Shown here: piece after piece, positions 1-37,166 of the stretch | Numbering within the stretch: position 1 is the stretch's first letter | Layout of the letters: every line of letters starts with the position of its first letter | Notes under the pieces: model-generated | What the model was told of the DNA's origin: nothing | The model's database searches: none | Seen by the model: the letters and a program-made list of their open reading frames with translations, nothing else | Assembly: GCA_902603625.1 (NCBI GenBank) | Contig: CACKVM010000006.1 | Coordinates: 1-37,166 of the forward strand | Source: an uncultured Pelagibacteraceae bacterium | GTDB lineage: Bacteria; Pseudomonadota; Alphaproteobacteria; Pelagibacterales; Pelagibacteraceae | Length of the DNA stretch: 37,166 nt | Reading direction: 5' to 3' | Translations under genes and position numbers: made by a program

Positions 1-1293
1 GGTTATAGGTTTCGACTTATCAAATTTCTCTACATTATTAAATTCTTTGATTTCTGTGCCCCTTAGCTTTACATAACTATCAATTACATTAGCACCAAAA
101 GCTTCATTCATCTCTTTATTTTGTTTTAATTTTTTTAACGATTGATCTAATTCATCAGGAAGTTTTGGAAGATCCGGATATTTTGCAAAATCCTCGTACA
201 TATTACAATGAAGAGGTTTACCAGGATCAATCTTATTTTTAATACCGTTTATTCCAGCTGCGAGAACACTTGCTTGTAGTAAATAAGGATTGGCAGATCC
301 ATCCATCAATCTTAACTCAAATCTACCCGGATCTGGAATTCTTATCATATGTGTTCTATTATTACCCGTATAAGATATACTACTTGGTGACCATGATGCT
401 CCTGATTTTGTTGGAGGTGCGTTTATTCTTCTGTAACTATTAATTGTTGGATTGAAAAATGCAGAAAGAGATGAAGCATGTTTTATTACACCGCCTAAAA
501 AATTATATGCCATTTTAGTTAAACCTAATTCATCAGAATTATCCAAAAATTTATTTTTCTTTCCATCCCAAACAGAAATATGGGCGTGACAACCGTTTCC
601 AGTTAAATTTTCAAATGGTTTAGGCATAAACGTTGCTCTAAGACCATGTTTTTCAGCTATTGTTTTTACCATGTATTTAAAAAATGTATGTCTATCAGCA
701 GTCTTTAAACAATCTGAGTAATCCCAATTCATTTCAAATTGGCCATTAGCATCTTCATGATCATTTTGATAAGGGCCCCATTCCATTTTAATCATACAAT
801 CACAAATTTCTTTAATTAAGTCATATCTTCTCATTAATGCTGATTGGTCATAACATGGTTTTGATTGAGTATCTCTTGGATCAGCAATTGAATCTCCATC
901 TGGAGATATCAAAAAATATTCACACTCTACGCCAGATTTCATAGTCAATCCTTGTTTTGAGAGTTTTTTAATTTGTTTCTTCAACATTATTCTTGGAGAG
1001 GCATCTACAGGCTTTCCATTCATCCAAAGATCTGACGCAAGCCAACCCACCTCTTTATTCCAAGGTAATTGAATTAAACTATCAGGATCAGGAATTCCAA
1101 ACATGTCTGAGTCTGCAGGTGTCATATCTAACCAGGCAGCAAACCCCGCAAACCCTGCTCCAGTTTCTTGCATTTCTTTTATTGCATGTGCCGGTACAAG
1201 TTTTGATCTAAGAACTCCAAATAAATCAACAAAACTTATCAAAAAATATTTAATTTTTTTCTCTTTAGCAATTTTGAACAAATTTTTTGGCAT
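1..1293 (-). CDS. glnT: Glutamine synthetase family ligase, GlnT/type III-like (3' end missing)
   Basis: Open from an ATG at 1293 to the left edge, giving about 431 residues with the C-terminus cut off. I translated it by eye on the minus strand. It has the glutamine-synthetase catalytic signatures in order: NDHEDANGQFEMNW (metal and glutamate site), GNGCHAHISVW, INSYRRINAP, and GRFELRLMDGSANPYL near the end. By family it makes an ATP-dependent gamma-glutamyl amide from glutamate and ammonia or an amine. It is a clear paralogue of the ligase at 6928-8397 but differs around the active site (HAHISVW here, HTNMSLW there), so the two probably use different amines. It follows the 52-aa membrane ORF by 17 nt and may share its transcript. 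Family membership is certain. The split between true glutamine synthetase and gamma-glutamylmethylamide synthetase is not settled. Confidence 0.85.
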   Translation of the reverse strand, partial: MPKNLFKIAKEKKIKYFLISFVDLFGVLRSKLVPAHAIKEMQETGAGFAGFAAWLDMTPADSDMFGIPDPDSLIQLPWNKEVGWLASDLWMNGKPVDASPRIMLKKQIKKLSKQGLTMKSGVECEYFLISPDGDSIADPRDTQSKPCYDQSALMRRYDLIKEICDCMIKMEWGPYQNDHEDANGQFEMNWDYSDCLKTADRHTFFKYMVKTIAEKHGLRATFMPKPFENLTGNGCHAHISVWDGKKNKFLDNSDELGLTKMAYNFLGGVIKHASSLSAFFNPTINSYRRINAPPTKSGASWSPSSISYTGNNRTHMIRIPDPGRFELRLMDGSANPYLLQASVLAAGINGIKNKIDPGKPLHCNMYEDFAKYPDLPKLPDELDQSLKKLKQNKEMNEAFGANVIDSYVKLRGTEIKEFNNVEKFDKSKPIT

Positions 1294-1310
1294 AGATTAA
1301 GTTAACATAA

Positions 1311-1469
1311 TTATTTTAAAAAAGATAAAATTGTTTCTTTATAAAAAATTAAATTTACAACAATAATTATAATTACCGCTATTATTGCACCATACTTTGC
1401 TTTGGGAAAAGCAACACCTCTCATTTTACTTGGTCTGAGTTCTTCGTTATCCTTATTTTCTTTAGACAT
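1311..1469 (-). CDS. Small single-pass membrane protein, 52 aa
   Basis: I start it at the ATG at 1469 (MSKENKDNEELRPSKMRG). A longer reading from a TTG at 1529 would run through the terminator stem at 1482-1506 and is unlikely. The first half is charged and polar. The second half is one hydrophobic helix (AIIAVIIIIVVNLIFY) ending in a short tail. It starts six bases after the T-run of the terminator that closes the amtB unit, and its stop is 17 nt before the GlnT-type ligase, so it may be the first gene of that unit. I recognise no family. No clear Shine-Dalgarno is seen. Confidence 0.45.
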   Translation of the reverse strand: MSKENKDNEELRPSKMRGVAFPKAKYGAIIAVIIIIVVNLIFYKETILSFLK

Positions 1470-1472
1470 ATG

Positions 1473-1506
1473 ATAAAAAAAGGGCGCTACATCATTTGTA
1501 GCGCCC
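1473..1506 (-). terminator. Rho-independent terminator after the amtB unit
   Basis: On the minus strand a perfect 9-bp stem GGGCGCTAC / GTAGCGCCC (1506-1498 and 1490-1482) with a 7-nt loop is followed by a run of seven T (1481-1475). It lies 16 nt past the stop of the 76-aa gene, so it should end the transcript carrying amtB and that gene. It is one of the few GC-rich hairpins in this AT-rich window. Confidence 0.93.
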
Positions 1507-1522
1507 AAATTTTTGTGTTTAA

Positions 1523-1753
1523 TTACCAATCAGTAATATTGCTTTTATGGTCATTTGGACCATGTCTTTTTCTTGCTAATCTTTCAAGTTCATCACTTTC
1601 AGATTTAGCAGTCAAAACATGCCAACCAATCCATATAATTATAGCAAGTATCACTAATAGTCCCTCACTAGATCCAGCACCAGGATAAATAGCACCAGCA
1701 ACTTCTTCTGCTGGTTTATTTAGGTGATCAATCCAATTTGTAACTGTCGCCAT
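1523..1753 (-). CDS. Small membrane protein downstream of the ammonium transporter, 76 aa
   Basis: ATG at 1753, preceded on the minus strand by a strong GGAGG ribosome site and lying 12 nt after the amtB stop, so it is almost certainly co-transcribed with amtB. It has a soluble N-terminus (MATVTNWIDHLNKPAEEVAG), one hydrophobic segment at about residues 29-47 (GLLVILAIIIWIGWHVL), and a charged C-terminal tail (SESDELERLARKRHGPND). I do not recognise a family. Position and shape suggest an accessory subunit or regulator of AmtB, or a membrane anchor. That role is inference only. A strong terminator follows. Confidence 0.8.
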   Translation of the reverse strand: MATVTNWIDHLNKPAEEVAGAIYPGAGSSEGLLVILAIIIWIGWHVLTAKSESDELERLARKRHGPNDHKSNITDW

Positions 1754-1765
1754 ATTATTCCTCCT

Positions 1766-3166
1766 TTACCTGGTTGCCGATGCAACTGCTTTCTCATCTG
1801 ATTTAGCAGTTTCCATCATTTCATAGTCTAGTCCAGCTATTTCAGCCTCACGCGGAATTCTTAATTTACCCATTCCGTGTAATACTTTCGCAATGATATA
1901 GCCTGGTATTAATCCTAGAACAAAGAACATAATTATTGCTCCTAGGAACATACCTAAAGGATTTATTGATGCATAAGTAGTTCCATCCCACATAGCTCCA
2001 ACACTGTAACCAGATGATGGATAACCATTTAAAACAAAACCACAAATTACAAGACCTATAAATCCTGCATAACCGTGTACTGCAACAGCACCAACTGCAT
2101 CATCAATTTTAAACTTACGTTCAACGAAATAATGTAGTTTGTAAGAAATTACAACACCGATCATACCTATGATCATTGATTGAATTGGATGATATAAATC
2201 ATTTCCAGCTGAAGCACATATAATACCAGCTAGTCCACTTGAGTAAGTCCAGAATGGATCACCTTTTGCAATCCAGTATCCAGCTAATAATCCTCCTGAT
2301 AAAGACATCAAGAAGTTAAAAGTAATACCACTAAGTGTAGTTGGTGTTACATAAATGTTTGTTGCTGTCCAATAAGATATACCTTCCATACCGTACTCTG
2401 GGCCAAGATCAAATATTGGAATGTTACATGCCGCATAGAATCCCCAGAAACCAGTATAAATTAGAAATAATCCAATTGTCACTAGCCAAGGATTTCTTGG
2501 TCCAATATTTCTTGGTTCACCACTTGATGAGAATTTTCCAATTCTTGGACCTAAAACCATTAGTACACCTAAAGCAAATCCACCAGCTATAGCGTGAATT
2601 ACTCCTGATGCATAAGCATCATGGTATCCTAAAATTTTTAGCATCCAACCATCAAAGTGCCATCCCCAAGCAGCATCGATTGTCCAGAATACCGAACCAA
2701 TTGCTATTGCTAAAATACCAAAAGCAAAAGTAGTTATTCTCTCAATTATTGCTCCAGAGACGATTGAGGCAGCAGTCCAAGAAAATAATAAAAAGGCAGC
2801 CCAGAAAACACCATTAATGTGATCTCCAAGATTAACAGCCATTATATCACTTGTTGGTACTTGCCACATAGCACTAAACAATGTTTCATCAGTGATTAAT
2901 GCTGTACTTTCATTCATTATTGAAGGTGCTATTCCCGGTCCTGTTGGGAAAGCCCAGTAAATCCACCAACCAAATAAAAACCACGTAACTGTAACCAAAG
3001 GTATCAGCATCGTATTTTTCATAAGAGTATGTTGATGGTGTTTGTATCGAGAAGCTCCAACTTCATACATACAGAAGCCAACGTGAATTAAAAACATTAG
3101 CACCACTGTTATCCAGTAGTAAAATTCTGTAAATATAGTAGTAAGAGCACCTAACTGATCAGTCAT
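1766..3166 (-). CDS. amtB: Ammonium transporter, Amt/MEP/Rh family
   Basis: 466 aa, normal length for an Amt protein, with about 11 hydrophobic segments. Amt hallmarks are present: MYEVGASRYKH near the N-terminus, the pore histidine His191 in ASGVIHAIAGG, and the second pore histidine His364 in DDAVGAVAVHGYAG, so the twin-His pathway is intact. It moves ammonium across the inner membrane. The ATG at 3166 has a GGAGAG ribosome site. It lies downstream of mgsC and a 133-aa gene on the same strand, separated by 125 nt with inverted repeats, and is followed 12 nt later by a 76-aa membrane protein. Beside methylamine genes it could scavenge ammonium lost during amine oxidation, or carry methylammonium, a known Amt substrate. 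No glnK is beside it. Confidence 0.95.
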   Translation of the reverse strand: MTDQLGALTTIFTEFYYWITVVLMFLIHVGFCMYEVGASRYKHHQHTLMKNTMLIPLVTVTWFLFGWWIYWAFPTGPGIAPSIMNESTALITDETLFSAMWQVPTSDIMAVNLGDHINGVFWAAFLLFSWTAASIVSGAIIERITTFAFGILAIAIGSVFWTIDAAWGWHFDGWMLKILGYHDAYASGVIHAIAGGFALGVLMVLGPRIGKFSSSGEPRNIGPRNPWLVTIGLFLIYTGFWGFYAACNIPIFDLGPEYGMEGISYWTATNIYVTPTTLSGITFNFLMSLSGGLLAGYWIAKGDPFWTYSSGLAGIICASAGNDLYHPIQSMIIGMIGVVISYKLHYFVERKFKIDDAVGAVAVHGYAGFIGLVICGFVLNGYPSSGYSVGAMWDGTTYASINPLGMFLGAIIMFFVLGLIPGYIIAKVLHGMGKLRIPREAEIAGLDYEMMETAKSDEKAVASATR

Positions 3167-3226
3167 TTTCTCTCTCCATATTAGTTTTTTAAACCCTATA
3201 AAATTTCGAAAGTTGTTACAAACTAA

Positions 3227-3287
3227 ACAATCTAATAAAACCTAATATTGACAATAGGTTTAAAAAAATTAATCAACTTTAGATTGT
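3227..3287 (-). ncRNA. Nested inverted repeats upstream of amtB, candidate structured RNA
   Basis: On the minus strand a perfect 9-bp outer pair ACAATCTAA (3287-3279) / TTAGATTGT (3235-3227) encloses a 7-bp inner pair AAACCTA (3261-3255) / TAGGTTT (3244-3238) with a 10-nt loop. The 5' side of the internal loop is about 17 nt, the 3' side 2 nt. It sits just after the stop of the 133-aa gene and about 60 nt before the amtB start. It could be a leaky terminator, an mRNA end or processing hairpin, or a cis-regulatory leader. There is no good T-run right after it, so a plain terminator is not obvious. Confidence 0.35.
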
Positions 3288-3291
3288 GTAA

Positions 3292-3693
3292 TCAAAATTT
3301 TAGGTAAGCTTTTTTTAAATCAACAAGAGGGTGCTTTGGAGACATTTGAAATTTTACTAAAAGTTCTCTTGCTATCATATCTCTATCTTGTTGGTTATCA
3401 GGCAGTTTAATTGATTTAGGAATTGTGACCCAGCCGTTTGCGTTTCTACAAAATACAGCCGGTCTTCCTTCCTCATAACCCATATGAACGTCTTCTAACC
3501 AATTTAAATCATCCCAACCCATTGCCTCTACATATTTCTTAAGAAATGGTGTCATTTTTTTATAATCTGGAAGAAGATTGACGTCATATCGATATCCAAT
3601 TGACTGACCAATCATTTTTTCTCTAGCAGTCTCTTTCTTCTTACCTAGCTGGAGAGAAACTGCTTTTGATTTTGTTTTTTTCTTTTTAGCCAT
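3292..3693 (-). CDS. Hypothetical protein in the N-methylglutamate synthase operon, 133 aa
   Basis: No family recognised. It starts 8 nt after the mgsC stop, so it is in the same operon. The N-terminus is a basic tail (MAKKKKTKSKAVSLQLGKKK), like the one on MgsC next door. The rest looks soluble and globular, with several Trp/Tyr and acidic residues (EAMGWDDLNWLEDVHMGYEEG) and no membrane segment, signal peptide or cysteine pair. Its location suggests a small partner or assembly factor for MgsABC or GmaS, but nothing in the sequence proves this. It ends in front of the inverted-repeat element before amtB. Confidence 0.8.
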   Translation of the reverse strand: MAKKKKTKSKAVSLQLGKKKETAREKMIGQSIGYRYDVNLLPDYKKMTPFLKKYVEAMGWDDLNWLEDVHMGYEEGRPAVFCRNANGWVTIPKSIKLPDNQQDRDMIARELLVKFQMSPKHPLVDLKKAYLKF

Positions 3694-3701
3694 TAATACC
3701 T

Positions 3702-5120
3702 TTAAATTTTATGAAAGTTATCAACTCCAACAGTATAATTGGTTCCTGCTAGTGGAACTTTTGCTAAAGCTGATGCTTCAGAAGTAAGTGCTGCTAAATC
3801 CTCAGGTTCTAAAGAATGTATATTTGTTTTTCCACAAGCTCTAGCTAATAGCTGAGCTTCAAGAGTCATTGAATGTAAATAGTTATAAACTCTCAATGCT
3901 GCATCATCAGGATTTAATCTTGCTCTTAATTTTGGATCTTGTGTAGCAACTCCCACGGGACATCTTCCTGTATGACAGTGATAACATTCACCCGCTTTTA
4001 CTCCCATTTCTTTTTCAAAGTTTGCCTCTGGAATATCTTTGTTACAGTTTAGTGCAATCATAGAACCAGTACCAATAGCTATTGCATCTGCACCTAAGGC
4101 TAATGCTTTTGCCATATCAGCACCATCTCTAACCCCACCAGCATATATTAAAGTAACTTTTCCAGTTTTTCCTACATCATCCAAAGCTCTTCTTGCTTCT
4201 CTAATAGCTGCAATACCAGGAATACCAGTGTTTGCAGCAGCGATGTGTGGACCTGCTCCAGTAGATCCTTCCATTCCATCTAGATAAATAGAGTCTGGAT
4301 CACATTTTGCAGCCATACGAACATCATCATAAACTTTTGATGCACCTAATTTTAATTGAATTGGAACTTTATTTTTTGTTAGTTGTCTAAGTTCTTCTAC
4401 TTTTAATGCTAAATCGTCTGGACCTAACCAGTCAGGATGCCTTGCAGGAGATCTTTGGTCAATACCTGAAGGTAGCGATCTCATCTCAGCAACTTGGTCA
4501 GTTACTTTTTGACCCATTAAGTGACCACCCATACCAACTTTTTGTCCTTGTCCAATAAAAACTTCTATTCCGTCAGCTAATTGCGCGTGATGTGGGTTAA
4601 ATCCATATCTTGATTGAATACATTGATAAAACCATTTTTCAGAATATCTTCTTTCATCAGGTATCATTCCACCTTCACCTGAACATGTTGCGCTACCTGC
4701 CATTGTAGCTCCTCTTGCTAATGCTGTCTTTGCTTCATAAGACAAAGCACCAAAACTCATACCAGTAATATAAACTGGAATATCTAATTCAATTGGATTT
4801 TCGCATCTTGGCCCAATAACAGTTTTTGTTTCACACTTTTCCCTGTAACCTTCAATTACAAATCTTGTAAGAGTTCCTGGCAAGAAAACTAAATCATCAA
4901 ATGTTGGAATTTTTTTCATTAATGCCATTCCACGCATCCTGTATCTTCCTAACTGAGATTTTATATGAATGTCATCAATTACTTCAGGTGTAAAAATAGC
5001 ATTATGACCCAATAAACTTTTGTTTCTTCCACCATTAGAACTTATATGAACGTCAGCTTTCCCCCCTACGTTACCATTAGTTTTTAATTTACCATTTTTT
5101 TTCTTTTTTTTCTTAGCCAT
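3702..5120 (-). CDS. mgsC: N-methylglutamate synthase subunit C (glutamate-synthase FMN domain, GlxD-like)
   Basis: 472 aa. Matches the FMN/glutamate-synthase central domain (as in GltB) expressed as a separate subunit: YITGMSFGALSYEAK near 118-131, the substrate/FMN region LDGMEGSTGAGPH near 280-292, and GGVRDGADMAKALALGADA near 328-346. Cysteines 379, 382 and 387 (CYHCHTGRCPVGVATQD) resemble the iron-sulfur loop of glutamate synthases. With MgsA and MgsB it is expected to turn a gamma-glutamyl amide plus methylamine, or GMA plus 2-oxoglutarate, into N-methylglutamate. Its ATG overlaps the mgsB stop by 1 nt (TAATG), indicating coupled translation. A basic, Gly/Asn-rich tail of about 40 residues precedes the domain, which is unusual. 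Confidence 0.88.
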   Translation of the reverse strand: MAKKKKKKNGKLKTNGNVGGKADVHISSNGGRNKSLLGHNAIFTPEVIDDIHIKSQLGRYRMRGMALMKKIPTFDDLVFLPGTLTRFVIEGYREKCETKTVIGPRCENPIELDIPVYITGMSFGALSYEAKTALARGATMAGSATCSGEGGMIPDERRYSEKWFYQCIQSRYGFNPHHAQLADGIEVFIGQGQKVGMGGHLMGQKVTDQVAEMRSLPSGIDQRSPARHPDWLGPDDLALKVEELRQLTKNKVPIQLKLGASKVYDDVRMAAKCDPDSIYLDGMEGSTGAGPHIAAANTGIPGIAAIREARRALDDVGKTGKVTLIYAGGVRDGADMAKALALGADAIAIGTGSMIALNCNKDIPEANFEKEMGVKAGECYHCHTGRCPVGVATQDPKLRARLNPDDAALRVYNYLHSMTLEAQLLARACGKTNIHSLEPEDLAALTSEASALAKVPLAGTNYTVGVDNFHKI

Positions 5121-5974
5121 TAAATTGCTCCTTTTTTCTCAGTAGGTTCTAAATTATCATAATTCCAAAGTTTTTTACCCGCTACAATTTTTTTCATCTT
5201 ACTTAAATCAAAATTTTCACCAATCTCAGCTACTTTTAATTTTCTTCTTAACCAATCTTGATCATTTTTCGTGAGTTCGGCATCTACTGCATCACTACCA
5301 TAAGAACCAATTTCTCCACCTACGAAAATTGTCCCATCATACATCGAGTCGCCTAGATTTATGCCAACATCACCTAATATGATGATCCTACCTCTTTGCA
5401 TCATAAATCCAGTAAATGCACCAGCATCACCGCCAATAATTATTGTTCCACCTTTCATATCAATGCCTGTTCTTGCACCAACGCTGCCTTTACATATCAA
5501 ATCTCCGCCCCTTATAGCTGCTCCAAAACAAGATCCAGCATTTTTTTCAATTACAACCTTACCTGCCATTAAGTTTTCTGCACAAGACCATCCAACTCTT
5601 CCATTGATTCGAACTATTGGTCCATCACATGAGCCCATTCCAAAATATCCTAAACTTCCTTCAAAAATTAAATTTAATTTATTTAATATTCCAACTCCTA
5701 AACTATGTTTTCCTTGTGGATTTTTAATAACTATAGTTCCGTATCCTTGACTCATTAAATTATCAATTTCTTTATTTGCATCTGCAGCTGTCATATCTTT
5801 GACATCAAGATCTGTCCTTTTATTAAAGTCTACATCATAAGTTCCAAAGTAATAAAAGTTTTCTGCCTCATCAGGATTAAAAAACTTTTGTTGAGTACGT
5901 CCTGTTAAAACTTCACTGTGCATACCCATAGCTTGGGCTTTAGTTTTTTTAGATACATTTTTTAAATTTGCCAT
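5120..5974 (-). CDS. mgsB: N-methylglutamate synthase subunit B (GXGXG beta-helix domain, GlxC-like)
   Basis: 284 aa. From about residue 105 to 235 it has the repeated glycine pattern of the GltB C-terminal right-handed beta-helix (GSLGYFGMGSCDGPIVRING, KGSVGARTGIDMKGGTIIIG, GDAGAFTGFMMQRGRIIILG). In glutamate synthases this domain is structural and links the amidotransferase and FMN domains; here it is a free subunit, as in MgsABC/GlxBCD systems. It overlaps the end of mgsA by 13 nt and the start of mgsC by 1 nt, so the three subunits should be made together. Confidence 0.88.
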   Translation of the reverse strand: MANLKNVSKKTKAQAMGMHSEVLTGRTQQKFFNPDEAENFYYFGTYDVDFNKRTDLDVKDMTAADANKEIDNLMSQGYGTIVIKNPQGKHSLGVGILNKLNLIFEGSLGYFGMGSCDGPIVRINGRVGWSCAENLMAGKVVIEKNAGSCFGAAIRGGDLICKGSVGARTGIDMKGGTIIIGGDAGAFTGFMMQRGRIIILGDVGINLGDSMYDGTIFVGGEIGSYGSDAVDAELTKNDQDWLRRKLKVAEIGENFDLSKMKKIVAGKKLWNYDNLEPTEKKGAI

Positions 5975-6906
5975 ACTTTAACCTCCCCGTCGAATGGATC
6001 ATAAGTATCAATTTCTTGAGGTAAAATTGATCTGATTGCAATTTCCTCTGAACCCATTGCAACTAAATCATCTGACTCATATAGCACTAATGGTTTTGCA
6101 GCCATAGTATCTTTAGCCATTCCTAAAGAATCTTTAGTGGCAACAAAATAGGTAAAAACACCATCCAAGCCTACAAGCGACTCTTTCATGCCTTCCTCTA
6201 ATGATGCACCTTCACGCATTTTTTGAGCAATATAAACTGCAATAAGTTCCGAGTCGCATTCAGACATAAATCTCATTCCTTTATTTTCTAAAGTACGTCT
6301 ATTATTCCAATAATTAGTTAATTGACCATTATGAACTACCGATACATCACTAAAAGGGTAACCCCAAAATGGGTGAGCTGATTTAATGTCTACCCCAGAC
6401 TCAGTAGCCATCCTTGCATGACCGATTGCATGAGTGCCGACAAGTTTATCTAGATTATATCTTTCACAAACCATTTTAGCATTACCAAGATCTTTAATAA
6501 CCTCTAAAGATTTTCCCATAGAAAGTATTTCTACTCCTGGAATACTTTCTATTCTTTGTGAAAACTCTAATAAATCTTTTTTATCGTATTGAATTTCATA
6601 TCTAAGAGAATATGGAAGTATTCTTTCCTCTTTTATAATCTTTGCTCCCATTTCAGAAAGGTAATTATCTACTATTTTTTTTCTTTCATCATAAACTGAA
6701 ATATCCTCCATTACTGAGGAACTTCCCTCACCCACATTTTCTCCTACTTTAAAACGCATTATAAAGTTTTTACCATCGGTATCCCCGTATAAAGCATAGC
6801 CTGTTGAATCTTCTCCTCTATGTTTCAAAGCTTGAAGCATACCTTGTAGTTCATGACCAACTTTTGAAGATTTTCCTCTATGAATTAATCCTGCTATTCC
6901 GCACAT
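5962..6906 (-). CDS. mgsA: N-methylglutamate synthase subunit A (class II glutamine amidotransferase, GlxB-like)
   Basis: 314 aa. Begins MCGIAGLIHRG, so after Met removal Cys2 is the Ntn-hydrolase nucleophile. Other amidotransferase motifs are present: LKHRGEDSTGY, IGHARMATES, VVHNGQLTNYW and SECDSELIA. It is expected to hydrolyse the gamma-amide (glutamine or gamma-glutamylmethylamide) and pass on the amine. The ribosome site AAGAGGAAAA lies just before the ATG at 6906. It follows the GmaS-like ligase by 21 nt and overlaps mgsB by 13 nt. The order ligase-A-B-C is typical of N-methylglutamate pathway loci. Confidence 0.88.
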   Translation of the reverse strand: MCGIAGLIHRGKSSKVGHELQGMLQALKHRGEDSTGYALYGDTDGKNFIMRFKVGENVGEGSSSVMEDISVYDERKKIVDNYLSEMGAKIIKEERILPYSLRYEIQYDKKDLLEFSQRIESIPGVEILSMGKSLEVIKDLGNAKMVCERYNLDKLVGTHAIGHARMATESGVDIKSAHPFWGYPFSDVSVVHNGQLTNYWNNRRTLENKGMRFMSECDSELIAVYIAQKMREGASLEEGMKESLVGLDGVFTYFVATKDSLGMAKDTMAAKPLVLYESDDLVAMGSEEIAIRSILPQEIDTYDPFDGEVKVWQI

Positions 6907-6927
6907 ATTTTTTTCCTCTTAATAAAA

Positions 6928-8397
6928 TTATGGTAAACAATCTAAATAAGTATCCAGATCCCATTGAGTTGTTGCACCTAAAAATCTTTCCCACTCGTCA
7001 TTTTTATACCAGTGAAAAACTTTATACATCTCATCGGGCATTGCAGATTTGATAACTTCATCCTCAGATAATCTTGCTAAAGCTTCACCTAAACTTAAAG
7101 GAAGTTTTTTAACATCTTTCCCAGCTTTTTGAGCTTCATATATGTTTCTAGATTCCGGAGCAGCTGGCTTCATTTTGTCACTAATACCATGGTCGCAAGC
7201 TTTTAGTAATGCAGCACCTAAAAGATAAGGATTGTGCATTGAGTCTACAGATCTATATTCAAATCTTCCTGGAGCAGAAACTCTAAGCCCGCAAGTTCTA
7301 TTTTGATATCCCCAATCTGCATAAACTGGAGCCCAAAAACCTTGGTCCCAAAGTCTTCTATATGAATTTACAGTTGAAGAACCCAAAGCAGTTAAAGCTG
7401 GTAAATGTTCCATAATTCCGGCTATAGACTGTAATCCAATTTTACCGGGTAATTGCATATCTTTAGTGTCAGGCATAAAAGTGTTAGTGCCCCCTGATAC
7501 GTAGCTAAATACTTCCTCAACACCAGGTAATTTTTTATGTCCAAGCTTATTTACAGAAATTTTTCCACCTTTCCATAAAGACATATTAGTATGACATCCA
7601 CTAGCAGAAACTCCCATGAAGGGTTTAGTCATAAAACAAGCAATTAAGCCGTGTTCTCTAGCAACCTGTGCACAGATTTGTCTATAAGTTGATAATCTAT
7701 CAGCATTTCTCAAAACATTGTCAAAAGTCCAATTTAACTCTAGTTGTCCAGGTGCATCCTCATGATCTCCTTGGATCATATCCAATCCCATAGCCTTTGA
7801 GTATTCGATCACTTTCATAAAAACTGGTCTTAAAGACTCAAATTGATCTATATGGTAACAAAAAGGTTTAGAAAAACCTTTTCCAGTTGGTGTACCGTCT
7901 TCATTTTTTGTAAGCCACATCATTTCAGGCTCAGTACCAACCCTTAACTCAAGCCCATGTTTTTTTTGAAATTCATCCATAAAAATTCTTAAATTCCCTC
8001 TACAGTCAGAGGTTAAATGACCACCAGGATTTTTTCTTTCTTCTCTGTTTCTAAAACATGTACAAAAAACTCTTCCAACTCTTTTATCCCAAGGTAATTG
8101 AACAAAAGTTTCTGGATCAGGAATTCCTACTAACTCCATAGCTTCGGGACCATACCCAATATAATTGTTATGACGATCTAAGAACAAATTTGCAGTTGCA
8201 CCATAAACTAATTGAAATCCTTTTTCAGCAGTTCTTTCCCAATGATCAGCTGGAATACCTTTACCCACAACTCTTCCAGTAACTGATATGAACTGAAAAT
8301 AAATATAAGTAATTCCCAATTCATTAATTTTTTCTCGAACTTTTTTAACTAATTTATCTCTTCCGGATTGATTTACGTGTTTTTCAAGATCTGTCAT
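6928..8397 (-). CDS. gmaS: Gamma-glutamylmethylamide synthetase-like glutamine synthetase family ligase
   Basis: 489 aa, full length for the GlnT/GmaS branch. Signatures: GTEPEMMW, GDHEDAPGQLELNW, SASGCHTNMSLW, TVNSYRRLWD and GRFEYRSVDSMHNPYL. It should be a cytoplasmic, ATP-dependent enzyme joining glutamate to an amine. Placement directly before mgsABC points to methylamine, hence GmaS, though the family alone also fits a type III glutamine synthetase. The ribosome site GAGGGGAAAA precedes the ATG at 8397. The 67-nt gap to the upstream FAD enzyme has no obvious terminator, so they may be one operon. A paralogue lies at the left edge of the window. Confidence 0.82.
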   Translation of the reverse strand: MTDLEKHVNQSGRDKLVKKVREKINELGITYIYFQFISVTGRVVGKGIPADHWERTAEKGFQLVYGATANLFLDRHNNYIGYGPEAMELVGIPDPETFVQLPWDKRVGRVFCTCFRNREERKNPGGHLTSDCRGNLRIFMDEFQKKHGLELRVGTEPEMMWLTKNEDGTPTGKGFSKPFCYHIDQFESLRPVFMKVIEYSKAMGLDMIQGDHEDAPGQLELNWTFDNVLRNADRLSTYRQICAQVAREHGLIACFMTKPFMGVSASGCHTNMSLWKGGKISVNKLGHKKLPGVEEVFSYVSGGTNTFMPDTKDMQLPGKIGLQSIAGIMEHLPALTALGSSTVNSYRRLWDQGFWAPVYADWGYQNRTCGLRVSAPGRFEYRSVDSMHNPYLLGAALLKACDHGISDKMKPAAPESRNIYEAQKAGKDVKKLPLSLGEALARLSEDEVIKSAMPDEMYKVFHWYKNDEWERFLGATTQWDLDTYLDCLP

Positions 8398-8464
8398 TTT
8401 TCCCCTCTAATGTTTTAAAGACAAAAAGGTAACTGAAAACAAATCGTCTGTCTACTTAGTTAAA

Positions 8465-9790
8465 TTAACTCCAAGGAAACGGACTGTTCGAAGTAGGGTG
8501 AAGTTCTCCCTTCTCGTAACGGTTGAATCTAAAAGGTTTCAATAAATCACTTTCTTGTCCTAAAATTTCTTTAGCTACTAACTCACCAACCCCTATCATT
8601 TTATAACCATGGTTAGCATCTGCAATCATGTAAACATTTTCTAAAAATCTATCAAAAATTGGGAAAGAGTCTGGCGTCATGCAGCCAAGACCACCTGATG
8701 GACCTTTTCTATATAAGTCTGATTTTCCCTCAAATCTTTTTTGACAGTGTGCTAAAGCAGAACACCACATCTCACTAAATGCATCTGTTGTTTGATATTC
8801 AGGTGACTCCAGACCATATGGATCAACATTTACCTGATCAAAATGTTTCTTAACGATATATGGAGATGTACCACCTTGTACACCCAAACCCTCAATGTCA
8901 GGTTTATAATAAATACCCCAAATTTTATCTGTAATTAATTTTTTTGTCTTATCTGAATACAATGGTGAAGTTGAGTCTACATGTACTACGGGGGGTTGAT
9001 TACCATCGTTTGTTTTTAAAAAATCTGGCTCAACTCCTATAACACCTTCTTGAAGAAACCAATAGGTCCACATATCGGTAACATGCATTTTACCATCTTT
9101 ACCTTTAATTTTTGCAGTCTTAGGTAATTCCAACATGTTCCAAAAGTCCCTCGCCCATGGTCCTGCTCCGATAACTACTTGCTCACAATCTATTGTGCCT
9201 TTATCTGTTACTACACCTGTAACTGCTTTACTATTACTTCCTCTTTTAAAACCAGTAACTTTTATTCCTTTATGAATATTTACTCCGTTTGAATTTGCTT
9301 TGCTTTCAAGTGCCTTAATCGAATCTTTATTGAATGCATAACCACCTTTTTTTTCATGTAGAACAGACGTAATACCTTTTGCTTGCCAATCATCAAATAT
9401 ACCTTTCATATAATTCATGCAGTCTTTTTCACCTTCTATAAATTTTGATTCATAACCAATTTCTTTTTGTTGTTCATAAATACTTGCAACATCTTCATGC
9501 ATAACTTCAGGTGATATTTGCAAATAACCCACTGGATTATATTTAAATGCTTTTGGATCACTCTCCCAAACTGAAACTGAATGAGCCATTAATTCTCTCA
9601 TGGCAGGCTGAAAATAATTATTTCGAACAACTCCACATGCTATTCCACTCGCACCTGCTGCAGTATCTTTTTTTTCTAGAACTACAATGTCACCAGAATT
9701 TTTATATGTTTCAGATAATTTCCAAGCAGTACTTAATCCGTGAATACCTCCACCGATTATAACTACTTTTGCTTTTGTCGGTAATGACAT
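8465..9790 (-). CDS. Single-subunit FAD-dependent amine oxidoreductase (DAO family), possible N-methyl amino acid dehydrogenase
   Basis: 441 aa. The N-terminal FAD site KVVIIGGGIHGLSTAWKLSE (about 8-27) and the loop GASGIACGVVRNNYFQPAM are of the D-amino-acid oxidase/sarcosine oxidase class. The C-terminal half ends with GGLGCMTPDSFPIFD and ADANHGYKMIGVGELVAKEI, the FAD-closing strand-helix of this fold. It is distantly like SoxB at 30185-31441 but has no SoxA, SoxD or SoxG genes beside it. Its place between the TMAO demethylase and gmaS suggests oxidation of N-methylglutamate, dimethylamine-derived or N-methylglycine substrates. The exact substrate cannot be read from the sequence. The ATG at 9790 follows an 82-nt AT-rich gap that holds a long palindrome. 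Confidence 0.8.
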   Translation of the reverse strand: MSLPTKAKVVIIGGGIHGLSTAWKLSETYKNSGDIVVLEKKDTAAGASGIACGVVRNNYFQPAMRELMAHSVSVWESDPKAFKYNPVGYLQISPEVMHEDVASIYEQQKEIGYESKFIEGEKDCMNYMKGIFDDWQAKGITSVLHEKKGGYAFNKDSIKALESKANSNGVNIHKGIKVTGFKRGSNSKAVTGVVTDKGTIDCEQVVIGAGPWARDFWNMLELPKTAKIKGKDGKMHVTDMWTYWFLQEGVIGVEPDFLKTNDGNQPPVVHVDSTSPLYSDKTKKLITDKIWGIYYKPDIEGLGVQGGTSPYIVKKHFDQVNVDPYGLESPEYQTTDAFSEMWCSALAHCQKRFEGKSDLYRKGPSGGLGCMTPDSFPIFDRFLENVYMIADANHGYKMIGVGELVAKEILGQESDLLKPFRFNRYEKGELHPTSNSPFPWS

Positions 9791-9828
9791 AAGCCAATTC
9801 TTATTTTTCGTGCGACGTAAATATATAA

Positions 9829-9848
9829 TTTTTTATATATATAAAAAA
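9829..9848. promoter_or_regulatory. 20-bp perfect AT palindrome between the FAD enzyme and the winged-helix gene
   Basis: Six T, four AT units and six A form a perfect 20-bp palindrome, 39 bp upstream of the FAD oxidoreductase start and 24 bp after the winged-helix gene stop. It could be an operator or a weak AU-only hairpin at the end of the tdm transcript. In such AT-rich DNA a chance origin is possible, so this is low confidence. Confidence 0.3.
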
Positions 9849-9872
9849 TATAAGTATTAAATTACTTGATTA

Positions 9873-10223
9873 TTAGAAACTTAAATTTTTTAATGTCTCC
9901 AAATAATCATTAAACTCAGCAATAAAAGATTTACTAGGTCTTATAAACTTTTTCCTTTGATCATTTGTGGCTTTTTCTAGAAAAAAAAACCCTTTTTCAC
10001 ATGCCTCATTAATCATTAAAGCTGACTTTGGTCTAGATGTTTTAAACAATTTAGTTTTTAATTCCTCAACAGTTAATTCTTCATTATATTTGAATGCATG
10101 CATTACCAACAGCATCATGTGATAATGTGAAGGTGACTTTCTAAAAAAATAATTACTAGATGTATGGGATAGTTTGACTTGATCTTCCCAAAATTCTAAT
10201 AAATCTTTTGTAGTTTTTGTCAT
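9873..10223 (-). CDS. Small predicted winged-helix protein, possible transcription regulator, 116 aa
   Basis: Unnamed family. The middle reads like a MarR-type winged helix: a helix SPSHYHMMLLVMHAF, a short helix LTVEELKTKLF, a recognition-type helix SRPKSALMINEACEKGFF, then a wing-like ATNDQRKKFIRPS. The C-terminus is another helix (FIAEFNDYLETLKNL). It is shorter than most MarR proteins (about 140 aa), with only a short N-terminal arm. Its ATG overlaps the tdm stop by 1 nt (TAATG), so it is translationally coupled to tdm. The simplest reading is a local regulator of TMAO or methylamine genes. DNA binding is inferred from the pattern, not proven. Confidence 0.75.
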   Translation of the reverse strand: MTKTTKDLLEFWEDQVKLSHTSSNYFFRKSPSHYHMMLLVMHAFKYNEELTVEELKTKLFKTSRPKSALMINEACEKGFFFLEKATNDQRKKFIRPSKSFIAEFNDYLETLKNLSF

Positions 10224-12562
10224 TAAGATCTAACTCTAGTCTTTTTAGGATCAAAATGTGGAAAAGGCACAACTTTTGCAGAAATTCTTTTTTGATGCCC
10301 ATCAATTTTACCTACCTCAACTTCAGTGCCTATTTCTGAATATTGAGAGTCAATTCTACATAAAGCTATATTTTTATTTAATGTTGATGATAAACAACCG
10401 CTTGTGATTGTTCCTACTTGAGATCTACCTATATGAACACAGTCCCCATGCCCCGTAGGCTCTTTACCAATTAACTCTAAACCAACTAATTTTTTTTGTG
10501 GATTGTTTTTTCTTTCAATTAATACTTTTTTACCTATGAAATCTTCTTCTTTAGTTTTTAAAGGTACTGTAAAACCAATTCCTGCCTCGAAAGGGTCTTG
10601 TTGGCCATCGAATTCATTGCCAAACAAAATTAAACCTGCTTCAATTCTTAATTTATCTAATGCTGCAAAACCAGCTGGAATCAAACCTTCTTCTTTGCCA
10701 GCCTTCATAAGTTTATCCCAAACTTCAGGTGCATTTTTTGGATGACACCATACTTCATATCCAAGTTCACCAGTATAACCAGTTCTTGATATAATTAATG
10801 GAATACCTTGAAGTTCTTCAATTCTACAAATGGTAAATCTGAACCAATCTAATTCATCGATAGAGGGTTGAGTTGGTGGAGTAAATATTAATTTTTTTAA
10901 TATATCTCTACTTTTAGGACCTTGAATAGAAACATTGCTTATTTGATCTGTAGAGTTTTTAATATTGACTTTAAAATTTCTTTTTTTTGCAATTTCTTTA
11001 AGCCATTCTCCACCAAATTCATCGCCACAAATCCATCTAAATCCAGTATCACTTAATCTTAACAACGTACCATCATCAAACATCATTCCATTTTCATAAC
11101 ACATCGCTGAATAAACAACCTGACCAATGGAAAGTTTCTTAATATTTCTTGTTAAAGTATAATTCATCAATTCTTCAGCATCTGGACCAATAATTTCAAA
11201 CTTTCTCAAAGACGACAAATCAATTAATACAGCCTTTTCTCTACAAGCATTATATTCTTGTACTACTCCATGTTTGGTATAATCGTTAGGTAACCAAAAA
11301 CCTCTGGCATCAATAAAATTTCTTGTTAGGTTAGACGTCCTTTCATGAAAACCAGAGTTTCTAGTAAGTTTTTTTTCAGAGTCAGTTTTCATTCTAAATG
11401 CAAATGATTTTGAAAATTCCTTTTTTTTGTCATAAGTTCTAACAAAAATATCTGTAGGATTCCACGAATTACATGCATCGATATCACTTGGACAAGCAGT
11501 AGTTCCAATTGTTAAATCCTTTAAAGCCCTAAACATTACATAATCCCCAGGTCTTGCAAATGACTCATCTGAAACAACAGAATTTAGACCTGTAGCTGAA
11601 GTATTGAAAAATAAATTAATTGCATGCCAGCCTTTTTGTTTATTAATTCCATATTTCATCATAGAATTGTTCAAATTATCTGAACAATTAGCATGACCAA
11701 AATAGCCTGCGTCTTCGTAATATTTAGATGTGCATGCTAAGTTAAAAGTATCATGTTTTCCAACTGTATCTCTTATCACTTCAATTAATGGTTCATGATC
11801 GGTATCATAAAATTTTGAAAACAGACCTGGTCCAGGAAAAGTGTTGCCCATAAAAGTTCTTGTTGTTTGCCAATCGAGACCTTTTTCAATTTCTTTTTCT
11901 AGTTTTCTTGTATCAAACGCTACAAAATCAGAACATTGCCTTCCTGCTGGACTGATGATTTGAATATAGTCACCCTCTTTAACTTGATAAGAAATTGAGC
12001 TTTGTCTATCAATAATTTTTTCATAATTCGGTTCAAAAACTGGATCAGGTATAACAGATAATTCTTTATCATTAACTATTTTGGATCTTTTAATATAAAG
12101 CGTTAAATCACTTGAAGGATTTTGTTCATTTACCAACATGTCATTTTGTGGAGCAGCAAAAATTACATAACATTTATCTTTTGATTTAATATCAACTTTT
12201 TCACCACTTTGTGTTTCCTTATTGAATAGAATTGATGACTTTGATTTATTTATGTTTAGATTTCTTTTTTTTAGTTGTAGGTTAGTTGCTAAACAGCTTT
12301 CATCCTTTCGTTTTAATATTTCTTTTATAAAACTGTTTTCACTATTTTCTTTTAAATTTAAAATTCCAAGTTCAGACTTACCATCTTTATCAAAACAAAT
12401 TATCTCACAAATTTGATTTCCATCATCATTGATAATTTTTATCTCATCATCTGGAAAAATTTGTAGGCCAGTAAGACCACCCGCATTTACAATATGTCTT
12501 TCAACCCCAGGTGGTAGTACATTAAGACCAGGCTCTTTAATATCTAAAGTAGTTTGCGACAT
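10223..12562 (-). CDS. tdm: Trimethylamine N-oxide demethylase (DUF1989 plus GcvT fusion)
   Basis: 779 aa, the size and domain order of bacterial TMAO demethylase. Residues about 185-380 are a DUF1989-type metal-binding domain: GDYIQIISPAGRQCSDFVAFD, then LACTSKYYEDAGYFGHANC (Cys277, Cys293) and ACPSDIDAC (Cys357, Cys364) as likely metal ligands. Residues about 415-779 are an aminomethyltransferase (GcvT) domain with SRTGYTGELGYEVW and AALDKLRIEAGLILFGNEFD, expected to bind tetrahydrofolate. The known reaction is TMAO to dimethylamine and formaldehyde, in the cytoplasm. Residues 36-58 look like a decayed copy of the DUF1989 strand at 194-217. It is divergent from tmoX and coupled to the winged-helix gene. 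Confidence 0.9.
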   Translation of the reverse strand: MSQTTLDIKEPGLNVLPPGVERHIVNAGGLTGLQIFPDDEIKIINDDGNQICEIICFDKDGKSELGILNLKENSENSFIKEILKRKDESCLATNLQLKKRNLNINKSKSSILFNKETQSGEKVDIKSKDKCYVIFAAPQNDMLVNEQNPSSDLTLYIKRSKIVNDKELSVIPDPVFEPNYEKIIDRQSSISYQVKEGDYIQIISPAGRQCSDFVAFDTRKLEKEIEKGLDWQTTRTFMGNTFPGPGLFSKFYDTDHEPLIEVIRDTVGKHDTFNLACTSKYYEDAGYFGHANCSDNLNNSMMKYGINKQKGWHAINLFFNTSATGLNSVVSDESFARPGDYVMFRALKDLTIGTTACPSDIDACNSWNPTDIFVRTYDKKKEFSKSFAFRMKTDSEKKLTRNSGFHERTSNLTRNFIDARGFWLPNDYTKHGVVQEYNACREKAVLIDLSSLRKFEIIGPDAEELMNYTLTRNIKKLSIGQVVYSAMCYENGMMFDDGTLLRLSDTGFRWICGDEFGGEWLKEIAKKRNFKVNIKNSTDQISNVSIQGPKSRDILKKLIFTPPTQPSIDELDWFRFTICRIEELQGIPLIISRTGYTGELGYEVWCHPKNAPEVWDKLMKAGKEEGLIPAGFAALDKLRIEAGLILFGNEFDGQQDPFEAGIGFTVPLKTKEEDFIGKKVLIERKNNPQKKLVGLELIGKEPTGHGDCVHIGRSQVGTITSGCLSSTLNKNIALCRIDSQYSEIGTEVEVGKIDGHQKRISAKVVPFPHFDPKKTRVRS

Positions 12563-12582
12563 TTTTTATAATCTATTGTTAT

Positions 12583-12588
12583 ATTATA
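12583..12588 (-). promoter_or_regulatory. Candidate -10 box for tdm
   Basis: TATAAT on the minus strand, about 20 nt before the tdm ATG at 12562. A convincing -35 is not visible. It is the best promoter-like element on that strand of the 100-bp tdm/tmoX divergent region. Confidence 0.4.
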
Positions 12589-12602
12589 TAAATATCTAGT
12601 GG

Positions 12603-12631
12603 TTGACTATCATTTTACTTAGGCACATACT
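12603..12631 (+). promoter_or_regulatory. Candidate sigma-70 promoter for tmoX
   Basis: TTGACT at 12603-12608 and CATACT at 12626-12631, spaced 17 nt, about 30 nt before the tmoX ATG. The -35 matches the consensus at five of six bases. It lies back to back with the tdm promoter, so one regulator could act on both. Confidence 0.5.
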
Positions 12632-12662
12632 AACAACACTTAATATTAAGAAAGGGGAAATA

Positions 12663-13607
12663 ATGCGAAAAATAATATCGTTAATTTCTGCAGCGATAAT
12701 TTCAGTAGTTAGTTTTGCTGGACTATCTAATGCGGATAGCAAAAAGCCCATCGTAATTCCAACACACAACTGGTCAAGTCAAATTGTAATGGCTTACGTT
12801 ATTGGTGGAATCATGGAAAGCATGGGTAACAACGTAAAATACGTAAATGCTGACTCACAAGCAGTATACGAGTCAATTAGAATTGGTGACGTTACTATAT
12901 CTCATGAGGTATGGGAATCTGCTTTTGGAAAATCATTCACAACAGCTCTTGATAAAGGTGGTTTGCTAGACTGGGGAGACCATGAAGCAAGAACACTTGA
13001 GGATATGGGATATCCTAATTGGGTTGCTGAAAAAGGATTATGCCCAGGATTACCAGACTGGACTGCTTTAAAAAATCCAGACTGTGCTAAAAACTTCACA
13101 ACACCTGACTCTCCAGATGGAAAAGGAAGAATGTTGGAAGGTCCACAAACTTGGCATGGTGACCTCATTCCTCAAAGAGTTGACGCTTTAGGTTTGGGAG
13201 ATCTATGGTGGGTTAAATTTGCTGGAAGTGCAGATGCACTTTGGGCAGAGTTAGCAGCAGCTGAAAAAGAAGGAAGAGGAACAATCATCTTTAACTGGAC
13301 ACCAAACTTTACTGATGGTGCTGGTTTTACATTTATAGACTTTCCTCCTTACACTGCAGGTTGCAGACCTGAAGATGGTGGAGATGGAAAATGTGGTTCG
13401 CCAGATGGTTATTTGAAAAAAGCGGTTAATGCTGATTTTCCAAAAACTCATCCGGATGCAGCAGCAATGTTCAAAAAACTTTCTTTCTCAACAAGTCAGA
13501 TTGGTGCAATGGCAGCTTTAGTTGACATTGATAAAATGACTCATGAGGATGCAGCTAAAAAATGGCTGAAAGATAACGAGAAAGTTTGGAAAGCTTTTAC
13601 TAAATAA
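12663..13607 (+). CDS. tmoX: TMAO/glycine betaine-type ABC transporter substrate-binding protein
   Basis: 314 aa from the ATG at 12663, chosen because AAAGGGGAAATA lies just before it and a signal peptide follows (MRKIISLISAAIISVVSFAG, cleavage probably near SNA-D). The longer reading from 12603 starts inside the promoter. It belongs to the OpuAC/ProX-type periplasmic binding proteins. Many tryptophans (THNWSSQ, EVWESAF, DWGDHEARTLEDMGYPNW, TWHGD, LWWVKF, FNWTPNF) fit an aromatic cage for a methylated ammonium or amine oxide group. TMAO as ligand is inferred from divergence with tdm and nearness of tmm; glycine betaine or choline are alternatives. A strong terminator directly follows, while its ATPase and permease are 1.5 kb downstream. 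Confidence 0.88.
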   Translation: MRKIISLISAAIISVVSFAGLSNADSKKPIVIPTHNWSSQIVMAYVIGGIMESMGNNVKYVNADSQAVYESIRIGDVTISHEVWESAFGKSFTTALDKGGLLDWGDHEARTLEDMGYPNWVAEKGLCPGLPDWTALKNPDCAKNFTTPDSPDGKGRMLEGPQTWHGDLIPQRVDALGLGDLWWVKFAGSADALWAELAAAEKEGRGTIIFNWTPNFTDGAGFTFIDFPPYTAGCRPEDGGDGKCGSPDGYLKKAVNADFPKTHPDAAAMFKKLSFSTSQIGAMAALVDIDKMTHEDAAKKWLKDNEKVWKAFTK

Positions 13608-13629
13608 TATTAAAAGCAATTTAATCTTT

Positions 13630-13665
13630 AAATCTCTCCCAACTATGTTGGGGGAGATTTTTTTT
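13630..13665 (+). terminator. Rho-independent terminator after tmoX
   Basis: AAATCTCTCCCAAC pairs with GTTGGGGGAGATTT across a 3-nt loop (one T-G wobble), followed by a T run. It is 22 nt after the tmoX stop. It should give a short, abundant tmoX mRNA separate from the downstream genes. Confidence 0.93.
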
Positions 13666-13678
13666 AAAACAAATTTAG

Positions 13679-14140
13679 ATGATCAAATATTTTTTTACTA
13701 TACTAATTAGTTTTTTATTTTTTAATCAAACTTTAGCAAAAGATGTTAACATAAATGAAAACATTGATCTTGAGTTTGTCTGTGATTTAGAAAAAAAAAT
13801 AATTAAAAATTCAGAATATAACTATCAAACATTTTTAGCAAAAGATTTAAATGAAAAAGGTATAGATAGTTTTAAAATTTTATCAAAAAAACCAGAAATA
13901 CTTTTAATCCAAGGGTTATCATCATTTCTTTCAGACTCAAAAAAACTTAATGTCAAAGTGGTGAATAAAGATGTGGTTTTATTTAAATCAATTGATAAAG
14001 AAAAAAATTATTCAGAGTCCGGCATTATCACAAGGAAAACAGGTGAATTAATTCATGAAATAACGAAAAATATAAAAAGTGAAAACTCTGAAAAGTATAT
14101 TTCTATTTATTCATGTAATAAGGATGACAAAAAAGTATAA
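13679..14140 (+). CDS. Hypothetical secreted protein, 153 aa
   Basis: No family recognised. Begins with a typical signal peptide (MIKYFFTILISFLFFNQTLA, cleavage near LA-KD) followed by a Lys- and Glu-rich mature part with cysteines in DLEFVCDLEKK and SIYSCNKDDKK that could form one disulfide. It is probably periplasmic. It starts 14 nt after the tmoX terminator's T run with no visible Shine-Dalgarno. It sits between the binding protein and the ATPase of the TMAO importer but shows no sign of being a transport component. Confidence 0.7.
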   Translation: MIKYFFTILISFLFFNQTLAKDVNINENIDLEFVCDLEKKIIKNSEYNYQTFLAKDLNEKGIDSFKILSKKPEILLIQGLSSFLSDSKKLNVKVVNKDVVLFKSIDKEKNYSESGIITRKTGELIHEITKNIKSENSEKYISIYSCNKDDKKV

Positions 14141-14174
14141 TTTTTTTTTAACTAATTTTGTGTAAAGTATTGCT

Positions 14175-14552
14175 ATGAAAAAATACCTCTTAGTAATAAT
14201 TTTAGGTTTATTTATCAGTTCAGTTGCGATAGCACGAAGTACAGGGTGCAAAGAAGGAAATTGTGAAAATGGTTTTGGTAAATGGGTTTACACAGACAAA
14301 ACTACTTATGAGGGTGAATGGGTAGGTACGAAGAAAAATGGACAAGGAGTTGAAACTTGGCCAAACGGATACATCTACAAAGGTGAGTTTAAAAATAGTG
14401 AGTGGAGTGGCATAGGAGTTTTAACTTTTCCTGATGGTTCAACTTATGAAGGTGAATGGGCAAAAGGTTTTATGAACGGAAAAGGAACTTTTACTTGGTC
14501 CGATGGAACTCAAAAAACAGGAACATGGAAAAATGGAAAGTTACAAGACTAA
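14175..14552 (+). CDS. Secreted MORN-repeat protein, 125 aa
   Basis: Signal peptide MKKYLLVIILGLFISSVAIA, then tandem MORN repeats of about 23 residues: TYEGEWVGTKKNGQGVETWP, YIYKGEFKNSEWSGIGVLTF, STYEGEWAKGFMNGKGTFTW and a final partial QKTGTWKNGKLQD. MORN sheets mediate protein or lipid contacts at membranes; no enzyme activity is expected. It is probably periplasmic. Its stop overlaps the next ATG by 1 nt (TAATG), so the next membrane protein is translationally coupled and the two may act together. A link to TMAO uptake is not evident. Confidence 0.88.
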   Translation: MKKYLLVIILGLFISSVAIARSTGCKEGNCENGFGKWVYTDKTTYEGEWVGTKKNGQGVETWPNGYIYKGEFKNSEWSGIGVLTFPDGSTYEGEWAKGFMNGKGTFTWSDGTQKTGTWKNGKLQD

Positions 14553-15103
14553 TGTTGAAAGAAAATTTTTTAAATAAAATAAAATATTTACCTGAGACTA
14601 CAAAACAGTTTGGTGGCTTAGTATTAATAATTTTAATAATTTCATTATCTTTTTTTGTTTTAAATTTAAAGTTTGGAGGTGGTGATGAACTTGTTAGAAA
14701 AATGAAGCTAGAAGAGGAGAGGATTGCTAAAGAGAAGAAATTAAGTGAATTAATTTCTAAATTGCCCTCAGGAATATTGGTAACTTTTGATGGCACTGAT
14801 CACTATAAGTTAACAAATGAAGTTTATGAGCAAGTTTGCAAAGCTACAAAATTAATTCCTCAACGTGCAATTATGGGTGCAAATTTTTTAAATTTCAGAG
14901 CTCATGAAATTTACACAATTAACGGTAACAAAATTGATGAAACATTTGTTAAGTGGGATGAGGAGAAAAATAAGTGTTTTGCAGGATTTACAGTGAGTGG
15001 AAATAATGTTGGTGTTGACGAGTCTGTTACTGTAAGTGGTGAAGCATTAAGTTTTTTAAGCACCGGAATTGATACTAGAGTTTATTATATTAAAAATTTT
15101 TAG
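14552..15103 (+). CDS. Hypothetical single-pass membrane protein, 183 aa
   Basis: I start it at the ATG at 14552, which overlaps the MORN gene stop. A longer frame from 14456 only shadows that gene. An N-terminal cytoplasmic stretch (MLKENFLNKIKYLPETTKQF) is followed by one transmembrane helix (LVLIILIISLSFFVLNL, about 25-41), a charged coiled-coil-like segment (ELVRKMKLEEERIAKEKK) and a periplasmic domain rich in beta strands. No family recognised. Coupling to the MORN protein suggests a two-part envelope component. Confidence 0.75.
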   Translation: MLKENFLNKIKYLPETTKQFGGLVLIILIISLSFFVLNLKFGGGDELVRKMKLEEERIAKEKKLSELISKLPSGILVTFDGTDHYKLTNEVYEQVCKATKLIPQRAIMGANFLNFRAHEIYTINGNKIDETFVKWDEEKNKCFAGFTVSGNNVGVDESVTVSGEALSFLSTGIDTRVYYIKNF

Positions 15104-15167
15104 GGGGGAATGTAATAATATTATGGATTTAATTTTATCCTAATTTCATATAACTTAATTAAAATTT

Positions 15168-16196
15168 ATGTCTGAGCCAGTTATCAAATGTGAAAATGTT
15201 TATAAAATATTTGGAGCAAATGCTCAAAAAATGCTTCAAGACTCTAATGGAAATGTTGATGCTAAAACTTTCCAAGAAAATGGGTGTATTGTAGGAGTGA
15301 ACAACGCTTCTTTTGAAGTTTCAAAAGGAGAAATGTTAGTTGTTATGGGCTTATCAGGCTCAGGTAAATCAACTTTATTAAGATGCATCTCAAGATTAAC
15401 AGATGCTACAGGTGGTAAAATTTTTATAGAGGGCCAAGACTTGCTACAATTAAACAATAAAGATCTCATAGATCTTAGAAGAAATAAAATGGGAATGGTT
15501 TTTCAAAGCTTTGCTTTACTTCCTCATAAAACTGTTGTTGAAAATATAGCCTTTCCACTTCAGATTAAAGGAATCAAGACTGAGGACAGTATTAGTAAAG
15601 CAATGGACATGGTTAAACTAGTTGGTCTTGATGGTAGAGAAAACTATTTTCCAAGAGAACTTTCAGGAGGTCAACAACAAAGAGTGGGTATTGCAAGATC
15701 ATTAGCAGTTGAGCCAGATATTTGGTTTTTAGATGAGCCCTTTTCAGCTTTAGACCCATTAATTAGAAAAGAAATGCAAGATGAGTTTTTAAGACTTCAA
15801 GATAAGTTACAAAAAACAATTATGTTTATTACACATGATTTTGACGAGGCTTTAAAACTTGCAGACCGAATTGCAATTATGAAAGATGGTATAATTGAGC
15901 AGTTAGATACACCTGCTAATATTGTTTTAAACCCAGCCACAGAATATGTCAGAAAATTTACTGAAGAGGTACCAAGAGAAAAAGTTTTGTTGATTGAAGA
16001 TGTTATGGAGATATCTAAAGATAATTTAGGTGACTTAAAAGTCTCAAAAGATGAAATCATAGAGAATGTTGCTGAAAAAATTCTCACTCAAGAGAAATCA
16101 GTAGCAGTAGTAGACAATAACAACAATATTATTGGTTCGATTAACCCAACTAAAATAATCAATACAGTTTTTGGAGGAAGAAAACATAATAATTAA
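15168..16196 (+). CDS. tmoV: TMAO/betaine-type ABC transporter ATP-binding protein
   Basis: 342 aa ATPase of the ProV/OpuAA branch: Walker A GLSGSGKSTLLR, signature ELSGGQQQRVGIARS, Walker B DIWFLDEPFSALD and switch FITHDFDEA are all intact. The C-terminal 90 residues after VPREKVLLIEDVM resemble the short regulatory (CBS-like) tail of this branch. It powers import through the permease that starts 3 nt after its stop. With TmoX it should form the TMAO importer; betaine is the main alternative substrate. The tmoV/tmoW letters follow the ProV/ProW analogy. No Shine-Dalgarno is obvious at the ATG. Confidence 0.88.
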   Translation: MSEPVIKCENVYKIFGANAQKMLQDSNGNVDAKTFQENGCIVGVNNASFEVSKGEMLVVMGLSGSGKSTLLRCISRLTDATGGKIFIEGQDLLQLNNKDLIDLRRNKMGMVFQSFALLPHKTVVENIAFPLQIKGIKTEDSISKAMDMVKLVGLDGRENYFPRELSGGQQQRVGIARSLAVEPDIWFLDEPFSALDPLIRKEMQDEFLRLQDKLQKTIMFITHDFDEALKLADRIAIMKDGIIEQLDTPANIVLNPATEYVRKFTEEVPREKVLLIEDVMEISKDNLGDLKVSKDEIIENVAEKILTQEKSVAVVDNNNNIIGSINPTKIINTVFGGRKHNN

Positions 16197-16199
16197 ATT

Positions 16200-18353
16200 A
16201 TGGAACTTTTAAAAAAATATCCAAAAACTTTTCAATGGTTATTCTTATTAGTTGTATTTTTTGCTTTATGTTTTGCGATCGATGTCCCTGAAACATATAA
16301 GTTCATTAGAGGCCAAGCAGAATTTGTAAAAGATCCTAATCAAAGTAGTTATGTATTTTTAGGAAAAGAAGTAAGATATTATGCTTTTGATGTCTTTTGG
16401 AGATTGCCTCCATTGCTTGGCTGGTTGCCTATTTGGATTAATGACTCATTATTTTTTTTAATGAACGATTGGATGCCAATTGAAGTTTGGAACGAAGATA
16501 CTCAAGAATTTAAAAGTCGTCCGATAGTTTTACAAATAAGCAGAAATTTGACTGCCTTCATGACTTTTTTGATAGAATTAATAAGAGAGATATTATTAGG
16601 AGGTCTTGAAACTATAGTTGCATTTACTAGTTGGGATTGGATAGATAAAAATCCATGGGCTGAATTACCAGGATTGCCATGGACAATTGTTGCAGCAGGT
16701 GCAGCGCTTCTTTCATATAAGCTTAGCGGTAAGGGTCTAGCTTTATTCGCAGGTTTAACTATGGTTTACATTTCTGTATTTGGTCAATGGAAACCGTCTA
16801 TGCAAACACTTTCTTTTATATTAGTTGCTGCTCCATTATCTTTTATTTTTGGTTTAGGATTGGGGATAGCAGCTTTTAGAAGTAAACGAGTAGAAAAAGC
16901 TTTATACCCAATATTACTGGTGATGCAGACAATGCCCCAATACGCTGTATTGGTTCCAGCACTAGTTCTTTTTGGGGTGGGTGATCATGCAGCAGTGATT
17001 ATTACTATGGTCGTAGCAATACCTCCGATGATTTTATTAACTTTGTTAGGTTTAAGAGCAGTCCCTCCAGAAGTTATTGAAGCAGGAAGAATGAGTGGAT
17101 GTACTAATTTTCAATTAATGTTTAAAGTATTAATTCCAACCGCAAGAAGAGATATTTTAATTGGTGTAAACCAAGTCATCATGGTGTGTTTTTCGATGGC
17201 AGTTATTTCAGCCTTTATAGGAGCGAAAGGTTTGGGATTTAATTTATTATTAGCATTAAACCAATTAAATATTGGATTAGCTTTAGAGGCAGGCTTATGT
17301 ATTAGTTTAATTGCAATTCTTTTAGATAAGATGTCTTTGGCATGGGCCAATAAACAAACAGATTATTTTGGTAATCTTACCTTTTACCAAAGAAACAAAA
17401 ACCTTTTATTTTTTGGTGCTATATTTGTTATTGGAATAGTATTAGCTTATATTGGAACTTATTTATTTAAAGATACTTTCAATTATTTATTTGAAATTCC
17501 TCATAATAAAGGGATATCGACTGCTGATTTTTGGAATAAAGGAGTAGATTGGATTTTTGATACTTTCTTTATTTATATTAAAGCTTTCAATACATGGTTA
17601 ATACAAGAAGTACTTCAACCTATGAGAGCTTTGTATTTAAGAATGCCTGCGATTGCCACAATAGTTTTGGTTGTTGGTGCAGGATACTTAATTGGCGGTT
17701 TACGTTCAGCATTAGTAGTTTGTGCTTTAACTTTATTTATCGCATTCAGCCCTTGGTGGGATAGAGCTTTGGTCACAGCATATATGGCAACTTTCGGAGT
17801 TATCGTTTCTTGTATAATTGGATTTACAGTAGGGACTTTATGTTTCCAAAATAAACACTCAGCAAACTTTATGTTAGGCGTTTGTGATATTTTTCAAACA
17901 TTCCCATCTTTTGTATATTTAATTCCAGTAATGATGTTATTTGGTATAACTGATACATCTGTGCTTATTGCAGTTATAGTTTATGCAACGATACCTGCCA
18001 CAAGATATACAATTGAGGGACTTAGAAGTGTTCCAGCTGGACTGCATGATGCAGCAACTATGTCAGGTGTGAATAAATTTCAAAGATTAACTAAAATAGA
18101 ATTTCCTTTGGCATTCCCACATATGATGCTTGGTATAAATCAAACTATTGTATTTGCTTTATTTATGGTGATCATAGGAGCATTTATTGGAACAGAGGAT
18201 TTAGGTCAATATATATTAAAAGCGTTATCAGATAAAAAAGGTGCTGGAATTGGATTAACACTTGGTATCTGTGTAGCTTTCATAGCTTTAATTTTTGATA
18301 ATTTAATTCGAGCCTATGTCCAAAAAAGAAAAAAACATTTAGGTATTGATTAA
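16200..18353 (+). CDS. tmoW: TMAO/betaine-type ABC transporter permease with two transport domains
   Basis: 717 aa, roughly twice a usual ProW/OpuAB permease. Two binding-protein-dependent permease domains are seen, each with its own EAA-type loop: PPEVIEAGRMSGCTNFQLMFKVLIPTA (near 280-305 as read) split as VIEAGRMSGC...LIPTARRD, and later LHDAATMSGV...IEFPLAFPH. A large hydrophobic N-terminal part precedes the first domain. One chain can therefore supply both halves of the membrane channel, which is known in some OpuA-like systems. It starts 3 nt after tmoV. Its stop is only 7 nt from the stop of the convergent tmm gene, with no strong terminator between. Confidence 0.87.
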   Translation: MELLKKYPKTFQWLFLLVVFFALCFAIDVPETYKFIRGQAEFVKDPNQSSYVFLGKEVRYYAFDVFWRLPPLLGWLPIWINDSLFFLMNDWMPIEVWNEDTQEFKSRPIVLQISRNLTAFMTFLIELIREILLGGLETIVAFTSWDWIDKNPWAELPGLPWTIVAAGAALLSYKLSGKGLALFAGLTMVYISVFGQWKPSMQTLSFILVAAPLSFIFGLGLGIAAFRSKRVEKALYPILLVMQTMPQYAVLVPALVLFGVGDHAAVIITMVVAIPPMILLTLLGLRAVPPEVIEAGRMSGCTNFQLMFKVLIPTARRDILIGVNQVIMVCFSMAVISAFIGAKGLGFNLLLALNQLNIGLALEAGLCISLIAILLDKMSLAWANKQTDYFGNLTFYQRNKNLLFFGAIFVIGIVLAYIGTYLFKDTFNYLFEIPHNKGISTADFWNKGVDWIFDTFFIYIKAFNTWLIQEVLQPMRALYLRMPAIATIVLVVGAGYLIGGLRSALVVCALTLFIAFSPWWDRALVTAYMATFGVIVSCIIGFTVGTLCFQNKHSANFMLGVCDIFQTFPSFVYLIPVMMLFGITDTSVLIAVIVYATIPATRYTIEGLRSVPAGLHDAATMSGVNKFQRLTKIEFPLAFPHMMLGINQTIVFALFMVIIGAFIGTEDLGQYILKALSDKKGAGIGLTLGICVAFIALIFDNLIRAYVQKRKKHLGID

Positions 18354-18360
18354 TCTTAGA

Positions 18361-19692
18361 TTATTTTTCTAAAAAAGTTTTTGAAGAGTCATCCATAGCG
18401 GTTGCCCATGGCGTATGATGAATAGGAGCAACGGAACCAGTTACAGGAGATGAAAAAGATTTATTTCTATATGTTAAAATATCTTCAACTTTATGGTGTT
18501 CCCACTCTTTAAAGTGTTTTCTTATTAACTCAAAATCAATCTTTGGATAATCAGACATTTCATGAAGCTCTTTTGTGTACTCAGTTTGAAAATCAATCAT
18601 TTGATCTGGGTTTTCCAGCTTTTCTTCCATCGCAATCCATTTATTAATATCTTTTTCAACCTCACCTTTGCTAGGTATTTTGATTTTATTCATAATTACA
18701 TCTCTTGCGTACCAAGCTTGGCAATCAAACATATTAAATGTATGGAATTGATCTTGCATACCAAGATATAAAAGTTTGTGATTATCTTGCCATACTACAC
18801 CTTTATATAATTTTGGTGGATATAACCTGTTTCTAGTTTTTAATTGTAAATTCTCCTCTAAAAATGGAAAATGATGAAGATAACCAGTACATAGAATTAC
18901 AACATCAGCTTCTTGTTCAGTACCATCTTTAAAGATTGCTTTTTTTCCTACCAATTTATCTAAATAATGAACTTCTTTCATTCCATCAGGCCACTTGAAT
19001 CCCATCGGATTATGTCGATAACCAATGGTAACACTTTTGGCTCCGTATTTATTACACTGAAGTGCAATGTCCTCTGCTGAATAACTGCTTCCCAGTACAA
19101 TTACATTTTTATTTCTAAACTCCTCTGCATCTCTAAAATCATGAGAATGCATTATTCTTCCTGGAAATGAGTCCATTCCTTTATATTCAGGAATAAATGG
19201 AACTGAAAAATGTCCTGTAGAAACAACAACAAAATCAAAATTATCTTTCAATACTTTATTGTTAACTTTATCTTGATAACTAAGTTCAAATTTATCATCT
19301 TTAAACACAGTATTTATAACTCTCGTATTAAATTTTATCTTTTTTTTTAAATCCCCTTTACTCACTCTTCCAATAATATAGTTAAACAAAACTTCTCTAG
19401 GTGGAAAAGATGGTATTGGCTTTCCAAAATGCTCATCAAAAGAATAATCTGCGAATTCTAAACACTCTTTCGGTCCATTTGACCAAAGGTACCTGTACAT
19501 ACTATTCGGAACAGGATCACCGTATTGATCAGAACCAGTTCGCCAACTGTAATTCCATAAACCTCCCCAGTCATTTTGTTTTTCAAAACAAACTACATCT
19601 GGGATTTTTTCACCATTTTTTTCTGCTAACTCAAAAGACCTGAGCATAGATAATCCACATGGTCCAGCACCTATAATCGCAACTTTTGTCAT
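18361..19692 (-). CDS. tmm: Trimethylamine monooxygenase (flavin-containing monooxygenase family)
   Basis: 443 aa, the normal size of bacterial Tmm. FAD site VAIIGAGPCGLS (Gly8-Gly13), FMO fingerprint FPGRIMHSHDF (Phe176-Phe186) and NADPH site VLGSSYSAED (199-208) are all present, as is the Tmm-like GGLWNYSWRTG and NSMYRYLWSNGPKE. It oxidises trimethylamine to TMAO with NADPH and O2 in the cytoplasm, and can act on related tertiary amines or dimethyl sulfide. It feeds Tdm directly. It is convergent with tmoW and divergent from glpK. Confidence 0.95.
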   Translation of the reverse strand: MTKVAIIGAGPCGLSMLRSFELAEKNGEKIPDVVCFEKQNDWGGLWNYSWRTGSDQYGDPVPNSMYRYLWSNGPKECLEFADYSFDEHFGKPIPSFPPREVLFNYIIGRVSKGDLKKKIKFNTRVINTVFKDDKFELSYQDKVNNKVLKDNFDFVVVSTGHFSVPFIPEYKGMDSFPGRIMHSHDFRDAEEFRNKNVIVLGSSYSAEDIALQCNKYGAKSVTIGYRHNPMGFKWPDGMKEVHYLDKLVGKKAIFKDGTEQEADVVILCTGYLHHFPFLEENLQLKTRNRLYPPKLYKGVVWQDNHKLLYLGMQDQFHTFNMFDCQAWYARDVIMNKIKIPSKGEVEKDINKWIAMEEKLENPDQMIDFQTEYTKELHEMSDYPKIDFELIRKHFKEWEHHKVEDILTYRNKSFSSPVTGSVAPIHHTPWATAMDDSSKTFLEK

Positions 19693-19704
19693 AAATTTTT
19701 CTTG

Positions 19705-19733
19705 ATTATAATAAATTTATTTTACTAACAAAA
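19705..19733 (-). promoter_or_regulatory. Candidate promoter for tmm
   Basis: A perfect TATAAT on the minus strand (19710-19705), 12 nt from the tmm ATG, with a weak TTTTGT 17 nt upstream. If used, the message would be almost leaderless, consistent with the lack of a Shine-Dalgarno. Confidence 0.4.
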
Positions 19734-19824
19734 TAATAAAATTTAAAATAAAATATAAAACTATTATGAATATTTTACTAAAGAATAAAGCTCACGTGTG
19801 TGTTGTATTATAAAGCAGACTTAA

Positions 19825-21306
19825 ATGAGAAAATTTATTATTTCGATTGATCAAGGAACTACATCTAGTAGAGCTATATTATTTGATTTAAGAGGAAAAC
19901 CAATATTTGTTTCACAAATGGAATTTACCCAATATTTTCCTAAAGACGGGTGGGTGGAACATGATCCAGAGGAAATATGGATCACTACAAAAAAAGTTTT
20001 AAAAAATGTTATTAGTAAAAGTAAAAAATTAAAGGGCAAAATTTTAACTATTGGAATTACCAATCAAAGAGAAACAACTATTTTATGGGACAAACATACT
20101 GGTAAACCAGTTTATAATGCTATCGTTTGGCAGGATAGAAGAGCTGTTGAATATTGTAATAAACTTATTAAACAAAAAAAAGAAACTTTAATATATAATA
20201 AGACTGGTTTATTAATTGATGCATACTTTTCAGCAACAAAAATTAAATGGATTTTAGATAATGTTTTAAAAGCAAAAAAATTACTTAAGCAGAAAAGACT
20301 TTTATTTGGAACAGTAGATAGTTTCTTATTGTGGAGGCTTACAGGAGGTACAAATCATTTTACTGATGCAACTAATGCAAGTCGAACGATGTTATATAAT
20401 ATTGTAAGCAATAAATGGGATAAACAAATTTTAGATATACTTAAAATACCTGAACATATTCTGCCAGAAGTTAAAGATTGTTCAGATGATTTTGGTCATA
20501 CAGATCCAAAAATAACAGGTGATTCTTACTCGATAACAGGAGTAGTTGGAGACCAACAATCAGCTACTATTGGACAATGTTGTTTTGAGCCTGGATCATT
20601 AAAAAGTACTTATGGTACAGGTGCTTTTGTTCTTTTAAATACTGGGAGCAAAGTTATTTACTCAAAAAATAGATTGCTAACTACTATCGGATATAGAATT
20701 GATGGAAAAACTACCTACGCTCTAGAGGGGTCAATATTCGTAGCAGGCGCAGGAGTACAGTGGTTAAGGGATAAAATTAATTTTATAAAAAAAGCATCAG
20801 ATACTGAAAAGATTATTAAGCAACTCGAAAGCAACAGAGGTATATATTTAGTACCAGCTTTTACCGGACTTGGTACTCCTTATTGGAATGTTAAATCAAG
20901 AGGAGTTTTGAGTGGATTGACTAGAGATACAGGAATAAAAGAAATTGTTAGAGCAACAGTAGAGTCTGTTGCATATCAAACGTATGACTTATTTGAGGCA
21001 ATGAAAAATGATGGATTAAGACCTAAAATTGTGAGAGTGGATGGGGGGATGGTAAAAAATAATTGGTTCTCGCAATTTTTAAGCAATATCGTAAATGTAA
21101 AAGTATTGAGACCCAAAGTTGATGAAACAACTGCACTTGGTGCTGCGTTTATGGCTGGATTAAAAATTGGAGTTTATAAATCTTTAAAAGATATTTCTAA
21201 AAATTGGTCTTTAGATCAAAAATTTTCCCCAAAATTGAAAAGTTCGAAAAGAAAATATTATATTCAAGGTTGGCAAAAAGCTATTAAACGAAGTTTAATA
21301 ACATAA
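19825..21306 (+). CDS. glpK: Glycerol kinase
   Basis: 493 aa, full length for GlpK of the FGGY family. Begins with the ATP/phosphate motif SIDQGTTSSRAILFD. Further matches are GITNQRETTILWD, NAIVWQDRR, the second-domain YGTGAFVLLNTG, and VRVDGGMVKNNWFSQFLSN near the C-terminus. It phosphorylates glycerol to sn-glycerol 3-phosphate in the cytoplasm, trapping glycerol brought in by the importer just downstream. It is divergent from tmm. A candidate promoter and a second start region follow its stop, so the transporter may also be transcribed separately. Confidence 0.95.
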   Translation: MRKFIISIDQGTTSSRAILFDLRGKPIFVSQMEFTQYFPKDGWVEHDPEEIWITTKKVLKNVISKSKKLKGKILTIGITNQRETTILWDKHTGKPVYNAIVWQDRRAVEYCNKLIKQKKETLIYNKTGLLIDAYFSATKIKWILDNVLKAKKLLKQKRLLFGTVDSFLLWRLTGGTNHFTDATNASRTMLYNIVSNKWDKQILDILKIPEHILPEVKDCSDDFGHTDPKITGDSYSITGVVGDQQSATIGQCCFEPGSLKSTYGTGAFVLLNTGSKVIYSKNRLLTTIGYRIDGKTTYALEGSIFVAGAGVQWLRDKINFIKKASDTEKIIKQLESNRGIYLVPAFTGLGTPYWNVKSRGVLSGLTRDTGIKEIVRATVESVAYQTYDLFEAMKNDGLRPKIVRVDGGMVKNNWFSQFLSNIVNVKVLRPKVDETTALGAAFMAGLKIGVYKSLKDISKNWSLDQKFSPKLKSSKRKYYIQGWQKAIKRSLIT

Positions 21307-21324
21307 TTCAACTTGAAATTGTAA

Positions 21325-21353
21325 TTGACAGATTAAACCTTTACACCAATGAT
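21325..21353 (+). promoter_or_regulatory. Candidate sigma-70 promoter for glpV
   Basis: A perfect TTGACA (21325-21330) and AATGAT (21348-21353) spaced 17 nt, 46 nt before the glpV ATG and after the glpK stop. A small AATTCT/AGAATT hairpin (21355-21370) with T-rich sequence follows it. Confidence 0.5.
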
Positions 21354-21398
21354 GAATTCTTGTTAGAATTATTTTTTAACAACTCAAAAGGGGAAATA

Positions 21399-23117
21399 AT
21401 GATTAAAAATATAAAAACTGTCCTTGCTTTTGTAGTTTCATTCTCATTACTTGTTACATCTTCTTATGCTGATGCAATTAAGAAGTATGCAACAGGTGAA
21501 TTCAGTCTTTCTACATTATCTGAGAAAGAAAGGATTAAGGAATTAAAATGGTTTCAAAAAGCAGCGAAACCATTTAAAGGAATGGAAATAAATGTTCTTT
21601 CTGAAACAATTCCAACACATGAGTATGAGTCTAAAACTTTAACAAAAGCTTTTGAAGAAATCACAGGAATTAAAGTAAATCATCAACTTCTAGGTGAGGG
21701 TGAGGTTGTGCAAGCTGTACAAACTCAAATGCAAACTGGAAGAAACTTATATGATGCTTACATTAATGACTCAGATTTAATTGGTACTCACTCAAGACTT
21801 CAACTTGCAGTCAATTTAACAGATTGGATGGCAGGTGAAGGTAAAAAAGTTACTTTGCCAACACTAGATATAGATGATTTCATTGGTAAATCATTTACTA
21901 CTGGACCTGATGGAAAACTTTATCAGTTACCTGATCAACAATTTGCTAATCTTTACTGGTTTAGAAAAGATTGGTTTGATAGGCCAGAAATTAAAAAAGG
22001 GTTCAAAGCTAAGTATGGTTATGACCTAGGTGTTCCGGTAAACTGGTCAGCGTATGAAGACATTGCTGAATACTTTACAAATGACGTCAAAAATATTGAT
22101 GGAGTTAGAGTCTACGGTCATATGGATTATGGTAAAAGAGCTCCAGATTTAGGTTGGAGAATGACCGATGCATGGTTGTCAATGGCTGGCGCAGGTTCTG
22201 TCGGTAAACCAAATGGTGTTCCAGTAGATGAATGGGGTATCAGAATGGAAAAAGGTACATGTAATCCAGTTGGAGCTGATGTAGCTAGAGGTGGAGCTGC
22301 GAATGGTCCTGCTGCGGTATACGCTATAAGAAAATGGGATGAATGGTTAAGAGCTTATGCTCCTCCAGGTGCTGCAAGTATGGACTTCTATCAGTCTTTA
22401 CCAGCATTATCATCTGGTAACGTTGCGCAACAAATTTTCTGGTACACAGCTTTTACAGCATCAATGGTTGCACCAAAAAGCTCAGGAAATAAAACTGTTG
22501 ACGATAATGGAACTCCTTTGTGGAGAATGGGTCCATCACCAAAAGGACCTTATTGGGATGAAGGAATGAAGCTTGGATATCAGGATGCTGGTTCATGGAC
22601 TTTATTTAAGTCTACTCCAGTAGATAGAAGAAAAGCTGCATGGTTATATGCTCAGTTTGTAGTATCAAAAACTGTTTCTTTAAAGAAAAGCCACGTTGGT
22701 TTAACTATAATAAGAGACAGTGATATCAATCACAAGTCTTTCACTGAAAGAGCTCCAAAGTTAGGTGGATTAGTAGAATTCTACAGATCTCCTAATAGAG
22801 TTTTGTGGTCACCTACAGGCATTAATGTTCCGGATTATCCGAAACTTGCTCAAATATGGTGGCAACAAATTGGAGATGTAAACTCAGGCGCTTTTAGTCC
22901 ACAAGAAGCTATGAATCGTCTTGCTGAGGAGATGAACTTAGTAATGTCACGTATGGAAGCTGCTGATAAAGCTAATAATACGTATGGTGGATGTGGTCCA
23001 AGATTATCTAAACCAAAAGGTGAAGAATATTGGTTAGGACAAGCAGGATCGCCAAAAGCTAAGCGTGATGAAAAACCACAAGGTAAAACAGTTCCGTACG
23101 AAAAGGCTTGGAATTAA
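21399..23117 (+). CDS. glpV: ABC transporter substrate-binding protein, glycerol type (GlpV-like)
   Basis: 572 aa from the ATG at 21399, chosen for the AAAGGGGAAATA ribosome site and the signal peptide MIKNIKTVLAFVVSFSLLVT (cleavage near SYA-DA). It is a large extracellular solute-binding protein of the sugar/glycerol class with conserved patches IPTHEYESKTLTKAFEE, DQQFANLYWFRKDWFD and YQDAGSWTLFKSTPVDRRKAAW. In Rhizobium-type glp loci the equivalent protein binds glycerol. Glycerol as ligand is supported by glpK before it and glpSTPQU after it; a polyol is the alternative. A strong terminator directly follows, so this gene should be expressed above the rest of the operon. Confidence 0.85.
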   Translation: MIKNIKTVLAFVVSFSLLVTSSYADAIKKYATGEFSLSTLSEKERIKELKWFQKAAKPFKGMEINVLSETIPTHEYESKTLTKAFEEITGIKVNHQLLGEGEVVQAVQTQMQTGRNLYDAYINDSDLIGTHSRLQLAVNLTDWMAGEGKKVTLPTLDIDDFIGKSFTTGPDGKLYQLPDQQFANLYWFRKDWFDRPEIKKGFKAKYGYDLGVPVNWSAYEDIAEYFTNDVKNIDGVRVYGHMDYGKRAPDLGWRMTDAWLSMAGAGSVGKPNGVPVDEWGIRMEKGTCNPVGADVARGGAANGPAAVYAIRKWDEWLRAYAPPGAASMDFYQSLPALSSGNVAQQIFWYTAFTASMVAPKSSGNKTVDDNGTPLWRMGPSPKGPYWDEGMKLGYQDAGSWTLFKSTPVDRRKAAWLYAQFVVSKTVSLKKSHVGLTIIRDSDINHKSFTERAPKLGGLVEFYRSPNRVLWSPTGINVPDYPKLAQIWWQQIGDVNSGAFSPQEAMNRLAEEMNLVMSRMEAADKANNTYGGCGPRLSKPKGEEYWLGQAGSPKAKRDEKPQGKTVPYEKAWN

Positions 23118-23139
23118 TTTTATTTTGTAAAATCTTTAA

Positions 23140-23177
23140 ACAAAGAGGGGCATGTAAAACCCCTCTTTGTTTTTTTT
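23140..23177 (+). terminator. Rho-independent terminator between glpV and glpS
   Basis: ACAAAGAGGGG pairs perfectly with CCCCTCTTTGT over a 9-nt loop, followed by a run of T. It is 22 nt after the glpV stop and 19 nt before the next gene. Partial read-through would set a high ratio of binding protein to membrane components. Confidence 0.94.
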
Positions 23178-23195
23178 AATCATTAAAATTTTTTT

Positions 23196-24260
23196 ATGAG
23201 TTTAGAACTTAAAGGAGTAGATAAAAAGGTTGGCGATGAGACTCATATCTATACTACAGATTTAAAATTTGAAAAAAATACTATAAATGTTTTGCTAGGT
23301 TCTACTTTAGCTGGAAAAACAACATTGATGCAATTAATGGCAGGTTTAGATAAACCTACAACAGGAGAAATTTGGTTTAATCAAAAAAATGTAACTGGTG
23401 TAAAAGTCCAAAAAAGAAATGTATCGATGGTTTATCAACAATTTATAAATTATCCAAATTTCACAGTTTATGAAAATATTGCATCACCTCTAAGAATAAC
23501 TCAAATAGATAAAATGGAAATTGATAAAAGGGTAAACAAAGTTGCTGAATTATTAAAATTGACAAACATGTTAAATAAAAAACCAAATGAATTATCAGGA
23601 GGCCAACAACAAAGAACAGCTCTAGCAAGAGCTTTGGTAAAAGACTCTGATCTTATTTTATTGGATGAACCTTTAGCTAATTTAGATTTTAAATTAAGAG
23701 AGGAACTTAGAGAGGAACTACCTAAATTGTTTAGAGACAGAGACTGTATAGTTGTTTATGCAACAACAGAACCATCTGACGCATTATTAATTGGAGGTTA
23801 TACAGCAACTCTTTTAGAGGGAAAAGTAATACAACATGGAAAAACTTTAGATGTATACAATAAACCAAACAACTTAGACTCAGCAAAAGTTTTTAGTGAT
23901 CCACCAATGAATATTGCTGAAATAAATAAAAAAGGAGAACTTTGTTCTTTGGCAACTGATAATGTAAGTTGGAAACCGAATTTAACATTAAAAGATGGAT
24001 CTTACAAAGTAGGAATTAGACCTCATAACATAACAACATATAGAGAAGGTAAAAATTCTGTTGAGATTAATGGTAAAGTATTAATATCTGAACTTAGCGG
24101 CTCAGAAAGTATGATTCATTTTACTAATGGTGATCTAAATTGGGTTTCATTGTCAGAAGGAATTCATCAGAAAGCCGTTGGTGAAAAAACTAAATTATTT
24201 ATGAATTCAGATGAGTTTTTGTATTTTGATAGTGAAAACAGATTGGTAGGAAATGTCTAA
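23196..24260 (+). CDS. glpS: ABC transporter ATP-binding protein, glycerol type (GlpS-like)
   Basis: 354 aa, MalK/UgpC-like length with a C-terminal TOBE-type domain (VGIRPHNITTYREG). Walker A GSTLAGKT (35-42), signature LSGGQ (133-137) and Walker B LILLDEP (153-159) are intact. The switch-loop histidine is missing: where relatives read THD, this has YATTEPSDA with Thr191 in the His place. It likely pairs with the next ATPase as a heterodimer, with one weakened ATP site. It overlaps glpT by 8 nt. Which of the two genes is formally glpS or glpT is assigned by order only. Confidence 0.85.
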   Translation: MSLELKGVDKKVGDETHIYTTDLKFEKNTINVLLGSTLAGKTTLMQLMAGLDKPTTGEIWFNQKNVTGVKVQKRNVSMVYQQFINYPNFTVYENIASPLRITQIDKMEIDKRVNKVAELLKLTNMLNKKPNELSGGQQQRTALARALVKDSDLILLDEPLANLDFKLREELREELPKLFRDRDCIVVYATTEPSDALLIGGYTATLLEGKVIQHGKTLDVYNKPNNLDSAKVFSDPPMNIAEINKKGELCSLATDNVSWKPNLTLKDGSYKVGIRPHNITTYREGKNSVEINGKVLISELSGSESMIHFTNGDLNWVSLSEGIHQKAVGEKTKLFMNSDEFLYFDSENRLVGNV

Positions 24261-25320
24261 GATTACATTAAAAGATTTAAGTCATAGTTATTTACAATTT
24301 CCAACTAAAAATGAAGATTGGGCAATTAAGAATGTAAATATTGATTGGCATGATGGTGGAGCTTATGCATTGTTAGGTCCTTCTGGTTGTGGAAAAACAA
24401 CGCTACTCAATATCATTTCTGGCCTTATAAATCCAACTAAGGGACAAATTTTATTTGATAATGAGAATATTACTCAAAAAAATCCTGTTGAGAGAAATAT
24501 TGCTCAAATTTTTCAATTTCCAGTTATTTACGACACTATGACAGTGTTTGATAATCTAGCTTTTCCACTTCGAAACAGAAAAATACCAGAAGAAGAAATT
24601 GAAAATAAAGTTAAAGAAATATCTAATATGTTAGAGCTAACACCAACTTTATATAATAGAGCATCAGGTTTAACCGCAGATGGAAAACAAAAAATTTCTT
24701 TGGGAAGGGGGCTAGCAAGATCTGACGTAAATGTAATTATGTTTGATGAACCACTTACAGTGATTGACCCTCATCTTAAATGGGTCTTAAGATCAAAATT
24801 AAAAGAACTTCATCAAAAAATAAAAAGAACGATGATTTACGTCACACATGATCAAACAGAGGCACTTACTTTTGCTGATCAGGTTGTTGTAATGCATGAG
24901 GGTCAGATAGTACAAACTGGAACTCCAGTAGAATTATTTGAAAAACCTAAACATACATTTGTTGGACACTTTATTGGTTCTCCGGGTATGAATATATTAC
25001 CTTGCAAAATCGATAATGGTTTAATTTTTATTAACAGCACAAATATTGAAATTTCAAATTCCAAATTAAATAACACCAGTTATTCAAAAGTAGAGCTAGG
25101 TATAAGACCTGAGTTTATATCTTTTGATAAAAAAGGTTTACCTGTGAAAGTTACAAATGTTAGTCATACTGGAAAGAATAACATTATTGAAACCGAAAGC
25201 GATGGTGGAAAAATTAAGTTGATTACTAAAGCTTCAGTAAAAATACCTGAGGGATCAGCTTTCTTAAATTTTAAAAAAGATCGCACCTATGTTTATAAAG
25301 ATGATTGGATTGTAGAATAA
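24253..25320 (+). CDS. glpT: ABC transporter ATP-binding protein, glycerol type (GlpT-like)
   Basis: 355 aa. Walker A GPSGCGKT (42-49), Walker B VIMFDEP (161-167) and switch VTHDQTEA with His199 are intact. The ABC signature is decayed: at the LSGGQ place it reads LTADGKQ (140-146). This complements the partner ATPase, which has a good signature but no switch His. A TOBE-type C-terminal domain (VELGIRPEFISFD) is present. It overlaps the partner by 8 nt at the start, and its stop shares one base with the next ATG (TAATG). It is an ATPase, unrelated to the E. coli glycerol-3-phosphate antiporter also called GlpT. Confidence 0.85.
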   Translation: MSKITLKDLSHSYLQFPTKNEDWAIKNVNIDWHDGGAYALLGPSGCGKTTLLNIISGLINPTKGQILFDNENITQKNPVERNIAQIFQFPVIYDTMTVFDNLAFPLRNRKIPEEEIENKVKEISNMLELTPTLYNRASGLTADGKQKISLGRGLARSDVNVIMFDEPLTVIDPHLKWVLRSKLKELHQKIKRTMIYVTHDQTEALTFADQVVVMHEGQIVQTGTPVELFEKPKHTFVGHFIGSPGMNILPCKIDNGLIFINSTNIEISNSKLNNTSYSKVELGIRPEFISFDKKGLPVKVTNVSHTGKNNIIETESDGGKIKLITKASVKIPEGSAFLNFKKDRTYVYKDDWIVE

Positions 25321-26186
25321 TGAATAAAACTGTTAATCAAAAAGCTTGGTTTTTTGTTATACCTGTTTTTGTATTAGTTGCGTTTAATGCAATCATTCCA
25401 CTTATGACGGTTGTAAATTATGCTTTTCAAGAAACTTTTGGAAACAATCAATTTATGTGGGAAGGGACTAGGTGGTTTAAACAAATTTTAATCTCTGAGA
25501 GATTTCATGCTGCATTGGGTAGACAAGTTTTATTTACTTTAATAATTTTAGCGATTCAGATCCCACTTGGTATTTTCATAGCTCTTAATATGCCGAAAGA
25601 GGGACTAGGAGTTCCAATATGTTTAGTATTAATGTCTATGCCACTTTTAATTCCTTGGAATGTAGTAGGAGCGATGTGGAACATATTTGCTCTCCCAGAC
25701 ATTGGTTTTCTTGGACACTCATTGAATGCATTAGGGTTTGATTATAATTTTACTCAACAAAGTGGAGATGCTTGGTTTACCACTATATTAATGGATGTTT
25801 GGCATTGGACATCATTAGTAGTTTTACTTTCATATGCAGGATTAAGATCTATTCAACCAGCTTATTATCAAGCTGCAGAAATTGATGGAGCAACAAGATG
25901 GGCTGTATTTAGACATATAGAATTACCTAAAATGAAAAAAGTTTTAACCATAGCTATATTATTGAGATTTATGGATAGTTTTATGATTTATACAGAACCT
26001 TTCGTTCTAACAGGGGGAGGGCCGGGAAATGCCACAGCTTTTCTATCCATTGATTTAGTAAAAATGGCATTAGGACAATTTGATTTAGGACCTGCTGCAG
26101 CGATGTCTTTGATCTATTTTTTCATAGTACTAACTGTTTGTTGGGTCTTTTACAATTTGATGATGAGAAACGAGAGTAATTCATGA
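25320..26186 (+). CDS. glpP: ABC transporter permease, glycerol type (GlpP-like)
   Basis: 288 aa from the ATG at 25320, which overlaps the previous stop. A reading from 25305 adds five residues inside the previous gene. It is a MalF/UgpA-type inner-membrane permease with six or so hydrophobic segments and the coupling loop YYQAAEIDGATRWAVFRHIELPKMK. It overlaps the next permease by 4 nt (ATGA). It forms the channel together with GlpQ. Confidence 0.88.
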   Translation: MNKTVNQKAWFFVIPVFVLVAFNAIIPLMTVVNYAFQETFGNNQFMWEGTRWFKQILISERFHAALGRQVLFTLIILAIQIPLGIFIALNMPKEGLGVPICLVLMSMPLLIPWNVVGAMWNIFALPDIGFLGHSLNALGFDYNFTQQSGDAWFTTILMDVWHWTSLVVLLSYAGLRSIQPAYYQAAEIDGATRWAVFRHIELPKMKKVLTIAILLRFMDSFMIYTEPFVLTGGGPGNATAFLSIDLVKMALGQFDLGPAAAMSLIYFFIVLTVCWVFYNLMMRNESNS

Positions 26187-26983
26187 AAAAATTTAAATGG
26201 TTAGTACCAACAATTTACATAATTTTTTTAATGTTACCAATTTATTGGTTATTGAATATGTCTTTTAAAACCACAACTGAAATTATTAATACTTATACAT
26301 TATGGCCACAAGAATTTACTTTAGATAATTATAAAAAAATTTTTACCGACAGTACTTGGTATACTGGATATTTAAATTCAATCTATTATGTCGTTCTAAA
26401 TACAATTATATCAGTAGCAGCTGCGCTTCCTGCAGCTTATGCTTTCTCTAGGTATAAATTTTTAGGAGATAAACATTTATTTTTCTGGCTTTTAACTAAC
26501 AGAATGGCTCCACCAGCAGTTTTTGCATTACCTTTTTTTCAATTTTATTCTTCAGTAAATCTTTTTGACACACATGTAGCAGTAGCCTTATCTCATTGTT
26601 TATTTAATATTCCTTTAGCAGTCTGGATTTTAGAGGGATTTATGTCATCTGTGCCAAAAGAATTAGATGAGACTGCTTACGTGGATGGTTATTCATTTTG
26701 GAAATTTTTCTTTAAAATTTTTATTCCAACAATCACGGCAGGGATTGGAATCACAATGTTTTTCTGTTTTATGTTTTCTTGGGTAGAATTATTATTAGCA
26801 AAAACGTTAACAGCTGTGGCTGCAAAACCGATTGCAGCTACAATGACAAGAACAGCCAGTACATCAGGTTATGAACTAGGATTATTAGCGGCCGCGGGTA
26901 GTTTAACTATTATTCCAGGTGCAATAGTTATCTATTTTGTCAGAAACTATATTGCGAAAGGATTTGCTTTGGGTAGAGTATGA
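26183..26983 (+). CDS. glpQ: ABC transporter permease, glycerol type (GlpQ-like)
   Basis: 266 aa, MalG/UgpE-type permease. Hydrophobic N-terminus (LVPTIYIIFLMLPIYWLLNMSF), conserved NTIISVAAALPAAYAFSRYKF and the coupling loop PKELDETAYVDGYSFWKFFFKIFIP. It is the second channel half with GlpP. It overlaps both neighbours by 4 nt (ATGA), so the whole set is translated in a chain. It is not the glycerophosphodiesterase that carries the same symbol in E. coli. Confidence 0.88.
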   Translation: MKKFKWLVPTIYIIFLMLPIYWLLNMSFKTTTEIINTYTLWPQEFTLDNYKKIFTDSTWYTGYLNSIYYVVLNTIISVAAALPAAYAFSRYKFLGDKHLFFWLLTNRMAPPAVFALPFFQFYSSVNLFDTHVAVALSHCLFNIPLAVWILEGFMSSVPKELDETAYVDGYSFWKFFFKIFIPTITAGIGITMFFCFMFSWVELLLAKTLTAVAAKPIAATMTRTASTSGYELGLLAAAGSLTIIPGAIVIYFVRNYIAKGFALGRV

Positions 26984-27339
26984 TATTTACAAATTCATTT
27001 GCTGCAAACTCTTGGGACTCAGTAGCAAAATCCCAAGAAAAAGGTTTTTTTGATTTTGAGTTTATTACTTGGATGGCATGGACTTGGCAGACAGCTACAT
27101 TCTTTTTATTTATTGTTTTATGTTTTGTTATAATGGTTTTATGGGAAAAAAAAAAACCAGGTGGGAGCCCAAGAAAAGGTATCTTAGGATTAGATACAAC
27201 AAGGGGGGATAGATTGTTTATTTCGCTACTAAGCTCAGCCTATATTCATTTAGGTTGGTTAGGTTTGATTGGACCAATGTTGTGGATTGCAACTATTATT
27301 TCATTTATCTTTGCAATATTTGTTTTTAGGTACGTTTAA
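26980..27339 (+). CDS. glpU: Small integral membrane protein of glycerol ABC loci (GlpU-like, DUF2160)
   Basis: 119 aa with an N-terminal hydrophilic stretch, a first transmembrane segment (QTATFFLFIVLCFVIMVLW), a cytoplasmic loop (EKKKPGGSPRKGILGLDTTRGDRLFISLL) and two further hydrophobic stretches to the C-terminus. Shape and position after glpQ match the small DUF2160 protein usually found in glycerol ABC transporter operons; its role there is not known to me. It overlaps glpQ by 4 nt. An A11 run at 27146-27156 inside the gene is a spot for replication slippage or sequencing error. Confidence 0.8.
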   Translation: MIFTNSFAANSWDSVAKSQEKGFFDFEFITWMAWTWQTATFFLFIVLCFVIMVLWEKKKPGGSPRKGILGLDTTRGDRLFISLLSSAYIHLGWLGLIGPMLWIATIISFIFAIFVFRYV

Positions 27340-27344
27340 ATATT

Positions 27345-28373
27345 ATGAAAAAAATAGTAATTATAGGAGCTGGAGCAATGGGCTCAGCTTTTTCTGTGCC
27401 TTGCGCAGATAATAAACATGATGTTTACCTAGTTGGGTCATTTTTAGAAGATGATTTAGTTGATGAAATTAATAAATTAGATAATTTTCATCCTGTTTTA
27501 AAATGTCAACTTCCAAAAAAATTAAATGTAATAAGGTTTTCTGAATTTAATGATCAAATTTATAAAGATATAGATTTATTAGTTGTTGGAGTAAGCTCTA
27601 AAGGAATAGATTGGATTGGAGATGAAATATCCAAAATTTATAGTGAAAAAACTGATATACTTTTACTTACAAAAGGTCTCACTATAATTAATAATCAATT
27701 TCAAACCTTAGCAGAAAAATTAAAACAAAGTTTAAATAAACACAAAATTAATAATCCTAAAATATCAGCAGTTGGAGGACCATGTTTAGCCAATGGTTTA
27801 GCTAACAGAATAAATAGTAGTGTAATACTTGCTAATGAAAATTTAGATATTGTTAAAAATATTGGAAAAATGATTTCCACAGAATATTACTCTACTGAAT
27901 ATTCGGATGATCTAATAGGGGTCGAGGTTTGTGCTGCTACAAAAAATATTTATTCTATGTTGATTGGAGCTTCAGAGGGATTAAGTAGCAAATCTCAAAG
28001 TTCAGAAATCAAAAAAAAATATTATTTAAATACTGCTGCATCTTTAGCTTATAAAGCAGTATCAGAAATGGAAAAATTAGTGAAAAAATTAAATGGAAAA
28101 TCACAAACAGCTTACGGATTAGCTGGATTGGGTGATTTATATGTAAGTTCAGCTGGAGGCAGAAATAGTAAAATGGGATTTCACCTTGGTCAAGGTCTTC
28201 TTTTTAAAGATGCGAAACAAAAATATATGAAAGAGGTAACAATTGAAGGTGCTGATTTAGCTTTTGCTATTGGTTCAAAAATTTTAAAAGAATTTGATTT
28301 AAATGAATTTCCTTTGTTATTCAGTGTAGTAGAATCTATTTGTAGGAATAAAAAGTTAGAAATAAATTGGTAA
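27345..28373 (+). CDS. gpsA: NAD(P)-dependent glycerol-3-phosphate dehydrogenase, GpsA type
   Basis: 342 aa. Rossmann motif IVIIGAGAMGSAF (about 4-16), LLTKGL with Lys110, GPCLANGLA (145-153), the catalytic-lysine region VEVCAATKNIYSM with Lys200, and YGLAGLGDLYVSSAGGRNSKMG all match GpsA. It interconverts sn-glycerol 3-phosphate and dihydroxyacetone phosphate with NAD(P). Being last in the glycerol operon (5 nt after glpU), it may run in the oxidative direction in place of the flavin enzyme GlpD, or serve phospholipid synthesis. It is somewhat divergent (GPCLANGLA versus the usual GPSFAKEVA). Its stop abuts the stop of convergent fhs with no gap. Confidence 0.88.
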   Translation: MKKIVIIGAGAMGSAFSVPCADNKHDVYLVGSFLEDDLVDEINKLDNFHPVLKCQLPKKLNVIRFSEFNDQIYKDIDLLVVGVSSKGIDWIGDEISKIYSEKTDILLLTKGLTIINNQFQTLAEKLKQSLNKHKINNPKISAVGGPCLANGLANRINSSVILANENLDIVKNIGKMISTEYYSTEYSDDLIGVEVCAATKNIYSMLIGASEGLSSKSQSSEIKKKYYLNTAASLAYKAVSEMEKLVKKLNGKSQTAYGLAGLGDLYVSSAGGRNSKMGFHLGQGLLFKDAKQKYMKEVTIEGADLAFAIGSKILKEFDLNEFPLLFSVVESICRNKKLEINW

Positions 28374-30059
28374 TTAAAATAAACCTTCAATTTCTCCTTT
28401 TTTATTCAGCTTAATAGAGTCTGCTGCTGGAATTTTGGGTAAACCAGGCATTGTCATTATTGCTCCACATACTACAACAATAAATTCTGCTCCTGATGAC
28501 AGTCTAACTTCTCTAATTGGTAATGAATGCCCTGTAGGAGCTCCTTTGAGATTTGGATCTGTTGAGAAACTATATTGAGTTTTTGCAACACATATAGGTA
28601 ATTCACCATAACCAGCTTCTTCAAAGTTTTTTAATTGATCTATGATTTTACTATCTGCAATAACTTCATTTGCTCTATAAATCTCTTTTGCTATAGTTTC
28701 TAATTTTTTGAAAAGTGGCGTTTTACTTTCATATAAAAATTTAAATTTAGCTTCATTCTTTTCACATAAATCTGTTACATGTTTAGCTAAATCTTTTGTT
28801 CCTTCTCCACCATCAGCCCAATGCTTACATATACTTGCTTTAATTCCAAGATTTTTACAAAATTCAACTATAGCATTTATTTCTTTATTAGTGTCTTTTA
28901 TAAAATGATTTATAGCTACTGCTACAGGTAATCCAAACTTTTTTACATTTTCAATATGTCTTTCAAGATTTATCAATCCTTTTTTAAGTGCATCTATATT
29001 TTCATTTTTTAAATCATCTTTTGCAATACCACCATGCATTTTTAAGGCTCTAACAGTTGCTACTATAACAACGCAACTTGGTTTTAAATTTGATTTCCTA
29101 CATTTGATGTCTAAAAATTTTTCAGCTCCTAAATCTGCACCAAATCCAGCTTCAGTGACGACATAATCGGCAAGTTTTAATCCAGCTTTAGTTGCAATTA
29201 CAGAGTTACATCCATGAGCAATATTTGCAAACGGTCCACCATGAATAATCGCAGGATTATTTTCCAGTGTTTGTGTAACATTAGGTCTGATTGCTTCTTT
29301 AAGTAAAACAGTCATAGGTCCATGAGCATTTAAATCTTTAGCGTAGATTGGTTTTTTTTCTCTAGTGTATGCTACTGTGATATTTCCAATTCTTTTTTCT
29401 AAATCTTCAAGATTATTAGCTAGACAAAAGATAGCCATTATTTCTGAAGCTACTGTAATATCAAAACCATCTTCCCTTGGAAAACCATTAGCAATACCGC
29501 CAAGATTTATATTTATTGATCTTAAAGCTCTATCGTTCATATCCATGACTCTTTTCCAAACAATTCTTCTAACATCTATGTTTAATTTATTTCCCCAATA
29601 AATATGATTATCAATTAATGCTGACAAAAGATTATGAGCTGATGTTATTGCATGAAAATCTCCAGTAAAGTGAAGATTAATTTGTTCCATTGGGACTACT
29701 TGTGCATATCCTCCTCCTGCAGCACCACCCTTCATTCCAAAGGATGGACCTAGACTTGGTTCCCTTAAACATACAATAGATTTTTTTCCAATTTTATTTA
29801 GTCCATCGTTTAATCCGACAGAAGTGGTTGTTTTACCCTCACCAGCTGGAGTCGGAGTTATTGCTGTAACTAAAATTAATTTACCATCAGATTTATCTTT
29901 TAATGTATTTAAGTATTCCAGGTTTACTTTAGCAATATGTCTACCCATTGGGCTAAAAGCTGAACTTTCGTCCGGTACGTTTACTTTTGCTAAAATTTCC
30001 TTTATTGGAAGCATTTTTGCTTCACGAGCAATTTGAATATCTGATTTTATGTCGCTCAT
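28374..30059 (-). CDS. fhs: Formate-tetrahydrofolate ligase
   Basis: 561 aa, normal length. P-loop region [20 protein letters not shown] (64-83), then [38 protein letters not shown] and [19 protein letters not shown] near the C-terminus are diagnostic. It makes 10-formyl-THF from formate, ATP and THF, or runs in reverse to release formate with ATP gain. Beside demethylating enzymes the reverse direction fits one-carbon oxidation to formate. It is divergent from soxB across a 125-bp AT-rich region and convergent with gpsA. Confidence 0.96.
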
Positions 30060-30108
30060 TGAATTTTATAAAAATATAAAAAATCTGGTCGATTAGTATC
30101 TCTTTTTA

Positions 30109-30138
30109 TTGCCTTTGGAAATATCTAAAAATTATATA
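30109..30138 (+). promoter_or_regulatory. Candidate promoter for soxBDAG
   Basis: TTGCCT (30109-30114) and TATATA (30133-30138) spaced 18 nt, in the fhs/soxB divergent region, about 47 nt before the soxB ATG. The AT richness makes the -10 choice uncertain. Confidence 0.3.
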
Positions 30139-30184
30139 TAAAAAAAATATGAACTATTTATACTCATTATTATAAAATTTGATT

Positions 30185-31441
30185 ATGCAAAAATATTCAG
30201 TTTTCAATCTTGTTAAAAATGCCCTTTCAAATCATGAAAATTGGGACTTGGCTTGGAAAGACCCAACTCCAAAGGAAGAGTATGATGTTGTTATTATTGG
30301 CGGCGGCGGACATGGTTTAGCAACAGCATACTATTTAGCAAAAGAACATAATATCACTAATGTTGCTATTATCGAAAAAGGTTGGATTGGTGGAGGTAAT
30401 GTTGGTCGAAATACTACAATAATCAGATCAAATTATATGCATGATGACAATGCATTATTTAGTGAATTTGGAATGGATCTTTGGAGAAGAATGAGTCAAG
30501 ACTTAAATTACAATGTGATGTTTTCTCCAAGAGGAATTATTAATCTTGCTCACTCAGATGCACAAATGAATACTTACGCTCGAAGAGGAAATTCGATGAG
30601 ATTGAATGGTATCGATGCGGTACTTTTAAATAGGGAGGAGGTGAAAGAAATTATTCCTATGGCTGACTTTTCTGAGAATGTTAGATTTCCAATTTTTGGA
30701 GGACTAATGCAGCCAAGTGCAGGCACCGCTAGACACGATGCTGTTGCTTGGGGTTATGCACGTCAAGCAGACGATATGGGTGTAGATATAATTCAAAATT
30801 GTGAGGTTATTGGATTTGATGTGTCTGCAGGAAAAATTAATGGAGTGAGAACTTCTCGTGGAGATATCAAGGCAAAAAAAATTGGATTATGTGTTGCAGG
30901 TAGCACAAATATTTTAGCAGAAAAATTAAATATGACATTACCAATTGAGACTCATTTACTACAAGCATGTGTATCTGAACCGGTAAAACCAGTTTTAGAT
31001 AAAGTAGTTACTTTTGGTGCTGGACATTTTTATATAAGCCAGTCTGACAAAGGTGAAATGGTTATGGGTGGTGACCTTGATGGCTACAATAGTTATGCAC
31101 AAAGAGGTAATCTTCCAACTCTTCAACATGTTCTAACTGAAGGAATTGCAATGATGCCTTTCTTAAGTAAATTGAAAATGCTTAGAACTTGGGGTGGAAT
31201 AATGGATATGTCCATGGACGGCTCACCAATAATAGACAAAACTCATATTGAAGGTTTGTATTTAAATTGTGGTTGGTGTTATGGTGGATTTAAAGCTACA
31301 CCGGCATCTGGTTGGACATTTGCACACACGATTGCACAGGATAGAGTTCATCAATTAAATGCAGGCTATAGTTTGAATAGATTTAATACTGGTCACTTAC
31401 TTGACGAAAAGGGACTTGGTACCAAAACCTGGATTTCGTAA
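30185..31441 (+). CDS. soxB: Heterotetrameric sarcosine oxidase-type beta subunit (SoxB)
   Basis: 418 aa from the ATG at 30185. A TTG two codons earlier is also in frame but less likely. FAD site YDVVIIGGGGHGLATAYYLA (33-52), then WIGGGNVGRNTTIIRSNY, and TARHDAVAWGYAR where His184 matches the covalent flavin histidine of SoxB proteins. It catalyses oxidative N-demethylation together with SoxD, SoxA and SoxG. The same architecture is used by N-methylglutamate dehydrogenase (MgdA), and with mgsABC/gmaS in this window that is a real alternative. No Shine-Dalgarno is seen. Confidence 0.9.
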   Translation: MQKYSVFNLVKNALSNHENWDLAWKDPTPKEEYDVVIIGGGGHGLATAYYLAKEHNITNVAIIEKGWIGGGNVGRNTTIIRSNYMHDDNALFSEFGMDLWRRMSQDLNYNVMFSPRGIINLAHSDAQMNTYARRGNSMRLNGIDAVLLNREEVKEIIPMADFSENVRFPIFGGLMQPSAGTARHDAVAWGYARQADDMGVDIIQNCEVIGFDVSAGKINGVRTSRGDIKAKKIGLCVAGSTNILAEKLNMTLPIETHLLQACVSEPVKPVLDKVVTFGAGHFYISQSDKGEMVMGGDLDGYNSYAQRGNLPTLQHVLTEGIAMMPFLSKLKMLRTWGGIMDMSMDGSPIIDKTHIEGLYLNCGWCYGGFKATPASGWTFAHTIAQDRVHQLNAGYSLNRFNTGHLLDEKGLGTKTWIS

Positions 31442-31711
31442 ATGCTTCATATTAAATGTCCTCACTGTGGAATGAGATCACAGAATGAATTTTCATATGG
31501 AGGCGATGCGACTGTCAAAAGGCCAGAATTAGGAAAAGAAATATCTGATCAAGATTGGGATAATTTTGTTTATAATAGGAAAAGCTTGAGAGGAAAGCAT
31601 TGGGAGTTATGGCAACATTTATCAGGTTGCAGACAATGGATTAAAGTTTATAGAGATACAGCTACTCACGAAATTTTTAAAACTCTTAAAGCAAACGAAG
31701 AAATCTCATAA
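31442..31711 (+). CDS. soxD: Heterotetrameric sarcosine oxidase-type delta subunit (SoxD)
   Basis: 89 aa. Begins MLHIKCPHCGMRSQNEFSYG with a CxxC pair, and HLSGCRQWIKVYRDTATHEI supplies another Cys, matching the zinc-binding small subunit of heterotetrameric sarcosine oxidases. It starts immediately after the soxB stop and overlaps soxA by 1 nt. Confidence 0.93.
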   Translation: MLHIKCPHCGMRSQNEFSYGGDATVKRPELGKEISDQDWDNFVYNRKSLRGKHWELWQHLSGCRQWIKVYRDTATHEIFKTLKANEEIS

Positions 31712-34707
31712 TGACTCAAAGTTTTAGATTAGAAAGTGGTGGATTAATAAATAGAGATAAAAAAATTTCTTTTAAATTCAACAGTAAAAATTATTTTGGT
31801 TATGAGGGAGATACTCTTGCTTCTGCATTAATTGCTAATGGAGTTCATCTTATTGGAAGAAGCTTCAAATATCATAGACCCAGAGGTTTCTTTGGTGCCG
31901 GAGTTGATGAGCCGTATGCAATAGTTCAATTATATAGAAATGGTGAGACAGAACCAAATGTAAAAGCAACTGAACAAGAACTTTTCGAAGGTCTAGAAGC
32001 AAAAAGCGTTAATTGTTGGCCAAGTGTAAATTTTGATGTGGGAGCTATAAATAATTTTTTAAAAATATTTCTTCCAGCTGGTTTTTATTACAAGACTTTT
32101 ATGTGGCCAAAAAGTTTTTGGTATAAAGTTTATGAGCCATTTATCAGAAAAGCTGCTGGTTTAGGCACTGCATCTATCAAACATGATAAAGAAAGATATG
32201 AGCATAAATATGAATATTGTGATCTGTTAATCACAGGATCAGGTCCCTCGGGATTAGCAAGTGCCTACTCAGCTGCAAAAAATGGTGCAAAAGTTATTTT
32301 AGCAGAGGATAAATCTCGATTTGGAGGAACTTTATTAACAAGTGAAGTAAATATTGGGAATCAATCAGGTAAAGAGTGGGCAGATAGTATCATTTCAGAA
32401 CTTAAGGAAATGCCTAATGTGACTGTAAAAAATAGATCTCAAGTTTTTGGTTATTATGATCATAACATGCTGGTGATGTCTGAAAGACTGAGCGATCATT
32501 TACCCAAAACAAAAAAATTTCATCCAAAGCAGAGACTCTGGTACATTAGAGCAAAAGAAGTATTAATCTCATCTGGGTCTATAGAGAGACCCATTGTATT
32601 TGGCAATAATGACACTCCAGGCGTAATGTTGTCTTCAGCTGCTAAGGAATACATGAAAGTGTACGGAGTATTAGTTGGAAAAAAACCACTTGTTTTTACA
32701 AATAATGACAGTGGTTATGAAACAGCAATCGAATTTAAAAAGAATGGTATTAACCCAATAATTTTAGATACAAGAAAAGAGCCTCAATCAGAAATTATCG
32801 AAGAAGCAAAAAATATGAATATCAAAATTAAAAATTCACATGTAGTTGTAGCTGCTCAAGGATATAAAAAAGTAAAATCAGCTGATATAGCTAAAATTTC
32901 AGACAACAAAGAGGAGCTTGGATCTATTGAAAATATTGAATGCGATTGTATTTGTGTTTCTGGGTTTTGGACACCAACAATTCATTTGGCTTCACAATCT
33001 GGAAATAAAACAAAATTCAATGGAGATATTGATGCATTTGTTCCTGGTATATCCAAACAAAATGAAAAAACCTTAGGTGCTGCTAATGGAATTTATACTT
33101 TAGAAGAGACATTAAAAGACTCATTTGAAAAAGGAAACCTAACATCAAAAAAAATAACAAATAAAGAGAACAAGTTTTCTTTTCCTAATGTTGTTGAAAA
33201 GAAATCTACAGTGCACGATAAATTTTGGTGTGTACCCTTGCCAAAGGGGAAAAACTACAAAAGATTTTTAGATTTCCAAAATGATGTTGCGGTTTCTGAT
33301 ATCGAGATAGCTCTTAAAGAAGGATATAGGTCTATTGAACATGTGAAAAGATATACTACTCTTGGCATGGCTACTGATCAAGGTAAGACAAGTAATCTTA
33401 ATGGTTTACAACTAGTATCAAAAATTGAAAATAAAGTTGTACCAGCAGTTGGGCATACAACATTTAGACCACCTTATACACCAGTTTCTATTGGAGCAAT
33501 TGTTGGAAGGGAAGTAGGAAAACATTCAAAACCAACAAGAAAATCTCCAATGCATTTATGGCATGAAAAAAATAATGCAGTCTTTGTTGATGCAGGTGTA
33601 TGGTTAAGACCAAGGTATTACAAACGCGGTGAGGAGAATTTATTTGAGGCATCAAAAAGAGAGGCTAAAAATGTAAGAACTAATGTTGGTGTTTGTGACG
33701 TTACCACTTTAGGTAAAATTGATATTAAGGGACCTGATGCAGCAGAACTTCTAAATAGAGTTTACACAAATGCATGGTTAAAATTACCAGTTGGCAAAGC
33801 ACGATATGGAGTGATGTTGAGAGAAGACGGGATTGTTATGGATGATGGGACAACAACAAGAATATCAGAAAATCATTACCATATGACCACAACAACTGCT
33901 CAAGCTGCTAATGTTCTATCGCATCTAGAATATTATCTACAACTTGTTTGGCCAGAATTAAATGTGAATGTAGTTTCGTCTACAGAGCAATGGGCTGGCG
34001 CAGCAATTGCTGGGCCAAAATCAAGGAATTTATTGCAAAAATTGTTTCCAAATTCTGACGTATCAAATGAAGGTTTGCCATTTATGGGGTATATGGAAGC
34101 AGATTTGTTTGGAATAAAGGCTAGAATTTTTAGAATTTCATTTTCTGGTGAACTTGCATACGAAGTAAATGTTGAGTCAGATAATGGATATTTTATGTGG
34201 GAAAAAATAATAGAATTTGGAGAAGAGTTTGGAATTCAACCATATGGAACAGAAGCACTATCAACCTTAAGAATTGAGATGGGGCATGTTGCAGGTTCAG
34301 AGCTTGATGGAAGAACTATTCCTTATGATAATTCACTTGAAGGATTATTGAGCAAAAAGAAAGATTTTATTGGAAAAAGATCTCTATCTAGAAAAGCTTT
34401 TGCAGCGCAAGATAGACAAAAAATTGTTGGTGTTGTCCCATTAGATAAAAAAACAAGTATCCCAGAGGGATCTCATTTGGTTAAAGACTCAAATGCACCA
34501 TTACCTAATCCAAAATTAGGTTATATTTCAGCTTCTTGTTGGAGTGTTGAACATGATAATCCATTTTCTTTAGCAATATTAAAAGATGGAAAAAACATGA
34601 TTGGCAAAAAATTATTTGTAATGTCCCCCCTCAAAAATAAAGTAATCCCAGTGGAGATAGTTTCTTCTCATTATGTCGATCCAAAAGGTGAAAGAGTTAG
34701 ATCATGA
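31711..34707 (+). CDS. soxA: Heterotetrameric sarcosine oxidase-type alpha subunit (SoxA)
   Basis: 998 aa, usual size. The N-terminal part has the ferredoxin-like segment [18 protein letters not shown] (51-68), a dinucleotide site [19 protein letters not shown] (172-190, for NAD) and [10 protein letters not shown]. The C-terminal 380 residues form a GcvT-type folate domain ([54 protein letters not shown]) that accepts the methyl group as 5,10-methylene-THF. By family it acts on sarcosine; the equivalent MgdC acts on N-methylglutamate. It overlaps soxG by 4 nt (ATGA). Confidence 0.93.
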
Positions 34708-35291
34708 GATTGATATCAGCTTTAGCAAATGTACATTCAACTGGTCAATTTGGTGATTATGAAGGTAAAAATGAAAATAATCTTTTAAGAATTTCAGAAA
34801 TAAAAAATTTATTAATTGTTCAAGTAGTTCAGTATAAAAATTCTAAAATATCTATTGAGAATAAAGATATTGATGGTTTGGAACTAAAGAATGAACCGTT
34901 AAGAGTGGTAAATAATAATGATACAAGAATATTGTGGAATGGACCAAAAAATTGGCTTTTAGTCTCAACTAAAAAGGATTTGATTAAAAATGTTTCACAA
35001 AATTTTCCAGAGACAGATTTTGCCATAACAGACCTGTCTCATTCAAGAGCTATAATTCAAATAGAAGGACAAGAAGTAAAAGAAGTTTTAAAGAAAGGAT
35101 GTCCTTATAATTTTAATACTTTTGAAAAAAATAATTCAATTAATTCTATTTACAATGGAATAGTTTTTACTGTGGATATGCTGGATAATAATCCTGATAA
35201 GGTAAGATTATTTGCCCTTAGAAGTTTTGGTGAGTCTTTATATCACTCTATAACAGACTCTTGTTTAGAGTTTGGATACAAAGCTTTATAA
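34704..35291 (+). CDS. soxG: Heterotetrameric sarcosine oxidase-type gamma subunit (SoxG)
   Basis: 195 aa. Weakly conserved family, recognised from operon place, length and the patches [32 protein letters not shown] and [14 protein letters not shown]. It has a GcvT-like fold in known structures and completes the SoxBDAG tetramer (MgdD in the NMG system). It is the last gene of the operon; the EamA gene converges on it with 2 nt between stops. Confidence 0.88.
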
Positions 35292-35293
35292 AT

Positions 35294-36142
35294 CTATTTT
35301 TTTGTTGCTATATAAACCCCAATTGTTGCTATAAAAAAACCAATAAGATCAACTAAAGTTAATATTTCATTTAGAAAAAACCATCCCATAAATGCTGAGA
35401 CAGCAGGTATTAAAAAAAACATTGATACTGTTTTGCTTGCTGAGTTTTTTTTTATTAAAAACATTAGGATTGTAAACGCACCAAAAGAAACTAAAAAGAC
35501 TTGGTGGCTCATCGCGATTAAAAAAGTAGGTGAGAAATTTATTAATGCTTCTGTAAAAAAAATTACAATTAATACATGAAAAAAACAACCACCAATAGCT
35601 TGGTAGAAATTACTTACTGATAAAGGAAGGTTATTACTTAATTTCTTTTGCCAGATAGTAGATGTTGTAATTGCAATCAAAGCGATTAAAGTAGCTATTA
35701 AACCCAAAAGAGGTATTTTTGATCCTAAATCCAAACCTAGAACTAAAACTGCTCCTGTAAAACCAAGGAAAGCACCAATCCATTGTTTAATTGAAACCTT
35801 TTCATTCAATATTGGACCGCTAAGTAAATTTGTTAAAATTGGTTGTAAGGTTACGATTAAGGCAGCTATACCTGCTGGCATTCCAATTGAAATTGAAAAA
35901 AAAACACCCCCTAAATAAAATCCGTGAAATAAAACTCCACTCAAAATAGATTCTATGAAATTTCTTTTATTAATAATCACTGAATTATTTGAGTAAACAG
36001 AAAATATATAAAATCCGATAGCTACAAAAAAAAATCTAAATGCTAAAGCCGCAAAGGGATCACTATTATCTACGATTGGCTTAGTTGTGATGAAAGCAGA
36101 AGACCAAAGTATAATGAAAATGAGAGGATAAATTCTGATCAT
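35294..36142 (-). CDS. EamA/DMT-family transporter
   Basis: 282 aa from the ATG at 36142 (MIRIYPLIFIILWSSAFITT). A longer reading from a TTG at 36184 adds 14 basic residues that look like leader. About ten transmembrane helices in two repeats of five, with the family-typical first helix FIILWSSAFITTKP, TLQPILTNLLSG and the second-half FLIPAVSAFMGWFFLNE. DMT proteins export or import small metabolites; the substrate cannot be told. It is convergent with soxG. Confidence 0.85.
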   Translation of the reverse strand: MIRIYPLIFIILWSSAFITTKPIVDNSDPFAALAFRFFFVAIGFYIFSVYSNNSVIINKRNFIESILSGVLFHGFYLGGVFFSISIGMPAGIAALIVTLQPILTNLLSGPILNEKVSIKQWIGAFLGFTGAVLVLGLDLGSKIPLLGLIATLIALIAITTSTIWQKKLSNNLPLSVSNFYQAIGGCFFHVLIVIFFTEALINFSPTFLIAMSHQVFLVSFGAFTILMFLIKKNSASKTVSMFFLIPAVSAFMGWFFLNEILTLVDLIGFFIATIGVYIATKK

Positions 36143-36306
36143 TTTGAGTTTTATATATAAATTGAGCTTACATTTGACTCTCAAATTTAGTTAAATTTGT
36201 AAATGAAAATAAACCTTTTAGAACAAATAATTAGTTCTACCTTGAGTTGTATTATAAAATGTATAAGATTCGGTACAGCTATGATTAAAAAAAAAATAAT
36301 CTTGAA

Positions 36307-36630
36307 ATGAAATTTAGATTTATCAAAATAATAACAATTTTAATTTCGTTTTTCTTTTTAACAGGCTTTTTGCCTTTTGTTTCCATACTTGGCCCCAGTT
36401 TAACTGCTTTTACTTCTGGCAATATTTATAAAGCTGGAGCTCAGTATATGCTTAACAAAACAATTAAGGATACAACTGGTAAAAATTCATTAACCTATGT
36501 TAGAGATAAGATAGATGAAAATAATGATAACAAAAATTTAAATCGAGAATTAAGAGAACTTGTTGAAAAAAGAATTCAACTTACAAGAGCAAAATTAAAC
36601 TTTGAAAAACTGTCAATCGATAATTTTTAA
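36307..36630 (+). CDS. Hypothetical exported or membrane-anchored protein, 107 aa
   Basis: No family recognised. N-terminal hydrophobic signal or anchor (FIKIITILISFFFLTGFLPF), a Gly/Ser/Ala-rich second hydrophobic stretch (SILGPSLTAFTSGNIYKAG), then a charged, probably helical C-terminus (NRELRELVEKRIQLTRAKLNF). It overlaps the convergent gene at its 3' end by 18 nt. The 164-bp region before it is AT-rich with only weak promoter-like sequence. Confidence 0.65.
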   Translation: MKFRFIKIITILISFFFLTGFLPFVSILGPSLTAFTSGNIYKAGAQYMLNKTIKDTTGKNSLTYVRDKIDENNDNKNLNRELRELVEKRIQLTRAKLNFEKLSIDNF

Positions 36631-37050
36631 ATAAATTAAATTAGTCTGCTTACTTTCTTTACACCATAGCTCAAAACTTTCACACATTCTCCAGATATGA
36701 TCAAAAGCTCTTTGTGAAATTTCTAAAGGGAAATGACTTTTAGCATAATATAAATTAGGAAATTGAATAAGTTGTTTGACCATCATATCTCTTTGAATTT
36801 CTAATAATCTTATTGTTTCTAATGGAATTTGTTTTTTAGTTTTAGTATCTTTAAAATTATTATTTTTTAATTGCTTAAGCCATTTGTCATGAAATTCACC
36901 ACTACTAATTTCTTTATATTTTTCAGTTCCTATAAAATTTTCAACTGCATTTATATTTGAAAAGCTTGGATTTTTTTTTTTTATCTCACAAATTTGGGAA
37001 TAAATTATTTCAGCAACAAATAATACATATGGTTTTTCTTTAGATTGCAT
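36613..37050 (-). CDS. Hypothetical soluble protein, 145 aa
   Basis: No family recognised. Lys-rich and mainly helical, with no signal peptide or membrane segment. Notable patches are YVLFVAEIIYSQICEIKKKNP, LETIRLLEIQRDMMVKQLIQ, and a Trp/Cys-rich end HIWRMCESFELWCKESK. The ATG at 37050 is 3 nt after the stop of the partial gene at the right edge, so they are likely one operon. Confidence 0.7.
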   Translation of the reverse strand: MQSKEKPYVLFVAEIIYSQICEIKKKNPSFSNINAVENFIGTEKYKEISSGEFHDKWLKQLKNNNFKDTKTKKQIPLETIRLLEIQRDMMVKQLIQFPNLYYAKSHFPLEISQRAFDHIWRMCESFELWCKESKQTNLIYLKIID

Positions 37051-37053
37051 TAT

Positions 37054-37166
37054 CTATATTTTATATTTTTTTTTTGCTGCATTTGCCAAAATAAAATTTG
37101 GATCTAAAAAAATTTTTGAAGATTTAACATTTTTTAGCGATTTAAATGCAAATATAGCAATTGGAA
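37054..37166 (-). CDS. C-terminal fragment of an unidentified gene (cut by the window edge)
   Basis: On the minus strand one frame is open from the right edge to a TAG at 37056-37054, about 36 codons. The last residues are FILANAAKKKYKI. It lies 3 nt upstream of the 145-aa gene on the same strand. Too short to identify. Confidence 0.55.
   Translation of the reverse strand, partial: PIAIFAFKSLKNVKSSKIFLDPNFILANAAKKKYKI

Follow-up and report, generated by a model that had tools for sequence, protein, structure and literature searches.

Among importers the maltose transporter MalFGK2 serves as the model, and it is generally taken to require both of its ATP sites. The gene set considered here forms the glpSTPQUV operon in Rhizobium leguminosarum VF39, reportedly first described by Ding in 2012. 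The account of this operon in PMC7912956 makes, in its accessible text, no mention of degenerate sites in VF39 GlpS and GlpT, and a literature search, to which subscription papers were mostly closed, did not find such sites described in GlpS/GlpT. Exporters offer established cases of transporters with a single degenerate site (accessible part of PMC7756269). In examples such as MRP1, TAP and Pdr5 one of the two subunits or halves has an altered signature, and the core of its counterpart is often changed as well (same part of that source). Degenerate sites are already described in importers too, RbsA and NupO of B. subtilis having one each according to the available portion of a 2024 paper (PMC11466899). 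To judge from their sequences, GlpS and GlpT add a case within the MalK/UgpC-type ATPases.

The locus and its two ATPases

The window, the whole stretch of 37,166 nucleotides that was analysed, comes from an uncultured Pelagibacteraceae bacterium. It has the same gene set as VF39, complete in one cluster (two ATPases, two permeases, DUF2160 and a binding protein), with glycerol genes adjoining:

19825 to 21306, + strand: glycerol kinase GlpK, upstream (NF000756 and TIGR01311, above cut-off)
21402 to 23117, + strand: glpV-like substrate-binding protein (SBP_bac_1; inner ATG chosen, the listed ORF running from TTG 21360)
23196 to 24260, + strand: glpS, first MalK-type ABC ATPase, 354 aa (ORF, family matches, predicted model)
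24253 to 25320, + strand: glpT, second MalK-type ABC ATPase, 355 aa (ORF, family matches, predicted model)
25320 to 26186, + strand: glpP-like permease (BPD_transp_1; ATG 25320 chosen, the listed ORF running from TTG 25305)
26183 to 26983, + strand: glpQ-like permease (BPD_transp_1)
26980 to 27339, + strand: glpU-like small membrane protein, DUF2160 (PF09928, E 1.1e-33)
27345 to 28373, + strand: glycerol-3-phosphate dehydrogenase-like gene, downstream (NAD_Gly3P_dh domains above cut-off)

glpS and glpT overlap by 8 bp. The binding-protein gene is first in the window, whereas it is last in the VF39 operon. GlpK and the glycerol-3-phosphate dehydrogenase-like gene point to glycerol as the substrate. 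On an R. leguminosarum plasmid (locus L129) two ATPases, two permeases, DUF2160, a binding protein, glpK and glpD are likewise together.

Each chain is predicted to have the full-length MalK fold, with the ABC domain and the MalK-type C-terminal domain of the MalK-type (CUT1) architecture. The GlpS model aligns with MalK 4khz_B at Z 39.7 (rmsd 2.7, 352 aligned), and the GlpT model with 2it1_B at Z 39.2 (rmsd 2.2, 347 aligned) and with MalK 2awn_B at Z 36.5 (rmsd 2.8, 346 aligned). Neither chain is a UgpC equivalent, the NF008653 scores being 234 bits for GlpS and 286 for GlpT against a cut-off of 432.

Complementary losses in GlpS and GlpT

An earlier note on this DNA had proposed that GlpS lacks the switch His and keeps LSGGQ, that GlpT keeps the His and has LTADGKQ for the signature, and that a head-to-tail dimer would then have one composite site with all the good parts and another with neither His nor signature. 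The residues bear this out, and the sampled GlpS/GlpT family agrees. Below, competent and degenerate denote the two composite sites that such a dimer would have, their make-up being taken from the accessible part of PMC7756269.

23229 to 23231, + strand: Val12 at the A-loop of GlpS, where the aromatic is missing; degenerate site (motif survey)
23298 to 23324, + strand: GlpS Walker A GSTLAGKTT, with Leu for the fourth Gly and with Lys41 retained; degenerate site (motif survey)
23592 to 23606, + strand: GlpS signature LSGGQ, residues 133-137, intact; would serve the competent site of GlpT (motif survey)
23664 to 23669, + strand: GlpS Walker B Asp157-Glu158, kept (189/189 GlpS)
23766 to 23768, + strand: GlpS switch position, Thr191 for His (YATTEP); degenerate site (motif survey)
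24289 to 24291, + strand: GlpT A-loop Tyr13; competent site (Tyr or Phe in 189/189)
24376 to 24402, + strand: GlpT Walker A GPSGCGKTT, canonical; competent site (motif survey)
24670 to 24690, + strand: GlpT LTADGKQ replacing the signature, residues 140-146; would face the degenerate site (SGG 0/189)
24745 to 24750, + strand: GlpT Walker B Asp165-Glu166; competent site (189/189)
24754 to 24771, + strand: GlpT D-loop LTVIDP, VID and not NLD (Val for the D-loop Asn in 188/189)
24847 to 24849, + strand: GlpT switch His199 (VTHDQ); competent site (189/189)

LTADGKQ aligns over LSGGQQQ without insertion, and its Leu140, Lys145 and Gln146 are invariant (28 rows). On the GlpS side Thr190 is invariant and Thr191 is present in at least 90% (39 rows).

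Three of these changes were absent from the earlier note. Two are in GlpS, the A-loop loss (Val12) and the loss of the fourth Walker A Gly. The third is the D-loop change of GlpT, which sits at the dimer interface; LSNLDAK stands at this position in 35/45 controls.

Conservation among relatives

The losses are a property of the whole sampled family. In 193/194 loci both genes are present, on the same strand and adjoining each other. The switch His is found in none of 189 distinct GlpS (Thr 173, Ser 12, Ala 3, Pro 1) and in 189/189 distinct GlpT, and the SGG core conversely in 189/189 GlpS and 0/189 GlpT. The A-loop aromatic is kept in 2/189 GlpS versus 189/189 GlpT and 44/44 controls, and the fourth Walker A Gly in 11/189 GlpS versus 189/189 GlpT. 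Walker A Lys, Q-loop Gln and Walker B Asp-Glu are present in 189/189 of both. All 44 distinct UgpC-/MalK-like controls are canonical for His, SGG, A-loop and Walker A and have the Q-loop Gln and the Walker B Asp-Glu too, which marks the losses of the pair as more than chance. Thus, the interface D-loop change of GlpT aside, the losses are confined to one composite site and the other is canonical. Replacement of the Walker B Glu is frequent (not universal) in degenerate sites elsewhere and exporters often have it (accessible part of PMC7756269), but GlpS retains the Glu in 189/189.

Relatives with the losses occur in Pseudomonadota, Actinomycetota and Bipolaricaulota, and also in a MAG titled Desulfuromusa. 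GlpS and GlpT of R. leguminosarum L129 are among them, Rhizobium being a genus in which the earlier note had suggested looking. In a first survey the losses were complementary in 87/87 pairs, 84 of which had been picked through a gene next to them, independently of the motifs. No pair with both sites intact, the finding that would have told against the note, occurs in the 193 two-gene loci, though for the 77 that came from a scan with a GlpT-His pattern the His is not independent. That peptide-pattern genome scan used two patterns, one containing the GlpT switch His, and the best 80 of at least 592 matches were taken, so that the His is partly built in for its 78 GlpT. Pairs drawn free of the His pattern agree (84/84 drawn by DUF2160, 29/29 by profile).

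GlpS, GlpT and control classes were assigned by profile or sequence score, without using the motifs. In one locus group the gap is wide (GlpS at least 366 bits, GlpT at least 412, controls at most 315), and in another, with single-sequence scores, it is narrower (lowest GlpS 241, highest control 226). ORFs scoring at or below 140 or 200 in class assignment and repeats of the window locus (L262, L266, L271) were removed before counting. Removal of identical motif-bearing rows then took GlpS from 193 to 189, GlpT from 194 to 189 and controls from 45 to 44. The 45 control rows came from 30 UgpC loci, 6 places beside short DUF2160 matches, 3 hits of the peptide-pattern scan and 6 viral contigs.

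There is a negligible chance that the pattern comes from a redundant site decaying neutrally, or from a mistake of sequencing or assembly in these codons. All distinct relatives carry the same losses across several phyla; since they recur in the 87 first-survey pairs and in all distinct wider relatives, a sequencing error is excluded. The Thr codon of GlpS varies synonymously (ACA 22, ACT 4, ACC 1 in the 27/30 window-family GlpS rows holding YATT). Median dN/dS within the window's family, from pairs with dS 0.05 to 1.2, is about 0.07 for GlpS (50 comparisons) and about 0.14 for GlpT (104 comparisons). Values rise as high as 0.62 when a second type of pair (L297, L299) enters the comparison, in keeping with paralogue divergence. 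Conservation and the low medians together rule out error and decay alike, and by these sequence measures the pair is maintained by purifying selection.

One hydrolytic site or two

Most probably GlpS and GlpT form a heterodimer with one hydrolytic site, made of the GlpT core and GlpS LSGGQ, and one degenerate site perhaps still holding ATP. They would be the paired motors of a single glycerol importer and would work only together. Site I would consist of the A-loop, Walker A, Q-loop, Walker B and His199 of GlpT with LSGGQ of GlpS, all canonical parts, and would hydrolyse ATP. Site II would combine Walker A, Walker B and Thr191 from GlpS with LTADGKQ from GlpT. It would keep the phosphate-binding Lys and the Asp-Glu, and be without switch His, adenine-stacking aromatic and opposing signature. 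ATP would most likely be held there loosely or through several cycles, with little or no hydrolysis, and ATP-driven dimer closure together with hydrolysis at site I would then power transport at about one ATP per glycerol. Some hydrolysis at site II is possible because 189/189 GlpS have their catalytic Glu and their Walker A Lys intact.

That both sites hydrolyse, with the GlpS Walker B Glu acting without His, LTADGKQ a working non-canonical signature and the asymmetry only setting rates, is improbable. In its favour, every GlpS retains the Lys of Walker A, the Q-loop Gln and both the Asp and the Glu of Walker B, and the replacement residues (Leu140, Lys145 and Gln146 of GlpT, Thr190 and Thr191 of GlpS) are themselves conserved. 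However, four motifs are altered at one site and none at the other, and His substitutions in MalK and HisP leave less than 2% of ATPase activity (available part of PMC6222333). Even less credible, in fact very hard to sustain, is that GlpS and GlpT are homodimers of different transporters: though each predicted model has the full MalK fold with its C-terminal domain, a GlpS dimer would be without the switch His and a GlpT dimer without the signature, and the genes overlap in the window and are together in all but one of the loci. A different kind of proposal is that insulation is the main purpose. Homodimers or pairings with UgpC-/MalK-like subunits would build at least one crippled site, so that mixed complexes are discouraged, and only GlpS with GlpT would have a site that is canonical throughout and leave no other broken partner elsewhere. 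This concerns the reason for the pattern and is compatible with the proposed heterodimer. In sugar importers, certain MalK-type ATPases are shared among several transporters (PMC7658222, in its accessible part), several pair-bearing genomes are rich in UgpC-like ATPases (for example G043, G055 and G071, 18 listed each), and both genes are nearly always retained (193/194 loci). Nevertheless it is unlikely to be the main purpose. GlpS or GlpT with a canonical ATPase still gives one complete site on paper, an interface change alone would suffice without loss of catalytic residues, the fused halves of RbsA cannot mix in this way yet have the same pattern, and genome G070 has the operon with no UgpC-like match at E 1e-90.

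If it is such a heterodimer, GlpST would be the natural one-site equivalent to a maltose importer that has two. Its ATPases belong to one group with those of the maltose importer, but one of its sites has been stripped, and several phyla have retained this change. A one-site MalK-type importer would need a mechanism unlike that of MalFGK2, because one mutated MalK reportedly severely impairs the maltose importer (a result attributed to Davidson and Sharma in 1997). Comparison of the two could bear on the purpose of the second site and the ATP cost per substrate, and also on the recurrence in importers of degenerate sites, which are mostly discussed for exporters.

Placement and other importers

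In a quick tree, its rows sampled per class and the GlpS of L237 dropped by the Walker A pattern, GlpS and GlpT group with UgpC-like rows and one ATPase of this genome (SH-aLRT 97). They have the fold in common with the MalK/UgpC-type ATPases, but the controls from these are all canonical and GlpS/GlpT are a specialised pair. An AU test rejects GlpT with LivG and RbsN (p 0.029) and GlpS with LivF and RbsC (p 0.030); both p values are modest, and the tree was a quick one without LivG_own, LivF_own and RbsC_L339. The order of sisters, GlpS with GlpT versus GlpT with UgpC, has support 9 in the AU-test tree and 51 in the SH-aLRT tree. LivG with RbsN has support 87 with motif columns dropped. GlpST probably came to its complementary losses separately from LivGF and RbsA, inside the MalK/UgpC-type ATPases. 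The claim is of two origins and not three, as the asymmetry of LivGF and RbsA may have a single origin.

The earlier note took such asymmetry to be unusual among importers, which is not supported, LivG/LivF and the fused RbsA-type ATPases being arranged alike. In 30 surveyed pairs and this genome's own, LivG has SGG in 0/31 and His in 31/31, while LivF has SGG in 31/31 and Gln for His in 31/31. These complementary losses are like those of GlpST but lie on a different ABC ATPase branch with different substitutions (mostly LPYG or LAYG; VEQN). RbsA-type N halves have SGG in 0/30 and His in 30/30, C halves SGG in 30/30 and His in 0/30. Here the halves are fused and 26/30 C halves have lost their Walker A Lys, whereas GlpS keeps its Lys. 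The LivF, RbsA and Opp surveys covered 30 loci each, a subset of matches, and the RbsA ORF per locus was chosen by a script counting RbsA motifs.

More speculatively, and with the balance somewhat against it, a strictly one-site importer may have arisen in the maltose-importer family, spending one ATP per glycerol, with site II (Lys and Glu kept) a long-lived ATP clamp that engages the motors between cycles. Division of labour of this kind would then be a repeated solution in bacterial importers (GlpST, LivGF, RbsA), with at least two origins; in each of the three, the subunit or half that has lost one motif is not the one that has lost the other.

LivGF and RbsA rule out a pattern peculiar to the glycerol importer, an idea weakened too by GlpST-like pairs without DUF2160 nearby (L213 and L238 with full flanks, L234 with its left flank ending at the contig start). 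A universal rule for two-gene importers is ruled out by Opp/Dpp-type ATPases, which have His in 27/27 ORFs and SGG in 26/27, the exception being L379 with LTEALCQ; these are the ORFs passing Walker A and B patterns, in 19/30 loci. Fourteen other ATPases of this genome, read partly by eye, have SGG in 12 and His in 13. Besides the LivG/LivF-like pair, L260 of this genome has LSSGQ with the His kept.

Complementary motif losses in GlpS and GlpT

The two ATPases of the predicted glycerol ABC importer are encoded within one cluster:

19825-28373, glycerol gene cluster: glpK, binding protein, two ATPases, two permeases, DUF2160 protein and a glycerol-3-phosphate dehydrogenase-like gene
23196-24260 (+), GlpS, first MalK-type ATPase
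24253-25320 (+), GlpT, second MalK-type ATPase

As an earlier note had read from the window, GlpS has Thr191 at the switch-His position with an intact LSGGQ, and GlpT has His199 with LTADGKQ for the signature; LTADGKQ aligns over LSGGQQQ with no insertion. The same losses are found in Rhizobium leguminosarum and all other pairs first surveyed. Of 398 genomes of the phylum, 85 (the window's among them) have the DUF2160 family (the glpU-like small membrane protein, used as operon marker), and the pairs at the 84 other DUF2160 loci, together with those of the window, an R. leguminosarum plasmid and a Nonomuraea record, all have GlpS without His and with SGG (87/87) and GlpT with His and without SGG (87/87).

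For a wider sample, species genomes were scanned with a GlpT alignment (best 80 of at least 592 loci) and 99 genomes of the window's family were searched, 29 of them having GlpT. In the comparison, 189 distinct GlpS and 189 distinct GlpT were set against 44 distinct UgpC-like or other MalK-like ATPases that these searches also yielded. The alignment scan used two patterns, one of which includes the GlpT His, so that this residue is partly built into the scan's 78 GlpT; the sets free of this bias agree (DUF2160-drawn, 84/84; profile-drawn in the window's family, 29/29).

Motifs in GlpS, GlpT and control ATPases
Switch His: GlpS 0/189; GlpT 189/189; controls 44/44
Signature SGG: GlpS 189/189; GlpT 0/189; controls 44/44
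Aromatic A-loop: GlpS 2/189; GlpT 189/189; controls 44/44
Fourth Walker A Gly: GlpS 11/189; GlpT 189/189; controls 44/44
D-loop Asn: GlpS 189/189; GlpT 0/189; controls 41/44
Walker A Lys, Q-loop Gln, Walker B Asp and Glu: every row of all three

A composite site, as described in a published account (PMC7756269), takes its signature from one domain and its Walker A, Walker B, A-loop, Q-loop and H-loop from the other. The proposal that one site of the pair is good and the other defective holds on this division, and extends beyond the two motifs: the A-loop aromatic, the Walker A Gly, the His and the signature have all been lost from the GlpS Walker A site. The GlpT Walker A site is canonical in all these motifs. 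The D-loop change is counted to neither site because D-loops sit mid-interface.

A single locus, L233, has GlpT without a GlpS of the class; tblastn found only a C-terminal GlpS-like stretch upstream, and GlpS is therefore broken or lost in that draft. At six loci (L123-L128) a short second kind of DUF2160 match adjoins a UgpC-like ATPase with intact motifs.

Both predicted models have the MalK-type fold over their whole length, GlpS (mean pLDDT 95.1) against 4khz_B (Z 39.7, rmsd 2.7, 352 aligned) and GlpT (mean pLDDT 88.4) against 2it1_B (Z 39.2, rmsd 2.2, 347 aligned). The C-terminal OB_MalK domain has a Pfam match in GlpT only; the GlpS model aligns across that region as well.

Conservation and order of loss

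In the window's family the GlpS Thr codon varies synonymously (ACA 22, ACT 4, ACC 1; 27/30 rows), and median dN/dS is about 0.07 for GlpS (50 comparisons) and about 0.14 for GlpT (104 comparisons), reaching 0.62 in comparisons involving a second kind of GlpST-like pair. The replacement residues are themselves conserved: GlpT Leu140, Lys145 and Gln146 are invariant (28 rows), as is GlpS Thr190, with Thr191 at 90% or more (39 rows). The synonymous codons, low dN/dS and conserved replacements rule out decay of the motifs; the asymmetry is real, family-wide and selectively maintained.

The deepest GlpT branch in the sample comes from a Bipolaricaulota contig (L237, pair at 353-2578). His and signature are lost there as in other pairs (ATPAPE; FGPEWSQ), and its GlpS retains both the Tyr of the A-loop and the fourth Gly of Walker A. 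This one sequence hints that His and signature were lost before the A-loop aromatic and the Walker A Gly, and the pair may be a preserved early stage.

Proposed mechanism

GlpS and GlpT would form a heterodimer in which the site made of the GlpT core and the GlpS LSGGQ hydrolyses ATP. The other, with phosphate-binding and acidic residues kept and His, aromatic and signature gone, would most likely hold ATP with low turnover. Published work (PMC6222333) gives less than 2% remaining ATPase activity for His substitutions in MalK and HisP. GlpS keeps its Walker B Glu, whereas this is changed in many exporters with a degenerate site (PMC7756269), leaving room for slow hydrolysis at the defective site. 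We infer the heterodimer, these roles and a one-ATP cost of transport.

The asymmetry might also serve insulation, GlpS or GlpT with another partner giving at least one broken site. Certain MalK-type ATPases are common to several transporters, according to part of one source (PMC7658222), and this speaks for it. However, a mixed dimer of either protein with another ATPase on paper retains one complete site, and a surveyed genome with the operon (G070) yielded no UgpC-like match at E 1e-90, so that we regard such a role as unlikely. The one-hydrolytic-site mechanism, as far as sequence can speak for a mechanism, appears well supported.

Asymmetry in other importers and its origin

The further view that such asymmetry is unusual among importers is not borne out, as LivG/LivF and RbsA-type ATPases share the complementary arrangement. 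Among the 14 other full ABC ATPases of this genome (partly read by eye), SGG is present in 12 and His in 13. A LivG/LivF-like pair (L263, L264; G000:C22, about 3811-5300) has LSFGQ with EHN in one member and LSGGE with EQN in the other, complementary defects arranged as in GlpS/GlpT; another ATPase (L260) has LSSGQ with His present. At 30 further LivF loci, taken with one LivG neighbour each, LivG lacks SGG and has His (30/30) and LivF has SGG and Gln for His (30/30). Likewise, among 30 fused ATPases of RbsA type, His without SGG is found in the N half (30/30) and SGG without His in the C half (30/30); a degenerate site in B. subtilis RbsA and NupO is noted in part of a published analysis (PMC11466899).

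Complementary loss as a universal importer rule is ruled out by Opp/Dpp-type ORFs (His 27/27, SGG 26/27). One Opp-type ATPase (L379, 781-1779) has LTEALCQ for the signature with His present; it appears SapD-like, and is perhaps a further asymmetric importer. The open-access literature searched contained no statement of complementary site loss in a MalK-type sugar/polyol importer. The GlpST asymmetry is of a known kind and, to that extent, new in the MalK-type subfamily.

A quick tree built from 112 ABC domains places GlpS in one clade and GlpT in another (support 100 for both) and groups both clades with the UgpC-like rows and one of this genome's other ATPases (support 97), away from the RbsA halves, LivG and LivF. 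With motif columns removed, topologies joining GlpT with LivG and RbsA N halves (AU p 0.029) and GlpS with LivF and RbsA C halves (AU p 0.030) were rejected, modest values from a quick tree; the GlpST pattern thus probably arose apart from LivGF and RbsA. LivG and the RbsA N half group together (support 87), and LivGF and RbsA asymmetry may have one common origin.

Pairs possibly outside the glycerol operon

A DUF2160 gene is nearby in 71 of 77 pairs from the best 80 of at least 592 scanned loci. The six others are on short contigs (L167, L173, L220), have full flanks (L213, L238) or are left-cut (L234). The last, a Pelagibacteraceae contig with its pair at 2094-4239, has two permease genes upstream and, judged by reading, apparently TRAP-type genes downstream. 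In the window's genus, genomes G413 and G474 each carry two GlpT matches, one of which scores close to L297-L299; those of the latter loci that were sampled for the tree cluster with L234. L234 and L297-L299 represent a second GlpST-like pair within the window's family. Use of such pairs may extend beyond glycerol.

Locus and operon

The window corresponds to contig C6 in a draft genome totalling 788,680 bases, and the closest named GlpT relatives among the matches listed are Pelagibacteraceae (73% identity). glpS and glpT overlap by 8 bp, and overlaps of 1 to 4 bp follow at glpT/glpP, glpP/glpQ and glpQ/glpU (glpP start taken as ATG 25320); overlapping genes from glpS to glpU are consistent with a single complex. 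Other features of the locus are:

23138-23172, hairpin between the binding-protein gene and glpS: 13 pairs, 9-base loop, -19.1 kcal/mol, z -5.9
18361-19692 (-), trimethylamine monooxygenase gene, one flank of the cluster
30179-31441 (+), sarcosine oxidase beta-family gene, other flank

The hairpin ends 3′ in an eight-U run, five U past the stem, and is absent from the pattern-scan list, the scan's loop limit being 8 against its loop of 9. It is likely a partial terminator, which would allow a surplus of binding protein. The surroundings of the cluster are a methylated-amine and polyol neighbourhood.
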